NCBI RefSeq assembly: GCF_002160325.1
Contig: NZ_NFKJ01000002.1
Span: 186,001-250,000, forward strand
Source of the DNA: Lachnoclostridium sp. An181
GTDB taxonomy: Bacteria; Bacillota; Clostridia; Lachnospirales; Lachnospiraceae
DNA: 64,000 nucleotides
Reading direction: 5' to 3'
Part shown: piece after piece, positions 1 to 64,000 of the stretch
Layout: the number at the start of each line of letters is the position of its first letter
Position numbering within the stretch: the first letter of the stretch is position 1
Notes under the pieces: model-generated
The model's input: the letters and a program-made list of their open reading frames with translations, nothing else
What the model was told of the DNA's origin: nothing
Database searches by the model: none
Made by a program: the position numbers and the translations under genes

Positions 1-171
1 CCCGTGCAGATGCACCTCATCTATGGCCTCCAAAAGCTCTTCTTCGCTAAAATTCTGTGCATATGCTCTGGCTCCGAACTTTGTCCCGCCCACATAGACG
101 GCATCTGCTCCCGCCAAAAGAGCTGCCCGCAGGCATTCCATGGACCCTGCAGGCGCAAGTATTTCTATCAT
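1..171 (-). CDS. Peptidase U32 family protein, N-terminal fragment
   Basis: Only the first 57 codons lie in the window; the gene runs off the left edge. The N-terminus MIEILAPAGSMECLRAALLAGADAVYVGG is reduced here to its key parts: EILAPAG, then AGADAVYVGG, then FGARA. These are the hallmark opening strands of the U32 collagenase-like family (YhbU/YegQ/RlhA). Members act in tRNA or rRNA hydroxylation or as proteases; which one applies cannot be told from the fragment. It follows zapA by 49 bases on the same strand, an arrangement common in Clostridia. Confidence 0.85.
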   Translation of the reverse strand, partial: MIEILAPAGSMECLRAALLAGADAVYVGGTKFGARAYAQNFSEEELLEAIDEVHLHG

Positions 172-220
172 ATTTCTAATCTCAACCCCTTCAAAAAAGG
201 CTGTCATCCGACAGCCCTCT

Positions 221-634
221 CTATCTATTTCTGCGATTTTTGATTTCTGTTTCCAGTTCTACGATCTTCATCTGCAATGACTGGTTTTCTTCCTTTAATT
301 TCTCCATACTCATCTCAGTATTTTCCAGCTTGATCTGAACGGAAATCAACTCATGTTTTAAATCGTACATGGACTGGTCTCTCTCCTCAATGTCTCCTTC
401 CAGAGTCTCCGCCTTCTTCTTTGCCTTGAAATAATCGTCCGCAATATTCAGCCCAAGCAAAATCGTCCTTGTCTCGGCGCTCTGTTTACGGTATCCCTCA
501 TGCCCGGCACACTCGCTCATTTTATGATTCAGATAAACTGCTACTTTCTGCAGATATTCTTCGCTCTCAAAACCGCTCAAGGTATAAACCTTTCCATCGA
601 TAATCACTTCCGTATCATGTTTTGCAGCTGACAT
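221..634 (-). CDS. zapA: Cell division protein ZapA
   Basis: ZapA binds FtsZ and bundles protofilaments at the division ring. The 137-residue product has the N-terminal ZapA fold (TEVIIDGKVYTLSG, then a YLQKVAVYLNHKM helix) followed by a long coiled coil rich in Glu, Lys and Leu up to the C-terminus, as in Gram-positive ZapA proteins. An upstream GTG at 643 lies inside the ribosome site, so the ATG at 634 is chosen: GGAGG sits 8 bases before it. It lies downstream of ruvB on the same strand and before a U32 peptidase. Confidence 0.9.
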   Translation of the reverse strand: MSAAKHDTEVIIDGKVYTLSGFESEEYLQKVAVYLNHKMSECAGHEGYRKQSAETRTILLGLNIADDYFKAKKKAETLEGDIEERDQSMYDLKHELISVQIKLENTEMSMEKLKEENQSLQMKIVELETEIKNRRNR

Positions 635-713
635 GGAGTCCACCTCCGTTTTCTTATGTGTATACTCAATTCTTTATCATTATAAACTATCCAGACTTAA
701 AAACCAACTGTTT

Positions 714-1715
714 TTATGGATTTTCAGGAGAAATCCCAAGGTGTCTGTAGGCTAAAGCTGTCGCTGTCCGTCCTTTTGGAGTCCTCTGGATAAAGCCGTT
801 TTTTAAAAGGTACGGCTCATACACATCTTCCAGCGTACCCGAATCTTCTCCAATGGACGCTGCCAGCGTGTCAAGCCCCACCGGGCCTCCCTGGAACTTT
901 TGTATCATAGTGAGCAGAATATTTCTGTCAATGTAATCAAGTCCATATCTGTCCACATCCAGAAGATCCAGTGCTTCTGCTGCCACCTCCTCTGTGATCA
1001 CCCCGTCATGGCGGACCTGGGCAAAATCCCGTACCCGTTTTAACAGGCGGTTAGCAAGCCTTGGCGTCCCCCTGGATCTTCTGGCAAGCTCCAGGGCCCC
1101 GCCTTTAGCGATCTCCACATCCAGTACCTTTGCGGAGCGCACAATGATGGTGGAAAGTTCCTCTTCTGTATAAAATTCCAGCCGGTTTACGACCCCGAAC
1201 CGATCTCTCAAGGGGGCAGTAAGCATCCCTGCCCTAGTGGTTGCGCCCACAAGAGTAAAATGCGGCAAATCCAGACGGATGCTCCTTGCGGATGCCCCTT
1301 TCCCGATCATAATATCGATCACAAAATCTTCCATAGCCGGGTAAAGGACTTCCTCCACCTGTCTGTTCAGCCTGTGTATCTCATCCACGAAAAGCACATC
1401 TCCCTCCTGGAGATTATTGAGGATCGCAGCCATCTCACCCGGTTTTTCAATGGCAGGTCCCGAAGTAACCTTCATATTGACCCCCATCTCATTTGCAATA
1501 ATGCCAGCCAGCGTTGTCTTTCCAAGTCCGGGCGGCCCATAAAAAAGAACATGGTCCAGACTTTCCCCCCGGGCCTTTGCTGCCTCGATATAGATTTTTA
1601 ATGTCTCCTTTGCCTTCTGCTGCCCGATATAGTCTTCCAGATACTTTGGCCTTAGACTGCTCTCGATTTTGCCGTCCTCTTCCAAAGACTCAGTCGTAAT
1701 AATCCGCTTTGCCAT
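714..1715 (-). CDS. ruvB: Holliday junction branch migration helicase RuvB
   Basis: RuvB is the AAA+ motor that, with RuvA, drives Holliday junction migration in recombinational repair. The 333 residues match the family length. Walker [10 protein letters not shown] is at about residues 60-68, Walker B VLFVDEIH at about 107-114, sensor 1 GATTRAG follows, and the C-terminal winged helix contains the typical [16 protein letters not shown] and [10 protein letters not shown] stretches. The gene follows ruvA by 18 bases and is clearly in the same operon. Confidence 0.98.
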
Positions 1716-1733
1716 ATGCTCCGATTTCTCCTT

Positions 1734-2345
1734 TTATATCATCATCTGCTTAAGCGCAGCTTTTAAAAGCTCTTCCACCTGCATTGTCTCTTTTCCCTGG
1801 ACCCTGCGCACCGCCTTTAATGCCTCTGTACTGCCATATCCAAGCGCTGTAAGCGCCTGCACAGCCTCGGATTCTGCACTTCCCCCGCCCAAATCCATTT
1901 CATTGCCATCCACACTCCCGGACGCATGTTCCAGCATATCCTCAACCTTCAGTTTATCCTTGAGCTCAATGATCAGTTTCTCCGCCGTCTTTTTTCCGAT
2001 TCCAGGCGCCGCACTGATAGCCTTCGCATCCGATGCCATCACGGCAAACCTTAAGTCATCTGCAGAAAGCGCGGACAAAATCCCAAGTCCTCCCTTTGGT
2101 CCGATTCCGCTCACTCCTAAAAGCAGTCGGAATACCTGCAGATCATCTTTGCTAAGAAATCCAAAAAGCTGCATAGCATCCTCCCTTACATTGAGATAGG
2201 TGTGAATCTTCACTTCCTTCCCAATAGACGGCAGTTTTGCCATGGCTTTTGGTGTCATGTACACGCCGTACCCAACGCCTCCTACATCCACAATCACTTT
2301 GTCATCCTGTATATCTGTCAGTTCTCCCCGAATATATGAAATCAT
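1734..2345 (-). CDS. ruvA: Holliday junction branch migration protein RuvA
   Basis: RuvA binds four-way junction DNA as a tetramer and loads RuvB. The 203 residues start MISYIRGEL, with the OB-fold domain I, the two helix-hairpin-helix elements (GVSGIGPKGGLGIL near residue 80 and APGIGKKTAEKLIIELKDK near 115), an acidic flexible linker and a C-terminal domain III (SEAVQALTALGY) that contacts RuvB. It precedes ruvB and follows a Gx transporter gene by 9 bases, suggesting one transcript from about 3.2 kb leftward. Confidence 0.98.
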   Translation of the reverse strand: MISYIRGELTDIQDDKVIVDVGGVGYGVYMTPKAMAKLPSIGKEVKIHTYLNVREDAMQLFGFLSKDDLQVFRLLLGVSGIGPKGGLGILSALSADDLRFAVMASDAKAISAAPGIGKKTAEKLIIELKDKLKVEDMLEHASGSVDGNEMDLGGGSAESEAVQALTALGYGSTEALKAVRRVQGKETMQVEELLKAALKQMMI

Positions 2346-2354
2346 ACTCTCTCC

Positions 2355-2846
2355 TTATAAATTTATTTTCTTTAATGTTTTCAGCATCCTGTCCGAAAGC
2401 ACACCTATCAAAAATCCTGTGACCTCACCTGCCACAAGCAGTACAGGAAGATAATAGGTGACACTGTAAGTCTCAACAACCAAAACTGCTACAATCAGCT
2501 GACCTACATTGTGAAATGCTCCTCCGGCAATACTCACTCCCATGACAGAAAACTTCCCGCTTTTCTTTGCTATCACCATAACAGCAAAACTCAACGCCCC
2601 TCCTGCCATTGCATACAAAATGGAAAAAAGGTTGCCAAAAAGAAATCCTGCCAATAAGACTCTGACTGTCAAAACCCAAAAAGCTTCCTTTCCTCCAAGC
2701 TTGTAAAGGACAATGACTGTCACCAGGTTTGCGAGTCCCAGTTTCATGCCCGGCACGACAAAAAACACCGGAACCAGTGTCTCCACATAGCTAAAAATCA
2801 GGGCAAGAGCAACAAATACACCAAATTGTGCCACTCTATTTTTCAT
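2355..2846 (-). CDS. Gx transporter family membrane protein
   Basis: The 163-residue protein has about five hydrophobic segments and matches the family once called heptaprenyl diphosphate synthase component I, now Gx transporter. The conserved stretch VVPGMKLGLANLV and the small-residue-rich helices are visible. Its substrate is unknown; the fold resembles ECF S-components. It sits between ruvA and the NusG-domain-II gene and, as in many Firmicutes, close to Rnf and ApbE genes. An ECF-like uptake role is inference. Confidence 0.8.
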   Translation of the reverse strand: MKNRVAQFGVFVALALIFSYVETLVPVFFVVPGMKLGLANLVTVIVLYKLGGKEAFWVLTVRVLLAGFLFGNLFSILYAMAGGALSFAVMVIAKKSGKFSVMGVSIAGGAFHNVGQLIVAVLVVETYSVTYYLPVLLVAGEVTGFLIGVLSDRMLKTLKKINL

Positions 2847-2856
2847 CTTGTTTCTC

Positions 2857-3213
2857 CTATTTTACAATTGCATCGTAATCCGCTTCTTCCCCGGAAGAAA
2901 TCTCCACCACGACCTGATTTGGAAGACAGATGATACTCTCCCTGTTCTTGGAGATCTCATGCTGTCTCACACAGAGCTGATCTTTACAGTCTGCCTTCTT
3001 CATCCTCACTTTTCCACCCAAAATCTCCACCACATTTGTCCTGCCGACAGCAACCGTGTCATCCCTGGAAAGGGGATACTCTCCCAAAAGCTTCCCTTCC
3101 TGGTAAATCCGCACGTATTCCCCTTTTGTCTTTGCCAGGATCATGTTCCATCCCATAAAAATACCGGCTGCCGCCAGTATTATAAAAGCCAGTATCCAAT
3201 CGTTTTTTTTCAT
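2857..3213 (-). CDS. NusG domain II-containing membrane-anchored protein
   Basis: The 118 residues begin with one N-terminal membrane helix (residues about 5-25), followed by an extracellular beta domain containing GEYVRIYQEGKLLGEYPL and the conserved CKDQLCVRQHEIS and ICLPNQVVVEI elements of the NusG domain II family. The function is not established. A typical ribosome site (AGAGGT) precedes the ATG. It is 10 bases upstream of the Gx transporter and has a sigma-A-like promoter just before it. The pair often travels with Rnf/ApbE, which suggests a redox or flavin link. Confidence 0.85.
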   Translation of the reverse strand: MKKNDWILAFIILAAAGIFMGWNMILAKTKGEYVRIYQEGKLLGEYPLSRDDTVAVGRTNVVEILGGKVRMKKADCKDQLCVRQHEISKNRESIICLPNQVVVEISSGEEADYDAIVK

Positions 3214-3235
3214 TCATTCGACCTCTCTGAAAGCC

Positions 3236-3264
3236 ATTCTACCACAATCCCCTTTCAGATGCAA
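3236..3264 (-). promoter_or_regulatory. Sigma-A-type promoter for the NusG-II/Gx/ruvAB/ruvB operon
   Basis: On the minus strand TTGCAT (3264-3259) and TAGAAT (3241-3236) are separated by 17 bases, just upstream of the NusG-II start at 3213. It is read by eye and not tested. Confidence 0.6.
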
Positions 3265-3276
3265 CCACACGTTCGA

Positions 3277-3305
3277 TTGTCAACTTTCCAAAAGTAAGGT
3301 AGAAT
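3277..3305 (+). promoter_or_regulatory. Sigma-A-type promoter for apbE
   Basis: TTGTCA (3277-3282), a 17-base spacer and TAGAAT (3300-3305) lie 35 bases before the apbE start at 3340, with an AAGGAGGAG ribosome site in between. It is back to back with the minus-strand promoter at 3236-3264, so this short gap holds two divergent promoters. Confidence 0.65.
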
Positions 3306-3339
3306 GTAGTACATCTTTGTAATATAAGGAGGAGATGCC

Positions 3340-4317
3340 ATGAAGGTGCGACTGTTGGCCGTCATCTTATTTTTATCGTCCCTGTTTCTTTTTGGCTGTT
3401 CTGATATCCAGACCGCCGAACCCATTGCAAAGAGCGGGATGTTTTTTGACACAGTCATCAATATCCAGATTTTCGGCTCCAAAGACGAGTCTATTCTGGA
3501 ACATTGTATGGACATGTGCAGGGAATTTGAAAATAAATTCAGCAGAACCATAGAGACGAGTGAAATCTATCAGATCAATCACGCGAAGGGCATGGCTGTC
3601 ACTGTATCTTCGGAGACCGCAGGATTGATAAAAAAAGGGTTGTACTACAGCGAATTGTCCGACGGAGCTTTTGACATTACCATTGCGCCATTAAGTGAAC
3701 TTTGGGACTTTCAGAACAACGATGGAACTATCCCGCCTAAAGAAGAGATCGAAAACGCCCGCGCTCACGTGGACTACCGAAACGTGCAGGTGGAAGGAAA
3801 TACCGTGACCTTGAAGGATCCAAATTCAGCCATCGATCTTGGCGGGATTGCCAAAGGATATATTGCCGACAAACTGAAGGAATATCTGGAGAGTGAAGGT
3901 ATCAAACATGCAATCATCAATCTTGGCGGAAATGTGCTGACTCTTGGAGGGAAATTAAACGGAGAGCCATTTAGGATCGGAATACAGAAACCATTTGATG
4001 AAAGCGGAGCTCCCATTACTTCCGTGGAAGCGACCGACCTTTCTGTCGTGTCATCCGGAAACTATGAACGGTATTTTGAAGTGGATGGAAAAATCTATCA
4101 CCACATCCTGAATCCGAAAACCGGAATGCCCTATGACAATCACCTGTACGGTGTCACCATCCTCTCCAAAACTTCTGTTGACGGGGATGCGCTGAGCACA
4201 GTCTGCTATTCCCTTGGGCTGGAAAAGGGCATGGAACTTATCAAATCCCTTGATGGTGTGGAGGCTCTCTTCATCACAGATGATTATAAACTCCACGACT
4301 CCCGCACCAAAGAATAA
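3340..4317 (+). CDS. apbE: FAD:protein FMN transferase, lipoprotein
   Basis: ApbE attaches FMN through a phosphoester bond to Thr in target proteins, such as RnfG and RnfD, outside the membrane. The 325-residue product has a lipoprotein signal (LFLSSLFLFGC, Cys at residue 20) and ApbE motifs: a SELSDGAFDITIAPL core, DLGGIAKGYIADKL, and NLGGNVLTLG. The late Asp of VDGDALSTVCYSLG matches the metal-binding site. It is the only plus-strand gene in the first 15 kb apart from one tiny ORF. The rnf operon 1.3 kb away encodes its two likely substrates. Confidence 0.95.
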   Translation: MKVRLLAVILFLSSLFLFGCSDIQTAEPIAKSGMFFDTVINIQIFGSKDESILEHCMDMCREFENKFSRTIETSEIYQINHAKGMAVTVSSETAGLIKKGLYYSELSDGAFDITIAPLSELWDFQNNDGTIPPKEEIENARAHVDYRNVQVEGNTVTLKDPNSAIDLGGIAKGYIADKLKEYLESEGIKHAIINLGGNVLTLGGKLNGEPFRIGIQKPFDESGAPITSVEATDLSVVSSGNYERYFEVDGKIYHHILNPKTGMPYDNHLYGVTILSKTSVDGDALSTVCYSLGLEKGMELIKSLDGVEALFITDDYKLHDSRTKE

Positions 4318-4347
4318 AAAATCCAAACTTTGTCCTCAGATATTCTC

Positions 4348-4416
4348 CAAAACGAAACAGGCGTGTCACACGATTCAATCTTCGTGCGGCACGCCCTTGT
4401 TTTGATTTTCTTTTTA
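4348..4416. terminator. Bidirectional terminator between convergent genes
   Basis: A long interrupted stem pairs CAAAAC (4348-4353), GGCGTG and CACGA with TCGTG, CACGCC and GTTTTG (4399-4404), followed by ATTTTCTTTTT on the plus strand. It lies between the converging apbE and the 4414-5019 gene. Confidence 0.75.
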
Positions 4417-5019
4417 ATTCAGTGCACTGGTGAATCCTACTGCAAAAATCGTTCCAAAAATAAGATAGATAACAAAAACAGCAAGCATGAGCACCAGAGC
4501 TGCTCTGCAGTAATTTCTCCGGTTGACATTTCCTGTGCTGCTAAAAGCCCAGACAATATAGAGGATCTGTCCCACACAAGGAATGGCTCCTGCGATCAAA
4601 ACCAACAACCAGTCTCCCATAGTCATCGGACGCTCTTCTCCCTGCTCACGGTATCCGCCGCCCTGATAATTTTGATTCTGGTAATTTGGGTAGTACCCGC
4701 TGTTCTGATTGTCCTGATATGAATTCTGCTGATACTGGGACTGCTGATATTGATCATTCGGCTGTCCGCTCTGATACCTGGAATATCCATAGGAGCCATT
4801 CTGTTGTCCGCTCTGACTTTGCTCCTCCTGTTTTCTCTGCCAACGCTGATACGGCCTTTCTATCGGACTGTCAGATATTGTGTCCTGCTCCTTGTTTTCT
4901 GTTTCCACTGTTCCTGCCTCCACATTTGAGGAAATTTCGCTTTCATTTTTCTCCAAAGGTCTGTCGTTTCCTGTTTCTGTGGCTTTTTCTTCCGGTTTAT
5001 CGTCAAACTGATTTTCCAT
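4414..5019 (-). CDS. Q/N/Y-rich membrane protein, function unknown
   Basis: I do not recognise a specific family. The 201 residues have an acidic N-terminal third, then a low-complexity stretch of Gln, Asn, Tyr, Ser and Gly with repeated YQ/QN units, then two hydrophobic helices near the C-terminus (GDWLLVLIAGAIPCVGQILYIVWAF and a later one ending in GFTSALN; only key parts matter). This disordered head plus two-helix tail is common in Lachnospiraceae membrane proteins. It has its own promoter and ribosome site (AGGAGG) and ends inside a bidirectional terminator. Confidence 0.75.
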   Translation of the reverse strand: MENQFDDKPEEKATETGNDRPLEKNESEISSNVEAGTVETENKEQDTISDSPIERPYQRWQRKQEEQSQSGQQNGSYGYSRYQSGQPNDQYQQSQYQQNSYQDNQNSGYYPNYQNQNYQGGGYREQGEERPMTMGDWLLVLIAGAIPCVGQILYIVWAFSSTGNVNRRNYCRAALVLMLAVFVIYLIFGTIFAVGFTSALN

Positions 5020-5052
5020 TTGTATTCCTCCTAACTGCCGATCTTGATAAAT

Positions 5053-5081
5053 ATTTTACCATTTTTGCCACGCTGCCGCAA
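5053..5081 (-). promoter_or_regulatory. Promoter for the Q/N/Y-rich membrane protein
   Basis: On the minus strand TTGCGG (5081-5076), a 17-base spacer ending in TGG, and TAAAAT (5058-5053) form an extended -10 type promoter 33 bases before the start at 5019. Confidence 0.5.
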
Positions 5082-5096
5082 TCACTTCCAGCTCGT

Positions 5097-5555
5097 TCAC
5101 TGTTTTTTCATAAACGTGATCAGTGCATCGTGATAATAGCTCATCGGAGGCTCTCCTGGAAAGTAACGGCACATCCGGTAAATATAGTATACGATCATGA
5201 ATGCTAAGATCACGAGAAGTAACCAGCTAAGTTTCTTTGTATCTCTCTTCAAAAAATACCGGAACACAATGTAAACAATGACAAAAAGCACAATGGGATA
5301 GATCATCAGATTCTGCTCCCATGCAGTGCGAAAATCTCCTTGCAGCAAAGCAACTCCTGCCCTTGTAAGCCCGCATCCGGGGCACGGAAACCCAGTCAGA
5401 AGAACCATGGGACACATCATATGGAACACCTTTTTCATAAAAATGAAATACAGTGTAAGGACGATCAAAGGAGCTTTTAATCTTCTGACATCCCGCCAGA
5501 AAAGCCAGCCGGCTTCTTTACATGCGTCCTTGATTTTACGTCCCATCCCCGCCAT
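5097..5555 (-). CDS. DUF2752 domain membrane protein
   Basis: The 152-residue protein carries the DUF2752 signature CPMVLLTGFPCPGCGLTRA (residues about 48-66) with its Cys cluster, flanked by membrane helices (IVLTLYFIFMKKV; a long hydrophobic stretch near residue 95; a third near 120). The family is a small membrane protein of unknown role. It begins 15 bases after rnfB ends and is probably the last gene of the rnf transcript. A link to Rnf assembly would be inference. Confidence 0.85.
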   Translation of the reverse strand: MAGMGRKIKDACKEAGWLFWRDVRRLKAPLIVLTLYFIFMKKVFHMMCPMVLLTGFPCPGCGLTRAGVALLQGDFRTAWEQNLMIYPIVLFVIVYIVFRYFLKRDTKKLSWLLLVILAFMIVYYIYRMCRYFPGEPPMSYYHDALITFMKKQ

Positions 5556-5570
5556 CTCCTTTTTGATTTC

Positions 5571-6362
5571 CTACTGAATGATCTTTCTTGGACATTTTTC
5601 TGCGCATTTTCCGCAGTTCGTACATTTATCCGGATCAATATGTGCAATGTTGTCCAGCACCTTCACGGCATCAAATTCACACACTTTTTCGCACATCTTA
5701 CATCCGATGCATCCCACTTTACATGCAGATATCACGTCTTTTCCCTTTTCATTGGAACTGCACTGTACAAGATGTTTCTGGTCATATGGGACAAGCTCGA
5801 TCAGTTTTTTCGGACAGGCAGCCACACATTTTCCGCAAGCCTTACATGCCTCTTTATCCACAAGAGCAATCCCATCCACAATGTGGATCGCATCGAACGG
5901 ACAAGCCTTCACACAGCTGCCAAAACCAAGACAGCCAAAGCTACAGGATTTTGGCCCTGCATTCTGCATCATGGACGCCATTGTACAATCTTCGATCCCA
6001 AAATACTCGTATGTCTTTGTGGTCTTTTCGCATGTTCCCGCACATTTTACAAAAGCGACCATTTTCACTGCATCGTCTGCGGACTGGCCCATGATCTCTC
6101 CTACTTTTGCCGCAACAGGCGCCCCGCCCACAGGGCAGCCATTTACCGGTGCTTCGCCTTTTACAATTGCAGACGCAAGCCCGGAACATCCTGCATATCC
6201 GCATCCGCCGCAGTTGTTTCCCGGAAGCACATCGTTGATCGCCTCTTCCCTTGGGTCCACTTCCACTGCCAGTTTTTTACCGGCCACCCCGAGGAAGATG
6301 CCTATAAAAAGTCCTGTGCCGCCCACAACGAGCGCTGCTATCAGAATTGCTGTTATACTCAT
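5571..6362 (-). CDS. rnfB: Electron transport complex subunit RnfB
   Basis: RnfB takes electrons from reduced ferredoxin and passes them into the Rnf complex. The 263 residues show an N-terminal membrane helix, the 4Fe-4S domain NCGGCGYAGCSGLA with a later CPVGG, and several ferredoxin-type clusters: CLGFGSCVKACPF, CKACGKCVAACPK, CIGCKMCEKVCEF and CTNCGKCAEKCPR at the end. This multi-cluster form is typical of Clostridia. It is the last rnf gene in the order CDGEAB, 12 bases after rnfA. Confidence 0.97.
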   Translation of the reverse strand: MSITAILIAALVVGGTGLFIGIFLGVAGKKLAVEVDPREEAINDVLPGNNCGGCGYAGCSGLASAIVKGEAPVNGCPVGGAPVAAKVGEIMGQSADDAVKMVAFVKCAGTCEKTTKTYEYFGIEDCTMASMMQNAGPKSCSFGCLGFGSCVKACPFDAIHIVDGIALVDKEACKACGKCVAACPKKLIELVPYDQKHLVQCSSNEKGKDVISACKVGCIGCKMCEKVCEFDAVKVLDNIAHIDPDKCTNCGKCAEKCPRKIIQ

Positions 6363-6374
6363 ATATTCTTCCTC

Positions 6375-6965
6375 CTAAATCACACCTGAAAATCCGAAAA
6401 ATGCAATGGACATCAGACACGCTGTCACAAGCACGATCGGCGTTCCACGGAAAGATTCCGTGACATCATTGTGTTCAATCTTTTCCCTGATTCCTGCCAT
6501 AATCACAATGGCAATCAAAAATCCGGCTGCTGTCGCAAATCCATTGACCACACCGGCGAGCACACTGTACTCCTTCTGTACGTTCGTAAGCGCTACGCCA
6601 AGCACTGCGCAGTTCGTTGTGATCAACGGAAGGTATACGCCAAGGGAGCGGTACAGGCCCGGGATCTTTTTCTTGAGAAACATCTCCACAAACTGTACAA
6701 GACAGGCAATCACAAGGATGAAAACGATTGTCTGCAGGTACACCAGCTTTCCGCCAAGAATGGCCGGATTCGCCAAAATAAATTTATAAATGAGTCCTGT
6801 CACAAAAGAAGAGATCGTGATGACGAACACAACAGCGCCTCCCATACCGGCAGCTGTCTCCACTTTCTTTGACACGCCAAGGAATGGACAGATTCCGAGG
6901 AATTGGCTCAACACTACATTGTTTACAAGAGCAGAACCAATCGCAATAATCAATAATTCTTTCAT
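6375..6965 (-). CDS. rnfA: Electron transport complex subunit RnfA
   Basis: RnfA is a six-helix membrane subunit that with RnfE forms the ion-conducting core and holds a membrane 2Fe-2S cluster. The 196 residues match the family. The start MKELLIIAIGSALVNNVVL, the FLGICPFLGVSKK motif with its Cys near residue 26, and TTNCAVLGVAL with the second Cys are the expected sites. It lies 15 bases after rnfE and 12 before rnfB. Confidence 0.97.
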   Translation of the reverse strand: MKELLIIAIGSALVNNVVLSQFLGICPFLGVSKKVETAAGMGGAVVFVITISSFVTGLIYKFILANPAILGGKLVYLQTIVFILVIACLVQFVEMFLKKKIPGLYRSLGVYLPLITTNCAVLGVALTNVQKEYSVLAGVVNGFATAAGFLIAIVIMAGIREKIEHNDVTESFRGTPIVLVTACLMSIAFFGFSGVI

Positions 6966-6980
6966 TCTTCACGCCTCCTT

Positions 6981-7679
6981 CTATTTTTCTTCCTGCCCTG
7001 TCGGGAAAATCTGAGTTTTGCAGCCCGAACAGGACGCGCATCCTTCTTCGGAGCATACGCTCTTAGCCTTTTTCTCTCCACGTTTCGCAGCTTTTGCCTT
7101 TATTTTGTTTTGAAGAGCAACCAGCCAGGAAAGTACGAGAAATGCACCCGGAGCCAAAATGAAGATAGTGATCGGCTCATATGCTTCCGGCATGATCTGT
7201 GCGCCAAAAATTGTTCCTGCTCCGATCAGCTCTCTCACAATCCCGATACAGGTAAGCCCTATGGTAAATCCAAGTCCCATACCAATTCCGTCAAAAACAG
7301 ACGGCAGCACCGGATTTTTGGACGCATAGCTCTCTGCCCGCCCAAGAATGATACAGTTTACCACGATCAAAGGAATGTAAAGGCCGAGCGCATCATAAAG
7401 ACTTGGCACAAACCCCTCAAGCAAAAACTGCACCATAGTCACAAAAGACGCAACAACAACGATAAATGCCGGCATTCGCACAGAATCCGGAATGATTTTT
7501 CTCAACATAGAAATCAGCATATTTGAAAGCACAAGGACAACTGTCGTGGACAGCCCCATTCCTACACCATTCACTGCAGAGGTAGTGACCGCAAGAGTCG
7601 GACACATTCCGAGCATGAGCACAAATGTTGGATTTTCTTTTATAATGCCGTTGAACAGTCTCTCTGTACATTTATTCAT
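6981..7679 (-). CDS. rnfE: Electron transport complex subunit RnfE, with Cys-rich tail
   Basis: RnfE is the partner of RnfA in the membrane core. The ATG at 7679 is chosen over an in-frame start at 7721 because GGAGGTGG lies just before it; it overlaps the end of rnfG by 8 bases. The 232 residues include LMLGMCPTLAVT and VNCIILGRAES with the paired Cys of the family. Oddly, the soluble C-terminus carries SVCSEEGCASCSGCKTQ, four Cys spaced C-x4-C-x2-C-x2-C, which is not part of the usual RnfE core and might bind a metal. Confidence 0.95.
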   Translation of the reverse strand: MNKCTERLFNGIIKENPTFVLMLGMCPTLAVTTSAVNGVGMGLSTTVVLVLSNMLISMLRKIIPDSVRMPAFIVVVASFVTMVQFLLEGFVPSLYDALGLYIPLIVVNCIILGRAESYASKNPVLPSVFDGIGMGLGFTIGLTCIGIVRELIGAGTIFGAQIMPEAYEPITIFILAPGAFLVLSWLVALQNKIKAKAAKRGEKKAKSVCSEEGCASCSGCKTQIFPTGQEEK

Positions 7680-8277
7680 TTCCGCCACCTCCAATTGTCT
7701 GATAGTAGGTAAGCGCTGCATTCACAGCACCTGTCACAGCGTTTGAAGTGATGGTCGCTCCTGAAAGAGCATCTATCTGGTTGTCTGTGGAGGCACCGCT
7801 TTTTGTCACTTCAAAATTTTCTACTTTTTTGTCCCGGAACTGATTGTAAAATTCCGGCTCCTGCGCTTTCATTCCAAGTCCTGCGGTCTCATTGATCTTA
7901 AGAATGGCAATTCCGTTCACTGTGCCGTCGTTTTTGATACCAACGGACACCTGAATATCGCCGCCATATCCGTTTTTGTCGGTTGCCGTGATGACATAGC
8001 CTGTTTCCTTTCCGCTTTCCTTGGCTACGACTGCTTCATTGATGATTGTACCCTCGATATTCTTCACTGTTTCCGCCGCCTCTTTTTCATCAAATCCTTC
8101 ATAGTCTTCAAAAGAATCTGCACTGGAAAATACCTGCTTATAGGCTTCCTGTTTTGCTTTTTCCTGGGCATTTGCAATCGGTTTCTCCGTGATCCCCTGC
8201 ACAGCTCCGAGCAGCAGACCTGCGATCAGTGTGATCCCGGTGAGGATTGCTGCATTTTTTATGATTTTATTTCCCAT
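7672..8277 (-). CDS. rnfG: Electron transport complex subunit RnfG
   Basis: RnfG is a membrane-anchored subunit whose extracytoplasmic FMN-binding domain carries FMN bound to Thr. The 201 residues have one N-terminal helix and an FMN-binding domain with GYGGDIQVSVGI, ETAGLGMKA and the acceptor motif DALSGATITSNAV, where the Thr of SGAT is the expected flavin site for ApbE. It starts directly after the rnfD stop and overlaps rnfE. Confidence 0.96.
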   Translation of the reverse strand: MGNKIIKNAAILTGITLIAGLLLGAVQGITEKPIANAQEKAKQEAYKQVFSSADSFEDYEGFDEKEAAETVKNIEGTIINEAVVAKESGKETGYVITATDKNGYGGDIQVSVGIKNDGTVNGIAILKINETAGLGMKAQEPEFYNQFRDKKVENFEVTKSGASTDNQIDALSGATITSNAVTGAVNAALTYYQTIGGGGNE

Positions 8278-9207
8278 TTATCTCTCTCCTCCTTTTCCAA
8301 AAGGTTTCGGAAGAGTCACCTTTTCAATAAGAGGGACTAAAATATTTCCTAAAATGATCGCATAGGAAACTCCTTCCGCAGAACCGCCAAATAGACGGAA
8401 CACACCTGTCAGGATTCCAAGACAGATACCATATACGATCTGCCCACGCTTTGTGATCGGAGAGGTCACATAGTCTGTCGCCATGAAAAATGCTCCAAGC
8501 ATCAAACCTCCTCCGCAAAGATGTGCAAGTATGTAATTTGAATCCAGACCATGTCCTCCAAAGAGCGCAATAAACACAACAAATGTGACAAGATAGCTGC
8601 CCGGAATGCGCAGATCGATGATTCCAAGGAAAAGAAGGAAGATTGCACCGATCAAAATCGCAATCACGCTTGTCTCTCCAATAGTTCCAGGAATCGTACC
8701 TATGAGCATGTCAAAAGTGTCTACACTTTGGCCGGCTTTTAACTGCGCCAAAGGGGTTGCTCCACTTTGGCCATTGTACACAAACGTTGTCATTTTCCCA
8801 GTAAAGGAGATCAAAAGAAAACATCTTGCTGCCAAAGCCGGATTCATAAAGTTCTGACCAAGTCCGCCAAATAGTTGCTTTACAATAATAATAGCAAATA
8901 CACTTCCAAGCACACACATCCACCAAGGTGCGGTCGGCGGCATGTTCAATCCAAGCAAAAGTCCTGTCACAACAGCGCTGAAATCCTTGATCGTCACCTT
9001 TTTGTGCATCAGTTTCTGCCAGAGAAACTCTGCCAGTACCGCAGATGCGGTCGTCACCGCCAGCACTACAAGTGCTGACATTCCAAAATTATAAATTCCA
9101 AAGAAAGCTGCCGGCAGCAATGCGATCGTCACCATCAACATAATGTGCTCTGTCGTCACTTTGGAACGGATATGAGGTGAAGAGGATATATGAAATTTTT
9201 CACTCAC
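8278..9207 (-). CDS. rnfD: Electron transport complex subunit RnfD
   Basis: RnfD is a roughly ten-helix membrane subunit with a covalent FMN. The GTG at 9207 (VSEKFHISSSPHI) is preferred over longer in-frame starts: it has a GGTAAGGTG site 7 bases upstream and yields 309 residues, as usual. The FMN acceptor SGATPL is in the periplasmic loop (NGQSGATPLAQLKAG), and the NMPPTAPWW and NFMNPALAARCF family motifs are present. It follows rnfC by 31 bases and its stop adjoins the rnfG start. Confidence 0.95.
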   Translation of the reverse strand: MSEKFHISSSPHIRSKVTTEHIMLMVTIALLPAAFFGIYNFGMSALVVLAVTTASAVLAEFLWQKLMHKKVTIKDFSAVVTGLLLGLNMPPTAPWWMCVLGSVFAIIIVKQLFGGLGQNFMNPALAARCFLLISFTGKMTTFVYNGQSGATPLAQLKAGQSVDTFDMLIGTIPGTIGETSVIAILIGAIFLLFLGIIDLRIPGSYLVTFVVFIALFGGHGLDSNYILAHLCGGGLMLGAFFMATDYVTSPITKRGQIVYGICLGILTGVFRLFGGSAEGVSYAIILGNILVPLIEKVTLPKPFGKGGER

Positions 9208-9238
9208 AGTTTTACACCTTACCTTTCTTACGTCCTTT

Positions 9239-10558
9239 TTATTTTTTTCTCCTGTTTGCCAGGGCACTCTTTCTCATGGAGCCGATTGCCTGTTTTAACT
9301 GTCTCTTTGCCGGACAGACAAAGCTGCAGGAGCCGCACTCCATACATTCAAGTCCTTCCCATTTTGTAAATGATTGTTCATCGTTTCTTTCGGCATAGTC
9401 TGCAAGTCTGGACGGAATGAGCCTGCTTGGACACACCTCCACACACCGTCCGCAGTTGATGCAGGCACTTGGCTCCATGGCGGCAACCTCATCCTTTGTC
9501 ATACAAAGAATTGCAGAGGATGTCTTTGTCACAGGAACATCCAACGTAAACATGGCAAATCCCATCATCGGCCCACCGGAAATCACCTTCTGCGGCTCTG
9601 TCTTAAAGCCACCCGCCATCTCCACAAGTTCTCTTTGGTTCATGCCGATCGGCGCCAAGAAATTTCCAGGCTCACTCACCGCATCCCCTGTGACTGTGAT
9701 AACGCGCTCCATCAAAGGCTTGCCTTCCACAACAGCTCTATTGATACTGATCAGCGTCTCTACATTGTCAACCACACACCCTGCATCTGCCGGGAGCATA
9801 GATGAGTTGATAGCCCGGCCGGTAAGAGCAAAAATCAGCTGGCGCTCTGCCCCCTGTGGATATTTTGTTTTCAATACTTTTACTTCCATCCGTTCTTCAT
9901 GCCGAACAAGTTCCGTAAGTTTTGCGATTGCCTCCGGCTTGTTGTCCTCCACTCCGAAAATCCCTTTTGCATTGTCAAAAAGTCGGAGAACCACGCGCAT
10001 ACCGCCCACTAATTTTTCCGGTTCCTCGATCATTCTTCTGTAATCCGCAGTAATGTACGGCTCACACTCCGCACAGTTTGCAATGACATACTCAATCTTC
10101 TCCGGCTCCTTTGGCGAAAGTTTTACTTTGGTCGGGAATCCTGCTCCCCCCATTCCAACAACGCCTGCATCGCCGATCAGATTTAAAATCTCATCTTTCT
10201 CCATTTTCTCCAAAGGTTTCACAGGAGCATATTCTGTTTCCTCGTACTCCCCGTCATTTTCCACAATAATGCATCCCACTTTGGAACCGGATGGACCAAA
10301 GCGTGTCTCGATCTTTTTCACAGTTCCGGACACGGACGCATAAATCGGAGCGGATACAAACCCTCCTGCCTCTGCAAGTTTCTGTCCTTTTAAAACACGC
10401 TCTCCAACTTTTACGACAGGGTTTGCAGGGGCTCCGATATGCTGGGAAAGCGCATACGCAAGTTCACCGGACGGGACTGCCGGAACAATGGCTTTCTCTC
10501 TTGCAAGCTTTTTCCCGTCATCAGGATGAATGCCGCCTTTAAATGTTAAAAGTCCCAT
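9239..10558 (-). CDS. rnfC: Electron transport complex subunit RnfC
   Basis: RnfC is the NADH-facing subunit; its FMN site and two 4Fe-4S clusters reduce NAD+ with electrons from ferredoxin. The 439 residues contain the flavin/NADH fold (GVVGMGGAGFPTKVKL, NCAECEPYI) and two clusters, CINCGRCVEVCP and CMECGSCSFVCP, near the C-terminus. It is first in the operon, with a GAAAGGAAGGAAATG-type ribosome site region. I saw no convincing promoter; a palindrome AAATATC-n7-GATATTT at 10589-10609 lies upstream and might be an operator. Confidence 0.97.
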   Translation of the reverse strand: MGLLTFKGGIHPDDGKKLAREKAIVPAVPSGELAYALSQHIGAPANPVVKVGERVLKGQKLAEAGGFVSAPIYASVSGTVKKIETRFGPSGSKVGCIIVENDGEYEETEYAPVKPLEKMEKDEILNLIGDAGVVGMGGAGFPTKVKLSPKEPEKIEYVIANCAECEPYITADYRRMIEEPEKLVGGMRVVLRLFDNAKGIFGVEDNKPEAIAKLTELVRHEERMEVKVLKTKYPQGAERQLIFALTGRAINSSMLPADAGCVVDNVETLISINRAVVEGKPLMERVITVTGDAVSEPGNFLAPIGMNQRELVEMAGGFKTEPQKVISGGPMMGFAMFTLDVPVTKTSSAILCMTKDEVAAMEPSACINCGRCVEVCPSRLIPSRLADYAERNDEQSFTKWEGLECMECGSCSFVCPAKRQLKQAIGSMRKSALANRRKK

Positions 10559-10636
10559 TTCGTCATTTCCTTCCTTTCTTTACTTTGTCTATAAAATATC
10601 AAATATAGATATTTTTTTCACATTCGCCCACACGCA

Positions 10637-10669
10637 AAGATAGAGACTATACACCATAGTCTCTATCTT
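10637..10669 (-). terminator. Terminator-like stem after rpsA
   Basis: AAGATAGAGACTAT (10637-10650) pairs perfectly with ATAGTCTCTATCTT (10656-10669) around a 5-base loop. The T run beyond it is short, so termination strength is uncertain. It lies between the rpsA stop and the rnf operon. Confidence 0.6.
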
Positions 10670-10724
10670 CACTTTATAGCAACAGGATACTTCACGTTGT
10701 CCTGTCTGCTGGTTTATTTACTTT

Positions 10725-11822
10725 TTATTCTTCGGCTGCCTGCTCCGGCTCTTCTGCTTTCTCCTGGCTGTCTGTCTCCAAAGCTTTCATGCTCAGACTG
10801 ATCTTCTTTTCTTCTTCGTTCAGGTCAACGATTTTTGCATCAATCTCCTGACCTACGGAAAGTACATCTGAAGGTTTTTCCACATGGGCTCTGGAAATCT
10901 GGGATACATGAAGAAGTGCATCCACACCAGGTGCCAGCTCAACAAACGCTCCAAAGTCAGTCATTCTTGCAACAACACCTTTTACGATTGTTCCAACTGC
11001 ATATTTCTCAGATGCGTTTACCCAAGGATTTGTCTCCGGGAATTTTAAGGACAATGCAATCTTGGTATCGTTGATATCTTTTACAAGAACTTTGATCTTT
11101 TCTCCTACCTGGAATGCTTTCTTTGGATTTTCCACTCTGCCCCAGGACATCTCTGAGATATGAAGGAGTCCATCAACTCCGCCAAGATCAACAAATGCAC
11201 CGAAATCAGTCACATTCTTCACAACGCCTTCTACCGTATCGCCTACATGCAGTTTCTCAAATAATTCTTTCTGCAATTTTGCTTTCTCTGCTGCGATAAG
11301 CTGACGTCTGTCGCCGATCACACGGTTTCTTCTTGGATTGAACTCGCTGATCACAAATTCAATTTCTTTTCCCTGATATTTGCTTAAATCTTTTTCATAA
11401 GTGTCAGATACAAGGCTCGCCGGGATAAATACACGCGCCTCGTCTACAACAACACTCAATCCTCCTCCAAGGATCTGTGTTACCGGTGCTTTGAGCACCT
11501 CTTTGTTTTCAAATGCCTCACGGAGTCTTTCATTTCCTTTTTCAGCTGCAAGTCTCTTATAAGTCAACAGCACCTGGCCTTCGCCATCGTTTACTTTTAA
11601 AACTTTTACTGTCATTGTGTCGCCAGTTTTTACGACTGTCGTCAAATCCACATTGGCATCGTTTGTGTACTCGTTGCGAGTAATGATACCGTCAGCCTTG
11701 TAACCAATGTTGAGGATGATCTCATCCGGTTTCACATCGATAACTGTGCCGTCCACAACTTCTCCGTTATGTATTGTTTTAAAAGACTCGTCTAACATTT
11801 GTTCAAAACTTAATTCTGACAT
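10725..11822 (-). CDS. rpsA: 30S ribosomal protein S1 (S1 RNA-binding protein, four S1 domains)
   Basis: S1-type protein that helps mRNA engage the ribosome. The ATG at 11822 (MSELSFEQML) has GGAGG 9 bases before it. The 365 residues hold four S1 domains: about 15-85, 100-165, 185-255 (GDTVEGVVKNVTDFGAFVDL) and 270-340 (GTIVKGVVARMTDFGAFVEL), ending in an acidic tail. Its start overlaps the ispH end by 20 bases and its ribosome site lies inside ispH. In many Clostridia these two are fused in one polypeptide; here they are separate frames. Confidence 0.93.
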   Translation of the reverse strand: MSELSFEQMLDESFKTIHNGEVVDGTVIDVKPDEIILNIGYKADGIITRNEYTNDANVDLTTVVKTGDTMTVKVLKVNDGEGQVLLTYKRLAAEKGNERLREAFENKEVLKAPVTQILGGGLSVVVDEARVFIPASLVSDTYEKDLSKYQGKEIEFVISEFNPRRNRVIGDRRQLIAAEKAKLQKELFEKLHVGDTVEGVVKNVTDFGAFVDLGGVDGLLHISEMSWGRVENPKKAFQVGEKIKVLVKDINDTKIALSLKFPETNPWVNASEKYAVGTIVKGVVARMTDFGAFVELAPGVDALLHVSQISRAHVEKPSDVLSVGQEIDAKIVDLNEEEKKISLSMKALETDSQEKAEEPEQAAEE

Positions 11823-12660
11823 TATTTTGAACCTCCTCAATTATATTATTGGGCGTGGATGCCCCTGCTGTAATACCTACTGTTTCCACGGACCTTAATT
11901 GATTCATATTCAAATCGCCAAGTGTCTGTATATAGTACGTATTGTTACATGCTTTTTTACATATTTCAAATAGTTTCTGCGTATTGGAACTGTTTTTGTC
12001 CCCTATCACAATCATAGCGTCAGCATGCTCGGCAATTTTTTTTGCCTCAGTCTGGCGCTCTTTTGTGGCACTGCAGATTGTATTTAAAACACTTATATCA
12101 TACCCCTTTTCATTGATAATTTCAACCAATTCTTTGAATTTATTGTAATTAAATGTCGTCTGGGCAACCACACACAGTTGTTGCCCGCAAGGAGCCGAAA
12201 AATTTCTTGCATCTTCATAGGATTCCACCACTGTCACCTTGTTTTCTGCCCATCCTTTGATGCCCTGCACCTCCGGATGACTGCTGTTGCCGATAATGAC
12301 AATGTGTTTTCCTTCACGGCTTTCCTTTTTTACAATATTGTGGATTTTCTTTACAAACGGACACGTTGCGTCCACGCACACAAGCCCCTGCTCTTCTATT
12401 TGTCTGCACACACTCTTGGAAACGCCGTGGGAGCGGATGATGACCACTCCTTCACCAATCCTTGAAAGCTCTTCTTTGTTTTGGATGACACGCACTCCTT
12501 TTGCCTGCAGATCTTTCACAACCTCGTCGTTATGAATGATCGGCCCGTACGTATATATGGGAATGCCTTTATTTTTTTCTACTTGCTCGTAAACTGTGTC
12601 CACTGCCCGTTTCACACCGAAACAAAATCCCGCTGTCTTCGCCTTGATTACTTCCATCAT
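11803..12660 (-). CDS. ispH: 4-hydroxy-3-methylbut-2-enyl diphosphate reductase
   Basis: Last enzyme of the MEP isoprenoid pathway, a 4Fe-4S protein making IPP and DMAPP. The 285 residues carry the three cluster Cys (AGFCFGVKRAV near residue 13, VDATCPFVKK near 97, NTICSATKERQ near 193), and the HNDEVV, RSHGVSK and AGASTPN motifs. The start could also be the adjacent ATG at 12657. The C-terminus (IIEEVQNNVRIKF) is short and runs into the rpsA start. The gene follows cmk by 10 bases. Confidence 0.97.
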   Translation of the reverse strand: MMEVIKAKTAGFCFGVKRAVDTVYEQVEKNKGIPIYTYGPIIHNDEVVKDLQAKGVRVIQNKEELSRIGEGVVIIRSHGVSKSVCRQIEEQGLVCVDATCPFVKKIHNIVKKESREGKHIVIIGNSSHPEVQGIKGWAENKVTVVESYEDARNFSAPCGQQLCVVAQTTFNYNKFKELVEIINEKGYDISVLNTICSATKERQTEAKKIAEHADAMIVIGDKNSSNTQKLFEICKKACNNTYYIQTLGDLNMNQLRSVETVGITAGASTPNNIIEEVQNNVRIKF

Positions 12661-12670
12661 TCTCCTCTTT

Positions 12671-13327
12671 CTATTTACACAGACTTATGATTTTTTCTAC
12701 AACCTGCTCAATGGTCATGTCTGATGAATCCACAACAACCGCATCTTCCGCCTTTTTCAGCGGGGCGATCTTTCGGTTCATGTCCCGGTAATCCCGGTCC
12801 TCGATATCCTTTTTTATCTCCTCAAGATTGCAGGTCTCTCCCTTTTCTTCCAGCTCCAGATACCTTCTCTTTGCCCTTGTCTCCACACTTGCCGTCAGAT
12901 AGATTTTTACATTGGCATCCGGCAGAATATTTGTTCCGATATCCCTTCCGTCCATGACCACATCGCACTCTTTTGCAAGGTCTCTTTGCAGCTTAAATAG
13001 CTGGGCTCTGACTTCAGGGATGGAGGAGCTTTTGGATGCCATATTCCCAACTTCTTCCTCTCGGATCCTTCCTGTCACATTCACACCGTTCAAATACACT
13101 TGCTGCACATCATTTTCATATTGAATAGAAACGTGTGCGCTTTTACACACCTCCGCAATCTTGCACGTATCCTCCGGCGCTATGCCTCTGTCCAGAAAAT
13201 AGACTGCAAGCGCACGATACATGGCACCTGTGTCCACATAGATAAACCCTTTCTCCTTTGCCACAAGCCTGGCGATCGTGCTTTTTCCAGCACCTGCCGG
13301 TCCGTCAATCGCAATATTGTATCCCAT
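12671..13327 (-). CDS. cmk: Cytidylate kinase
   Basis: Phosphorylates CMP and dCMP to the diphosphates. The in-frame ORF extends upstream, but MGYNIAIDGPAGAGKST (start 13327) is the conserved N-terminus, with Walker A GPAGAGKST at residues 8-16. The product has 218 residues, as expected, with the CMP-binding DGRDIGT and the RAKRRYLE lid motif. Cmk next to ispH and rpsA is a conserved clostridial block. Confidence 0.96.
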   Translation of the reverse strand: MGYNIAIDGPAGAGKSTIARLVAKEKGFIYVDTGAMYRALAVYFLDRGIAPEDTCKIAEVCKSAHVSIQYENDVQQVYLNGVNVTGRIREEEVGNMASKSSSIPEVRAQLFKLQRDLAKECDVVMDGRDIGTNILPDANVKIYLTASVETRAKRRYLELEEKGETCNLEEIKKDIEDRDYRDMNRKIAPLKKAEDAVVVDSSDMTIEQVVEKIISLCK

Positions 13328-13353
13328 TGTTCTCGTCTCCTTAATTTTTTCTG

Positions 13354-14583
13354 TTATTGAATGCCCATAGCCGCTGCATACGCAGTGGACCATGCAATCT
13401 GAAGATTAAATCCACCTGTCAGTGCATCCAGATCCAGCACTTCCCCCGCAAAATACACCCCATTTACAAGTTTTGACTCCATTGTCCCTGGATCGATCTC
13501 TTTTACTTTTACTCCGCCTCTTGTGATGATTGCCTCATTAAATCCCCGAAGATTCGTCAATGTCATAGAAAAATGCTTTATGAAATACACGAACTGTTTT
13601 CTCTCTTCTTTTGAAATTTCGTTTACTTTTTTCCCCGCCAAAATTCCACTTCTCTCTACCATGACAGGAGTAAGTTTCGCCGGAAACAGTTTTGTCACCG
13701 CATTTTTAAACTGTCTGTTTTTATTCTCCTCAAATTCTCGAAGGACTCTGGCATCCAACATCTCCTCAGACAGTGCAGGTTTTAAATCGATCAAAAGGGT
13801 AAGCTCTTTCTCTTTTAATTTTTTCCCGATAATGCTGCTGGCGCTAAGCATGAGGGGACCGCTCACCCCATAATGCGTAAACAACATCTCGCCAAAATCC
13901 TCGCAGAGCACCTTTTTCCCATCCTTGATCTGTGCCCGCACATTTCTAAGAGACAGCCCCTGCAGTTCTTTGACAAACTCTTCTTTTACTTCCATGGGCA
14001 CAAGTGCAGGGACAGGTGTTTCCACTGTATGGCCCATCTCCTTGGCAAACTCATATCCATCTCCGGTCGAACCTGTCGTCTGATAGGAAAATCCTCCTGT
14101 GGCAACAATACAGGCATCTGCCTGTACCGATTTTCCATCCATAAGAACAAGCCCCGCAAATTTTCCATCCTCCACTTTAATGGTTTTCACAGAGCAATGC
14201 AAATGCACTACAACTCCAAGCCGTTTCATCTCCTTCTCCAAGGCCTTTATCACATCCGAAGAATGATCGGAAACCGGAAACACCCGGTTCCCCCTCTCCA
14301 CTTTTGTCTTTACACCAAGATCCTCAAAAAACCGGATCACATCTTCATTCGTGTAGCCATAAAAACTGCTGTACAAAAATTTTGCATTGGTAAGTACAGA
14401 TGCAAACAGCTCGTCTATTTCACAGGCATTGGTGATATTGCAGCGCCCTTTCCCTGTGATGAACAACTTCTTTCCCAATTTTTCATTTTTTTCATAGACA
14501 GATACCTCATGTCCCCTTCTTGCCGCAAACACAGCCGCAAACATTCCTGCGGCACCGCCGCCGATAATCGCTACTTTACTCAT
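13354..14583 (-). CDS. NAD(P)/FAD-dependent oxidoreductase, HI0933/YhiN family
   Basis: Flavoprotein of unknown physiological reaction. The start at 14583 (MSKVAIIGGGAAGMFAAVFAARRG) gives the classic FAD-binding GxGxxG at the N-terminus; longer in-frame starts are unlikely. The 409 residues contain ATGGFSYQTTGSTGDG and the C-terminal TRGGVKVKEIDPGTMESK plus GEVLDLDALTGGFN motifs specific to this family. The start overlaps the stop of the RpiR gene by 8 bases (ATGAGTAA), so translation is probably coupled. Confidence 0.93.
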   Translation of the reverse strand: MSKVAIIGGGAAGMFAAVFAARRGHEVSVYEKNEKLGKKLFITGKGRCNITNACEIDELFASVLTNAKFLYSSFYGYTNEDVIRFFEDLGVKTKVERGNRVFPVSDHSSDVIKALEKEMKRLGVVVHLHCSVKTIKVEDGKFAGLVLMDGKSVQADACIVATGGFSYQTTGSTGDGYEFAKEMGHTVETPVPALVPMEVKEEFVKELQGLSLRNVRAQIKDGKKVLCEDFGEMLFTHYGVSGPLMLSASSIIGKKLKEKELTLLIDLKPALSEEMLDARVLREFEENKNRQFKNAVTKLFPAKLTPVMVERSGILAGKKVNEISKEERKQFVYFIKHFSMTLTNLRGFNEAIITRGGVKVKEIDPGTMESKLVNGVYFAGEVLDLDALTGGFNLQIAWSTAYAAAMGIQ

Positions 14584-15511
14584 CCTTCTCTTTATCCTCA
14601 TCAAACGTAAATTCCATCTTTTCATTGACCTGATTGAGTTCGTCATTGGAATATACCTGATATTCGTCCCAAATATCCTCCAATGTCTCCAATGTCTCAA
14701 TTACTTCCGTCTGTCTTTTCATACACAAGGCCACAACAAGCGCATTCACCACACTTAGCGGCGCAACCAGTGAGTCCACAATGGACGCCATATCACTTCT
14801 TGCAATCAAATTGCAGGAAGAATACAACGTGATCGGTGAATGTATGCTGTCCGTCAGTGTGATCACCTTTGCCTTCCTGCTGCTGCCAAACTCCAGCGCC
14901 TTTAAGGTGCGCATGGAATATCTTGGGAAACTGATCCCTATGACAACATCTTTTTCACCGACACGGATCATCTGCTCAAAAATTTCACTGGAACTGTTAG
15001 TGTGAATTTGAATCACATTGTCAAAAATCAAATTCAGATAAAATCCAAGAAAATTTGCCAGAGGAGCACAGCTGCGGATTCCAATGATGTAGATCTTCCT
15101 CGCATGGAGAATCGTATCCACTGCCTCCTCAAACGCCTTTTGATCAATTCCTTGCAATGTAAGCTTTATTTTTTCAATATCAGACTGCAGGACAGTCTCC
15201 AAAATTTCCGACTGGCTGATACGGCCATACGTCACTTCCATGCGCTGGATTGAGTTTAATTTATTTCTGACGAGCTCCTCCAAAGCCTTCTGAAATCCAG
15301 GATATCCTTTGAATCCAAGCTGCATGGCAAACCGGACAACCGTTGACTCACTCACACCAACTGCCTTTCCCAATTTTGCAGCAGTCAAAAATACCGCTTT
15401 ATCATAATTCGCACCGATATAGTCCGCAAGCCTTTTTTGTCCTTTGCTCAAGGTAGGATAATGCTCTTTTATTCGATTTAAAAGCTCATTTCCTTTTTTC
15501 TTTCTAACCAT
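14576..15511 (-). CDS. MurR/RpiR family transcriptional regulator
   Basis: The 311 residues have an N-terminal HTH of the RpiR type (LTAAKLGKAVGVSESTVVRFAMQLGFKGYPGFQKAL; only key parts matter) at about residues 40-80 and a C-terminal SIS sugar-phosphate sensing domain (ARKIYIIGIRSCAPLA, then GISFPRYSMRTL). These regulators usually control sugar or amino-sugar catabolism. No sugar operon is adjacent, so the target is unknown. A 40-residue acidic C-terminal extension follows the SIS domain. Confidence 0.92.
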   Translation of the reverse strand: MVRKKKGNELLNRIKEHYPTLSKGQKRLADYIGANYDKAVFLTAAKLGKAVGVSESTVVRFAMQLGFKGYPGFQKALEELVRNKLNSIQRMEVTYGRISQSEILETVLQSDIEKIKLTLQGIDQKAFEEAVDTILHARKIYIIGIRSCAPLANFLGFYLNLIFDNVIQIHTNSSSEIFEQMIRVGEKDVVIGISFPRYSMRTLKALEFGSSRKAKVITLTDSIHSPITLYSSCNLIARSDMASIVDSLVAPLSVVNALVVALCMKRQTEVIETLETLEDIWDEYQVYSNDELNQVNEKMEFTFDEDKEKDE

Positions 15512-15655
15512 CCTGCCATGCCTCCGATATGTTTTTTCATTCCTTTAATATAGTACGTCAATTGTTGCTCGGATGCAATGGAAATCTTTCGGACAAGTAT
15601 AGTTTTCTTTCTGCTGCCAATACTAAGGATAACCCAAAGGAAAGGATGTGATACT

Positions 15656-15772
15656 TTGGTTTATGTATTTCTTATCCTGGGACTGTTCTACTTTTGTATG
15701 TACGCTATCTTCCGCACAGCCGGCAAGTATGACCGCATGATGGAAGAGGAATTGGAACAGGAAAACCTATAA
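15656..15772 (+). CDS. Small single-helix membrane protein, TTG start
   Basis: A candidate 38-residue protein. It begins at a TTG with AGGAAAGG 9 bases upstream, runs VYVFLILGLFYFCMYAIFR as one membrane helix, then ends in a short charged tail (MMEEELEQENL). It lies divergently from rpiR. I know no family for it; the hydrophobic helix, charged tail and ribosome site argue that it is translated. The longer frame from 15578 lacks a ribosome site. Confidence 0.45.
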   Translation: MVYVFLILGLFYFCMYAIFRTAGKYDRMMEEELEQENL

Positions 15773-15896
15773 GAATATCCCCGGCGTCTGCTGGGGAACT
15801 TCTAGAATATACTGTTTTCTTTGCTGTTTTTAACGGATATCCCCGCCTTTTCAGCCGAAATACTGAACATCTTTTTGTCTTTTGTCTCCATTTGGA

Positions 15897-15945
15897 ACAC
15901 AAAAAAAAACATGTACATCTGCTCAAAACAAATATACATGTTTTT
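15897..15945 (-). terminator. Terminator of the 15.9-20.3 kb operon
   Basis: On the minus strand AAAAACATGTA pairs with TACATGTTTTT around a 19-base loop, followed by a run of T (15901-15909 read as A on plus). It starts 2 bases after the ABC transporter stop. Confidence 0.8.
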
Positions 15946-15946
15946 C

Positions 15947-17716
15947 CTATTCTTTTTCCATCTCCAAAAATTCCCGGATGCCGCTTTCATCCACTTCGTG
16001 CACTTCACCTTTCTGGATTTTATATACCCGGCTGCACATACTAAATACACTCGGTCGGTGAGCAGCCACGATCACTGTCCGTCTTGGTTCTTTTTTCATA
16101 ATATTTTTCAGCACCTGGCTTTCTGTAGCCACGTCAAGTGCACTTGTGGCCTCGTCAAGCAAAAGCACCGGGGCATCCGCTAAAAGGGCGCGTGCAATGG
16201 AAAGTCTTTGTTTCTGTCCTTCTGAGAAACGTCTGCCAAGCTCTTTCACCTGTGTCTCCAACCCTTCTTCCAGTTTTTTCACAAACTCCCACGCACAGGC
16301 TGCCTTTAATGCCTGGATGACTTCCTCCACCTCCGCATCTTCCCTGACCATCCGCATATTTTCTAAAATTGTTCCCGAAAACATCGTATTTCCCTGCGGA
16401 ATATAGCCGAACAGACAGCGTGTTGCGGAAGATACCTGTAATTTCTCTCCTTCTGGATTTCCTATGTAAATTTCACCCTCCTTTGGATGAAACAACCCAA
16501 GAAGAAGGTTCAACGTAGTTGTCTTTCCACCGCCGGACGGACCGATGATCCCTACAATCTCCCCCGGCCTTGCAGTGATATTCACATTTCTGTATACTGT
16601 CACTCCTTCTTCGTACCAAAATCCGACATTCTCCATCCGGATTTCCACTCCAATTTCCCTTGCCTTCGTTTTGATCTTCATGGCCGGCTCATTATCTTCT
16701 ACATTTTCACGCGGCAGATTCGTTACCTCAATAATCCTCTCCACATTGATACAGGCGCGGATCAATGTCGGCACAAGTCCGATCACAGATGAAAAAGAAC
16801 CCCGCAGAGAACCTGACATGCCAAGATACATGGTCATTGTTCCGTAGCTGATGTCTCCCTGCCATAATCGGTATACAGCGAATCCATAACATGCATACCC
16901 GACAAGCTGACCCACAAAGGAGGTCACCATCATTGTCAGAGACTGGAATTTATTCTGCTCCAGAGAAATTTCTTCAGATTCCTCCTGGATATGGTGAAAC
17001 CGCTGGATAAAGTTGGGCACAAGTCCAAAAGCTTTGACAAGCTGAATATTTTGAAACGTCTCCTGATCAAAGACCATTTTATTGCTCGAAAAATCCTGTG
17101 TCTTTTTCGTATACTCTCTAAGCTTTGTCGTTGTAAATCTGGAGCTGATAAGTGAAACAGGGGCTCCTGCAAGAGCGATCATGGCCATAACGGGATCGTT
17201 TTGCAACATAATAACAAATGCCCCGACAAAACTGATGAGCACAGAAACCACATTCGGAATAAATGTCAAAACATGATTTGCCAACATTGCTGCATCACCG
17301 TTTATCCGGTACAATAAATCACCTGTCCGAAACTCCGAGACAGCCTCCCAGTCTGTCCATAAAACTTGTTCAAAGATATCAGCCCGGATTTCATTTGAAA
17401 TTTTAAGTCGTATTTTTAAGGATATCCTCATCCTTATAATGTTGATAAAAATCTGTCCTACTCCTATGCCAACATAAGCAACTGCCACTGATGCAATTTT
17501 GCGTGAATTGTATCCTGTGACAGCATCTATCAGCTCTTTAGAAACCATAGTGGTCCCGAGCCCCAAAACAGAACCCGATGACATCAGTACTGTATAAAAT
17601 GTAATCAGTATCCAGTATCTGCGCACATAAATTCCAAGCCATTTTAATTGGATGATAAGTTCTTTTAATCTTCCTTCACGGATTCTTTGTCTGATGTGTT
17701 TAATCTTTTTTAGCAT
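15947..17716 (-). CDS. ABC exporter, fused membrane and ATPase domains (accessory peptide locus)
   Basis: A 589-residue half-transporter of the exporter type. About six membrane helices fill residues 30-310, then the ATPase domain: Walker [10 protein letters not shown] near 400, signature FSEGQKQR, Walker [13 protein letters not shown] and a switch His. There is no N-terminal peptidase domain. Its start overlaps the HPr-kinase-like gene by 17 bases. In the paeninodin-type lasso clusters a similar exporter follows the kinase gene; here it is last in an operon with a PqqD protein and a radical SAM enzyme, so peptide export is the likely role (inference). Confidence 0.85.
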   Translation of the reverse strand: MLKKIKHIRQRIREGRLKELIIQLKWLGIYVRRYWILITFYTVLMSSGSVLGLGTTMVSKELIDAVTGYNSRKIASVAVAYVGIGVGQIFINIIRMRISLKIRLKISNEIRADIFEQVLWTDWEAVSEFRTGDLLYRINGDAAMLANHVLTFIPNVVSVLISFVGAFVIMLQNDPVMAMIALAGAPVSLISSRFTTTKLREYTKKTQDFSSNKMVFDQETFQNIQLVKAFGLVPNFIQRFHHIQEESEEISLEQNKFQSLTMMVTSFVGQLVGYACYGFAVYRLWQGDISYGTMTMYLGMSGSLRGSFSSVIGLVPTLIRACINVERIIEVTNLPRENVEDNEPAMKIKTKAREIGVEIRMENVGFWYEEGVTVYRNVNITARPGEIVGIIGPSGGGKTTTLNLLLGLFHPKEGEIYIGNPEGEKLQVSSATRCLFGYIPQGNTMFSGTILENMRMVREDAEVEEVIQALKAACAWEFVKKLEEGLETQVKELGRRFSEGQKQRLSIARALLADAPVLLLDEATSALDVATESQVLKNIMKKEPRRTVIVAAHRPSVFSMCSRVYKIQKGEVHEVDESGIREFLEMEKE

Positions 17717-18494
17717 CGTTGCAAAAAACCACCTGTTCTAACAAATTGACAGCGTCTTCATCCGGCAGACAGGAAAGCTCGTACACATCCGTCCCGCTAA
17801 GCAGGTGATCCAAAGTTTTCAGGCACAATTCGATTCCATTTTCCAGCCACTGTGGATAAAACACATTGCCGGAGACTTCTTTTACTTTTTCGAATCCCTC
17901 CAGTTTCCGTATAGAATTTCCTTTTGCCTGCTTAAGTACAATCAGCGCTTTTACCGGAACATTTGCATTTTCACAATACGGCGAAGAACCATGCCAAGGG
18001 GAGCCCCATCCCAAGAATTCTGTTTCTTTTTCCTGCACAAAAACAATGTCTCCATTGATGATCTTTGCTCCGCGGTATTTGCTCCACAACTCCGCCTGGG
18101 TTGTCTTTCCAATGCCGGATGGGCCAAGGAAAAGGATGCCTTTTCCTTGGAAATCAATAAGAGAGCTGTGGAGCTGGATGATATGACGCTGAACAGCGTG
18201 GGTGTAGAAAGCCTGAAGCAAGAGGATTTTCGCCTCTTCCTCCGATTTTTTGTAGATAGTGATTTGTTTCCAGTCCTTGTCAGCCAGCAGATAACTTTGA
18301 TTGTAAAGAATTAAATGTTTCATGTTTTCCGGAATTTCAAAATGAATAATCTGTTGATTATCGGTTAATATAGCAGGTGATTCTTGAATTCCAAAAACAT
18401 TCTGAGGGCATGCTCCGTCTACCAAAAACATATTATTTATATATAACAATTTAGTTTCAGCCTCAAACTTAATATCCACAATTTTATAAAACAT
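17700..18494 (-). CDS. HPr kinase-like P-loop protein
   Basis: The 264 residues contain GILFLGPSGIGKTTQAELW, a Walker A of the HprK/PEP-carboxykinase-like fold, near residue 120, followed by KIINGDIVFV and GWGSPWHGSSPYC, which match the HprK-like kinases found in peptide-modification clusters (PadeK/ThcoK type). Those kinases phosphorylate a side chain of a precursor peptide. The regular HPr kinase has an N-terminal domain absent here. It sits between the unrecognised 118-residue gene and an exporter. Kinase activity and target are inferred. Confidence 0.8.
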   Translation of the reverse strand: MFYKIVDIKFEAETKLLYINNMFLVDGACPQNVFGIQESPAILTDNQQIIHFEIPENMKHLILYNQSYLLADKDWKQITIYKKSEEEAKILLLQAFYTHAVQRHIIQLHSSLIDFQGKGILFLGPSGIGKTTQAELWSKYRGAKIINGDIVFVQEKETEFLGWGSPWHGSSPYCENANVPVKALIVLKQAKGNSIRKLEGFEKVKEVSGNVFYPQWLENGIELCLKTLDHLLSGTDVYELSCLPDEDAVNLLEQVVFCNDAKKD

Positions 18495-18505
18495 CTATTT
18501 CTCCA

Positions 18506-18862
18506 CTAACCAGGCATGGATATGCATCCTTTGGTATAATATTCACTATGCATTAATTTATAACAGAAATCTGTCACTCCAAGCTCCCCGGCTCTAGTTA
18601 TCCATGTAGCAAAAATATCATTTAAGTTTCCATGTCTGTTATAGTGATTTACTATATCTTGCTCATTTGTTATTCCTGCATATCCTTGAAATGGATTTCC
18701 AGGTTCATCTAAACACCAACTTATCCCTGTAAACCCACCACCTTCTCCAGCAGAAACCTCATATGTCAAATAATATCCACTTGTTGTATCCGCATCGGAA
18801 GGTATCACCGCTCTAGCAGTCACACTGTTAGCCTCAACCGGCACATAAACGGTATCCATCAT
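18506..18862 (-). CDS. Unrecognised 118-residue protein in the radical SAM operon
   Basis: I do not recognise it. The ATG at 18862 overlaps the radical SAM stop (ATGA), with GGAGAGTGGAG as ribosome site; a second ATG follows at once. The protein starts MMDTVYVPVEANSVTARAV, has a Gly-rich middle (GEGGGFTGISWC), and ends FCYKLMHSEYY..KGCISMPG, with three Cys in all. No signal peptide or membrane helix is seen. Its place between a maturase and a kinase suggests either a modified substrate with a long leader or a partner protein; neither can be shown. Confidence 0.7.
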   Translation of the reverse strand: MMDTVYVPVEANSVTARAVIPSDADTTSGYYLTYEVSAGEGGGFTGISWCLDEPGNPFQGYAGITNEQDIVNHYNRHGNLNDIFATWITRAGELGVTDFCYKLMHSEYYTKGCISMPG

Positions 18863-19926
18863 AATCTCCACTCTCCTTTTTCTTCATCATAATACTGTTT
18901 GATTCTATTGCAAAATTCTTCTCTAACATGATGCGGACTTCCGCACTCTGATGTCAGTGTCGCCGCACATTTCACACAAGCCTTCTGAACATTACAACTT
19001 TTACATTCTTCCGGCCACTCCAATTGCTCTTCATACTGCACCAAACTTTGCCAGGCATGGGGAAAGCCTTTTTCCCTAACTGAAATATTTGGTTCATTCA
19101 TAAAGCTGCAAAATCTCATCTTTCCATCCCAGGTGATCCAGTAACCAAGGCGGTAATCTTTACAATATGTACAGGGCTTTCCCTCTGGACTCACCACATC
19201 ATGTTCCAACAGATAACGAATTCTCTCTTTGTCTGTTTCCAGTACAATCCGTGAATCTGAAATCTCTTTATTATCACCCCCACGCACCGACAGCCGAATT
19301 CCTCCATTTGCCAGCCAAGGTAGCTGATTGACATATGCATAAAATGCCATCCTTTTGATATCATCTGCATTTTGCCGGACAATGGTACTCACAAGTTGTA
19401 CCGGAATCTTCATCTCTTTTAAAATTTGTATTCCTCTGTCCACTCTGGAAAATCCATTCTTCACCTTGCAAACCGCCTCATAAATCTCATTGTTTGAGCC
19501 ATAAAGTGTAATCTTTACACTCCGCGGCGGATATTCTTCCAGCAATGTTCTATACTGTTCTATCATGGAAGCATTTGTCTGCAATGTAATAAAAAATCCC
19601 ATCCTTGACACGGCTTTATAGATTTCTTCAAATTCCGGATGAAGAAAAGGCTCCCCTCCGGTAATACAAAGCCAAGTGGTCCCTGCCTCTTTTGCCTCCT
19701 TGGCAATCTGAATCCACTCTTTCGCCGTAAGTTCCTTCCCTTGCTTTGCAATCTCTTCTTCTTTTAAATGTACATAACACATCCGGCACTGAAAATTACA
19801 TCTGGGTGTCAATTCAAAGGTACCGGAAATGGGAATTGCTTTTGCAAAAGCCTCCTCCCACACTGCTTTATAAAACGGATCCAGCCATTCCATTCTCCTG
19901 CAGGCTGGTTCATACTCATATGCCAT
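18859..19926 (-). CDS. Radical SAM/SPASM-domain peptide maturase
   Basis: The 355 residues have the radical SAM cluster site CNFQCRMC (CxxxCxxC) near residue 43, the ITGGEPFLHP stretch, and a C-terminal Cys-rich SPASM-like region: CTYCKDY, RFCSFMNEPN, CKSCNVQKACVKC, CGSPHH and a final C. Such enzymes use S-adenosylmethionine radicals to install thioether, C-C or epimer changes on peptides. It lies 5 bases after a PqqD-like gene, the usual recognition partner. The chemistry here is unknown. Confidence 0.92.
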   Translation of the reverse strand: MAYEYEPACRRMEWLDPFYKAVWEEAFAKAIPISGTFELTPRCNFQCRMCYVHLKEEEIAKQGKELTAKEWIQIAKEAKEAGTTWLCITGGEPFLHPEFEEIYKAVSRMGFFITLQTNASMIEQYRTLLEEYPPRSVKITLYGSNNEIYEAVCKVKNGFSRVDRGIQILKEMKIPVQLVSTIVRQNADDIKRMAFYAYVNQLPWLANGGIRLSVRGGDNKEISDSRIVLETDKERIRYLLEHDVVSPEGKPCTYCKDYRLGYWITWDGKMRFCSFMNEPNISVREKGFPHAWQSLVQYEEQLEWPEECKSCNVQKACVKCAATLTSECGSPHHVREEFCNRIKQYYDEEKGEWRL

Positions 19927-19931
19927 TCATA

Positions 19932-20252
19932 TCATCCCCTTTTAACAGGTAATTTTACAAATGTCTTTCCACGGGCTACTCCATCATCTAAAATATTATT
20001 TCGCTGTAATGTCTGAATAAATTTTTTAATATCCAGGGACGCTACCTCCTTGGTCACACCACTGTAATGCTCCAGTATCCGCTCCACTAAATCCTCTTCT
20101 TCAAATTCATTTTCCTGCATATATTCCCAAAGATATGCGGCTGAAGAAGAAATGTAGACAATGGATGTCACTTCCTGTACCCTCTTTCCTGTCGGCACAA
20201 CCACATACTGCCCGGCCACTTCCCGTAACACAAGACCATCTTTTAATTTCAT
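19932..20252 (-). CDS. PqqD family RiPP recognition element protein
   Basis: The 106-residue protein has the PqqD winged-helix pattern: KDGLVLREVAGQYVVVPTGK at the start, an SSAAYLWEYM helix, ERILEHYSG, and a final helix (SLDIKKFIQTLQRNNIL). PqqD-like domains bind leader peptides of precursors and present them to maturases. It is followed at 5 bases by the radical SAM gene. It also has a basic C-terminal extension absent from the shorter homologue at 26532. Confidence 0.88.
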   Translation of the reverse strand: MKLKDGLVLREVAGQYVVVPTGKRVQEVTSIVYISSSAAYLWEYMQENEFEEEDLVERILEHYSGVTKEVASLDIKKFIQTLQRNNILDDGVARGKTFVKLPVKRG

Positions 20253-20271
20253 CTGTACCGCCCCTTCACTT

Positions 20272-21321
20272 TTATTTATTATAGAGAACCTTCCTCAAAT
20301 ATTCCTGGTTCTTCTCCAAATCTGGTATCAGTACCATCATTTCTCTGACAACTGCGGACTGATAAGCTCCGTCTACAGGGATTCGGTAACTCTCTGCTGT
20401 TTGAACATGCATATTCACCACTTCCCATGCATAACCGAGAATCTGGCCATTTGACAGATCCGTGGTAATATGCGGCAAAAGCTGATTGATCGTTTCCACT
20501 GTCTTCGCAGGGCTTGTCTGTTTCATTTTTTCAAACAATGCAAGCAGTATCTGCCTTTGCCGGTCTGTCCTTTCATAATCGGAGTTTCCTACATAACGGA
20601 TTCTTGCATACGCAAGCGCCTGCTCTCCAGTCAAATTGTAAATTCCAGCTCCTAGATTCTCTGAATTTTCATTCTTCCAATTCCCGGAAGACTGATTTAA
20701 ATGGTCTGCCTCAGCCTGATTCAGCTCTACAGCCACGCCCCCCAAAATATCGATGGCATCTTCAAATCCCTGAAAATCTACCTCTACATTCCCATCCACA
20801 TGAATCCCGAAATTTTTCTCGATCGTACTGTCCAGAAGACTCATGCCTCCAAATGCATAGGCAGCATTGATACGGTTGTCGCTGTACCCCGGAATCTGAA
20901 CATACAAATCTCTCATAAAAGAAGTGAGCATCACTTTTTTTTCTTTTTTATTGAATGTTGCCAATATCATGGAATCCGAGCGCTGCCGTCCCTGCCCTTC
21001 TCTTTTATCCTGACCGATCAGCATAATGTTCACAACATCTTTATCCTGCATGACAGTCTTATCTGCATCTTTCCAGATAATATCTTTTTCATCCACCCTT
21101 GGCACATCGTCTGGAAGGTTTGTATCTTTCTCAAAGCTCTCCTCCTCCCTTGCGATCCTGTCTTCCTCGCCAACTTTATTGACACGGTTTAGTGTCAAAA
21201 GCAATGCAGTGGAGGCACATCCAATGACAACTATGCACACTGCAAAAACAGCGATCAATATTTTCACCGCCAAAGGCAGTTTTTTTCTTCTTTTATTATC
21301 TATATTCTCGTTTTTCTCCAT
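20272..21321 (-). CDS. LytR-CpsA-Psr (LCP) family protein
   Basis: LCP enzymes transfer polymers from lipid carriers to peptidoglycan outside the membrane. The 349 residues show a cytoplasmic Lys-rich head, one membrane helix (about 18-37), and the LCP domain with NIMLIGQDKREGQGRQRSDSM, TSFMRDLYVQIPGY, INAAYAFGG, LNQAEADHLNQ and ALAYARIRY, the Arg/Asp residues of the active site. It is first in the operon before PqqD and the radical SAM enzyme (20-base gap), which is an unusual partner for peptide-modification genes. Confidence 0.92.
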   Translation of the reverse strand: MEKNENIDNKRRKKLPLAVKILIAVFAVCIVVIGCASTALLLTLNRVNKVGEEDRIAREEESFEKDTNLPDDVPRVDEKDIIWKDADKTVMQDKDVVNIMLIGQDKREGQGRQRSDSMILATFNKKEKKVMLTSFMRDLYVQIPGYSDNRINAAYAFGGMSLLDSTIEKNFGIHVDGNVEVDFQGFEDAIDILGGVAVELNQAEADHLNQSSGNWKNENSENLGAGIYNLTGEQALAYARIRYVGNSDYERTDRQRQILLALFEKMKQTSPAKTVETINQLLPHITTDLSNGQILGYAWEVVNMHVQTAESYRIPVDGAYQSAVVREMMVLIPDLEKNQEYLRKVLYNK

Positions 21322-21570
21322 TTGTCTTCTCTCCTGGTTTCTACAGTTTCTTTTTCAAATAGGATACTCCATTTAACAAGTTTCTATTAACCTTTTACTA
21401 AAACAACTCATGCGTATGCAGCTATCCGGGATTCTATACTGCCTTTCTACGGTTTCCTATATTTCTCCACAATTATACTTTCCCTGTTGTGTATATATTA
21501 TATCATACTGCCAAAATAATGGTATATTTTTTGTATTACTTTGTTATTTTGATATCTATATTTGACTATA
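21322..21570 (-). promoter_or_regulatory. Leader region with extended -10 promoter for the LCP/radical SAM operon
   Basis: This gene-free stretch contains on the minus strand TGATATAAT (TATAAT at 21502-21497), an extended -10 hexamer; the -35 is poor. The leader to the LCP start would be about 170 bases and AT-rich. The same TGATATAAT form occurs before the short peptide at 24760 and before the SPKTG protein at 30318. Nothing else clear is seen here. Confidence 0.5.
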
Positions 21571-21623
21571 AAAATCGACCCCTAAAAGTTAAATCTTCAG
21601 TCTAACTTTTAGGGGTCGATTTT
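21571..21623. terminator. Perfect 21-bp palindromic terminator
   Basis: AAAATCGACCCCTAAAAGTTA (21571-21591) pairs without mismatch with its reverse complement at 21603-21623 around an 11-base loop. T-rich sequence follows on both strands. It lies 59 bases after the stop of the large repeat protein and separates two minus-strand units. Confidence 0.85.
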
Positions 21624-21681
21624 CATTTTTCTTACTCTTTGCCAAGACCTGTTATTTAATAACTATTAAAAACATTTCTCT

Positions 21682-24552
21682 CTAGTACACATTAACATCC
21701 ACAGCAGCTAAATCCATTTTCTGTGTCACTTGTTCATCATAAGTAACATGCTCTGGTTCACTAAACACAAGAACACTATATTCACCTACTGTCAGCTCAA
21801 TCCATCCAGCTCCCCATCGGTCAAGTGGATTATTAGAATATTTACTCAATCCAATTGATTGACCATTGATCTCTGATGGAGCAAGAGTTCTGTTTCTATA
21901 GTAATTACTCAACTGTTTTCCTGCCACATTATTGACGATTGTCAAGCCCGGATTCTCAGTTCTATCACGCTCCATGATTGCCTTCTGTATCTCTTTATCT
22001 GTTGTATCAATATTCTCTTTTGTCGGAGCATACAAAGTTCCATATCCGGTTATACGAACTGCAGACTCATACTCTTCTGAAATCTCTTCAACAAATGAGA
22101 AAAGGGTCTCATAAGTCACTACATATTCTTCATCCTCGTTTACAACTTCGTTACCTTTTGTAACAATACTCATCAGTTTATCAAAAACTGGTGTCCAAGT
22201 TGCTTTCAGGGTTGTCTCATTTCTGAGCATATCCTCCGTAATTTCAGTTACCGGGATACCCTCTGCATCGACCCATTTATCAAATGCATAAACCTGGCTA
22301 TTATTTTGAACATCCTTAACTTTCGCACTTGATGTTCCAATATCACTGATTGTATAAACTACATCTTCCGAGTTATCATATTTATCATCCACATAGTGTA
22401 CGACTATTGGTTTTTCAGAAGTAATAACCTCTATTTGCAGATTATCTGTGACGTTATTTTTTGTGTAGACACCATTTACTGCTGAAACTTCTTCGCCATT
22501 TATAGCCACCTGATCAATCTGGTAAAACTCATCTGCTTCTACAGTAAACTGATAGCTGCCATCGTATTTGATACCATCCGCTGTTTCTGATACATTCTTC
22601 ACTGTTGCATGGTCTGTTTCATCATTTAAAACTGTTACGCTAAATGTCTGATCCTTGATTCCCGTTACCACAATAGTGAGATCCTCATTCACGGTCACAT
22701 TATAATACCCGTTGTCATCTTTTTCCACATATGTAGTACCGCTCTTTCCTACTGCCTCTACTTTTGCATTACTTATGTCATATCCCAGCTCTGGTTTCAG
22801 ACTGAATGTAAATGTGTCACCGGCATGTACTTCCGTACTCTCTGTAGTACTCAATTCAAACCCTGTTCCCTGTTTCAGTGTGACATTGTAAATATTTCTT
22901 TCCACATTTGCAACTGATACAACCTGATCTTTATCAACACTTGAAATTTTATAAACACCATTTTCCGGAGAGATAACAACAGAATTTACTTCCACAATTG
23001 GTTTTGATTCATTATAATTTTTGTCAAGTTCAATTTTAAAGGTAAAATCACTTCCCCAAGGTATCGTCGTATTCTCTAATTCTTCTCCCTCTTCAGATAC
23101 ATAGCGGAATCCCTCTCCAGAATTCAAAATAATCTGCTGTGTTTTTAAAGAGCCATTCTCAATACGAATCGTTGTATTTGCTGTAATCCCTGAAAGGATA
23201 TACATACCGTTTTCCCCGACCGCCTCACATGTTCCATTTGAAACCGTTACTGTAGGATTGTTATATCCTTCTTCCGGATTTACATAAAAGGTATAGTTTT
23301 CTCCATACTCTACTGCTTTTGGGCCTGCCTGCAAACTATAATGTTTTTCCCCTGGCTCTTCGTATGTGATGTTATATTGTTCCTTTGTTACTTCAACACG
23401 TACAATCTGGTCTTCCACAATATTTCCAATTGTATATACACCACCTACTCCACTAACCAACAATTTGTTGTTGGCAGTTACATCCTTTATAACATATCCC
23501 TCTGCAGGCTTTACTTTAAAGGAGACAGAACCATTATATCCTACTTCCTGAGTTGTTTTGAAGGCAATGCTTTGAATATCTTCAAATGTATATTCTCCGT
23601 TGTCGCTGTCTATAAAGTTTACCTGATAATGAATCGTTTCACCTGCAGTCACTGTTATCTTCACATCTCCAGTCACAGGTCCATAAGAATAAAAACCATT
23701 CGCTCCATTCACCTGTTGACCATTGACCTTTACCACAGGTTCCTCATATCCATTTTGTGGCACAACATAAAACTGTATATTTTCTCCATAGGACACTGTA
23801 GATGAGCCAACCAGACTAAAAGTATATGCATTTGTCGACTCCGGAACAGTAATTGTATATGTCTGCGGTTTTACTTCGATTGTTAATTGGGTATCTCTTG
23901 TGATAGGTTTTGTCGTTACTTCATATATAGTATCATCTGTACTCTCTTCATTTTTAATCTCGTTAATATTAAGCGATTCACCATTTTGTTTTACTACTAA
24001 GGAATTCTTGAATTTATCCTTAAGACTTACTGTAAAAGACACCTGTTCATTGGCATTTACTTCTCTTATTTCACCTGCTGTCGCACCACCGCCAATGATA
24101 TATTCATCACTATTATTTGGCCATGTAACAGTATATTTCTCAATTCCTTTTTGTGCGGACATATTTATGGTTCCATCTAAATCGGTAAGATCTACCATTA
24201 TCCACCAATAGGAACCATCCTCTTCCACATATACCGCCTCTTCATTCCCTTCTATAGAAAATATTGGCTGTTCTTCCGCTTTAACATAAAAGTCAACAAA
24301 ATCACCAAAAGAATCACCTTTTCCTGTAAGAACATACGAATCATTTTCTTTAGAAATATTATATTCTCCTTTTCCACCAGCTCCCATTGGCCTTTTTACA
24401 TCATCATAATATGTTACCCCATCCAAAATCGGAATTACAATCTTCTCCACATCTGCCGGTGCTGCTACACTTTTCTTAGCAGGCGTCTGTACTGCCGTCA
24501 AACACAATGCCACTACACAGACAAATGCAAGTACTTTTTTCCATATTTTCAT
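21682..24552 (-). CDS. Large secreted repeat protein with bacterial repeat (InlB B-like) modules
   Basis: The 956 residues begin with a signal peptide (KVLAFVCVVALCLTAVQT, then an AAPAD cleavage region). A unique N-terminal domain follows, then about seven repeats of roughly 70 residues of the form Y-x-I/V-T...V-x-Y-G-E-N/D-x-x-F-x-V-x-P-x-x-G-Y, each ending in a turn plus a short VTGDVKITV-like strand. Near residue 770 an FDKWVDAEG..ATW segment resembles an InlB B-repeat. No LPXTG motif or C-terminal membrane anchor is present. It sits 39 bases after a small peptide gene and shares its promoter. Confidence 0.85.
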   Translation of the reverse strand: MKIWKKVLAFVCVVALCLTAVQTPAKKSVAAPADVEKIVIPILDGVTYYDDVKRPMGAGGKGEYNISKENDSYVLTGKGDSFGDFVDFYVKAEEQPIFSIEGNEEAVYVEEDGSYWWIMVDLTDLDGTINMSAQKGIEKYTVTWPNNSDEYIIGGGATAGEIREVNANEQVSFTVSLKDKFKNSLVVKQNGESLNINEIKNEESTDDTIYEVTTKPITRDTQLTIEVKPQTYTITVPESTNAYTFSLVGSSTVSYGENIQFYVVPQNGYEEPVVKVNGQQVNGANGFYSYGPVTGDVKITVTAGETIHYQVNFIDSDNGEYTFEDIQSIAFKTTQEVGYNGSVSFKVKPAEGYVIKDVTANNKLLVSGVGGVYTIGNIVEDQIVRVEVTKEQYNITYEEPGEKHYSLQAGPKAVEYGENYTFYVNPEEGYNNPTVTVSNGTCEAVGENGMYILSGITANTTIRIENGSLKTQQIILNSGEGFRYVSEEGEELENTTIPWGSDFTFKIELDKNYNESKPIVEVNSVVISPENGVYKISSVDKDQVVSVANVERNIYNVTLKQGTGFELSTTESTEVHAGDTFTFSLKPELGYDISNAKVEAVGKSGTTYVEKDDNGYYNVTVNEDLTIVVTGIKDQTFSVTVLNDETDHATVKNVSETADGIKYDGSYQFTVEADEFYQIDQVAINGEEVSAVNGVYTKNNVTDNLQIEVITSEKPIVVHYVDDKYDNSEDVVYTISDIGTSSAKVKDVQNNSQVYAFDKWVDAEGIPVTEITEDMLRNETTLKATWTPVFDKLMSIVTKGNEVVNEDEEYVVTYETLFSFVEEISEEYESAVRITGYGTLYAPTKENIDTTDKEIQKAIMERDRTENPGLTIVNNVAGKQLSNYYRNRTLAPSEINGQSIGLSKYSNNPLDRWGAGWIELTVGEYSVLVFSEPEHVTYDEQVTQKMDLAAVDVNVY

Positions 24553-24591
24553 CTTTTTCGTTTCTCCTTTCCTTGATCGTACAGCGATCCC

Positions 24592-24717
24592 TTATTCAAA
24601 TTCATCCGCTCCGCCGTCATCAATGCCGCCAAACCCTGTAGAGTCGGAAGCCATATTGATTTCCTCAAATTTCCACACCTTTACTTCAGGTGCCTCATAT
24701 CTCTCTTTTTTCTCCAA
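24592..24717 (-). CDS. Short peptide with YxxP motif, candidate RiPP precursor
   Basis: A 41-residue ORF with a TTG start; AGGAGG lies 7 bases upstream, close to ideal. The first part, MEKKERYEAPEVKVWKF, carries the YxxPxV motif that PqqD-like proteins bind in lasso-type leaders. The last part is Gly- and Asp-rich (GFGGIDDGGADEFE). An extended -10 promoter lies 43 bases upstream and the repeat protein gene follows by 39 bases. It has no Cys. It could be a precursor peptide or simply a small protein; no lasso cyclase is encoded in the window. Confidence 0.6.
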   Translation of the reverse strand: MEKKERYEAPEVKVWKFEEINMASDSTGFGGIDDGGADEFE

Positions 24718-24759
24718 TTTTCTCCCTCCTTATAGGAATACTTGCCCAGCAACATATGT

Positions 24760-24765
24760 ATTATA
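24760..24765 (-). promoter_or_regulatory. Extended -10 promoter of the short peptide and repeat protein
   Basis: Minus strand TGATATAAT, with the TG of the extended -10 and TATAAT at 24765-24760. The -35 is weak. Bases 24766-24865, up to the ABC transporter stop, are AT-rich with no clear terminator, so read-through from the upstream ABC gene is possible. Confidence 0.55.
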
Positions 24766-24865
24766 TCACACTTGGGCGGAAAATTATATACTTTTTGTGT
24801 TAAATTAACGATTAATTCAGTTTATACTCGCTATCGCATTCTCCCCTTCTCGGTTTTTTTAACAA

Positions 24866-26548
24866 TTATATATCTTCTTTCACTTTCTTTTTCTCAATCC
24901 CCAGTACTTGATCGCAGTATTCTAATATAGCACTTCTGTGGGAGATGCAGAGAATTGTTTTGTTTTTCAGGTTTTTCAGGTTCTGTATCACCAGTTTTTC
25001 TGTATCCTGATCCAGGGCAGAGGTACACTCGTCCAGCAAAAGAATAGGCGCGTCTGCGATCAGAGCTCTGGCAATGGTGATGCGCTGAATCTGACCTTCA
25101 GACAGCCCAATCCCTCTCTCCAGCAAAACCGTGTCCAGTCCGTCAGGCAGTTTTTGTATTTCTTCCCATATACACGCCGCCTTTGCCGCCTGCTCGATTT
25201 CTTCTTTGCTGACATGCTCTCTTCCAAACACCAAATTTTCCCGTATAGTTCCAGACAGCACAAGGTTGCCCTGGGGAACATAAGAAAAAGCATTTCTCAC
25301 ACCTGGATTGACGCGGATACGAGAATTTTTACATTCCAAAAAGAGTTCTCCATTTTCCGGGTTCTGAATGCTGAGCATCAATTTCATCAACGAGCTTTTT
25401 CCTGCTCCGGACTCGCCCATGATCGCGGTAACCGTTCCTTTTGGAATAAAAAAGGAGACATCCTCCAGCACAGTCTCATCCTCGTCATACCGAAATGTGA
25501 TATGCTCGCCTTTGATTCCGAGGAATTCCTCCTGAAATGTTTTCATATCCCCGATCCGTTCACCGACCTTCTCAGTTTTAAGTTTCTCAATCTCCATTAA
25601 GCGCTCCGCTGATCCAAGCATGGAATAGTACTGCGGAATCAGTCCGGATATGTTTCGCATCGGGGAACGTATCTGGCTGATGATCTGCAAAAACGCTGTC
25701 AGCGTTCCAAAGGTAAAACGTCCGCTCACGATGCCAAATGCTCCCCACGCCAGTGCTGCATAGTATCCCACTGTAAATACGATGTATACACATGTATTGG
25801 TAAAGTTGGATACTGCATTTCTCTTCAGGCGTATCTTATAGTTTTCCCGGTGAAGATTGTCCAGTTTTTGATTGATGGCTGTTTCATTGGCAAAAGACTT
25901 GATAACGATCACATTTTCCAGGCACTCCTGTACAAAAGAACGCACTCTCCCGTTTGTCTCCTGCACCTGGCGGTGAAGATGACGGAAACGGGAACTGAAT
26001 ATTCTGCTGCCAGCAGCTACCACCCCGCCAAGGGCCATGACCAAACACGTAAACCTCCAGTCCATGACAAGCAATACACCAAGCCCTGCCAACAGTTTCG
26101 TCATCAGTGAAAGAGCCTGTGGAATCAAAAGTGTAATGCCATTGACTACAATGTCAACATCGCTTGTCATACGGTTGAGCAGTTCACCGGAATGAATCTT
26201 TTTCATGTCCTGATAATCCTTCTGTAATAATGACGCAAACAGCCTTCTCCTCATTTTCATCTCCAGCCTGCTGCTTACCCTCACTCTTACATTACTGTAT
26301 AGAATATTAAGCACACCCTGCAGGATGATCAATACAAAAACAGCACCTATCAGTATCTCGACACTTCCCTCTTTCGCCCCAGTTACAACGTCTATTAACC
26401 GGCTGGAGACAAGTGCAAGTATAATAAAGCTTGCCGACAGCATCATTCCCAGCACGGCAAGCCCCATCACATATCCGATCTGTTTTTTCTCATATTTCCA
26501 TAACCATTTAACCGGTCCCTGATTGTTCTTATTATTTTTCCAGCTCAT
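24866..26548 (-). CDS. ABC exporter, fused membrane and ATPase domains (second)
   Basis: A 560-residue half-exporter. The ATG at 26548 (MSWKNNKNN) has GGAG 6 bases upstream, inside the end of the PqqD gene, which it overlaps by 17 bases; longer frames are unlikely. Six membrane helices are followed by Walker A GESGAGKSS, signature LSEGQIQR and Walker B LLLDECTSALD. There is no peptidase domain. The overlap with a PqqD gene and the short peptide gene downstream suggest it exports a modified peptide (inference). Confidence 0.85.
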   Translation of the reverse strand: MSWKNNKNNQGPVKWLWKYEKKQIGYVMGLAVLGMMLSASFIILALVSSRLIDVVTGAKEGSVEILIGAVFVLIILQGVLNILYSNVRVRVSSRLEMKMRRRLFASLLQKDYQDMKKIHSGELLNRMTSDVDIVVNGITLLIPQALSLMTKLLAGLGVLLVMDWRFTCLVMALGGVVAAGSRIFSSRFRHLHRQVQETNGRVRSFVQECLENVIVIKSFANETAINQKLDNLHRENYKIRLKRNAVSNFTNTCVYIVFTVGYYAALAWGAFGIVSGRFTFGTLTAFLQIISQIRSPMRNISGLIPQYYSMLGSAERLMEIEKLKTEKVGERIGDMKTFQEEFLGIKGEHITFRYDEDETVLEDVSFFIPKGTVTAIMGESGAGKSSLMKLMLSIQNPENGELFLECKNSRIRVNPGVRNAFSYVPQGNLVLSGTIRENLVFGREHVSKEEIEQAAKAACIWEEIQKLPDGLDTVLLERGIGLSEGQIQRITIARALIADAPILLLDECTSALDQDTEKLVIQNLKNLKNKTILCISHRSAILEYCDQVLGIEKKKVKEDI

Positions 26549-26807
26549 CAATCGCTCCAACTTCTTTAAGACGGCCAAGAAATGTATCCAAATCCGCCCT
26601 TGCTTTTTCTTCTTTGACCTCATACCTTTCCAGCATGGTATATAAAATCTCGTCTTTTGACATCCCTTTTTCCAGACACTTCCAGATACATTCTCCGGTA
26701 CTGTTCAGATTCATCATACCTTTAAAAGTTTCTCTTGCTTTGCCAACAGCTACAATTACCGGAACATCCGCTACACGCCGCAGGATAAATCCTTCCCGAA
26801 TTCTCAT
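26532..26807 (-). CDS. PqqD family RiPP recognition element protein (second)
   Basis: The 91 residues match the PqqD fold: REGFILRRVADVPVIVAVGK, NLNSTGECIWKCLEKG, a YTMLERYEV helix pair and a DLDTFLGRLKEVGAI final helix. It lacks the C-terminal extension of the 19932 copy and differs in sequence, so the two may bind different leaders. It directly follows the NodB-like gene and overlaps the exporter at its end. The tight packing shows it is a real gene. Confidence 0.85.
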   Translation of the reverse strand: MRIREGFILRRVADVPVIVAVGKARETFKGMMNLNSTGECIWKCLEKGMSKDEILYTMLERYEVKEEKARADLDTFLGRLKEVGAIDELEK

Positions 26808-27791
26808 TTACTCTTCCTCCTTCTTTTTCTGCAATTCTTCTATTTTCTTTGTCTGTTCCTGTTTATACTGTTCAAATGCCTGACGGTTTTGTTCCGTGGC
26901 TTTTCTTGCTTGCTCTTTTACGGCAAGGTATCCGCTGAAATTCCCAGCTCCAATCTTTCCTTCCGTCTGCTTTTGGTGTACATACTCCAAAAGCCTCACA
27001 AGATTTTCCATACTTTTCTCTTTTGATACATCCCATGTGACAGCACCTGTATAATCAGAAAGGATCAGCGGCTTTTTCTGTGAAATTGCCTGTCCGATGA
27101 CATCCTGTACCAAAGTCATTTGACTTCTTAGAGAAAGATTCTGACATTCCATCACATTCTGTTCTTCCTCGTTCTCAGAGCTTGCCAGTATACTCTCATT
27201 GGCAGCTTTTGCCCCACAGATTTGAAATCCAAGTTCATGGACCACCGGATAAATCTCCGCCTTTGCCTGTTTGTATTCCTGTCCTTCAAACAGGTAAGAT
27301 ACGGCTCCAGGATACCCTTCTTTTTTCAACTGTTCCTGAAAGGAGCGCAGGGTACTGGCCGCTTTCTTGGCGTCTTTTCCTGTACTGCCTCCCACAGCAG
27401 TGTCCCATCCGGCATCCAGAAGTTTTTTGTAATTTGCTTTTGAGATCTTTCCCGCCTTTGTACCCGGCAGGGCCCCATTGTTCAGTACCACTGTTCCCTT
27501 AAGTCCAAGCCTTTGCATGGCAGGGAAAATTTTTGTCATAAGCTCCCCATCAGCGGCAGAAAAAGCTAAAATACAGTATCCGTCCATTTCCACATTTATT
27601 TCACTTTCCCTTTTTGCAGTCTCATCAGTGATTTTCTGGATCTCCAAGTCATATTTAGCTATCCTCTCCTGTTTCTTTACAAGCTGTTCCTGCTTTTCCT
27701 TATCATCTTTATTCCAGCTCCACAAAAGCGCGCCTGCAAGGATTACCAATATCACTGCTACGACACGCACCGCAACTTCCTTTTTCTCCAT
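26808..27791 (-). CDS. Membrane-anchored NodB-fold (polysaccharide deacetylase-like) protein, catalytic residues missing
   Basis: The 327 residues have one N-terminal membrane helix (about 10-27), a coiled-coil linker, then a NodB-like core: YCILAFSAADGELMTKIFPAMQR, GLKGTVVLNNGALPG, KANYKKLLDAGWDTAVGGSTG, and a later VVHELGFQICGAK. In active deacetylases FDDG and a HxxxH metal site appear at these places; here they are FSAADGE and GGSTGK. It is therefore probably inactive or a binding protein. A long Gln/Glu/Lys coiled coil closes the protein. Its first-gene position links it to the PqqD-ABC operon. Confidence 0.75.
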   Translation of the reverse strand: MEKKEVAVRVVAVILVILAGALLWSWNKDDKEKQEQLVKKQERIAKYDLEIQKITDETAKRESEINVEMDGYCILAFSAADGELMTKIFPAMQRLGLKGTVVLNNGALPGTKAGKISKANYKKLLDAGWDTAVGGSTGKDAKKAASTLRSFQEQLKKEGYPGAVSYLFEGQEYKQAKAEIYPVVHELGFQICGAKAANESILASSENEEEQNVMECQNLSLRSQMTLVQDVIGQAISQKKPLILSDYTGAVTWDVSKEKSMENLVRLLEYVHQKQTEGKIGAGNFSGYLAVKEQARKATEQNRQAFEQYKQEQTKKIEELQKKKEEE

Positions 27792-27860
27792 CTATTCCTC
27801 ACATCCTTTGTATTCTTTCTTGATCACGAGCAAGATATTCTCATAATATAAACAGAATAA

Positions 27861-27973
27861 AGTGGGTAAGCCCACTTCCCCCCCCTCACCCTCATTCATG
27901 AGGGGGCCTCCTCCTTGTGCGCCCTGCCCGGAGGGCTATTCTATAGGGAAGGCATAAGGACTTTCCTATAGAA
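27861..27973. other. GC-rich chain of four hairpins, possible structured RNA or repeat element
   Basis: Four perfect or near-perfect stems follow each other in an AT-rich gap: AGTGGG/CCCACT (27861-27876), CCCTCAT/ATGAGGG (27889-27904), GCCCT/AGGGC (27921-27936), and TTCTATAGGGAAG with CTTTCCTATAGAA (27939-27973, one mismatch). An 8-base C run lies between the first two. No protein family explains it; it sits between the CpsD-like gene and the NodB-like gene. It may be a mobile short repeat, a regulatory RNA or a strong terminator cluster. Confidence 0.55.
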
Positions 27974-28008
27974 TAAAAAGGATGCTGCAAGACTACAACA
28001 CCCTTTTC
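27974..28008 (-). terminator. Terminator after the BY-kinase gene
   Basis: On the minus strand GGGTGTTGTAG pairs imperfectly, with several G-U pairs, with the following TTGCAGCATCC, then TTTTTATTC. It begins about 11 bases after the stop at 28014. Confidence 0.6.
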
Positions 28009-28013
28009 CTTTG

Positions 28014-28739
28014 TTATTCTTTTTCTTTATCCGCCAAATCACCGTAGTAGCTGCCGTATTTCTTGCTTCCATATTCTTTTCCATAATATTTGCTGTAATA
28101 CCCGCGGTTCTTCTTATGATCCACCTTGTTGAGCACAACGCCCAAAACTGAACAGTCAGCAGTTTCCAGTTTCCTTTTTACTTCCTGGACAAGACGGTAT
28201 TTTACTTTTCCAGACTCAATCACAAGGAGCGCTCCATCTGTATCCTTGGCAATGATAGAAGAATCCACGACCAGTCCCAATGGGGCACTGTCAATGATAA
28301 TATAATCATAAACTTCGCGGAAAGATTCCAGCATACTCGAAAATCTCTCAGAGGAAAGCAATTCTGTAGGATTTGGCACGACAACACCGCCAAATAAAAT
28401 GTGAAGACGGGGAATATTTGTCGCCATCACAGTGTCCGCCAGCGCGCACTGTCCGGACAGAAAATGTGACAGCCCTTCGTCAATCCCGTCAATTCCAAGC
28501 CTTTTTGGCATTACGGACTTTCTCATATCTGCGTCTATCAAAAGTACATTTTTCTGCAGTTCCGCAAAGGAAACAGAAAGGTTTATCGCTGTCTTTGTCT
28601 TTCCCTCGCCCGGTGTGCAGCTTGTGATCACAATCACCTTTTTGTCGTCGCCACAGAACTGAATGTTGGTGCGAAGTTCATTCAGCTCTTCTCTTGTGCG
28701 GTAACTTGGTCTCTCATAAGCAATCTGAATTTTTTTCAT
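28014..28739 (-). CDS. CpsD/CapB-type bacterial tyrosine kinase
   Basis: Cytoplasmic BY-kinase that, with a Wzz-type activator, controls polymer export and length. The 241 residues contain Walker A TPGEGKTKTA near residue 45, Walker A' LLIDADMRKS near 70, Walker B IIIDSAPLG near 145, and a C-terminal Tyr-rich tail (YYSKYYGKEYGSKKYGSYYG), the autophosphorylation region. It is the last gene of the surface operon. The phosphatase partner CpsB is not seen in the window. Confidence 0.93.
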   Translation of the reverse strand: MKKIQIAYERPSYRTREELNELRTNIQFCGDDKKVIVITSCTPGEGKTKTAINLSVSFAELQKNVLLIDADMRKSVMPKRLGIDGIDEGLSHFLSGQCALADTVMATNIPRLHILFGGVVVPNPTELLSSERFSSMLESFREVYDYIIIDSAPLGLVVDSSIIAKDTDGALLVIESGKVKYRLVQEVKRKLETADCSVLGVVLNKVDHKKNRGYYSKYYGKEYGSKKYGSYYGDLADKEKE

Positions 28740-28766
28740 GTCAATCTCCTGTCATCTTCTTATTCT

Positions 28767-29537
28767 TTATTGTGTCTCCACAAGCACTGCGTTTACGAGC
28801 AGTCTGTGTGTTTCCTCTGAGCCAACACATGTACTCATCGTTATTATCTTATCCTCCGGGGTCACCTGAATATTATCCGCATATACATTTCTCATGTCCC
28901 TGGAATCCTTCAAAGACTGAAGGAATGCAGCTCGGTCCTCGGCATTATTGAAATCATAGGCATACAACAGATGTCTGTCATCATAGATGACTGCAGAGAA
29001 TATTTTATATTTGTAGATATGTTCCGGCGTATATATGGTAACATCCTGATTCTGCTCCATAAATCCATCTTCCAGATAACGGTGCAGGTCTTTAAACATT
29101 GTTCCATCACGCATCTCATGTCCGTATATCACAGTATTATAGTCTGAAAAATCCTTGCTGTTGTATTTCTGCGTATAAATGGAACCGGCAACCGCCTCCT
29201 GTTTTTCCCATGTATGATTCAGATAATATTCGTCATCCTCTGTCTGCAGAATCGGATAATCGATTCTTGTTCCCGGCACATTGATCCACGCATATACCTC
29301 CGGATTTGTCTGCTGCAGTGATGCAAAGTCTATCGGGATCTCAGGTGCCGGCTTTTCTTCTTTCTCCTCCTTGGTAATGTCCACTTCCACCTGTTCTACT
29401 TTTTGTTTTGCTTTGTCTTCAGCCTCTTTTGCCTTTAGCTCATTACGAAAATAGTTGGCCGCAGCCAGCATACAAACTGCTGCTATCACAAGCAGCACAG
29501 CAATCACGATCAGTCTAACTCTCTTTTTTTCCTTCAT
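28767..29537 (-). CDS. srtB: Class B sortase
   Basis: Sortase that attaches proteins to the cell wall. The 256 residues have an N-terminal membrane helix and class B signatures: a long acidic linker, FASLQQTNPEVYAWI, GTRIDYPILQ, the His of NTVIYGHEM, the Cys of MSTCVGS and a later Arg (THRLLVNAVL). The neighbouring gene upstream (29615-30265) encodes a protein with an SPKTG motif that fits as substrate. It is 27 bases before the BY-kinase. Confidence 0.92.
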   Translation of the reverse strand: MKEKKRVRLIVIAVLLVIAAVCMLAAANYFRNELKAKEAEDKAKQKVEQVEVDITKEEKEEKPAPEIPIDFASLQQTNPEVYAWINVPGTRIDYPILQTEDDEYYLNHTWEKQEAVAGSIYTQKYNSKDFSDYNTVIYGHEMRDGTMFKDLHRYLEDGFMEQNQDVTIYTPEHIYKYKIFSAVIYDDRHLLYAYDFNNAEDRAAFLQSLKDSRDMRNVYADNIQVTPEDKIITMSTCVGSEETHRLLVNAVLVETQ

Positions 29538-29563
29538 CTTCTCACCACGTTTCTTTTATAAAC

Positions 29564-29591
29564 AAGGGCAGAAGTTCTCACTCCTGCCCTT
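29564..29591 (-). terminator. Terminator-like hairpin between the SPKTG protein and sortase
   Basis: AAGGGCAG (minus strand 29591-29584) pairs with CTGCCCTT (29571-29564) around a 12-base loop, followed by GTTTATAAAAG. It has a short T run, so partial termination is plausible, giving more substrate than sortase message. Confidence 0.5.
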
Positions 29592-29614
29592 CACTACCAC
29601 CTGCTGTTTAAAAA

Positions 29615-30265
29615 TTATCGATTGTATTCTTTTTTCTTCAAACCAGTGGCAATCACGATCGCTCCAAGTCCTACAGCCATTCCCATTACCGGAACAGACA
29701 CGCCTGTCTTTGGAGATTCCGTTCCCACGCTTGTGCCGGATTTTAAGGTTGTCTTGTCAACCACGAATGCAACCGGAGACAGAGAGTCAAATGTACCTTT
29801 CATCGTTCCCTCTCCAATTGTAGTGTCAATTACTTCCCATGCATTTCCATCATAGTGCAGAATCGTTCCTTTTGTGTCCTCCACAACACCTTTTGCGGAA
29901 AATGTGAGTGTCACAGGAAATTCTACCTGCCCGATCGTTCTAGATTCTTTTACATCCAATACAATAAGGTCACTGTCTCTGGACGCCCCTGTGATATCTT
30001 TCAGATTTAGATCTGCCTTTACCTTTTCAAATCCATCTGTAGTCTTTATGTTATCCACAACGTCCTGATACTGTTCCGGAATCGGTGTCTCCACAATGAT
30101 CAGTGACTTGATGTCCTTTCCGTTTTTATCTGCCGCTGATACCAATGTATTGTTTACCGGCGTTGTTGCCACACTGCTCGGAATCGGTCTTGCAAATGCC
30201 GTCATACCGATGCATGTGACTGCAAGAGCAACTGCACTGACTGTTTTCCATATCTTCATCCTCAT
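29615..30265 (-). CDS. Secreted protein with C-terminal SPKTG sorting signal
   Basis: The 216 residues start with a signal peptide (KTVSAVALAVTCIGMTAFARP). The middle has two beta-rich segments with LIIVETPIPEQYQDVV and SLSPVAFVVDKT. The C-terminus reads SPKTG, then a hydrophobic helix (VPVMGMAVGLGAIVIATGL) and KKKEYNR, the tripartite sorting signal. The start at 30265 has AGGAGG 8 bases upstream. It likely is anchored by the adjacent class B sortase. The domain family is not recognised. Confidence 0.85.
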   Translation of the reverse strand: MRMKIWKTVSAVALAVTCIGMTAFARPIPSSVATTPVNNTLVSAADKNGKDIKSLIIVETPIPEQYQDVVDNIKTTDGFEKVKADLNLKDITGASRDSDLIVLDVKESRTIGQVEFPVTLTFSAKGVVEDTKGTILHYDGNAWEVIDTTIGEGTMKGTFDSLSPVAFVVDKTTLKSGTSVGTESPKTGVSVPVMGMAVGLGAIVIATGLKKKEYNR

Positions 30266-30317
30266 AATTGATTCCTCCTAATCATGATAACAATCTATAT
30301 TTCTTACCATATTTTTG

Positions 30318-30346
30318 ATTATATCACAGCTACACTTCTTTGTAAA
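30318..30346 (-). promoter_or_regulatory. Promoter for the SPKTG protein
   Basis: Minus strand TTTACA (30346-30341), a 17-base spacer, then TATAAT (30323-30318) with an upstream TG. It overlaps the end of the LCP gene, giving separate control of the surface protein and sortase. Confidence 0.65.
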
Positions 30347-31286
30347 ACCATTTTATAACTAATTCTTTTGTCTTCTCATCATCCACCAGATACTGCGCAT
30401 GTCCGTCTTTTAACTGTACATTTCCAGGCAGGACTGTGATGTCATCCGTTATCTTATAATCTGAAAGATCCTCCAGTTCTTTTGCACTCATGTTCGTCAC
30501 CATGTATGGCTCCAGCTGCCGGTATATAGACTGATAGTCTCCGCTCTCCACGGACTGCATCTGTCTGATGAGCGCCTGCATAAACTGCGCCTGTCTCTCC
30601 ATACGCTCGTTGTTCCCTTCCAATGACTCCTGATCTCTGGAGCGCACATATTTTTCCGCTTTTGCCCCGTCCAAAGTTACAGTGGCGCCCTCCTCAAACG
30701 AAGGATCGATCTTTGTATAATCCTTTGGCACTGTCAAGGTGACTCCCCCAACCGCATCCGTAGCTGCAGTAATGCCTTCCAATGTCAAAGAAAGATAATC
30801 CTGAACGTGAACTCCAAACAAAAGCTCTGATACTTTTTCCGCAGTCAGGCGGCAGCTTTTCTCTTTTCCGTCGCCGTAAGCATACTGCAAAGTGATCTGT
30901 CCTTTCTCCGTGGTGATGTGTTGTCCGTTAAAATCATAGATATCGACATCAACCATGGAATCCCTGGATATCTGCAGAATCTGTCCTGTTTTTTCTTTCG
31001 TGTTTAAGACCAGAAGATTGATGCTGTCGGACTGTCCGTTTTCCCCCGGAGTCTGCGAAAGCTCTGCCTTTTCCTCTTTGTCCACTCCCAAAAACAAAAC
31101 CGTTTTAATCTCTGCATTAGTCTCATATTGTTTTCCGTTATATGTAATATACTGATCCTGTGTATCCAATTCGCCGCTGAGCACAGGTTTTTTCTCCTTA
31201 TCCCCGTGCAAAAGAATGTATGCAAAAACAACCAGCACCAGGATCACCAATAAGATCCCAACTGTCTTTATCCTGCTTTTTTTCAT
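30330..31286 (-). CDS. LytR-CpsA-Psr family protein (exopolysaccharide attachment)
   Basis: A 318-residue LCP protein. The ATG at 31286 overlaps the Wzz stop by one base (TGATG); an in-frame TTG before it is unlikely. It has an N-terminal helix (about 10-28) and the LCP domain: TVLFLGVDKEEK, SDSINLLVLN, QISRDSMVDVDIYDF, LQYAYGDG and EKYVRSRDQES. Relative to typical LCP proteins the PPGN-type segments are simplified. Its place after Wzz supports a role in linking the exported polymer to the wall. Confidence 0.88.
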   Translation of the reverse strand: MKKSRIKTVGILLVILVLVVFAYILLHGDKEKKPVLSGELDTQDQYITYNGKQYETNAEIKTVLFLGVDKEEKAELSQTPGENGQSDSINLLVLNTKEKTGQILQISRDSMVDVDIYDFNGQHITTEKGQITLQYAYGDGKEKSCRLTAEKVSELLFGVHVQDYLSLTLEGITAATDAVGGVTLTVPKDYTKIDPSFEEGATVTLDGAKAEKYVRSRDQESLEGNNERMERQAQFMQALIRQMQSVESGDYQSIYRQLEPYMVTNMSAKELEDLSDYKITDDITVLPGNVQLKDGHAQYLVDDEKTKELVIKWFYKEV

Positions 31287-31996
31287 CAACTTTCACGCAC
31301 TTTCTTTTTCTTTTCCAGCGGTAAAGATGCCAGGACATTGAGTCCAAGATATTTCTGTACATCCTCCGCTGTAGAAATCTTATCATTCATCAATACCTGG
31401 ATGATAACCAATAAAATCACGAGCACTGCCCCTACGACACCGCCCAGAAATGCATTTTTCATAAGATTCGGGCTGGACGGTGCAACCGGAGACACTGCCT
31501 TTTCCATCAGATTCGGACGGTCTGTGTTCATGACCTCCGCTACGCGGTCAGCCGCCACTTCAGCAAGTTTGTTGGATATTTCCATCGCCACATCCGGATC
31601 CGGGTTCGTCACTGTCAGTTTCAAGAAATGTGTGTCCGCCGGGTTTGACACGGATACAGAAGAGGCAAGCTCACCGTAACTCATGTCCAGATTCAGCTCA
31701 TTCAATGTTTTTTCCAGCACCGCCCTGCTCTGCGCTAAGATCTGAAAATCCGCGGACAGCTGATTCGTCAGATCCATATTGGCAATGGAGCTGATGCTTG
31801 TTGAATTTCCAAAGATATAAATGGTGGATGTCGCAGAATACTGCGGCGTCACAGCATATTTTGTGTATCCTCCCGCTATCAGGACACCGATGATCCCAAC
31901 GATAATAACCAGCCAGATTTTACTCCATATCGCATGTACCAATTCTAATAAGTCAATTTCAGTTTCTTCCCGGCTTTCCAGTAGTTCTCTGTTCAT
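31286..31996 (-). CDS. Wzz/YveK-type polysaccharide chain-length protein
   Basis: The 236 residues have two membrane helices: one near 30-50 (KIWLVIIVGIIGVLIAGGY) and one near 190-210 (AFLGGVVGAVLVILLVIIQV). Between them is the Wzz extracytoplasmic domain with YSATSTIYIFGNS and the preceding PVAPSSP Pro-rich segment near the second helix. The C-terminal cytoplasmic tail (AEDVQKYLGLNVLASLP) is the region that activates CpsD-type kinases; that kinase is encoded three genes downstream. Confidence 0.92.
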   Translation of the reverse strand: MNRELLESREETEIDLLELVHAIWSKIWLVIIVGIIGVLIAGGYTKYAVTPQYSATSTIYIFGNSTSISSIANMDLTNQLSADFQILAQSRAVLEKTLNELNLDMSYGELASSVSVSNPADTHFLKLTVTNPDPDVAMEISNKLAEVAADRVAEVMNTDRPNLMEKAVSPVAPSSPNLMKNAFLGGVVGAVLVILLVIIQVLMNDKISTAEDVQKYLGLNVLASLPLEKKKKVRES

Positions 31997-32070
31997 ATCT
32001 TTCTCCTTTTCTGCACATTCTATTGCTCATCTTAGCATATGTCGCATAAAAGCACAAGTTATTTTCTCTT

Positions 32071-33978
32071 TTAGATTGTGTTTTCTGTCTTTTTCGGATG
32101 ATACGTCGGCACAAGTGCCTGGACTTTTTCCCTGATATTATCCACTTCATGGTAGCAGGCAGATTTCAGTTCTGCCAGCTCTAACAAAAATTTATTATCA
32201 TCAAATTCAATCGGTTTTCCGATAAAAATCAGATTGTTTGGAGTCTTCTTCAGCCCTTCTTCCTCCATCAACAGCTCCTCGTAAAGCTTTTCCCCTGGAC
32301 GAAGTCCTGTATATTCAATTTCAATGTCCTCTCCAAGGCGAAGTCCGGAAAGCTTGATCAGATTTTTGGCAAGTTCTGCGATCTTTACTGGTTCCCCCAT
32401 ATCGAGGATAAAGATTTCCCCGCCTTTTGCATAGGATCCAGCCGTCAGCACAAGGGAGACTGCCTCTGGAATGGTCATAAAATACCGGATAATGTCCGGA
32501 TGCGTGACCGTTACCGGTCCTCCTTCTTCTATCTGCTTTTTAAAAAGAGGGATGACACTGCCGTTGCTGCCAAGTACATTTCCGAAACGCACCATCGCAA
32601 ATTTTGTGTAGTCGGATTTTCTAGCCATTGTCTGTACGACCATCTCGCACAGCCGTTTTGATGCCCCCATAATGTTTGTCGGATTCACTGCCTTGTCCGT
32701 GGAAATGAGGACAAACTTCTCTACATGGTTTTCTTTTGCAAGCCTTGCTGTATTGAATGTTCCAAAAACATTGTTTTTGATCGCCTCGTTCGGGCTTGTC
32801 TCCATCAATGGAACGTGTTTATGGGCTGCCGCGTGAAATACAATCTCTGGTTTATACAATGTAAAAATACGCTCCAGACATCCGATATCTCTCACGGAAC
32901 CAATGATGGCGATGACCTCTACTTCAGCATGTCTTCTTTTGAGTTCCTGCTCGATCTCATATGCATTATTTTCATAAATGTCAAAAATAATGAGTGTTTT
33001 GGCCTGATATCTTGCGATCTGGCGGCACAGTTCGCTGCCGATACTGCCTCCCCCGCCTGTCACAAGTACGATTTTCCCTCTGATATAATCAGAAACTTCC
33101 TGTACATCCATCTTAATGGAATCTCTTCCAAGCAATTCTTCCACAGATACCGGGCGAAGCGCGCTGACGCTGACCTCCCCTTTTGCCAGCTGGTACATAC
33201 CTGGAAGGATCAAAACCTTACAGGCAGTCTCTTTGCAAACATTCACGATTGCCTTCCGCTCTTCTTTAGTGGCGGAAGGAATAGCGATGATGATCTTATT
33301 GATCTCCTGTTCTTTTACAATGTGAGGAATGTCGTACCGGTTTCCAAGAATAGGCACTCCTTCCAGTATACGGTTTCGCTTGTTTTCATTATCATCAATG
33401 AAACACTTCACATTTCCTTTTAGTTTGTCGGACTTTCGGTACTCTCTTAAAATCTCCCTGCCGGACTCCCCCGCTCCCACGATCATGATATTTTCTTCAG
33501 AAACGGACAGCCCTTTAAAATATTCTCTTCCCCGGAATGCCCGAATAAACCGGTAGGAAAAACGGATTGCCGTAATCCCCACATACATCAAAAGCCAGCC
33601 GTAAAAATAATAGCTCACCGGCATTCTCTCAAAGAAAAGACAGGTGCCGATCACATGCAAAATGCCGGAGACCAGACTTACCGCTGTTGTCCTTTCCAGC
33701 TCATCGAAGCTTGCAAATCTCCACATACTTCGATACAGTCGGAAGAAATACAGCAGAAGGACCGTACAAACTGTATGGATGGGGATGTACTCTGCCCACG
33801 TGTGCATATATGTGGCCGGAATTGCCCCAAAATGCATATCAAATCTTAAGTATAACGTAAATCCATATGAAAGATTCATGATCAGGATATCGTATACCAA
33901 CAGAAAAGCAGATACCTTCATCCAATGTTGGATTCCTTCTTTTTTCTTGTTTGTTTCTTTTCTGTTATCTTTTTGCAT
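32071..33978 (-). CDS. Nucleoside-diphosphate sugar epimerase/4,6-dehydratase, CapD/WbpM type
   Basis: The 635-residue membrane enzyme probably makes a 4-keto-6-deoxy UDP-sugar, the first step of a bacillosamine or FucNAc branch. About four N-terminal helices are followed by a CoA-binding-like Rossmann region (IMIVGAGESGREILREY) and the SDR domain: VLVTGGGGSIGSELCRQI near residue 300, DKAVNPTNIMGASKRLCE in place of the usual YxxxK, then GEPVKIAELAKNLI. It is first in the surface operon, after the pnp terminator. Confidence 0.93.
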   Translation of the reverse strand: MQKDNRKETNKKKEGIQHWMKVSAFLLVYDILIMNLSYGFTLYLRFDMHFGAIPATYMHTWAEYIPIHTVCTVLLLYFFRLYRSMWRFASFDELERTTAVSLVSGILHVIGTCLFFERMPVSYYFYGWLLMYVGITAIRFSYRFIRAFRGREYFKGLSVSEENIMIVGAGESGREILREYRKSDKLKGNVKCFIDDNENKRNRILEGVPILGNRYDIPHIVKEQEINKIIIAIPSATKEERKAIVNVCKETACKVLILPGMYQLAKGEVSVSALRPVSVEELLGRDSIKMDVQEVSDYIRGKIVLVTGGGGSIGSELCRQIARYQAKTLIIFDIYENNAYEIEQELKRRHAEVEVIAIIGSVRDIGCLERIFTLYKPEIVFHAAAHKHVPLMETSPNEAIKNNVFGTFNTARLAKENHVEKFVLISTDKAVNPTNIMGASKRLCEMVVQTMARKSDYTKFAMVRFGNVLGSNGSVIPLFKKQIEEGGPVTVTHPDIIRYFMTIPEAVSLVLTAGSYAKGGEIFILDMGEPVKIAELAKNLIKLSGLRLGEDIEIEYTGLRPGEKLYEELLMEEEGLKKTPNNLIFIGKPIEFDDNKFLLELAELKSACYHEVDNIREKVQALVPTYHPKKTENTI

Positions 33979-34025
33979 ATTTTTTCAATCCTTTTCTCTT
34001 TCGCAATTCTTATGCCTTTGAGATT

Positions 34026-34061
34026 AAAAAAGGTGCAATCTTTATAAGATATACACCTTTT
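34026..34061 (-). terminator. Terminator of pnp
   Basis: On the minus strand AAAAGGTGTATATCTT pairs with AAGATTGCACCTTTT (one G-U pair) around ATA, followed by TTTTT. It is 19 bases past the pnp stop. Confidence 0.85.
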
Positions 34062-34079
34062 CTCGTATCAGTCTATTTT

Positions 34080-36170
34080 CTATTCTTGCGCCACATCTTT
34101 TATGCTGAAACTCATTCTGCCCATCTTATCCTTTCCAAGGCAGACAACTTTTACTTTGTCACCGAGTGTCAGCACATCTTCTACCCGTTTGATTCTTTCT
34201 TTACTGATTTTGGAAATGTGTACCATTCCTTCTTTTCCAGGTGCAAACTCTACGAAAGCTCCAAATTCTTTGATGCTTACGACTGTTCCTTCCAGCACCT
34301 GTCCCGCCTCAAAATCTGTCGTGATGATGGAAACCATTTTCATCGCCCGTTCCATCGCATCGGAATCCACTCCGCAGATAGATACGGCTCCATCGTCCGT
34401 AATGTCAATCTTCACTCCAGTCTGCTCAATGATGGCATTGATCGTTTTTCCTCTTTGACCTACCACATCGCCGATCTTTGCAGGATCGATGCGCATCTGA
34501 CGAATCTTTGGTGCATATGGTCCCACTTCTGCTCTTGGCTTGTCAATAGTCTTAGCCATCACTTCATCTAAAATATAAAATCTTGCTTCTCTTGTTCTTG
34601 CAATTGCCTCTTCAATGATCTGTCTTGTCAATCCGTGGATTTTGATATCCATCTGAATGGCAGTAATACCTTTGTGTGTACCTGCAACCTTAAAGTCCAT
34701 ATCTCCAAAGAAATCTTCCAGCCCCTGAATATCAGTCAATACAAGATAGTCATCATCCGTCTCACCTGTCACAAGTCCGCAGGAAATACCTGCAACTGCA
34801 GATTTGATCGGAACACCGGCAGCCATCAATGACATACTGGATGCACAGATACTTGCCTGGGATGTGGAACCATTGGACTCAAAAGTCTCGGATACGGTAC
34901 GGATTGCGTACGGAAATTCATCCTCTGACGGAAGAACCGGCACCAGCGCCCTCTCTGCCAAAGCTCCATGTCCGATCTCACGGCGTCCCGGTCCTCTGGA
35001 TGGTTTTGTCTCACCTACAGAGTAAGACGGGAAATTATAGTGGTGCATATATCTTTTGCTCGTCTCTGTCTCGTCAAGACCATCCAGTCTCTGCGCTTCG
35101 GACAGAGGAGCCAGTGTGCACACATTACAAATCTGTGTCTGTCCTCTTGTAAACATAGCAGAACCGTGTACTCTTGGGATCAAGTCCACTTCCGCTGCCA
35201 GAGGACGGATCTGTGTGATCGCACGTCCGTCCGGACGCTTATGGTCTTTCAAGATCATCTTGCGGACTGTCTTTTTCTGATACTGATACAAAGCCTCTCC
35301 GATGAGTGGAAACCATTCTTCATTGTCGGCAAATGCCTCTTCCAGTTTTTCTGTAATCTCACGGATATTCTCTTCGCGCACCTGCTTTTCATCTGTGAAC
35401 ACTGCCTCTTCCATCTCTTCTGGTGTCACGATCTCTTTGATCGCAGCAAAAAGTTCTTCCGGAATTGCACAACTTTCGTAGGAATGTTTTTCTTTTCCAA
35501 CTTCTGCCACAATTTTTTCTATGAACGCAATCAGTTCCTGATTCACTTCATGTGCCTTAAAAATGGCATCGATCATTGTCTGCTCAGGAATCTCGTTTGC
35601 TCCTGCCTCGATCATGATCACTTTTTCTTTTGTAGATGCAACGGTAAGCTGTAAATCAGATACGTCCTTTTGAGCCAGGGTTGGGTTGATGATAAATTCT
35701 CCATCGATCATTCCCACCTGAGTTGCCGCACATGGGCCGTCAAACGGGATATCTGAAATACATGTCGCAATAGAAGAACCAAGCATTGCAACAACCTCCG
35801 GATTGCATTCCGGATCCACGGACATTACCATGTTGTTGATCGTTACATCATTTCTGTAATCTTTTGGGAAAAGCGGGCGCATAGGTCTGTCGATCACGCG
35901 GGATGTCAAAATCGCATGCTCGCTTGCCTTTCCTTCTCTTTTATTGAATCCTCCAGGAATTTTTCCAACTGCGTACAGTTTTTCTTCATACTCCACGCTC
36001 AGCGGGAAGAAATCGATTCCCTCCCTTGGTTTGTCGGATGCTGTCGCTGTGGACAGTACAACCGTATCTCCATAGTGCATAAAAGCAGCTCCATTTGCCT
36101 GCGCCGCCACTCTGCCGATATCTACGCGCAGAGTTCTTCCAGCCAGTTCCATCTCAAACTTTTTAAACAT
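34080..36170 (-). CDS. pnp: Polyribonucleotide nucleotidyltransferase (PNPase)
   Basis: Phosphorolytic 3'-5' exoribonuclease of the RNA degradosome. The 696 residues contain two RNase PH-like domains (GKIPGGFNKREGKASEHAILTSRVIDRPMRPL region reduced to RPMRPLFP, and RGPGRREIGHGALAERAL), then the KH domain (IGDVVGQRGKTINAI near 570) and a C-terminal S1 domain (EGTVVSIKEFGAFVEFAPGKEG). It follows rpsO, the order seen widely in bacteria. A long hairpin precedes its ribosome site. Confidence 0.98.
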   Translation of the reverse strand: MFKKFEMELAGRTLRVDIGRVAAQANGAAFMHYGDTVVLSTATASDKPREGIDFFPLSVEYEEKLYAVGKIPGGFNKREGKASEHAILTSRVIDRPMRPLFPKDYRNDVTINNMVMSVDPECNPEVVAMLGSSIATCISDIPFDGPCAATQVGMIDGEFIINPTLAQKDVSDLQLTVASTKEKVIMIEAGANEIPEQTMIDAIFKAHEVNQELIAFIEKIVAEVGKEKHSYESCAIPEELFAAIKEIVTPEEMEEAVFTDEKQVREENIREITEKLEEAFADNEEWFPLIGEALYQYQKKTVRKMILKDHKRPDGRAITQIRPLAAEVDLIPRVHGSAMFTRGQTQICNVCTLAPLSEAQRLDGLDETETSKRYMHHYNFPSYSVGETKPSRGPGRREIGHGALAERALVPVLPSEDEFPYAIRTVSETFESNGSTSQASICASSMSLMAAGVPIKSAVAGISCGLVTGETDDDYLVLTDIQGLEDFFGDMDFKVAGTHKGITAIQMDIKIHGLTRQIIEEAIARTREARFYILDEVMAKTIDKPRAEVGPYAPKIRQMRIDPAKIGDVVGQRGKTINAIIEQTGVKIDITDDGAVSICGVDSDAMERAMKMVSIITTDFEAGQVLEGTVVSIKEFGAFVEFAPGKEGMVHISKISKERIKRVEDVLTLGDKVKVVCLGKDKMGRMSFSIKDVAQE

Positions 36171-36184
36171 AAATTCTCCTTCCC

Positions 36185-36260
36185 GGCCGTTATTACCGAA
36201 ACTACTGAAAAAGATATTTACCCAAATATCCTTTTCAGTGGTCTCGGTGTTCCTTCGGCC
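36185..36260 (-). promoter_or_regulatory. Long hairpin in the pnp leader
   Basis: Transcript 5' arm ACCGAGACCACTGAAAAGG and onward (36248-36224) pairs with 36219-36195 over 25 positions with only one mismatch and two G-U pairs, around a GGGT loop. Outer GGCCG (36260-36256) pairs with CGGCC (36189-36185). The whole structure ends about 14 bases before the pnp start and includes no T run. In E. coli pnp is controlled through a leader duplex cut by RNase III; a similar role here is inference. Confidence 0.65.
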
Positions 36261-36302
36261 TCTCTCTTTTCATCTTCCCTGACCTTGCAAAGTCTTTTCA
36301 GG

Positions 36303-36328
36303 AAAAAAGGGCGGTGTCCTCACCGCCC
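36303..36328 (-). terminator. Strong terminator of rpsO
   Basis: GGGCGGTG-AGGA-CACCGCCC followed by TTTTTT on the minus strand, 17 bases past the rpsO stop. Confidence 0.92.
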
Positions 36329-36344
36329 CATGCTCTCTTTCGAA

Positions 36345-36611
36345 TTATTTTCTAAGTCCTAAGCGCTCAATCAAAGAACGGTATCTTTCAATATCTACTT
36401 TCTTCAAATATGCAAGAAGACCTCTTCTTTGACCTACCATCTTCAAAAGACCTCTTCTGGAATGATGATCCTTTGGATTTGCTTTGAAATGCTCTGTTAA
36501 TTCGTTGATTCTTGCTGTCAGGATAGCAACCTGTACTTCCGGTGAACCTGTGTCACCTTCACTTCTTCCGTATTCAGCAATGATTGCCTGTTTCTTTTCT
36601 TTTGCTATCAT
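36345..36611 (-). CDS. rpsO: 30S ribosomal protein S15
   Basis: Small-subunit protein binding 16S rRNA. The 88 residues match S15: [30 protein letters not shown] region, [22 protein letters not shown] and the final [13 protein letters not shown]. An AGGAGG site lies before the ATG. It has its own promoter and a structured leader, and ends with a strong terminator before the pnp leader hairpin. Confidence 0.98.
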
Positions 36612-36745
36612 TTTAATATCCTCCTAAAATTTTGTTAATAACAACAGGAAGTCCGCGGAGCGTACTCTCTGTCATATGACCGCCTGGTATTAAGTAATGG
36701 TCGGAGTCTTCCGATTACCGGATACCGGCTAAAATCACCTTGGTT
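36612..36745 (-). promoter_or_regulatory. Structured rpsO leader, candidate S15 autoregulatory site
   Basis: The roughly 125-base leader folds on paper into nested stems: GGTAT (36726-36722) with ATACC (36690-36686), GTAAT (36718-36714) with ATTAC (36698-36694), and inside them CGGA with TCCG closing an AGAC loop. A second element downstream has a GTCATATGAC palindrome (36671-36680). S15 leaders with such structures regulate rpsO in other bacteria; whether this one binds S15 is not shown. Confidence 0.55.
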
Positions 36746-36775
36746 AGTGTATCACGACACTCCAAGTATTGTCAA
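36746..36775 (-). promoter_or_regulatory. Sigma-A promoter of rpsO
   Basis: Minus strand TTGACA (36775-36770), an 18-base spacer, TACACT (36751-36746). The -35 overlaps the stop codon of ribF. Confidence 0.75.
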
Positions 36776-37704
36776 GCATTTCCGGTTTTATTAAAATACG
36801 TTTCTGCTGCCGCCACATCCGCCTGCATGACTTTCTTTAATTCTTCTACAGACGCAAATTTCTGCTCAGGGCGCGCAAAATGCAAAAGTTTCACTTCTAT
36901 CTCTTTTCCGTACATCTCTTTTTCAAATGAAAACAGGTGTGTTTCCAAAAGAATGGAACCTTCTTTTTTGACAGTGGGTTTTGTCCCAAGATTTGCGATC
37001 CCCCGATATGTCTTTCCATCCACGTAACAGTTTACGGCGTAGACACCGTTTGGCGGCAGGATTTTCTTTGGTAAAGGACGTATGTTCATAGTGCGCATAT
37101 CCAGTTCTCTTCCAAGTTTTGCCCCGGGCTCCACAGTGCCGCCAAGCGCAAACGGCCGTCCCAAAAGTTCCCGGACAAGTTCCATGTTTCCGCGAGAAAG
37201 TTCTTCTTTTATATAAGTGCTGCTGATCTCCCTGCCATTTTTACATTCCTTTTGTACGCCCTCAACTTCATATCCATAAGTTTTGGCATATTTTTGCAGC
37301 ATGTAAAAATCGCCTCTTTTTCGATATCCAAAATGGAAATCCATACCCACCACGATTCTTGCAGCCTTCAGTTTACCGACAAGAATATCCCTGATAAATG
37401 TTTCCGCTTCCATATGCAGAATATCATCAGTAAATGGGCAATCGATGAGGCAGTCGATCTGTCCATCCAAGATTACCTTTCTCTCCTCGTTAGTAATAAG
37501 CGTCCGATGTATATTTCCATCCCTGTTTCGCATCATAGACATGTCAAATGCGACAACAACAGAAAGCAAGTCATCCCATTTTCCATAGTTTTTGATTTTT
37601 TCGATCAGTTTTTGATGACCCAAGTGAAGTCCGTCAAACTTTCCCAGCGTGACCGCGGAACTTTGCGTGCCTTCATAAGAGTCGATTCCCCGAATATATT
37701 TCAT
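36772..37704 (-). CDS. ribF: Bifunctional riboflavin kinase/FAD synthetase
   Basis: Makes FMN and FAD. The 310 residues have the nucleotidyltransferase half (TLGKFDGLHLGHQKLIEKI near residue 20, GMDFHFGYRKRG near 120, ISSTYIKEELSRG near 160) and the riboflavin kinase half (PFALGGTVEPGAKLGRELDMRTMNI; PPNGVYAVNCYV; LETHLFSFEKEMYGKEIEV). It ends the rimP-nusA-infB operon, 26 bases after truB, a classical order. Confidence 0.97.
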   Translation of the reverse strand: MKYIRGIDSYEGTQSSAVTLGKFDGLHLGHQKLIEKIKNYGKWDDLLSVVVAFDMSMMRNRDGNIHRTLITNEERKVILDGQIDCLIDCPFTDDILHMEAETFIRDILVGKLKAARIVVGMDFHFGYRKRGDFYMLQKYAKTYGYEVEGVQKECKNGREISSTYIKEELSRGNMELVRELLGRPFALGGTVEPGAKLGRELDMRTMNIRPLPKKILPPNGVYAVNCYVDGKTYRGIANLGTKPTVKKEGSILLETHLFSFEKEMYGKEIEVKLLHFARPEQKFASVEELKKVMQADVAAAETYFNKTGNA

Positions 37705-37730
37705 TACGTCTTCCCCTTTGTATCATAGCC

Positions 37731-38645
37731 CTACGTATTCGACAAATCTAAAAACATTTTGACGATATGGAACATCTTGTCTGAAACATGATATTCATAA
37801 ATCCCGGCAAATCTTCCTTCACTATCATAAGCCCTGACTTTTTCTTCGTCCGCGCAGGAAACAGTTTCACCCGCTGCTGCTTTTGGAAGATGATTCCCAT
37901 TATACAATAACTTTTGAAAACGAGGATTCACGGAGATTTTTTGAAATTGCACAAACATCTCATCAATCGGTACAACCCACTGTTCCAGACTTCCCTCTTG
38001 AAATGCTGTTTCTATGTTTGCAAGCGTATGGCTGTCTTCCATTGTAAACCGCTCTACCTTTGTGCGCAGAAGTTCCTCCATACATCCTTTGCATCCAAGC
38101 TTTTCGCCGATATCATGACACAGCGTGCGGATGTAAGTTCCTTTTGAACAATGCACTCTCATGCGCACTCTGGGGAGTTCTATGGCAAGGATCTGCAAGT
38201 CGTAGATCACTACACTGCGCGCTTTGCGCTCCACGCTCTTCCCTTCTCTTGCCAGTTCATACAATTTTTTCCCATTAACCTTTAAGGCAGAGTACATGGG
38301 CGGCACCTGCTCATACTCCCCGACAAAGGAATCAATACATGAGCGCACATCCTCTTCCTTCAAAGAGGATGTATCCCTTTCTTCCAGCACTGTTCCTCCC
38401 ACATCCTGGGTGTCCGTCTCTTTTCCAAGGAGGAGTACGGTCTCGTACACCTTGTCTTTGTCCGTCAGCATATCACACAATTTTGTGGCCTTTCCCAGGC
38501 ATACCGGCAGTACACCGCATGCATCCGGATCCAATGTGCCCGTGTGTCCGATTTTTTTCTGTTTTGTGATCCCCCGAAGTTTTGCCACCACATCGTGGGA
38601 GGTAAAACCCTTTTCTTTGTATACGTTTATCACTCCATGTATCAT
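37731..38645 (-). CDS. truB: tRNA pseudouridine(55) synthase TruB
   Basis: Makes pseudouridine 55 in the T loop of tRNA. The 304 residues start MIHGVINVYKEKGFTSHDVV, with the active-site Asp in GHTGTLDPDACGVLPVCLG near residue 40, YSALKVNGKKLYELAREGK, and RVHCSKGTYIRTLCHDIGEKLG. A C-terminal PUA-like remnant follows. It is 12 bases after the DHH gene. Confidence 0.97.
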   Translation of the reverse strand: MIHGVINVYKEKGFTSHDVVAKLRGITKQKKIGHTGTLDPDACGVLPVCLGKATKLCDMLTDKDKVYETVLLLGKETDTQDVGGTVLEERDTSSLKEEDVRSCIDSFVGEYEQVPPMYSALKVNGKKLYELAREGKSVERKARSVVIYDLQILAIELPRVRMRVHCSKGTYIRTLCHDIGEKLGCKGCMEELLRTKVERFTMEDSHTLANIETAFQEGSLEQWVVPIDEMFVQFQKISVNPRFQKLLYNGNHLPKAAAGETVSCADEEKVRAYDSEGRFAGIYEYHVSDKMFHIVKMFLDLSNT

Positions 38646-38657
38646 AAAATGTACTTC

Positions 38658-39608
38658 CTATTCTTTATCCAGCTGCAGTGCAATCTGTACAGCAAGATTG
38701 TTGATCACATCGTGTCTGCTGCCTGCCATGGTCACACCTGCGGCTTTCTTGTGGCCGCCTCCGCCATAGTATGCTGCCACTTTGCTGACATCGACCTTGT
38801 CTGTAGAGCGAAGACTCACCTTGAATTCCTGTGCATCCGTCTCATAAAGAAGGATGGCAACCTCCACACCTTTCGTGTTCCGCATCTGGCTTACAATCCC
38901 TTCCAGATCTTTTGTGGTCACACCGAAGAAACGCATCTGCTTTCTCGTGATCGTGGTCACAATACACTGTTTATCCATAAACCTTATGCTCTCCAAAAGG
39001 GCATTGCCCAGAATCTGCTGTTGTGCATATGTCTTCTCAAAAAACGTCTTCTGGATGATCTTCTCTGAATCGATTCCTTTTCTCATAAGCTGGGCCGCAG
39101 CCTCCATCGTTTCCGGAGATGTGCAGGAGTACTGGAACACTCCGGTATCATGCACAATTCCAAGATAGAGGCTTTCTGCCGTTGTCTTTGAAATTTTATC
39201 TTTATCCAGAAGGCGGTACACAAGCTCAGAGGTGGAACTTGCTTCCGGCTCAATGTAGTTTTCCCCGGCAAAGGCCTGATTGCTGATATGATGATCAATG
39301 CACAGCGTATTTTTTGCTTTGTCAAAAAGCACAGCGGAAAATCCAAGTCTTTTTTTGTCCCCACAGTCCAGAGTAATAAACAGATCATAGCTCTTCTCTT
39401 CCAAAACTTCGTGTTTTATCTCTTCAGTAGAAGGGATGAAACGAAAGGAATCAGGTACTTCTTCCAGGTACATATCTGTCTTTTTCTCCGGATAGTTTTC
39501 TTTGATATACTGGTATAAACCTGTCACGGAGCCGGTACAGTCGCCGTCCGGTTTCACGTGTCCGCCAATTGCAATTGTGTTCGCCTGTTCCAATGCTCTC
39601 AATAACAT
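38658..39608 (-). CDS. nrnA: DHH-family phosphoesterase, NrnA type
   Basis: Hydrolyses short oligonucleotides and phosphoadenosine phosphate. The 316 residues show the DHH motifs IGGHVKPDGDCTGSVTGL near residue 15, ITLDCGDKKR near 80, LCIDHHISNQAF near 100, and the DHHA1 motif GGGGHKKAAGVTM near the end. It follows rbfA with no gap and precedes truB, the usual place in Firmicutes. Confidence 0.92.
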   Translation of the reverse strand: MLLRALEQANTIAIGGHVKPDGDCTGSVTGLYQYIKENYPEKKTDMYLEEVPDSFRFIPSTEEIKHEVLEEKSYDLFITLDCGDKKRLGFSAVLFDKAKNTLCIDHHISNQAFAGENYIEPEASSTSELVYRLLDKDKISKTTAESLYLGIVHDTGVFQYSCTSPETMEAAAQLMRKGIDSEKIIQKTFFEKTYAQQQILGNALLESIRFMDKQCIVTTITRKQMRFFGVTTKDLEGIVSQMRNTKGVEVAILLYETDAQEFKVSLRSTDKVDVSKVAAYYGGGGHKKAAGVTMAGSRHDVINNLAVQIALQLDKE

Positions 39609-39980
39609 TTATTCCACATCCTCTTTTAAATCTCTCGTCACTGCATCGATTTTCTTTGACATCTCAACTCCATATTCAATGGACTGATCAAGCACAAACC
39701 GGATTTGGGGTGTATTGCGCATGTTAAGGCGATGGGCCAGCTCCCTTCTTATAAAACCTTCCGCGCTCTGAAGTCCCAAAATAGTGTCCTCCTGTGCCTT
39801 TTTGTCGCCATATACACTGATATAAGCTTTACATGTTTTCAGATCCGGAGCAACCTCCACAGCCACGACAGAAGTCATCGGCGCAACCCTTGGGTCTTTG
39901 ATCCCATCCCTGAAAATCTGGCTCAACTCTCTTAATACTTCCTGATTGACTCTTGTATTCTTAATGCTGTTCTTTCTCAT
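39609..39980 (-). CDS. rbfA: 30S ribosome-binding factor RbfA
   Basis: Late 30S assembly and cold-shock factor. The 123 residues contain the RbfA KH-like fold: IKNTRVNQEVLRELSQIFRDGIKDPRV, VAVEVAPDLKTCKAYISVYG and LRNTPQIRFVLDQSIEYG-type C-terminal strand (here NMRNTPQIRFVLD). It lies 31 bases after infB and its stop abuts the nrnA start. Confidence 0.96.
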   Translation of the reverse strand: MRKNSIKNTRVNQEVLRELSQIFRDGIKDPRVAPMTSVVAVEVAPDLKTCKAYISVYGDKKAQEDTILGLQSAEGFIRRELAHRLNMRNTPQIRFVLDQSIEYGVEMSKKIDAVTRDLKEDVE

Positions 39981-40011
39981 TTCACCACTCCTTTTCTACC
40001 GCAAAGCAGTC

Positions 40012-42492
40012 TTATCGTGGTATCTCGACCATTTTGTAGGATTCTACCTGGTCTCCTTCTTTCACGTCATTGAATTTTTCAAATACAAATCCGCACTCAT
40101 ATCCTGCTTTTACTTCTTTTACATCATCCTTGAATCGTTTTAAGGATGCAAGCTTTCCGTCGAAGATCACGATTCCGTCTCTGACAATCCTGCATGAACA
40201 GTCTCTTTCCACTACACCGTCCAGTACGTAAGAACCTGCGATCGTTCCCACTCCGGATGCCTTGAATGTCTGGCGCACTTCCGCGTGTCCCAATACCTTT
40301 TCTTCAAATACAGGGTCCAGCATTCCTTTCATAGCTGCCTGCACATCCTCGATCGCATTATAAATGACGCGGTACAGACGCATGTCAACGCCTTCCCGGT
40401 CTGCAGTGTCCTTTGCGGCTGCATCCGGGCGCACGTTAAATCCAATGATGATCGCATTGGATGCGGACGCCAAGATCACATCGGATTCGTTGATTGCTCC
40501 TACTCCTCCATGAATGATCTTGATAACCACTTCATCGTTGGAAAGTTTCAGAAGACTTTGTTTCACAGCCTCCACGGACCCTTGTACATCCGCCTTTACG
40601 ATAATGCCAAGCTCTTTGACATTTCCGGCCTGAATCTGGTTAAACAGATCATCCAGGGACATTCTGGACTTGGTTTCATCGAGCATCTTCACGCGGTCCT
40701 GGGAAATAAACGTCTCCGCAAAACTTCTCGCCTCTTTCTCATTTTTGCATCCCACAAACACTTCTCCTGCGTTTGGAACATCGTTGAGTCCAAGGATTTC
40801 TACCGGCATGGAAGGTCCTGCCTCTTTGACCCGCCTTCCCTTGTCGTCCATCATGGCCCTTACCTTTCCGTGTGCAGAACCAGCAGCAACCGGGTCACCC
40901 ACACGCAGTGTTCCTTTTTGTACCAGCACAGTCGCAACCGGACCTTTTCCTTTGTCAAGCTCAGCCTCTATGATAAGTCCTCTTGCGCGTCTGTTTGGAT
41001 TTGCCTTGAGCTCCAGCATCTCAGCTGTCAGAAGGAGCATCTCCATCAGCTCAGGAATTCCTTCTCCTGTGTGCGCAGACACCGGAACAAAGATCGTGCT
41101 GCCTCCCCAGTCTTCCGGAATGAGCTCATACTCTGTCAATTCCTGTTTAACTCGCTCAATATTGGCACTTGGCTTATCAATCTTGTTTACAGCCACAACA
41201 ATTTCAATCCCTGCTGCCTTTGCATGATTGATCGCCTCCACAGTCTGCGGCATCACCCCGTCGTCAGCCGCAACCACGAGGATCGCAATATCGGTAGAGT
41301 TTGCCCCGCGCATACGCATAGCAGTGAACGCCTCATGTCCAGGGGTATCAAGGAACGTGATCTTCTCTCCGTTTACAGTCACAACAGACGCACCGATATG
41401 CTGGGTGATTCCGCCGGCTTCTTTGTCCGTGATATTGGTATGACGTATCGCATCCAGAAGGGACGTTTTTCCGTGGTCTACATGCCCCATGACGCAGACA
41501 ACCGGAGGACGTTTTTTCATCTTCTTTTCATCCTCTTCTTCCTCTTTGAGAAGCTCTTCGATGACATCCACTACCTCTTCTTTTTCTACCAGACATTCAA
41601 ATTCCATGGCGATTTCTTCAGCTGTATCAAAATCCACTTCCTGATTTACTGTCACCACTTTGCCCTGAAGGAACAGTTTCTTCACGATCGCTGACGGAGC
41701 AATCTTCATCTTGTCGGCCAGTTCCTGAATGGTCAGTCTCTCCGGAATGGTGATCAGTTTTACCTGTTCTTCCTGTTTTTCTTCTTTTGGCTGCGGTTTT
41801 GCAGGTGCAGGGGCTGGTTTTTGCTTTTTGTTCAGTTTCGGCATGCGCTCTTCGCGCTCGTCATCTCTATTGTAGTCTTTCTTTTTATTGCTGTAATTAT
41901 CCTTGCCTTTTTGCCTTGTCGGTTTTTGTTCTGTGACTGCAGGTGCCGGGATGGCCGGCATCTCATTTCTTCTTCCGCCGTCTCTTCTTCCTTCTCTCCT
42001 GCCATCGTTGTTACCAAAGCGGCCGCCCCGCTTATTGTCTCTGTTTTCCCCGTCCGCTCTGTTTCTGTCAAAATTCCGCTGTCCGTCCTTTTGTCCGTTT
42101 CTCTGACCGTCCCGGTTATTGTTTCTTCTCTCCCCGTCCGCTCTGTTTCTGTCAAAATTCCGCTGTCCGTCTTTCGGTCCGTTTTTCTGTCCATCTCTTG
42201 CATTGTTTCTCGGTCCGTTTCCTGCCTGTCTTTGTCCTCCCTGGCGTCCGCCTCTGCCGCCATCACGCGCGTTTTGCGGGCGGAATACCTGAACGATATT
42301 TTTCTTTTTTGGGGCTCCTGATGCTCCTTTTTCACCTTCGGACACAGCTTTTTTCACTGCCTCCACCTCACTGTCCTCAAGAGAACTCATATGACTTTTT
42401 ACCTCTATATTCTTTCCCTTGAGAATGTCGAGTATTTCTTTATTTGTTTTATTCAGCTCTTTTGCCAATTCATGTACTCGTAATTTTGTCAT
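40012..42492 (-). CDS. infB: Translation initiation factor IF-2
   Basis: GTPase that positions initiator tRNA on the 30S subunit. The 826 residues start with an IF2_N domain ([19 protein letters not shown]), then a long Arg/Asn/Asp/Gly-rich disordered region (about 75-225), a second IF2_N ([18 protein letters not shown]), the G domain ([37 protein letters not shown]), and C-terminal domains. The disordered part contains a 28-residue near-exact duplication. Confidence 0.97.
42048..42171 (-). repeat. Direct repeat of 40 bases within infB
   Basis: The 40 bases at 42048-42087 recur at 42132-42171, an 84-base (28-codon) period. They encode the repeated segment around [13 protein letters not shown] in the disordered part of IF-2. 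It is in frame, so it changes length without breaking the gene. Confidence 0.9.
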
Positions 42493-42508
42493 CTATTCAC
42501 TGCCTCCT

Positions 42509-42832
42509 CTACGCAACTGTATTCTCTTCCGTTTCCAAATGTTTCCGGATTCCTTTTGCAAATCCCTCATCCGTCACTGCAAGCGATGCGCGGAATTCTT
42601 TTCCCATCGCATGCCCAAGTGTATCCTTATCGCCAAAAACAACCATCGGAACCTCATAAAACTCACACATGTTCCGAAACTTCTTTTTGGTATTGTCTGA
42701 TGCATCCTCTGCCACAATGACAAGATGGGCCTTATATGACTTTACCTCTTTTTCTGTACAGAACTCTCCGCTGGCAATCCTCCCGGCCTTTGTCGCAAGA
42801 CTGATCAGCGATAATGCTTTTTTACTGTTCAT
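42509..42832 (-). CDS. L7Ae/L30e/S12e-family ribosomal protein, YlxQ type
   Basis: The ATG at 42832 (MNSKKALSLISLATKAGRIASGE) is preferred; GGAGATGGAGG lies 6 bases upstream inside rnpM. The 107 residues have the L7Ae K-turn RNA-binding fold (SYKAHLVIVAEDASDNTKKKF, CEFYEVPMVVFG, TLGHAMGKEFRASLAVTDEGF). The exact RNA target is not known. It overlaps the rnpM end by 11 bases. Confidence 0.92.
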   Translation of the reverse strand: MNSKKALSLISLATKAGRIASGEFCTEKEVKSYKAHLVIVAEDASDNTKKKFRNMCEFYEVPMVVFGDKDTLGHAMGKEFRASLAVTDEGFAKGIRKHLETEENTVA

Positions 42833-43112
42833 CGATGGCCTCCATCTCCTTTTCCAGAACTCCATACACTTCTTTTGGTATGGACTGTTTGAAAGAACGC
42901 TCCAGGCCTTTTGACTTCACTGCCTTCATAAGACACTCCCGGGAGCAACATATATATGCTCCTCTCCCGTTTTTCTTGCCTGTCACATCCAGAGCAAATT
43001 CATTTTCTTCTGTCCGCACGATACGGATCATCTCTTTTTTATTTTTCATCTCTCCGCATCCGACGCATCGTCTGAGCGGAATCTTTTTATTCTTCTGACT
43101 CATCGTACTCAT
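42822..43112 (-). CDS. rnpM: RNase P modulator RnpM (YlxR family)
   Basis: Small RNA-binding protein; the Bacillus homologue modulates RNase P. The 96 residues hold the YlxR signature KIPLRRCVGCGEMKNKKEMIRIV at the start and GRGAYICCSRECLMKAVKSKGL in the middle. The start at 43112 overlaps nusA by 26 bases; the second in-frame ATG at 43103 is an equally good candidate. Confidence 0.92.
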   Translation of the reverse strand: MSTMSQKNKKIPLRRCVGCGEMKNKKEMIRIVRTEENEFALDVTGKKNGRGAYICCSRECLMKAVKSKGLERSFKQSIPKEVYGVLEKEMEAIDEQ

Positions 43113-44193
43113 CCATCTCTGTACTCATATTCGCATAGTCTTCCGGCAGCTCTCCTGCCTCGATCGCCTGCGTCTCGTTCTTGATATCGATCTTGTATCC
43201 TGTCAATCTTGCCGCCAGCCTTGCATTCTGTCCCTCTTTTCCGATCGCAAGGGAGAGCTGATAATCCGGCACGATCACACTTGCCGTCTTTTCGTCCGGG
43301 TCCGCCATAACGGAGATGACTTTTGCAGGGGAAAGTGCATTTTCAATGAGAATAGCCGGGTTTTCGCTCCAGTTGATAATATCAATCTTTTCGCCTCTAA
43401 GCTCCTCCACAATTGCATTGACTCTGGCTCCGTTCATCCCTACACATGCACCAACCGGATCCACATCCGGATCATTGGACCAGACAGCAATCTTAGTACG
43501 CGATCCTGCCTCTCTTGCAATGCTCTTGATCTCCACGATTCCGTCCTTCACCTCTGTCACTTCGGACTCAAACAATCTTTTCACAAGTTCCGGGTGTGTG
43601 CGGGACACTAAAATCTTTGGCCCCTTTGTCGTATTTTTCACTTCTACCACATAGAGTTTGATGCGCTCCGTCGGCTTGAACACTTCTCCTTTGACCTGTT
43701 CGTTCTCTGTCAGCATAGCGTCCGCCTTTCCCAGGTCGATGCTTACATTTTTGCCAACATAACGCTGAACGATACCGGTGACGATGTCTTTTTCCTTCTC
43801 AAAATACTGATCATATACCACTTTTCTTTCTTCCTCACGGATCTTCTGAAGAATCAGGTTCTTTGCGTTCTGTGTAGCAATTCGCCCAAAGGATTTAGAT
43901 TCCACAGGAATCTGTACGATATCTCCAAGCTCATATTTTGCATCCAGTTTCTTTGCATCTTCCAGGCTGATCTCCATGATATCGTCCTCGACTTCCTCTA
44001 CAACGGTCTTCTCCTGAATCAAAGAATAATCACATGTCTCCCTGTCCATGATCACTTTTATATTGTCTGATCTTCCAAAGTGGTTTTTGCATGCATTGAT
44101 CAAAGAATTTTCAATTGCATCCAAAAGTGTTTCCTTACTGATATCCTTTTCTTCTTCCAGAATATTCAAAGCCTGCAGTAATTCTGTATTCAT
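43087..44193 (-). CDS. nusA: Transcription termination/antitermination factor NusA
   Basis: Binds RNA polymerase and RNA to tune pausing and termination. The 368 residues have the N-terminal NusA domain ([28 protein letters not shown] region), the S1 domain ([22 protein letters not shown] near 135), and two KH domains ([32 protein letters not shown] region; [24 protein letters not shown]). It lacks the C-terminal acidic repeats of E. coli NusA, as in other Firmicutes. Confidence 0.97.
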   Translation of the reverse strand: [368 protein letters not shown]

Positions 44194-44213
44194 TGTTTCT
44201 CCTCCTTGTTTCT

Positions 44214-44681
44214 TTAAAAATCAAACGCCAGCCTTATGAGGGCAATTTCGCTTTTCTCAAATACCTTTGTCTGTCCGTCCTCAAATTCTATGGTGACAGT
44301 ATGTTTATCAAAATCTTTTAATACTCCGGTGAACTCTTTTTGTCTGTCAATGGCGCGGTATGTTCGTACCTCCACCTCTTTTCCAAGGTTTCTTGTAAAA
44401 TCTTTTTCCTTTTTTAACGGTCTTCCAAGTCCTGGTGAGCTCACTTCCAGAATATAACTGTCTTCAATAAAGTCTTTTTCGTCCAAAAGGTCTGACAGTG
44501 CTCTGCTGACCACTTCGCAGTCATCCACAGCAATGCCGCCCGGCTTATCAATGTAGGCTCTTAAATACCAGTTGCCCCCTTCTTTTACATACTCCACGTC
44601 AACCAATTCAAATCCGTGCTGAAGGATAATGGGCATCAGGAGTTCTTCTGTCTTCTGTTCATAAATTTCTTTTTTTGCCAA
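44214..44681 (-). CDS. rimP: Ribosome maturation factor RimP
   Basis: Helps mature the 30S subunit. The 155 residues match: LVDVEYVKEGGNWYLRAYIDKPGGI near residue 25, VSRALSDLLDEKD, YILEVSSPGLGRPLKKEKDF near 80 and the C-terminal LKDFDKHTVTIEFEDG. It heads the operon to nusA (20-base gap). A terminator-like hairpin lies 31 bases upstream of its start. Confidence 0.95.
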   Translation of the reverse strand: MAKKEIYEQKTEELLMPIILQHGFELVDVEYVKEGGNWYLRAYIDKPGGIAVDDCEVVSRALSDLLDEKDFIEDSYILEVSSPGLGRPLKKEKDFTRNLGKEVEVRTYRAIDRQKEFTGVLKDFDKHTVTIEFEDGQTKVFEKSEIALIRLAFDF

Positions 44682-44711
44682 ACCAACAAACTTCCTTTCT
44701 GATTTTCTGCG

Positions 44712-44743
44712 AAAAAGAAGAGTGAACTTTCGTCCACTCTTCT
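44712..44743 (-). terminator. Terminator between the rimP promoter and rimP, possible attenuator
   Basis: On the minus strand AGAAGAGTG pairs with CACTCTTCT around a 10-base loop, followed by TTTTT. It lies downstream of the candidate rimP promoter and upstream of rimP. It could simply end parC transcription, but its position lets it attenuate the rimP operon. Confidence 0.75.
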
Positions 44744-44769
44744 GTCAATTCCTCTTTGCAACTGGTATC

Positions 44770-44798
44770 ATCATAACACACATAATATAAGAAAGCAA
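44770..44798 (-). promoter_or_regulatory. Promoter upstream of rimP
   Basis: Minus strand TTGCTT (44798-44793), 17-base spacer, TATGAT (44775-44770). Confidence 0.6.
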
Positions 44799-44842
44799 GG
44801 TATTTTCTGATTTTCTTTTTAGTGCCTTATACAGCACTAGAC

Positions 44843-47083
44843 CTAAATCCTTGTCTTCGTGCCCTGACCATCTCTTTTTGCAAGTTTCAGACGGTTTAAG
44901 GAGACCTCTTTTTCCTTATAAAATGCTTTTTTATCTTCCCCTTCTCTTAAAAGATAAACATTCTCCACCTCATCCTTTTTCTGGAGACGGATTCCCCGGA
45001 CACCAATGGCTGCCTTCTTTTTCCTTGCAGCTTCTTCTCCCACAAACCGAAGAAAATATCCATTTACTGTCTGGAGCACAATCTGAGCACCTTCTTCGAT
45101 TTTCTGGACGCTTGCCAGAAAATCTCCATCCTGCAGTTTTGTCGACGCAATGCTACGTTTGGACACAAGAAATTCCTGCCCATCCACAGTCTTTATCATT
45201 CCCTGGGCTGTGACAAAAAGAAGGCTGCATGCAGCCAGCTCCTCTTCGCTGATCAGAAGGATCATTTCCTCACAGCTGCTGTCAAAGTTGCTCACATTGT
45301 CGATCGGCTGGGCCTTATCCCTGAATTTTCCAAACGGCACATCCATCACTTTGATCTGATGCATCCTGCCCTCTTTTGTAAAAATACAAAGTTTTCCTGT
45401 GTTTTTGCACTTCAGGATATACTTATTCTCCGCCATTGCTGCCTCTTTGTTTCTCTCATACGTAGCCTCATCCACAGTCTTTGCATACCCGAAACGATCC
45501 ATCAAAAATACAACATTCTGCTCTTCTATCTTTTTCTCCTCAAAAACTGCTTCCTCTGCATTTTCGATGACAGTCCTTCTCTTTGTAGCATACGCTTTTT
45601 TGCAGGCATCCATCTCCTCTACGATCACGGAAGACATGGACTCATAATTATTCAGGATATCCTCGTATCTTTCAATATTTGCGAGCGTCTTTTCATGCTC
45701 CTGCATCAAGGCCTCAACCTCCAAGCCAATAAGCTTGTACAAGCGCATCTCCAGAATCGCGTCTGCCTGCCGCTCTGTAAATTTTAAAAGCTTTGCCATC
45801 TTCTCGGATACTTTGCTTTTAAATTTGATGTTCTCTGTCTTCCCTTCGGTAAGACAGGCTTTCACGTCCTTGATGTTCCTACTGCCCCTCAAAATCTCAA
45901 TGATCAGATCAATGACATCACAAGCCTTAATAAGCCCTTCCTGCACTTCTTTTTTCTCCCGCTCCTTAGAAAGCAAGGTTTGGTACTTTCTCGTGGCAAG
46001 CTCAAACTGAAAATCCACATGGTGCTCAATGACGGATTTCAATCCCAGTGTCTCAGGACGGCCGTCTGCCACAGCCAGCATATTCACCCCAAAAGTGTCC
46101 TCCAGTCTTGTCTTTTTATAGAGCATGTTTTTCAGATTTTCCACATCCGTATCTTTTTTCAGCTCCAGCACAATGCGGATTCCTTCTTTGGATGACTGAT
46201 TGGAAATATCCACGATATCATTTGTCTTTTTTGTCTCCACCAGAGCGGCCACATCGTTTAAAAACTTGCCAATACCAGCCCCTATCATGGTGTATGGGAT
46301 TTCGGAGATGACAAGACGTTTTTTTCCGCCTTTTGCCTCCTCCACTTCCACCTTTCCGCGCAGCTTGATCTTTCCTGTACCGCTCTCATATATAGATAAA
46401 AGCTCGTCCTTATTGATGACAATACCGCCTGTTGGAAAATCCGGCCCTTTGATGTACTTCATCAACTGTTTTGTCGTGATATCGGGATTTTTCATGTAAG
46501 CTTTCACAGCGTCAATGATCTCCCCAAGATTGTGCGGCGGAATGCTCGTGGCCATACCCACGGCAATGCCCTCCGCCCCGTTGAGCAAAAGGTTTGGAAC
46601 CTTCACCGGCAGGACGGAAGGCTCTTTTTCTGTCTCATCAAAGTTCGGAACAAAATCTACGATATCCTTGTCAAGGTCTGCCAGAAACATCTCCTGAGTG
46701 AATCTTGCAAGCCTTGCTTCTGTATATCGCATGGCTGCTGCCCCATCCCCCTCAATAGAGCCAAAGTTTCCGTGCCCGTCCACCAGCGCTTTCCCTTTCT
46801 TAAAGTCCTGCGACATAACAACCAAAGCCTCGTAGATGGAGCTGTCCCCGTGCGGATGGTATTTACCCATCGTGTCCCCCACGATACGGGCGCATTTCCG
46901 GTAAGGTTTGTCGTAGCGGATGCCCAATTCATGCATGTCATAAAGTGTGCGGCGCTGCACTGGTTTTAATCCATCACGCACGTCCGGCAGCGCCCTTGCG
47001 ATGATAACACTCATCGCATAGTCAATATAGGATTTTTTCATAATGTCCGAATATTCGGTTCGGATTATTTGTGATTCCTGCAC
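44843..47083 (-). CDS. Type IIA topoisomerase subunit A (ParC-like)
   Basis: DNA-cleaving subunit. The 746 residues contain the active-site Tyr in [14 protein letters not shown] near residue 118, the [13 protein letters not shown] segment near 45, [16 protein letters not shown]-type helix ([16 protein letters not shown]), and a beta-pinwheel C-terminal domain. A perfect GyrA box is absent (a degenerate [11 protein letters not shown] is seen), which suggests topoisomerase IV-like rather than gyrase A function. It follows the B subunit by 37 bases. Confidence 0.9.
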
Positions 47084-47120
47084 GTTTTTTCCTCCTGCCT
47101 TTGCAATCTATATCCTTTGT

Positions 47121-49043
47121 CTAAATATCCAGCTCCGCCTCATTGGCATTCTCGTAAATGAACGCCTTTCTCGGAGGGACTTCATTTCCCATCAGCATCT
47201 CTGTCACGCTGGATGCCATTCTTGCATCTTCAATCTCCACAAGCTTTAATTTCCGCGTCTTCGGATTCAAAGTTGTCTCCCACAACTGCTCTGCATCCAT
47301 CTCTCCAAGACCTTTATATCTTTGCAGAGTAAATGCCCCTTTCTGCCGTTTCCTGTATGCATCCAGGGCCCGGTCATCATAGAGATACTCTTCCTCCCCT
47401 TTCTTTGGCATGGCCTTGTAAAGAGGGGGCATGGCAATGTACACATGGCCCTCATAGATCAGTTCCGGCATAAACCGGTAAAACAACGTCAAAAGCAGGG
47501 TGGAAATATGTGCTCCATCCACATCCGCATCTGCCATGATGATGATCTTATCGTATTTCAACTTGCTGATATCAAAATCGTTTCCATATCCTTCGGAAAA
47601 TCCACATCCAAACGCATTGATCATAGTCTTGATCTCTGCATTTGCCAATACTTTGTCAATGCTGGCTTTCTCCACATTGAGGATTTTCCCTCTGATCGGA
47701 AGGATCGCCTGATACATCCTGTCTCTTGCTGTCTTTGCGGAACCGCCCGCAGAATCCCCCTCCACAATAAAAATCTCGCACTTGGACGCATCCCTGCTCT
47801 CGCAGTTCGCCAGTTTCCCATTGCTGTCAAAGGAATATTTCTGCTTTGTCAAAAGATTGGTCTTTGCTTTTTCTTCCGTCTTTCTGATCTTTGCCGCCTT
47901 TTCTGCACAGGAAAGCACTTTTTTTAGCGTATCAAGATTCCGGTCAAAAAAACGAACCACCTCGTCTCCGGTGACCTTTCCTGTGGCTTTGGATGCATCC
48001 GGGTTGTCCAGCTTTGTCTTTGTCTGTCCCTCAAATCTTGGGTCCGGATGTTTAATGGAAACGATCGCAGTCATCCCGTTTCGAATGTCTGCTCCCGTAA
48101 AGTTCGCATCCTTTTCCTTCAATATTCCGAGTTCCCTTGCATACTGGTTCATGACCGTTGTAAAAGTCGTCTTAAATCCCGTCAGATGGGTTCCTCCTTC
48201 TGCATTGTAAATATTATTGCAGAACCCCAGCACATTTTCATGAAATTCATTGACATACTGAAACACCACCTCAACCTCAATGCCGTCCGCCTCTCCTTTG
48301 TAATAGATTGGTTCATGGATGGTTTCTTTTTTCCTGTTCAACTCCCGGATAAATCCAAGAATCCCCTCCGGTTCATGGTACACGATCTGCTCCGGGGTGT
48401 CCTTCCTTTTATCCTCAAACACGATCGTCAAATTCGGATTCAGGTATGCTGTCTCATGCAGCCTGCTTTTTACCTCTTCTTCTTTAAACCATATCTTTTC
48501 AAAAATATCTTTGTCCGGCAGAAAATTCACCTTTGTGCCTGTCTTCTTCGTTTTCCCGATAACCGGAAGAAGGCCCTCCTCAAGCTCCACCACCGGAATT
48601 CCTCTTTCGTACCTGTCATGGTGCACAGCCCCGTCTCTGCTGATCTCCACATCCATATACTCGGAAAGCGCGTTGACGACCGAGGAGCCGACTCCGTGAA
48701 GACCTCCGCTTGTCTTATAAACAGAGTCATCAAATTTTCCTCCTGCGTGCAGTGTCGTGTACACCAGTCTTGCCGCGGAAACTCCTTTTTTATGCATGCC
48801 GACCGGAACGCCTCTTCCGTCGTCCTCCACCGTGGCTGATCCGTCCTTTTCCAGTGTCACCCGGATATTGCTGCAGTAGCCTGCCAGGTGTTCATCCACC
48901 GCATTGTCCACAATCTCATATATCAAATGATTCAGTCCCTTTGAGGACACGCTTCCAATGTACATACCCGGGCGTTTCCTCACTGCCTCTAAACCTTCCA
49001 GGACAGAAATACTGTCCGCATCATATGTATTTTTCTTTGCCAT
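47121..49043 (-). CDS. Type IIA topoisomerase subunit B (ParE/GyrB-like)
   Basis: ATPase subunit. The 640 residues start with the GHKL ATPase (EGLEAVRKRPGMYIGS, YEIVDNAVDEHLAGYC, DDGRGVPVG, SGGLHGVGSSVVNALS), then the TOPRIM domain (EIFIVEGDSAGGSAKTARDR; IIMADADVDGAHI), ending in FTLQRYKGLGEMDAEQLWETT. Paired with a ParC-like gene, it is more likely ParE than the main GyrB. It has its own promoter and a hairpin in its leader. Confidence 0.92.
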   Translation of the reverse strand: MAKKNTYDADSISVLEGLEAVRKRPGMYIGSVSSKGLNHLIYEIVDNAVDEHLAGYCSNIRVTLEKDGSATVEDDGRGVPVGMHKKGVSAARLVYTTLHAGGKFDDSVYKTSGGLHGVGSSVVNALSEYMDVEISRDGAVHHDRYERGIPVVELEEGLLPVIGKTKKTGTKVNFLPDKDIFEKIWFKEEEVKSRLHETAYLNPNLTIVFEDKRKDTPEQIVYHEPEGILGFIRELNRKKETIHEPIYYKGEADGIEVEVVFQYVNEFHENVLGFCNNIYNAEGGTHLTGFKTTFTTVMNQYARELGILKEKDANFTGADIRNGMTAIVSIKHPDPRFEGQTKTKLDNPDASKATGKVTGDEVVRFFDRNLDTLKKVLSCAEKAAKIRKTEEKAKTNLLTKQKYSFDSNGKLANCESRDASKCEIFIVEGDSAGGSAKTARDRMYQAILPIRGKILNVEKASIDKVLANAEIKTMINAFGCGFSEGYGNDFDISKLKYDKIIIMADADVDGAHISTLLLTLFYRFMPELIYEGHVYIAMPPLYKAMPKKGEEEYLYDDRALDAYRKRQKGAFTLQRYKGLGEMDAEQLWETTLNPKTRKLKLVEIEDARMASSVTEMLMGNEVPPRKAFIYENANEAELDI

Positions 49044-49102
49044 ATTCTATCCTTTCTTTTTCTTTCATGCCTGTCCGGCTATCTATGATATACATACAGA
49101 AA

Positions 49103-49116
49103 GGCGCCGAAGCGCC
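49103..49116 (-). terminator. GGCGC-TTCG-GCGCC hairpin, spoIIP terminator
   Basis: Minus strand GGCGCTTCGGCGCC followed by TTTCTG; the loop is a stable TTCG tetraloop. It is downstream of spoIIP and also downstream of a candidate parE promoter. Confidence 0.6.
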
Positions 49117-49150
49117 AGTTATTCTCTAGTATTACGGATATACTTTTCCT

Positions 49151-49179
49151 ATTTTAGCATGGAAGTTTTTGCATTTCAA
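49151..49179 (-). promoter_or_regulatory. Promoter of the topoisomerase operon
   Basis: Minus strand TTGAAA (49179-49174), 17-base spacer ending TGC, TAAAAT (49156-49151), an extended -10 type. Confidence 0.6.
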
Positions 49180-49186
49180 ATACATT

Positions 49187-50368
49187 TTATCCGATCAGCA
49201 CCCGGTAGAGCGTATCCGCGAGCACTTCCATCGCATTCTTCATCTCCTGCACCGTGTTTGTCTGGGCGCCTGCCTCCACCAGCAGAGACTTTGGTTTTAA
49301 ATGCAGATTATAACGGTATCCTTTCAGATAAATGTGCCTTGTAAATCCCGGATAATACGTCTCGGACGCTATCTGCATCTGCAGGGAAAATGCCAGATTA
49401 TCCTGAATATACGGATTTTTCAGATACGGAATATCTCCATTGGCCTTTGTCCTGCTAAGTCCATTGAAATACATGATTCTTGCAGTCTGTTTTCCGTTTA
49501 TTTCAGTGACCAGATGGGTGTTCTCGTTGACCCCGTCCCTGTGCAGATCAATGGCAACCTCGATAGAAGGGTTGGCCTCCAAAATCTTCCTTACCTCTGC
49601 CTCACACAGCTCGTAAGCACTGCTGCGGTCCAGTTTTCCATTCACCAAATCGTATATTCCATCGTGGTGCATAGTCGGAATTCCTTTCGCTTCCAACTGT
49701 TCTTTCAGATACTCTCCAATTCCCACAATACTCGTTGCAGGCGTGCCATCCGAGTCCACAAACGTCTCCTGGGAGTGGGTGTGGAAGATCAAAACTTTCG
49801 GTCCCTCTGTGGTTGTGTCAATTTTCATATTCCTTCCAAGAAGATCATCGGCATTTAACTGCTCCGGACCGATCATTGTCGTACTGTCCACGGTATAGAA
49901 GTTTTTGAGCAGGTAATTGAAATCTCTTAGTTTTTCAATGGACATATCCATCGTACTTTTCGGCGCAGACTCTGTCTTTGTCCCCTGGGATGGCTGATTA
50001 TTTTCCTTCACGAGCTTTCCATTCTCGTCCACTTCGTTTTCGCTCTCTGCCTGCTGTTCCAAAATCTTCTTGTACGTATCCTCATCCTCCGCCGCTGTCT
50101 CATAGTATGCCTTGCCCTCCACATAACTCCCAAGCGGCAACATCTGCATGGCTTTATCTGCAACCCATTCATTTAAACTTAGTTTTTTATCTTCATTCGT
50201 GTAAGATAAATTCATCGAATACGTCCGCTCCGCAAGCCGGGAAAGGCTCTGAGAAAATCCAGGATCCCATTCCTCCAGCATTCGTTTACCCCCGCCTACT
50301 ATAATATACGCACCGGCAACAGCTGCTGCCGCGCACAGTGCTTTCCTTCCCTTGTCCATGCTTCTCAC
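49187..50368 (-). CDS. spoIIP: Stage II sporulation protein P
   Basis: Cell wall amidase/endopeptidase needed for septal thinning and engulfment. The 393 residues have an N-terminal membrane helix (about 10-25), a variable acidic region, and the SpoIIP domain: KVLIFHTHSQETFVDSDG near residue 193, then VAIDLHRDGVNENTHLVT with catalytic His and Glu, and KPKSLLVEAGAQTNTVQEMKNAMEVLA near the end. It follows gpr by 76 bases, the usual order. Confidence 0.96.
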   Translation of the reverse strand: MRSMDKGRKALCAAAAVAGAYIIVGGGKRMLEEWDPGFSQSLSRLAERTYSMNLSYTNEDKKLSLNEWVADKAMQMLPLGSYVEGKAYYETAAEDEDTYKKILEQQAESENEVDENGKLVKENNQPSQGTKTESAPKSTMDMSIEKLRDFNYLLKNFYTVDSTTMIGPEQLNADDLLGRNMKIDTTTEGPKVLIFHTHSQETFVDSDGTPATSIVGIGEYLKEQLEAKGIPTMHHDGIYDLVNGKLDRSSAYELCEAEVRKILEANPSIEVAIDLHRDGVNENTHLVTEINGKQTARIMYFNGLSRTKANGDIPYLKNPYIQDNLAFSLQMQIASETYYPGFTRHIYLKGYRYNLHLKPKSLLVEAGAQTNTVQEMKNAMEVLADTLYRVLIG

Positions 50369-50444
50369 CTCATATATCAGATTAACCGGAAACTTTCCGC
50401 AGTTGCCGCCCTATTCTAAATACTATATGAGGTTCCTCTTTCAT

Positions 50445-51407
50445 CTATGCCTTTCCCGTAAAAAGAAGATTCAATCCTTCCGAGATTGTTTTGCTGATCC
50501 TGCGCACAGTCTCATCAATGTCCTTTGGAGTCACAAACATTCCATTCAGATGCGGAGAGATGAGCTCCTTGATCAACTCATATTTCTCCGCAGCCTGGTA
50601 TCCCTGCAGGACTACCCCCACTCCTTTTAAAATCTCAGATGTCTCCATGGCACGGATAAGATTTTCCATCGTATCATTCACGATCGTGGCTGCATCCACC
50701 ACGGTGGGAACCCCGATAGCAATGACCGGGACACCAATGCTCTCCTCGGTCATACTGCTCCTGTGATTGCCCACCCCTGAGCCCGGATGAATCCCGGTGT
50801 CTGCAATCTGGATCGTCCGGTTAAGGCGTTTGGAATTCCTGGCTGCCAGGGCATCCACAGCAATGACAATGTCCGGATTTGTCTCATTTACGATTCCTTT
50901 GACAATCTCCGATGTCTCCATACCTGTCTGCGCCATGACTCCAGGTACGATTGCACTGGTCAATTGTATTTTTTCCTCCCCCATGGCATATTTCCCGTAC
51001 TCCATCACCACATGCCTTGTAATCGAGAGATGATCTGCCACATACGGTCCCAAGGCATCCGGAGTGACCTCCCTGTTTCCAAGTCCAACCACGAGGACTG
51101 CATATTCGTCCTTCTCCTTTGGCATCATCTCTTTTAAATATTTTGCAATCTCTTTTGATAATTCCGCATGATACTCATCGTCCGGCACTGTCATATGAGC
51201 TGCCTCGATCGTCAGGTATGTGCCCACTGGCCGCCCCATTGTCTTCGCGGCCTTTTCCGTCTGGATCAGTACCTTAGTGACACGTATCTCTTTTTCTTCG
51301 TCATAGTCCTCCTCCACGACAACCCCCTTGATCTCCACATTGTCGTCATCAAAACGTTCTTTTTCCTCGAGCGCCAAGTCCGTCCGGATACGATATTTCT
51401 CCAACAT
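50445..51407 (-). CDS. gpr: Germination protease (GPR endopeptidase)
   Basis: Degrades small acid-soluble spore proteins at germination. The 320 residues start MLEKYRIRTDLALEEKERF, where the DLALEE resembles the propeptide cleavage site, and contain VVGLGNREVTPDALGPYV, SAIVPGVMAQTGMET, AVDALAARNSKRLNRTIQIADTGI and HPGSGVGNHRSSM, hallmarks of the family. It is divergent from rpsT, as in other Firmicutes. Confidence 0.97.
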   Translation of the reverse strand: MLEKYRIRTDLALEEKERFDDDNVEIKGVVVEEDYDEEKEIRVTKVLIQTEKAAKTMGRPVGTYLTIEAAHMTVPDDEYHAELSKEIAKYLKEMMPKEKDEYAVLVVGLGNREVTPDALGPYVADHLSITRHVVMEYGKYAMGEEKIQLTSAIVPGVMAQTGMETSEIVKGIVNETNPDIVIAVDALAARNSKRLNRTIQIADTGIHPGSGVGNHRSSMTEESIGVPVIAIGVPTVVDAATIVNDTMENLIRAMETSEILKGVGVVLQGYQAAEKYELIKELISPHLNGMFVTPKDIDETVRRISKTISEGLNLLFTGKA

Positions 51408-51471
51408 ACTCTAAACCTCTCCTTAATGTCCATTTTACAAGTAGTGTCCGCAAAAAAATGAAAAATATGTA

Positions 51472-51500
51472 TTGACATCCACAAACACCTGAACTACAAT
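51472..51500 (+). promoter_or_regulatory. Sigma-A promoter of rpsT
   Basis: TTGACA (51472-51477), a 17-base spacer, TACAAT (51495-51500), 95 bases before the rpsT start. Confidence 0.8.
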
Positions 51501-51506
51501 AAATGA

Positions 51507-51594
51507 GTATGCTCCGTTGATACGTCCGTGTCCGATTTCAGCGGAGGATGGACAAACGAAAGATCATTTTAAGGAATATTTGGAGGTGGACAGG
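51507..51594 (+). promoter_or_regulatory. rpsT leader with hairpin
   Basis: CTCCGTTGA (51512-51520) pairs with TCAGCGGAG (51538-51546), one G-U pair, near the 5' end of the leader. The GGAGGTG ribosome site follows before the TTG. S20 represses its own translation in E. coli, whose rpsT also uses a UUG start. Confidence 0.5.
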
Positions 51595-51858
51595 TTGGCA
51601 AATATCAAATCTGCAAAAAAAAGAATTTTAGTAACTGAGACAAAAACTGCTAGAAATAAAGCAATCAAATCTAAAGTAAAAACTTACGTAAAGAAAGTGG
51701 AAACTGCTGTTGCAACAAACGATAAAGCTGCTGCGCAGGATGCTTTGAAAGCTGCTATCGCGGAAATCAACAAAGCTGGTTCCAAAGGTGTTTACCACAA
51801 AAACACTTGTGCAAGAAAAGTTTCCCGTTTGACAAAAGCGGTTAACAGCATTGCTTAA
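51595..51858 (+). CDS. rpsT: 30S ribosomal protein S20
   Basis: Primary 16S rRNA-binding protein. The true start is a TTG at 51595 (read LANIKSAKKR) with GGAGGTG about 6 bases upstream; it gives 87 residues, while a longer frame from 51517 lacks a ribosome site. The helical Lys/Ala-rich body contains ANIKSAKKRI, NKAIKSKVKTYVKKVE and KGVYHKNTCARKVSRLTKAV. It is divergent from gpr and followed by a strong terminator. Confidence 0.97.
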   Translation: MANIKSAKKRILVTETKTARNKAIKSKVKTYVKKVETAVATNDKAAAQDALKAAIAEINKAGSKGVYHKNTCARKVSRLTKAVNSIA

Positions 51859-51882
51859 TTTCATGGAAATAAATATATGATC

Positions 51883-51920
51883 AAAAAAGACAACCATTCC
51901 GTCATGTGGTTGTCTTTTTT
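51883..51920. terminator. Bidirectional terminator after rpsT
   Basis: AAAAAAGACAACCA (51883-51896) pairs perfectly with TGGTTGTCTTTTTT (51907-51920), with T runs on both strands. It lies between rpsT and the converging gene whose stop is at 51922. Confidence 0.92.
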
Positions 51921-51921
51921 T

Positions 51922-52455
51922 CTAGTTTTTCTCGCGTTTCATAAATGCCCAAGCTTTCATAGCCGGATACACCTGCAGAAGTATGAGGAACATACCGGCA
52001 ATGTAGATCGCACTTGCCATCCAAAATGAAATCGCCCCCATATACACGATCAGGCACCCAATCTCCATAATCTGCCAGATCCTCACTTCTTTTGCATATT
52101 GTCTAAGTTCCTCCTCTTTGTCTCCAAATGCCCTCTCTCCTGCTGCAATAAGAAAATAAGTATAAACAAAAAACATAATAAACATCCCTGTTGCACCTAA
52201 AAGATACTGTTCTGTGGCAGCCATACCAATCTTCAGCACCTGCGCAAAAACCGACACGGTTATCTTGAGAAAGAATATGACAATCCCAAACACAAACATC
52301 TTAAAAAAATCTTTTCTGCTATCTCCAAGATACAGTTTCCATGATCCGATAATAAGGATCAGGGCTCCGATGATACCGGTCTCAAACCCAGCAATATTGA
52401 CAGACAGAAGGGATAGGAGTATCCCAATAAAGGTAAGCTTATACCCCATATTCAT
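51922..52455 (-). CDS. Multi-pass membrane protein, function unknown
   Basis: I do not recognise a family. The 177 residues hold about five hydrophobic segments (LTFIGILLSLLSVNIAGFE at the start; others near 30, 55, 90, 135 and 155) and short charged loops (GDSRKDF, ERAFGDKEEELRQYAKEV). It starts directly after the stop of the 52456 gene, so the two are translated from one mRNA. A partner role to that anchored protein is inference. Confidence 0.75.
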   Translation of the reverse strand: MNMGYKLTFIGILLSLLSVNIAGFETGIIGALILIIGSWKLYLGDSRKDFFKMFVFGIVIFFLKITVSVFAQVLKIGMAATEQYLLGATGMFIMFFVYTYFLIAAGERAFGDKEEELRQYAKEVRIWQIMEIGCLIVYMGAISFWMASAIYIAGMFLILLQVYPAMKAWAFMKREKN

Positions 52456-52992
52456 TTACAGCGCCCCCCTTTCCTTTAAGTACTCTTTTACTTCGTCTCT
52501 GCCCTCAAAAAACTCTTTCTTATCAAACTTTCCTTCCTCCTTTTTTATTTTTTCCCCTTCCGCCTCCACATTCTTTTCCTTCTGTGTCAGCACAAGCGTT
52601 CCCAGATCCAGTGCAAGTTTTGACTCGTCTTCAAATACTATCTCCCCGCTTTTCATCACAGTCTCCCCGCCCCAGTCTTTTGGCAGAGAAACCTCCACTT
52701 CGACTTTTTCCAGGTTGTATCTGCCGTAATTAGCTGCCGTGGATTCCGTCTTTACTTCTGTATCCATCTTTTCAAGGCTCATATCCTTGACTTTATTGGT
52801 CTGGTCAATGTCAACAAGAAAATAAAGTGGTACCTTTACCTTTTCTTCTCCCTCTTTCACGGTGATAAATCTTTTCTGCTGTACAAGAACCGGCATCTTA
52901 AGACAATCCTTTTTCATATAAAACCCGGACACTATAATGGCAATTGCCACTAAAGCAGCTCCGATGTACAGTATCTTTCTATTGCTTTTCAC
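52456..52992 (-). CDS. Membrane-anchored extracytoplasmic protein, function unknown
   Basis: The 178 residues have one N-terminal helix (about 8-25) and a mostly beta extracytoplasmic domain with VQQKRFITVKEGEEKVKVPLYFLVD as an opening strand region and a Lys/Glu-rich C-terminus. No family is recognised. It is the first of a two-gene unit with the multi-pass protein that follows immediately. The promoter is not obvious. Confidence 0.7.
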   Translation of the reverse strand: MKSNRKILYIGAALVAIAIIVSGFYMKKDCLKMPVLVQQKRFITVKEGEEKVKVPLYFLVDIDQTNKVKDMSLEKMDTEVKTESTAANYGRYNLEKVEVEVSLPKDWGGETVMKSGEIVFEDESKLALDLGTLVLTQKEKNVEAEGEKIKKEEGKFDKKEFFEGRDEVKEYLKERGAL

Positions 52993-53066
52993 ACTTATCC
53001 TTCCTCTCCTGAAAACTCAAATTCGACTATCAGTATAGCAGGTTCCTTTCATTTTACAATAGCAAA

Positions 53067-53098
53067 ATACCGCAGCCCCAAAGTTTCGGCTGCGGTAT
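53067..53098 (-). terminator. Terminator of ilvC
   Basis: ATACCGCAGCC and GGCTGCGGTAT form a perfect 11-bp stem with a 10-base loop, followed by TTTTGC, 15 bases past the ilvC stop. Confidence 0.85.
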
Positions 53099-53112
53099 GT
53101 ACATTGTCAAGA

Positions 53113-54222
<1,110 letters not shown>

Positions 54223-54738
54223 TCAATCCTCTGTGGTGCCGCCAAGCACATGTTCATCTGTGATCCCTCTTGACAAGCCAGTGATCCCTGTTCTGGCCAG
54301 TTCCAGAATCTCGTAGCCCTGCAGAAGATTTAAAAATGCCCCCACTTTTGACTGACTGCCGGTAAGCTCAATAATCATGGACTCTTGTTCCACATCAATG
54401 ATCTTTGCACGGAAAATGTCTGCGACCGCTATGACTTCCGGTCTTTTTACTGCATCAGCCTTGACCTTCACAAGCACAAGCTCCCTGTAAACAGCTGCAT
54501 CATCTTTGAGAACCCGGATATCTATCACATCCTCCAGTTTCCGGACCTGTTTTTCAATCTGGGAAAGTATCAGCTCATCCCCGCTTGCCACCACAGTAAT
54601 CCGGGTGTATCTGGTATCCGTGGTCACCCCTGCAGTGATACTGTCAATGCTGTATCCCCTCCTGCTAAAAAGTCCTGCAATCCGGCTCAACACTCCCGGA
54701 TTATTGTCTACCAATAGTGAAAATACTTGTTTTCTCAT
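54223..54738 (-). CDS. ilvN: Acetolactate synthase small (regulatory) subunit
   Basis: Feedback-sensing subunit of acetolactate synthase. The 171 residues have an ACT domain at the start (QVFSLLVDNNPGVLSRIAGLFSRRGYSIDSITAG), then the ilvH-type C-terminal half (LVKVKADAVKRPEVIAVADIFRAKIIDVE..ELTGSQSKVGAFL). The large subunit gene is not in the window. A strong sigma-A promoter lies 48 bases upstream. Confidence 0.95.
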   Translation of the reverse strand: MRKQVFSLLVDNNPGVLSRIAGLFSRRGYSIDSITAGVTTDTRYTRITVVASGDELILSQIEKQVRKLEDVIDIRVLKDDAAVYRELVLVKVKADAVKRPEVIAVADIFRAKIIDVEQESMIIELTGSQSKVGAFLNLLQGYEILELARTGITGLSRGITDEHVLGGTTED

Positions 54739-54785
54739 ATGCTCTCCTCCATGTTTTCAAAAAACAGAGTGCGTTCTGTTTTTAT

Positions 54786-54814
54786 ATAATAGCAACCATT
54801 TATCACTTTGTCAA
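54786..54814 (-). promoter_or_regulatory. Strong promoter of ilvN-ilvC
   Basis: Minus strand TTGACA (54814-54809), 17-base spacer ending in TGC, TATTAT (54791-54786), which also has the extended -10 TG. A short AAACAGA/TCTGTTT hairpin starts near the presumed transcript end. Confidence 0.85.
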
Positions 54815-54831
54815 GTGAAAGCAATGAATTT

Positions 54832-55749
54832 TTAAAACCATTTTTTTATTTTGAAATACCAGACCTCCATGCAGATCACTGCAATACTTACAACAATGAC
54901 GATCCCATATCCATACGGCGATTTTAACTCCGGCATGTTGACAAAATTCATCCCGTACCATCCGGCGATCAATGTCAGCGGCATAAAAATTGTTGTCACA
55001 ACTGTCAAAAATTTCATGATCTGGTTTTGCCTTACGTCAATCTGGGACTGGTACATCTCTCTAAGCTGCATAGTGTACTCTTTCAGTGTATGTGTGTGCT
55101 CCTGAAGTCTTGTGACTCTTGAGGAATAAATCCCAAAAAGCCTTGACTCCTCCTTATCAAAAAGATGACCGCTATCCTCCTCCAGCACATCGCTCACAGC
55201 CACGAGCTGCTGATAATACGCATCCATAGTCAAGAGCTCCCTTCGGATATGCAGAATTTTCCTGTCCACATCCGTAAGCTCTCCGTCCAACATCTTCTCT
55301 TCAAATTTTGCCAGTTTCTCCTCATATTTCTGAAGAAAAATGACATCTTCCTGTATCAGGTACTCCATGACTTCAAATAAAAAATGCGCCACTGCGGCCT
55401 TTCTCCTTTTGGGAACCTCCACAATATGTGAAAGAATCTCCTCCACTATCCCGTTTTCATCAATAAACAAAATTTTATTGTCCTCAATGAAATAGCCAAA
55501 CCATTTCTTTTTTCCCAGAAGGTTTTTCTTGTCCGGAATGACAAATGTTCCGATGATGCTGTTTGAGAGCAAATCTGCCTTACAGTACTGGACCTGCTCA
55601 ATGCTTGTCGTCAAATCTTTCCGGCGGATCTGTTTCTCAAAACACTCCCTGTACTCCTCCACAGAAATAATCTCTACAATGATCTCACTGCCTGTTTCCG
55701 GATTATCATCACCTATTCTTGCCAGATTGCTGCCGAACCGAAATCTCAT
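54832..55749 (-). CDS. CorA-family divalent metal transporter
   Basis: The 305-residue protein has the CorA layout: a cytoplasmic alpha/beta domain, a long helix region (LQEHTHTLKEYTMQLREMYQ), then two C-terminal membrane helices with the signature YGMNFVNMPE between them and a basic end. It resembles ZntB/CorA transporters of Mg, Co or Zn. The ATG at 55749 fits AAGG 8 bases upstream. Confidence 0.9.
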   Translation of the reverse strand: MRFRFGSNLARIGDDNPETGSEIIVEIISVEEYRECFEKQIRRKDLTTSIEQVQYCKADLLSNSIIGTFVIPDKKNLLGKKKWFGYFIEDNKILFIDENGIVEEILSHIVEVPKRRKAAVAHFLFEVMEYLIQEDVIFLQKYEEKLAKFEEKMLDGELTDVDRKILHIRRELLTMDAYYQQLVAVSDVLEEDSGHLFDKEESRLFGIYSSRVTRLQEHTHTLKEYTMQLREMYQSQIDVRQNQIMKFLTVVTTIFMPLTLIAGWYGMNFVNMPELKSPYGYGIVIVVSIAVICMEVWYFKIKKWF

Positions 55750-55810
55750 ATCCAACACCTTCTCCCACTTTTTGTGCTTTTTTCAGTATATCCAATTTTT
55801 TGTCTCTCTA

Positions 55811-56407
55811 TCAGTCATGGGAAGGTGACAAATATTTACGGATTTCCCGATACACCCTGGACAGCGGCAGCCCAACCACATTGTTGTAATCTCCCTCAAT
55901 TTTTTCAATAAAAGTAGCACCCCTCCCCTGAATGGCATAGGCTCCGGCCTTGTCACATGGCTCTTTTGTGGCAATGTATGCCCGGATTTCCTTTTCCTCC
56001 ACAGGATACATAAAAACTTTCGTTCCAACTGAAAAAGTTTGGACCTCCTTCTTCTCTTTGTTTTCTTTTACTACGATCGAAACACCTGTATAAACAGTGT
56101 GCGCCTTTCCCTGCATTGCCGAAAGCATCCGGAAAGCATCTTCGTCATCTTTTGGCTTTCCGAGAATCTCTCCATCCAGCGCAACGACCGTGTCTGCGCC
56201 GATCACAATGCCATCCTCCACATTCTTCGCTACTTCCTCTGCCTTTTTTGCCGCCAGATCTTCCACAACAAGCCCTGGTTCATCAAACCTCACTTGCTCC
56301 TCCACACTGCTTGGCATCACTTCATACTCCAGTCCTGCCTGCTCCAAAAGTTCTCTCCTCCTCGGTGAAGCGGACGCCAAAATAATCTTTTTCTCTTTCA
56401 TGTTCAC
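55811..56407 (-). CDS. maf: Maf-family nucleotide pyrophosphatase
   Basis: Removes non-canonical nucleotides. The 198 residues start GTG at 56407 (GGAG 7 bases before) with MNMKEKKIILASASPRRRELLEQAG, the conserved SASPRR loop, then EKAEEVAKNV-type (KKAEEVAKNVEDGIVIGADTVVALDGEILGKP) and the KAGAYAIQGRGATFIEKIEGDYNNVVGLPL motif. The adjacent ATG at 56401 is less well spaced. Confidence 0.95.
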   Translation of the reverse strand: MNMKEKKIILASASPRRRELLEQAGLEYEVMPSSVEEQVRFDEPGLVVEDLAAKKAEEVAKNVEDGIVIGADTVVALDGEILGKPKDDEDAFRMLSAMQGKAHTVYTGVSIVVKENKEKKEVQTFSVGTKVFMYPVEEKEIRAYIATKEPCDKAGAYAIQGRGATFIEKIEGDYNNVVGLPLSRVYREIRKYLSPSHD

Positions 56408-56437
56408 AATTCATCTCCTTTTCTCTTTATAAAATGC

Positions 56438-56483
56438 GCAAAAGGGCGCTGCAAAGCCAACGCCTTTTTGCACAGCACCCTTT
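56438..56483 (-). terminator. Terminator of the zinc-ribbon/YARHG operon
   Basis: AAAGGGTGCTG and CAGCGCCCTTT form an 11-bp stem (one G-U pair) followed by TTTGCG. The 5' arm overlaps the stop codon of the zinc-ribbon gene. Confidence 0.75.
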
Positions 56484-58107
56484 AATCCGTGTATGTCAAA
56501 TCAGAATAGGAAATTGGAAACGATGCAAGTTTCCACTCCTTTCCATCCTTTTCATAATCCACATAGTTTTCGTATGCCTTCTCCTCTGTCCTTTTGGAGC
56601 CAAAAAGACTCTTTTTGTATTCAATCTCCACATCCATGGTGACAAGAAGACTTAATTTGTCCGGGCTGCCTTCGGATTCTTTCACACTCGCCTCTATATT
56701 GGCAATCGTAAATCCGGTTGTCCCCGACTCCTCACCAACCTCAACCAGTTTTTCGTATTGTTCTTTGATCTTGTCATCCTGAAAGGTTTCTTCTGAAAAA
56801 TACTGCTCAGCTTTTCCAAAAGAATCCTCATTCAAGGCCATCTTTAAAATTGCAGTCAGATCTTCTGCAAACTGACTGGTCAGCTGCTGTTTTTCATCTT
56901 CTGATACAGACAGGACAACCTCTGACTTGTCACTTCCGTTTTCATCCACAGTTATCCAGTCCCGGTATGAGGTCATTCCTTTTGAGGAAACTTCCATCTG
57001 ATATTCCCCAAGGAAAAGATACGGCAGTGTAATGGTTTTCATTCCATCTTCCCCGTTCTTTCCATTTTCAACAGATGCTCCGTTTAAAGTCAGTTTTGCG
57101 CTCTCCGGAATTTTAAATTGCACGTCTTTTGCCCACACATTCCCCGGAACTACTTCCCACTTATTCCAGAATAGGAACCCGCCATCCCCTTTTGTTACCT
57201 GGATTTCTTCCTGTCTCTTCTCTGTCTCCCCTGTAATCCAGTACTCCACTCGGTATGTAGTGAGATTTGAATCTTCTCCAGACTTTCCTGCCTTTTCTAC
57301 TTTAAGTGACTTATACGTCTCCCTCTTTGTGTCATTCGCGTGCACATCCACGTACATCTGCTGGGAAAGCATTTCGTCATCCGGGAAGGAACAATATGCA
57401 TAAGCTTTATCCCATTGTTTATTTAATACTGCCTCATAGTACCCCTTCACGCTTTTTTCAGGTGAAAAATGTGAGCCAATAGATACCATCAGTAAAATAA
57501 AAAGAACAACTGCTGCTCCGGCTTCACACACTGGGATCAACAGCTTTTTGGAAAGTCTCCATTTCCTTTCTGACTGTTCTTCCAACTCATCCATTTCTTC
57601 ATAGCTGTCCTCATCCTCAATATCATCGAAATCCGCCCAATCCTCAATATCCTCGATATCCTCTATCTCGTCAGTATCATCTTCCTCCTTATCCTCAAAA
57701 AGACGGCTTTCCTTCTCTTTTGGCGGCTCTTCCTGTTTGCCCTGCACGTCTTTCATTTCCTCCTGGAGTTGTTGCTGGACTTTCACATTTGTATCTTCCT
57801 TGATTTCAATCTCTGGCTCTTCTTTTAGAGGCTTTTGAACCTGTTCTGCTTTTTGCTTTTTCTTCTTTTCTTCCTTCTTCTCGTCCTCTTTTGCCTTCTC
57901 GACACTGTCAAGCAAATCTCTGATATTGATATTTACAATCGGTTTCTTTTTTCTTTTCCGCCTCTCCTCATTATCTGCCGGAAAAAGCTGAGGCCCTTCT
58001 TCCTGGGACTGCTGCCAGATATCCTGATACTGCGCCAATGAAGTCCCGCACTTTCTGCAGAATAAATCTTCACCGTCACATTTTGTTCCACAATTTGGGC
58101 AATACAT
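56482..58107 (-). CDS. Zinc-ribbon membrane protein, TcaA-like
   Basis: The 541 residues begin with a zinc ribbon, CPNCGTKCDGEDLFCRKCGTSL, then a Lys/Glu-rich coiled linker with the acidic IEDIEDIEDWADFDD run, one membrane helix near residues 190-215 (PVCEAGAAVVLFILLMV), and an extracytoplasmic part with an NTF2-like start (SVKGYYEAVLNKQWDKAYAY). This matches the TcaA/zinc-ribbon type seen in many Firmicutes, sometimes tied to cell wall stress. A second domain near the C-terminus is unrecognised. It follows the YARHG gene by 15 bases. Confidence 0.8.
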   Translation of the reverse strand: MYCPNCGTKCDGEDLFCRKCGTSLAQYQDIWQQSQEEGPQLFPADNEERRKRKKKPIVNINIRDLLDSVEKAKEDEKKEEKKKKQKAEQVQKPLKEEPEIEIKEDTNVKVQQQLQEEMKDVQGKQEEPPKEKESRLFEDKEEDDTDEIEDIEDIEDWADFDDIEDEDSYEEMDELEEQSERKWRLSKKLLIPVCEAGAAVVLFILLMVSIGSHFSPEKSVKGYYEAVLNKQWDKAYAYCSFPDDEMLSQQMYVDVHANDTKRETYKSLKVEKAGKSGEDSNLTTYRVEYWITGETEKRQEEIQVTKGDGGFLFWNKWEVVPGNVWAKDVQFKIPESAKLTLNGASVENGKNGEDGMKTITLPYLFLGEYQMEVSSKGMTSYRDWITVDENGSDKSEVVLSVSEDEKQQLTSQFAEDLTAILKMALNEDSFGKAEQYFSEETFQDDKIKEQYEKLVEVGEESGTTGFTIANIEASVKESEGSPDKLSLLVTMDVEIEYKKSLFGSKRTEEKAYENYVDYEKDGKEWKLASFPISYSDLTYTD

Positions 58108-58122
58108 ATTTGCGCCTCCCTT

Positions 58123-58725
58123 CTACCATCCCTGTTCTCTGCTGTATCTCTGCAGTTTTTCAACATTCTCTTTTTCTGTCTGATTGAACTTCTGGCTTAC
58201 CTGATCCATATTGCTGCTCTTTTCAAGTTCATTGTACCAGTCATACTTTTCAAAAAAATCCACATTATCCCTTGAAGAGAACTCATATCCATGGCGAGCA
58301 TAAATTTCATTTATCGCCCTTTGGCAGGCATCCTTATCTGTCACCTTTTCTGCCAACTCTTCATCTGTGATCAACTCTTTGCTGCTGTCCGGAAATATAA
58401 ATCCACTGTACATCCCGCCTTCATCTTCTTCGTCTTTCCCGTCTTTATCATCTGTATCTGTGTCAACAGAAGACTTTACTGTTGTCCCATCGTAGACAAT
58501 CTTTGCCCCTTCTGCAGTGTATTTGTACACCGTGTCCTCACTTCCATACATCGATGCATTCACTGCGAAATCAGAAGAAAGTCCGCTTTTTACATGTTCA
58601 GTTTCAGGTTCCCATGAGGCAAAAAAGGAAACGATCAACGCAACTGCAAGCACTGCGTCAACTACCCCGAGTATAATCAAGCCCACCCTTTTTTTTCTGA
58701 ACGTATTTTGTCCTTCTGTTTTCAT
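58123..58725 (-). CDS. YARHG domain membrane protein
   Basis: The 200 residues have one N-terminal helix (IILGVVDAVLAVALIVSFFA), an acidic linker (DTDDKDGKDEEDEGG), and the YARHG domain: AINEIYARHGYEFSSRDNVDFFEKYDWYNEL. The domain is extracellular and of unknown ligand, probably peptidoglycan. It is first in a two-gene operon with a consensus promoter. Confidence 0.88.
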   Translation of the reverse strand: MKTEGQNTFRKKRVGLIILGVVDAVLAVALIVSFFASWEPETEHVKSGLSSDFAVNASMYGSEDTVYKYTAEGAKIVYDGTTVKSSVDTDTDDKDGKDEEDEGGMYSGFIFPDSSKELITDEELAEKVTDKDACQRAINEIYARHGYEFSSRDNVDFFEKYDWYNELEKSSNMDQVSQKFNQTEKENVEKLQRYSREQGW

Positions 58726-58782
58726 ATGTCATCTCCTCTCCTGGAAACCAAAACGGTCCATGTTTTCATAACATTTGATACA

Positions 58783-58811
58783 ATTATAAAAATATTCCCC
58801 GCTTTTGTCAA
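58783..58811 (-). promoter_or_regulatory. Consensus sigma-A promoter of the YARHG/zinc-ribbon operon
   Basis: Minus strand TTGACA (58811-58806), exactly 17 bases, TATAAT (58788-58783), the consensus at both hexamers. Confidence 0.9.
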
Positions 58812-58840
58812 TTTTTATCAAACTTTGCCATACTAAAGCA

Positions 58841-58870
58841 GGAGGAACAGTTGCATATTTCTGCTCCTCC
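58841..58870 (-). terminator. Terminator-like hairpin after the alarmone synthetase
   Basis: GGAGGAGCAG and CTGTTCCTCC pair (one G-U) around a 10-base loop, with a weak T tract, 21 bases past the stop at 58892. Confidence 0.5.
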
Positions 58871-58891
58871 CACCATGGTTCCAGGTCTATG

Positions 58892-59563
58892 TTATTTCAT
58901 TTCTCCTAATATCTTATCTTTTAATTTCTGCATCTTTTCATCCGTCACTGCAATGATATCCGCACATTCTTTGAGTTCTTTCGTAATTTTCTCTGCATCT
59001 TCAATATCTTTTTTATATCGAATCTGGTGTTCCAGACTTGCCCAGAAATTCATGGCAACTGTGCGGATCTGAACTTCTACGCGCATCGGCTGTGTGACAT
59101 CGGAAAAAAACACCGGAACCTCCACGATAAGATGATAACTGCGGTAGCCGTTCTCCTTTGGATTTTTTATGTAATCTTTTACTTTTATGACCGTAATGTC
59201 ATCTTGTCTTGTCAGCATATCTGCCACACGATAGATATCCTGAATAAACGGACAGATAACCCTGATCCCGGCCACATCGTTGAGATTCTCCATAATTTCA
59301 TCCATATTGACAGGTTTTCCCAGTCTTTTTAATTTTTCTGCAATGCTCACCGGGGTCTTGATCCTGCTTTGAATATCTTCAATTGGATTTCTGTTGCCGT
59401 ACAAAGACAGTTCGTCGTTCAGGACTTCCAGCTTTGTCGTAACCTCACGGATGGCAGAGCGGTACTTCATCATCAGACGGTTGAATTCAAGGAGTTTATC
59501 CATCACATTGTCCGGGTTGTCGACAAGAAAATATTCCATCAATTCATCTTTGTTAAAATCCAT
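58892..59563 (-). CDS. Small alarmone synthetase (GTP pyrophosphokinase family)
   Basis: A 223-residue RelA/SpoT synthetase domain alone, without hydrolase or regulatory domains. Motifs: SRIKTPVSIAEKLKRLGKP near residue 65, VAGIRVICPFIQDIY near 93, KVKDYIKNPKENGYRSYHLIVEVPV near 125, VEVQIRTVAMNFWASLEHQIRYKK near 160. It matches RelQ/YjbM-type enzymes making (p)ppGpp. It stands alone. Confidence 0.94.
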   Translation of the reverse strand: MDFNKDELMEYFLVDNPDNVMDKLLEFNRLMMKYRSAIREVTTKLEVLNDELSLYGNRNPIEDIQSRIKTPVSIAEKLKRLGKPVNMDEIMENLNDVAGIRVICPFIQDIYRVADMLTRQDDITVIKVKDYIKNPKENGYRSYHLIVEVPVFFSDVTQPMRVEVQIRTVAMNFWASLEHQIRYKKDIEDAEKITKELKECADIIAVTDEKMQKLKDKILGEMK

Positions 59564-59600
59564 GCTGTTTTTTCTCCTCTTTTCATTTGTTCTGCCCCCT

Positions 59601-59629
59601 ATTATATATAATTCCCGTTATTTTGTACA
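59601..59629 (-). promoter_or_regulatory. Promoter of the alarmone synthetase
   Basis: Minus strand TGTACA (59629-59624), 17-base spacer, TATAAT (59606-59601). The -35 matches the consensus at four of six positions. Confidence 0.55.
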
Positions 59630-59675
59630 CCTTTTCTTCCTTTTTACGACAATCCCTTTTGCAGCTTTTCCATAT

Positions 59676-60446
59676 TTACACACTCAATTTACGCTGTGCA
59701 AGCCATCCGGATATTACAAATAAAAGAAAGCCTATTGCAATGTAGAAAGCAAAATCAAAAATCGGAATCTGTCCACTTGTTCTGTAAAAGGTATCCTCAT
59801 ACCCCATGCCGCATATCCCAAGACAGAGCCCATACAGTTTCTCTATAACAAAATTAATGACAAAAAACGTAATAACTGAAAACAGTCCTGCAAACCTTGA
59901 CTTTAAAAATACCGTTCTCGAGATAATGATTGCCAAAAAACCTGTCATGACCACAATGAGCCATACGAGGAAAAGGACACCAAAAACTAAAGCCACATCT
60001 CCCCAATTGATGCTTACATCTCCTATTAGTTCAATAAGCTGTTTTGTATCCGCAAGGAATTCCCCAATACGCCCGTTTATTGCATATTCCACACTGACAA
60101 GCACCAGGAATGCCGTCACGTAGGATACTGCCACAAACACAATTTGTAAGATCGCGGCCAAAAATTTTGCACCAAGAATTTTCCATGTGGACATGGGCAG
60201 CATCCAGAGCATATAGCTTTGCTTTGTGCGTAAATCCCTGTTAAAAACAATCAGACATTCCAGACTTGTATAAAAGATCACAAACATTGTCGCAAACATC
60301 ATAGTCATAAGGCTTGCCCCTACCAGCCCTTCAGAATTTGTCACTTCACCCACAATCATGGCCAGAATAAATACTGCCAACAGCATCAAAATGATCATTC
60401 TGGACGTTTTTTGTTTTTTCCATTCATATTTTATCAGATGTCCCAT
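59676..60446 (-). CDS. ABC-2 type transporter permease
   Basis: A 256-residue membrane subunit with six hydrophobic segments, starting MGHLIKYEWKKQKTSRMIIL, with the typical first-helix entry and large loops. It pairs with the ATPase gene 10 bases upstream and a YtrA-type regulator, as in ytr-like efflux operons. The substrate is unknown. Confidence 0.85.
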   Translation of the reverse strand: MGHLIKYEWKKQKTSRMIILMLLAVFILAMIVGEVTNSEGLVGASLMTMMFATMFVIFYTSLECLIVFNRDLRTKQSYMLWMLPMSTWKILGAKFLAAILQIVFVAVSYVTAFLVLVSVEYAINGRIGEFLADTKQLIELIGDVSINWGDVALVFGVLFLVWLIVVMTGFLAIIISRTVFLKSRFAGLFSVITFFVINFVIEKLYGLCLGICGMGYEDTFYRTSGQIPIFDFAFYIAIGFLLFVISGWLAQRKLSV

Positions 60447-60456
60447 ACTACCCCTC

Positions 60457-61143
60457 CTACATAATCTGCATATAAATATCTTTCATAGAGACTTGTTCTT
60501 CCATCCTTGTCTCTTCTGCTTTTACCTGACGAATAATTTTTCCTTCTTTCACAAAAATAGCCTCGTCCATAAAACTCTCTATTTCATCCAAAAGATGCGT
60601 GGAAATCACAATGGCATTCTCGTCACTGCTGCTTTCAATGATCATATTGACGATTTCTTCTCTTGCCTTGATATCAATACCGTTTAATGGCTCGTCAAGA
60701 AGAAATAGTTCTGCCTTTCTGGACAATGTAGCAATAATTTTTAATTTTGCATTCATACCAGAGGACAGGTGTTTCGCCTTTTCTTCCTCATCCAGATGAT
60801 TTTCCTTTATAAGCTTTTTAAATTTCACCAGATCAAAATCCTCAAAGAAATCATTGTAATACTCCCCGACATCTTTCACAGTCATAAACTCATAAAAGAA
60901 CGGTTCCGTTGACATATAGGCAATCTTTGCCTTATTTTTATAATTCCACGGTTCCCCCTCAAATAAAAGCATTCCTTTTGTCGGCTTTGTAAGTCCTGCC
61001 ACCATTTTCATCCAGGTCGTCTTTCCACTTCCGTTTGGCCCCAGAAGTCCGTAAATCCTCCCCTTTTCGATCTTAACATTAAAATCCAAAACCGCCGGTT
61101 TCATGCGGAAAATCTTTGTAAGCCCTATGCTCTCCAAAATCAT
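60457..61143 (-). CDS. ABC transporter ATP-binding protein
   Basis: The 228-residue ATPase has Walker A GLLGPNGSGKTTWMK near residue 38, a Q loop, signature LSSGMNAKLKI, Walker B LFLLDEPLNGID and the H loop ISTHLLDEIE. Its start overlaps the GntR stop by 4 bases (ATGA). With the adjacent ABC-2 permease it probably forms an exporter, perhaps for antimicrobial compounds as in other YtrA operons (inference). Confidence 0.92.
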   Translation of the reverse strand: MILESIGLTKIFRMKPAVLDFNVKIEKGRIYGLLGPNGSGKTTWMKMVAGLTKPTKGMLLFEGEPWNYKNKAKIAYMSTEPFFYEFMTVKDVGEYYNDFFEDFDLVKFKKLIKENHLDEEEKAKHLSSGMNAKLKIIATLSRKAELFLLDEPLNGIDIKAREEIVNMIIESSSDENAIVISTHLLDEIESFMDEAIFVKEGKIIRQVKAEETRMEEQVSMKDIYMQIM

Positions 61144-61502
61144 TCCAATCCCTCCTCATAATCTTCAATTTTTGTCAGGATTTCCTTCTTTTGAAATCCA
61201 ATATCCCTCATTTCATTCATAAAATGTATTAAAAGCTCTCTTGCCATCTCTTCTTTCAATGTCTCCACTTGCACTTCCTCCCCTGTAACAAATGTGCCAA
61301 GCCCACGCTTTGTGTAGCACAATCCTTCCAGCTCCAGTTCTTTGTAAATTCTGGCAGCAGTGTTGGGATTTACTTTATACACTACCGCCAACTCCCTGTT
61401 TGACGGCATCTTTGCCCCCAAAGGCAGCTGCCCTGTGATCATTTTTTTCTTCAAATCCCGAATCACCTGTAAATAAATCGGCATTTCATTGTTGTACTTC
61501 AT
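61140..61502 (-). CDS. GntR family transcriptional regulator, YtrA type
   Basis: The 120 residues consist of an N-terminal winged helix (PIYLQVIRDLKKKMITGQLPLGAKMPSNRELAVVYKVNPNTAARIYKELELEGL, key parts) and a short helical C-terminal tail, the YtrA subtype. It probably represses its own operon through the inverted repeat at 61521-61544. It heads the ABC operon. Confidence 0.92.
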   Translation of the reverse strand: MKYNNEMPIYLQVIRDLKKKMITGQLPLGAKMPSNRELAVVYKVNPNTAARIYKELELEGLCYTKRGLGTFVTGEEVQVETLKEEMARELLIHFMNEMRDIGFQKKEILTKIEDYEEGLE

Positions 61503-61520
61503 AGCTCCTCCTTTCGCACT

Positions 61521-61563
61521 AGTGAACTAGTTAAATAGTACACTAGATATTTATTATTGTCAA
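61521..61563 (-). promoter_or_regulatory. Promoter with GntR/YtrA operator
   Basis: Minus strand TTGACA (61563-61558), 17-base spacer, TACTAT (61540-61535). Over and downstream of the -10 lies AGTGTACTA-TTTAAC-TAGTTCACT, an inverted repeat with 9-base arms and one mismatch (61544-61521). Further CTAGTG half sites flank it. Binding there would block transcription. Confidence 0.8.
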
Positions 61564-61571
61564 GTGTTTTC

Positions 61572-61610
61572 AAAAAAAAGATGCCGGCAATATGCCAAGC
61601 ATCTTTCTTT
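61572..61610 (-). terminator. Terminator of the cupin gene
   Basis: AAAGATGC..GGCA pairs with TGCC..GCATCTTT in one long stem, followed by TTTTT on the minus strand, 12 bases past the cupin stop. Confidence 0.85.
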
Positions 61611-61622
61611 TTCCTCATTTTA

Positions 61623-61958
61623 TTAGTCGAAAATAATGAGAGCCATAAACACCAAATCTTCCTCGCCTATATTTACAAGTCCGTGTCCATGGTTGTCCGG
61701 AGTAAAGGTCACATCTCCGGCTTTCACTTCTCTTTTCACACCATTGTCATCGTACTCCCCTTTTCCGAATAAAATATAGTACGTCTCGCTCTCTCCATGG
61801 TGTTCGTGATATCCAAGGGAACATCCAGGTTCAATGGTAACCTCTGCGTAGAGCCCGCATTTCCCATTTAATTCCTTCTCGCCAAGAAGGCATTTGATGA
61901 TCACATGTCCCTTTCCTCCATGCATGTTTTCAATTCTCTGTACTTCTGCCATATCCAT
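61623..61958 (-). CDS. Cupin domain protein
   Basis: Small beta-barrel protein of unknown ligand. The 111-residue form begins MDMAEVQRIENMHGGKGH; an earlier in-frame ATG at 62009 sits directly on a GGAGG with no spacing and is less likely. Metal-binding cupin motifs are visible: GCSLGYHEHHGESETYYILFGKGEY and DVTFTPDNHGHGLVN. It is followed by its own terminator. Confidence 0.85.
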   Translation of the reverse strand: MDMAEVQRIENMHGGKGHVIIKCLLGEKELNGKCGLYAEVTIEPGCSLGYHEHHGESETYYILFGKGEYDDNGVKREVKAGDVTFTPDNHGHGLVNIGEEDLVFMALIIFD

Positions 61959-62009
61959 TCCCCTTCCCAATACTTGATTTTCAGTCTCCGACAGATTCTT
62001 TTGCCTCAT

Positions 62010-62422
62010 CCTCCTTGCCTATAGATAAACTGTGTCATTGAAACGCTCCTGTATTGCCAACTGCATTTTCCTATAACGCATTAACTGTTCTTTCTCGTTC
62101 ATCTCTTTTCTTCCATATCCTTGGCCTTTGGCATTCTTATCTGTCTTGTTTATTCTAGCACGTTTGCGGCGGATACTCCATATGAATGATAGAACACCCA
62201 AAAATCTTTTAAAAATTGATGTGATTTACCCATAAATTCTTTCTTTTTTTTGCTTTTTGTGACAGTTTTTGTCGACAATACATTATCTTTATAGTAAACT
62301 GCTGTGTGGGGAATGGGGGTGTACAGAAAATTATCCGTGGGATTTGTCAAATAAAATCAACTCACATTGGCAATGATTTCAAGTGATTGGTTTCTCTCGA
62401 TCAAAATCGAAAGAGGGAAAGT
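62010..62422. other. Intergenic stretch of about 410 bases
   Basis: Between the divergent cupin and coiled-coil protein genes. A minus-strand frame of 60 codons (62019-62201) and another of 66 (62150-62350) exist but lack good ribosome sites. A TTGACA is present at 62351-62346 on the minus strand without a clear -10. I see no RNA gene. Confidence 0.4.
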
Positions 62423-63199
62423 ATGAAATATTTAAAGTATTTGTTTTATGTTCTTATCGTTTGCCTGCTTTTGGCGCTGATACCTTTTCTTTGGATTCCG
62501 GGACTTATTTTTATTGCTTATCTGCTTTTGAAAAAAACTCCTGTAAACCAAAAAACGAAAAAACTGGTCATTTCCGGCGTTGCTACAGCTTTTTCATTGA
62601 TACTTTTTTTGTTTTCCATGTTTTCCACACCAAAACTGGAAAGCTGTACTGTTGCTATTGGCGGAAAATCCTTTGAAATTCATGACACAGTGACTCTGGA
62701 AATTGATGCTTATCCTGAGAATTCTAAAATTCATTCTTTGGAAATTTCTGACAATGATATTGCGGATTTAGAATACAAAGACGGGAAGGGAATCATAACC
62801 TTTAAAAAAGAAGGAACTGCCACCATCTTTTTTAAAGCCAACGATTCAGTCAAAAGCAACTCGACTTCCATTACAGTGACCGACCCGGTAGCTGAGACTA
62901 AACGCGAGGCGGCAAGAAAACAGGAGGAAGAACGCAAAAAGGCTGAACAGGAGGCTAAGAAAAAAGCTGAGGAAGAGGCACGTATCAGAGCCGAGCAGGA
63001 AGCTAAGAAAAAGGCTGAGGAAGAGGCCAAAGCCGCTGCCTCGCAGGAGCAGAATACTTCTACCACTGTTTACTGGGTTCCTAATGGCGAAGTCTATCAC
63101 TCTACTCCTGACTGCTCTACTTTAAAAAGATCCAAAAATATTTACAGTGGCACTGTTTCTGAAAGCGGGAAATCCCGCCCTTGCAAGGTCTGCCACTGA
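62423..63199 (+). CDS. Coiled-coil membrane protein with C-terminal Cys-rich domain
   Basis: The ATG at 62423 (MKYLKYLFYVLIV) has AGAGGG just upstream. The 258 residues show two or three N-terminal helices, an Ig-like extracellular part ending in SNSTSITVTDPVA, then an Ala/Glu/Lys coiled coil built of repeated AEQEAKKKAEEEA units, and a compact C-terminal domain VYWVPNGEVYHSTPDCSTL..RPCKVCH with three Cys and one His suggesting metal binding. The DNA of the coiled coil is repetitive. Function unknown. Confidence 0.8.
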   Translation: MKYLKYLFYVLIVCLLLALIPFLWIPGLIFIAYLLLKKTPVNQKTKKLVISGVATAFSLILFLFSMFSTPKLESCTVAIGGKSFEIHDTVTLEIDAYPENSKIHSLEISDNDIADLEYKDGKGIITFKKEGTATIFFKANDSVKSNSTSITVTDPVAETKREAARKQEEERKKAEQEAKKKAEEEARIRAEQEAKKKAEEEAKAAASQEQNTSTTVYWVPNGEVYHSTPDCSTLKRSKNIYSGTVSESGKSRPCKVCH

Positions 63200-63203
63200 C
63201 AAC

Positions 63204-63245
63204 ATATGGGGAGGAAAAGCTATCTGCTGCTTTTCCTCCCCATAT
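63204..63245. terminator. Perfect 17-bp hairpin between convergent genes
   Basis: ATATGGGGAGGAAAAGC (63204-63220) pairs without mismatch with GCTTTTCCTCCCCATAT (63229-63245) around an 8-base loop. It lies between the coiled-coil gene and the converging ABC gene. T runs are short. Confidence 0.75.
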
Positions 63246-63308
63246 TCACTTTCATATATTCCAACTCTCATCATCCAACAAAATTATTTTCTGCCGTCCT
63301 TTCTTTGA

Positions 63309-64000
63309 CTAGTCTTCCACAATATCAAGACCTTCAAACTGCATCCTGTAGTAGCCTGCATAGATACCGTTTTTTTTCATCAACTCTCTGTGATTTCCCT
63401 TTTCCGCAATTCCTTCATTGTTTATCACGATGATTTCATCCGCATTGCGGATTGTGGAAAGCCTGTGAGCAATGGTAATGGTGGTTCTGTTCTTTGACAA
63501 TTGCTCCAGACTTTTTTGAATGTGTCTTTCACTTTCATTATCCAATGCGCTCGTCGCCTCGTCAAGAATCAATATCGGAGGGTTTTTTAAGAATACTCTG
63601 GCAATGGAGATTCTCTGTTTTTGTCCTCCGGAAAGCCTTGTCCCTCTTTCTCCCACAAAGGTATCATACCCATCCGGAAGTCCCATGATAAAATCATGAA
63701 TGCTCGCCTGTTTTGCCGCCTCTATGATCTCCTCCATAGAAGCGCCCGGTTTTCCATATGCAATGTTTTCTTTGATGGTACCGCAAAACAGATACACATC
63801 CTGTTGCACGATTCCGATTTGGTTTCTCAGGCTTTTTAATGTCACCTTGCTGACATCTTTGCCGTCAATGGAAATTTTTCCGCCATTCACATCATAGAAC
63901 CTTGGCAGTAAGGAACATATCGTTGTCTTTCCTCCTCCTGAAGGCCCCACCAGTGCCACAGATTTTCCAGCCGGTATCTCGAAAGATACGTGACTTAATA
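63309..64000 (-). CDS. ABC exporter ATPase domain, truncated by the window edge
   Basis: Only the last 230 codons are present. It reads from the right edge: [18 protein letters not shown], Walker [10 protein letters not shown], the Q loop region ([11 protein letters not shown]), signature [10 protein letters not shown], Walker [13 protein letters not shown] and [14 protein letters not shown]. The frame is open to the edge, so it starts outside. It matches MsbA/LmrA-like multidrug half-exporters; the fused membrane half is inferred, not seen. Confidence 0.9.

Follow-up and report, generated by a model that had tools for sequence, protein, structure and literature searches.

A putative RiPP-like maturation and export cassette with a polymorphic substrate candidate in polysaccharide loci of Clostridia

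Organization of the locus

The window, i.e., the whole stretch of 64,000 nucleotides of the gut bacterium Lachnoclostridium sp. An181 that was analysed, contained two adjacent gene sets, designated unit 1 and unit 2, and a neighbouring polysaccharide block. The features were as follows.

15903..15947, minus strand: terminator-like hairpin with a T run, 3' of ABC_A
15947..17716, minus strand: ABC_A exporter, TM and NBD in one polypeptide (PF00664/PF00005)
17700..18494, minus strand: HprK-like kinase (PF07475, 6e-6, below the curated cut-off)
18506..18865, minus strand: U, ~118 aa, no family matched
18859..19926, minus strand: SPASM-type radical SAM enzyme (PF04055, 9e-24)
19932..20252, minus strand: PqqD1, a stand-alone RiPP recognition element (RRE) (PF05402, 4e-11)
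20272..21321, minus strand: LCP-family glycopolymer transferase, first gene of unit 1 (PF03816, 4e-41)
21574..21620, minus strand: strong terminator-like hairpin with a 20-bp stem, between unit 2 and unit 1
21682..24552, minus strand: secreted repeat protein of unit 2, 956 aa, signal-peptide-like N-terminus
24592..24717, minus strand: YxxP leader-type peptide of unit 2, 41 aa (by translation)
24866..26623, minus strand: ABC_B exporter of unit 2 (PF00664/PF00005)
26532..26807, minus strand: PqqD2 of unit 2 (PF05402, 5e-15)
26808..27791, minus strand: membrane-anchored protein of unit 2, 327 aa, no family match
28014..33978, minus strand: neighbouring polysaccharide block (Pfam)

The genes described in an earlier note on this DNA were found to be real, all on the minus strand, and the LCP gene was indeed present at the front of the radical SAM unit. 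The exception was the NodB-like assignment of the 327-aa protein, which had no match in Pfam, NCBIfam or PHROGs and no convincing sequence match in the PDB. The polysaccharide block encoded, according to Pfam, a CpsD-like kinase, a sortase, a 216-aa surface protein, an LCP protein, Wzz and a CapD-like epimerase. A search against an anti-phage defence library returned generic radical SAM and ABC matches only.

Conservation of unit 1 among relatives

Related loci (n = 31; L011-L041) were collected by their radical SAM enzyme. The gene order PqqD-radical SAM-U-HprK-ABC was observed in 30 of them, including L023, where the ABC gene was truncated by the contig end; in the remaining locus (L026) the contig ended after the radical SAM gene. 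Since unit 1 recurred as a block, its gene order was far from a chance arrangement. The ABC exporter was the final cassette gene in the relatives, and the LCP gene was found at the front of unit 1 in the window only, not at that position in the related loci. Genes for an Ig-like protein and for Wzz/CpsD polysaccharide proteins lay downstream of the cassette in 28 of 29 informative loci; the Ig-like protein gene was missing from the window, where unit 2 stood between unit 1 and the polysaccharide genes. Unit 2 was not found alongside unit 1 in other loci.

The mean pairwise identity of the cassette proteins was 68% for PqqD, 68% for ABC, 62% for the radical SAM enzyme, 54% for HprK and only 26% for U. 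Two satellite loci lacked the radical SAM gene, one consisting of PqqD-U-HprK, in a genome that also had a full cassette, and the other of PqqD-U, so the radical SAM enzyme may be dispensable or may work in trans. No relatives of the radical SAM enzyme were found in plasmids or viral contigs, and carriage of the cassette by either was rejected on this basis.

The radical SAM sequence had SPASM-type cysteines (C255-x12-G-x4-C273 and CxxCx5CxxC), and both the CxxxCxxC motif and the auxiliary-cluster cysteines were near-invariant in 20 relatives; the Pfam SPASM model was marginal (0.65). The nearest solved sequence was that of SkfB (6efn, 1e-18). No protease gene was present within the cassette, ABC_A had no C39 peptidase domain, and an S26-like protease was absent from the window and all 31 loci. 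A leader-cleaving protease in the cluster is usual, but not universal, among RiPP systems.

Comparison with known systems

No described system with the gene combination of unit 1 was found in the literature searched, which agreed with the earlier suggestion of a modified-peptide (RiPP-like) pathway tied to surface genes and belonging to no class found. Paeninodin-type lasso clusters share with the window the PqqD (B1) protein, the HprK-like kinase and the ABC exporter, and a nucleotidyltransferase (PF14907), a further shared feature, was encoded near several relatives. The paeninodin-type kinase phosphorylates the precursor (PMC7533575). Unit 1 differed from this type by its radical SAM enzyme, by a ~118-aa substrate candidate with a predicted fold and by having no cyclase nearby. 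The lack of a lasso cyclase and a leader protease, pointed out earlier, was substantiated: the B2 protease (PF13471) had no match across the host genome, and no asparagine-synthetase-like cyclase was encoded in the cluster, the two PF00733 genes (~620 aa) being located on contigs C23 and C3, outside the annotated region and the contig of the window (C12). Neither unit is a lasso peptide system.

The SynChlorMet cassette (TIGR04248-TIGR04251) comprises the HprK-like ScmC, the PqqD protein ScmD and the radical SAM enzymes ScmE and ScmF, and so likewise combines PqqD-like, HprK-like and SPASM radical SAM proteins. Among named cassettes it scored best, although the HMM matches were weak (ScmC 1e-5, ScmF 7e-22). 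Membership was rejected because the scores were far under the curated cut-offs (ScmC 24.9/125 bits, ScmF 78.2/400, ScmE 70.2/400), and no ScmD match for PqqD1 was reported in the NCBIfam search. In contrast to the two radical SAM enzymes of SynChlorMet, unit 1 and its relatives have one, and unit 1 adds an ABC exporter, a hypervariable ~118-aa substrate candidate and a polysaccharide context.

The HPr-rel-A system (TIGR04352/TIGR04353) also occurs in a polysaccharide context and shares the HprK-like kinase and the PqqD-like chaperone, whereas the radical SAM enzyme and U are extra in unit 1. Membership was rejected, as the kinase of the window did not match TIGR04352, and TIGR04353 was matched by PqqD2 only, below the cut-off (19.7/35 bits).

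SPASM sactipeptide maturases of the SkfB/StsB type share a Cys-bearing substrate and an RRE with unit 1, and the SPASM enzyme typical of sactipeptides and ranthipeptides was recognized here by its conserved cysteine pattern. However, U is long and has a single invariant Cys, the cassette includes a kinase, and a thioether is only conjectural.

The wider clostridial PqqD-radical SAM-HprK-S26-ABC cassettes (L072-L083) contained the same enzymes and often adjoined polysaccharide genes. Unlike in the U-type loci, an S26 signal-peptidase-like protease was usually present. The protein in the substrate position, where identified, started with YxxP and retained an IADxC motif; YEKP-type proteins of 93-107 aa occupied the position of U, beside the radical SAM or HprK gene.

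The substrate candidate U

The start codon of U, an ATG at 18865 or 18862, overlapped the stop codon of the radical SAM gene, and U was present in every complete cassette. Across relatives, the protein was 95-145 aa long and had an N-terminal Y-x-x-V/P motif. Y6, G43 and C113 were invariant in the alignment, and there were near-invariant Trp residues; every U retained a Cys 2-10 residues from the C-terminal end, usually one. No invariant Ser/Thr that could serve as a phosphosite was present in the alignment. In the AF2 model, residues 1-26 were disordered and residues ~31-118 ordered. Profile and sequence searches gave no family or PDB match, and neither Foldseek (E <= 10) nor VIA-align gave a fold match, which is not proof of a new fold.

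An RRE and a modifying enzyme were encoded beside a gene with a leader-like N-terminus, an arrangement generally expected of RiPP systems, and the disordered N-terminus of U, with its invariant Tyr, may act as the leader. With its length and predicted fold, U would be long for a RiPP precursor and, not being a short peptide, it had been overlooked as a substrate. The comparative sequence data favour U as the substrate of the cassette.

The dN/dS of U was 0.64 versus 0.09-0.20 for the partner genes in the L033/L034 pair, but it was always below 1 (0.23-0.64), thus positive selection on U was not demonstrated. No orphan or silent U copies were found in 22 genomes; each extra copy inspected was located beside PqqD and/or the kinase or in a second cassette. 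Silent copies of the antigenic-variation type were rejected accordingly. It was also unlikely that U served as a pheromone for the adjacent two-component system, as the sensor kinase genes adjoining the cassette were ~99% identical between L017 and L019, whereas U differed.

Exchange of U together with the kinase N-terminal domain

The kinase consisted of a hypervariable N-terminal domain (residues 1 to ~89/97) and a conserved catalytic domain of the PEPCK/HprK fold, with mean pairwise identities of 18% and 70%, respectively. The model (pLDDT 94) aligned over its full length to the PEPCK fold, with HPr kinases and PEPCK among the Foldseek matches, and the N-terminal domain had a confident predicted fold. 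H109, G127, G129, K130, T132 and D149 were invariant in 44 kinases.

Loci L017 and L019 were mostly 95-100% identical at the DNA level over ~10 kb. The divergence was confined mainly to positions 11066-11695 (~50% identity), a segment reaching from the stop codon of the radical SAM gene to HprK residue ~97, so that the replaced block stopped at the kinase domain border. A comparable but larger replaced block was observed between L011 and L020. Furthermore, the identities of U and the kinase N-terminal domain co-varied (Mantel r 0.48; partial Mantel 0.43, p 0.0005, with ABC, the HprK C-terminal domain and the radical SAM enzyme held; 0.30 without two clades), which linkage in one recombining block can alone produce. 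The pairing was not strict, because in four loci U was 58-66% alike and the kinase N-terminal domains merely 13-24% alike. The diversity of U suggests that its specific partner is the kinase.

An exchange of this kind, affecting U and a single partner domain, is reminiscent of toxin-immunity swapping. U could then be a polymorphic bacteriocin-like protein and the kinase N-terminal domain its cognate immunity or toxin control, and both the ABC exporter and the satellite PqqD-U-HprK locus in a genome with a full cassette would suit an antagonism system. We considered this unlikely, since the variable domain forms one polypeptide with a PEPCK/HprK-fold kinase and is not a separate immunity gene, U has no toxin-like family or fold match, and the association with polysaccharide chain-length genes is constant.

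Relation of unit 2 to unit 1

Unit 2 comprised the 327-aa membrane protein, PqqD2, ABC_B, the 41-aa YxxP peptide and the 956-aa repeat protein. The peptide gene had a TTG start preceded by a clear ribosome-binding site. YxxP-like peptides of 40-56 aa were found in L046, L049 and L050, and in L046 and L050 the peptide was likewise paired with a repeat protein. The 956-aa protein itself had no Pfam or PHROGs match. ABC_B homologues (34-42%) occurred mostly within PqqD/HprK clusters. L046 and L050 encoded possible analogues of the membrane protein, with an identity of 16-23%.

A reading of the 41-aa peptide as the precursor of the radical SAM unit was not supported. On that reading, U would be an accessory protein with a chaperone or regulatory role, and the actual substrate would be some short peptide encoded elsewhere, this one for example. 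PqqD-type recognition is known to use a YxxP motif (PMC12710340), and the YEKP-type proteins of distant cassettes could be read along the same lines, but these occupy the very place of U next to the radical SAM or HprK gene. Moreover, unit 1 formed a complete set that was conserved in the absence of unit 2 and had U as its own candidate, U was found in every complete cassette, and together with the kinase N-terminal domain it was the fastest-evolving part, unlike a helper protein. An accessory role of U therefore appeared improbable.

It was proposed in the earlier note that both units formed one split locus, which would imply a single pathway with a shared kinase and radical SAM enzyme. The units are adjacent and on the same strand, each has a PqqD and an ABC exporter, no further PqqD was found in the host genome, and unit 2 is without the kinase found in its closest analogues. 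However, the terminator-like site at 21620-21574 parts the units, each comes with an exporter and a substrate candidate of its own, the block recurring in relatives was unit 1 only, and the membrane protein of unit 2 was absent from every other genome among 299 of the family. A split pathway was judged to be of low probability; unit 2 is a separate, weakly conserved system.

Finally, it is very improbable that U and the kinase N-terminal domain are just weakly constrained, functionally uncoupled sequences at a site prone to recombination: a dN/dS below 1 and a co-variation obtainable from linkage would agree with this, but in U a Tyr, a Gly and a Cys are invariant and Trp residues nearly so, the kinase domain is confidently predicted to fold, open reading frames were intact in nearly all complete cassettes, and the replaced block ends at a domain border.

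Proposed pathway and its significance

We proposed that unit 1 is probably a self-contained RiPP-like maturation and export cassette in polysaccharide loci, with U as the substrate; the chemistry, the export and the surface role are inferred. U would be made ribosomally and presented by PqqD1 via its disordered N-terminus with the Y-x-x-V/P motif. The modifying enzyme would be the SPASM radical SAM protein, with the invariant C-terminal Cys as a possible site. The kinase would recognize the polymorphic U through an equally polymorphic N-terminal domain and phosphorylate it, and ABC_A would export the product, probably to the polysaccharide-coated surface.

More tentatively, the cassette might represent a new polysaccharide-linked, kinase-modified RiPP-like class, in which the substrate and the kinase recognition domain form a swappable module in a constant chassis and yield a fast-diversifying surface or secreted trait. 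The joint swapping suggests a surface or secreted peptide system that diversifies rapidly and is as yet undescribed.

No substrate has been agreed upon for the recurrent combination of PqqD proteins, HprK-like kinases and radical SAM enzymes, which is seen here and, near polysaccharide loci, in distant Clostridia. The unit 1 cassette offers a named candidate, U, with strong comparative support at the sequence level, and the fact that U and the kinase N-terminal domain vary jointly bears directly on which protein the kinase acts on. If the proposal is true, the cassette would connect RiPP-type maturation with loci for surface polysaccharides in gut Clostridia, and it would exemplify a swapping, at the level of domains, that involves a substrate and its kinase.

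Gene organization in the window

All genes of both units were located on the minus strand, and those of unit 1 were separated by short gaps or overlapped. A second terminator-like site was found directly after unit 1.

15947-21321, minus strand: unit 1, in the order LCP, PqqD1, radical SAM enzyme, U (~118 aa), HprK-like kinase, ABC_A
21620-21574: strong terminator-like site between unit 2 and unit 1
21682-27791, minus strand: unit 2, in the order 327-aa membrane protein, PqqD2, ABC_B, 41-aa YxxP peptide, 956-aa secreted repeat protein

The family labels of an earlier note were borne out by Pfam and NCBIfam for both units, except for the "NodB-like" label of the 327-aa protein, which was unsupported. 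The upstream neighbours encoded CpsD, a sortase, a 216-aa surface protein, LCP, Wzz and CapD, while the genes downstream of unit 1 were judged from their sequences to be of housekeeping type. In the polysaccharide block, the sortase adjoined the 216-aa surface protein (the pair at window:28767-30265), which ended with an SPKTG-type sorting signal.

Recurrence of unit 1

A radical SAM profile search of about 85,000 species genomes returned 33 loci. The order PqqD-radical SAM-U-HprK-ABC was recorded in 30 of the 31 related loci L011-L041; L023 was cut off before ABC and L026 after the radical SAM gene. Of the 29 loci whose downstream sequence was long enough to judge, 28 continued with genes for a ~273-aa Ig-like membrane protein and for Wzz/CpsD proteins, after which a gene for a CpsB-type PHP protein often came. 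Two-component genes lay immediately upstream in about 22 loci, and two unrelated types, LytTR/GHKL and His_kinase, shared this place ahead of PqqD (L012-L040). U was rare (12/397 family and 2/329 phylum genomes). Judging by names and titles, chicken-gut isolates and MAGs seemed strongly over-represented, accounting for most records.

U as the candidate substrate

The sequence comparisons pointed to U as the likely substrate of unit 1. Its mean pairwise identity was 26%, versus 54-68% for the remaining genes, and only U and the kinase N-terminal domain were not conserved. Met1, Tyr6, Gly43 and a Cys near the C-terminus were kept in all 32 aligned copies, and W34, W49, L80 and W87 in nearly all. 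The dN/dS of U was raised, yet below 1, and no invariant phosphosite was found in U. In the AF2 model, residues 1-26 were disordered and the rest ordered (mean pLDDT 74); a fold search with this model gave no match. The N-terminal Y-x-x-V/P resembles the W/Y/LxxP/L/I motif recognized by PqqD-type RREs (PMC12710340), which may be taken as a lead.

Wider clostridial cassettes (L072-L083) contained PqqD, radical SAM, HprK-like kinase, S26-like protease and ABC exporter genes, often alongside polysaccharide genes. In some of them, a 93-107 aa protein with a YxxP start and an IADxC motif occupied the U position.

Satellite loci were also observed. The genome of L022 carried, on the same contig, a second copy comprising PqqD-U-HprK without radical SAM and ABC genes (L115:8557-10063). 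Another genome contained PqqD-U alone (L116:7174-7839) and, elsewhere, radical SAM-U-HprK (L117:4599-6735). Since some satellites lacked the radical SAM gene, U accompanies PqqD and the kinase even where this gene is absent; no isolated U copies were found among 22 genomes.

Joint variation of U and the kinase N-domain

The kinase N-domain was replaced, or varied, together with U. Over ~10 kb, L017 and L019 were mostly 95-100% identical; the main exception was a single block of ~50% identity, starting 3 bases before the radical SAM stop codon and ending at HprK residue ~97. Between L011 and L020, a bigger low-identity block (L011:10598-11760) also covered the C-terminal portion of the radical SAM protein. 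Kinase identity across loci averaged 18% for the N-domain and 70% for the catalytic domain. Even with the cassette background accounted for, similarities of U and the N-domain co-varied (partial Mantel r 0.43-0.48, p 0.0005); with two clades dropped, r was 0.30-0.33 (p about 0.001 or less). The pairing was not strict, as four loci with U 58-66% alike had N-domains 13-24% alike, and linkage within a recombining block can produce such co-variation without binding. The kinase model (pLDDT 94) could be aligned with the PEPCK fold over its length (1xkv: Z 14.0, rmsd 4.7, 238 residues), with HPr kinases among the Foldseek matches.

Unit 2

Clusters with PqqD and HprK genes were the usual setting of the ABC_B homologues (34-42% identity). 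Some clusters (L046, L049, L050) included genes for a large secreted protein and for a 40-56 aa peptide that starts in a similar way, together with one for an S26-like protease; L053-L055 encoded ~640-aa proteins, similar in size to asparagine-synthetase-like cyclases. At most, the probable role of unit 2 is export of a short YxxP peptide whose gene directly precedes that of a surface protein. Short YxxP/FxxP peptide genes immediately preceded large secreted proteins at L046:7968-17517 and L050:4537-12482, where PqqD, HprK and ABC genes lay nearby and radical SAM was absent; in L050 the arrangement was in tandem. The 327-aa protein turned up in none of 298 other genomes of the family.

Proposed pathway

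The individual parts of unit 1 are already known. Neither named cassettes (NCBIfam) nor the open-licence papers searched showed this combination, this type of substrate candidate or the swap module, although absence from such papers is not proof. The closest solved sequence to the radical SAM enzyme was the thioether-forming SkfB, a likeness over the common core that does not fix the reaction. Based on gene content, variability and co-variation, we proposed a pathway, lacking a protease, in which the N-terminus of U would be bound by PqqD1, and U would then be modified by the radical SAM enzyme, phosphorylated by the HprK-like kinase and exported by ABC_A. The product would be active at the polysaccharide surface or beyond.
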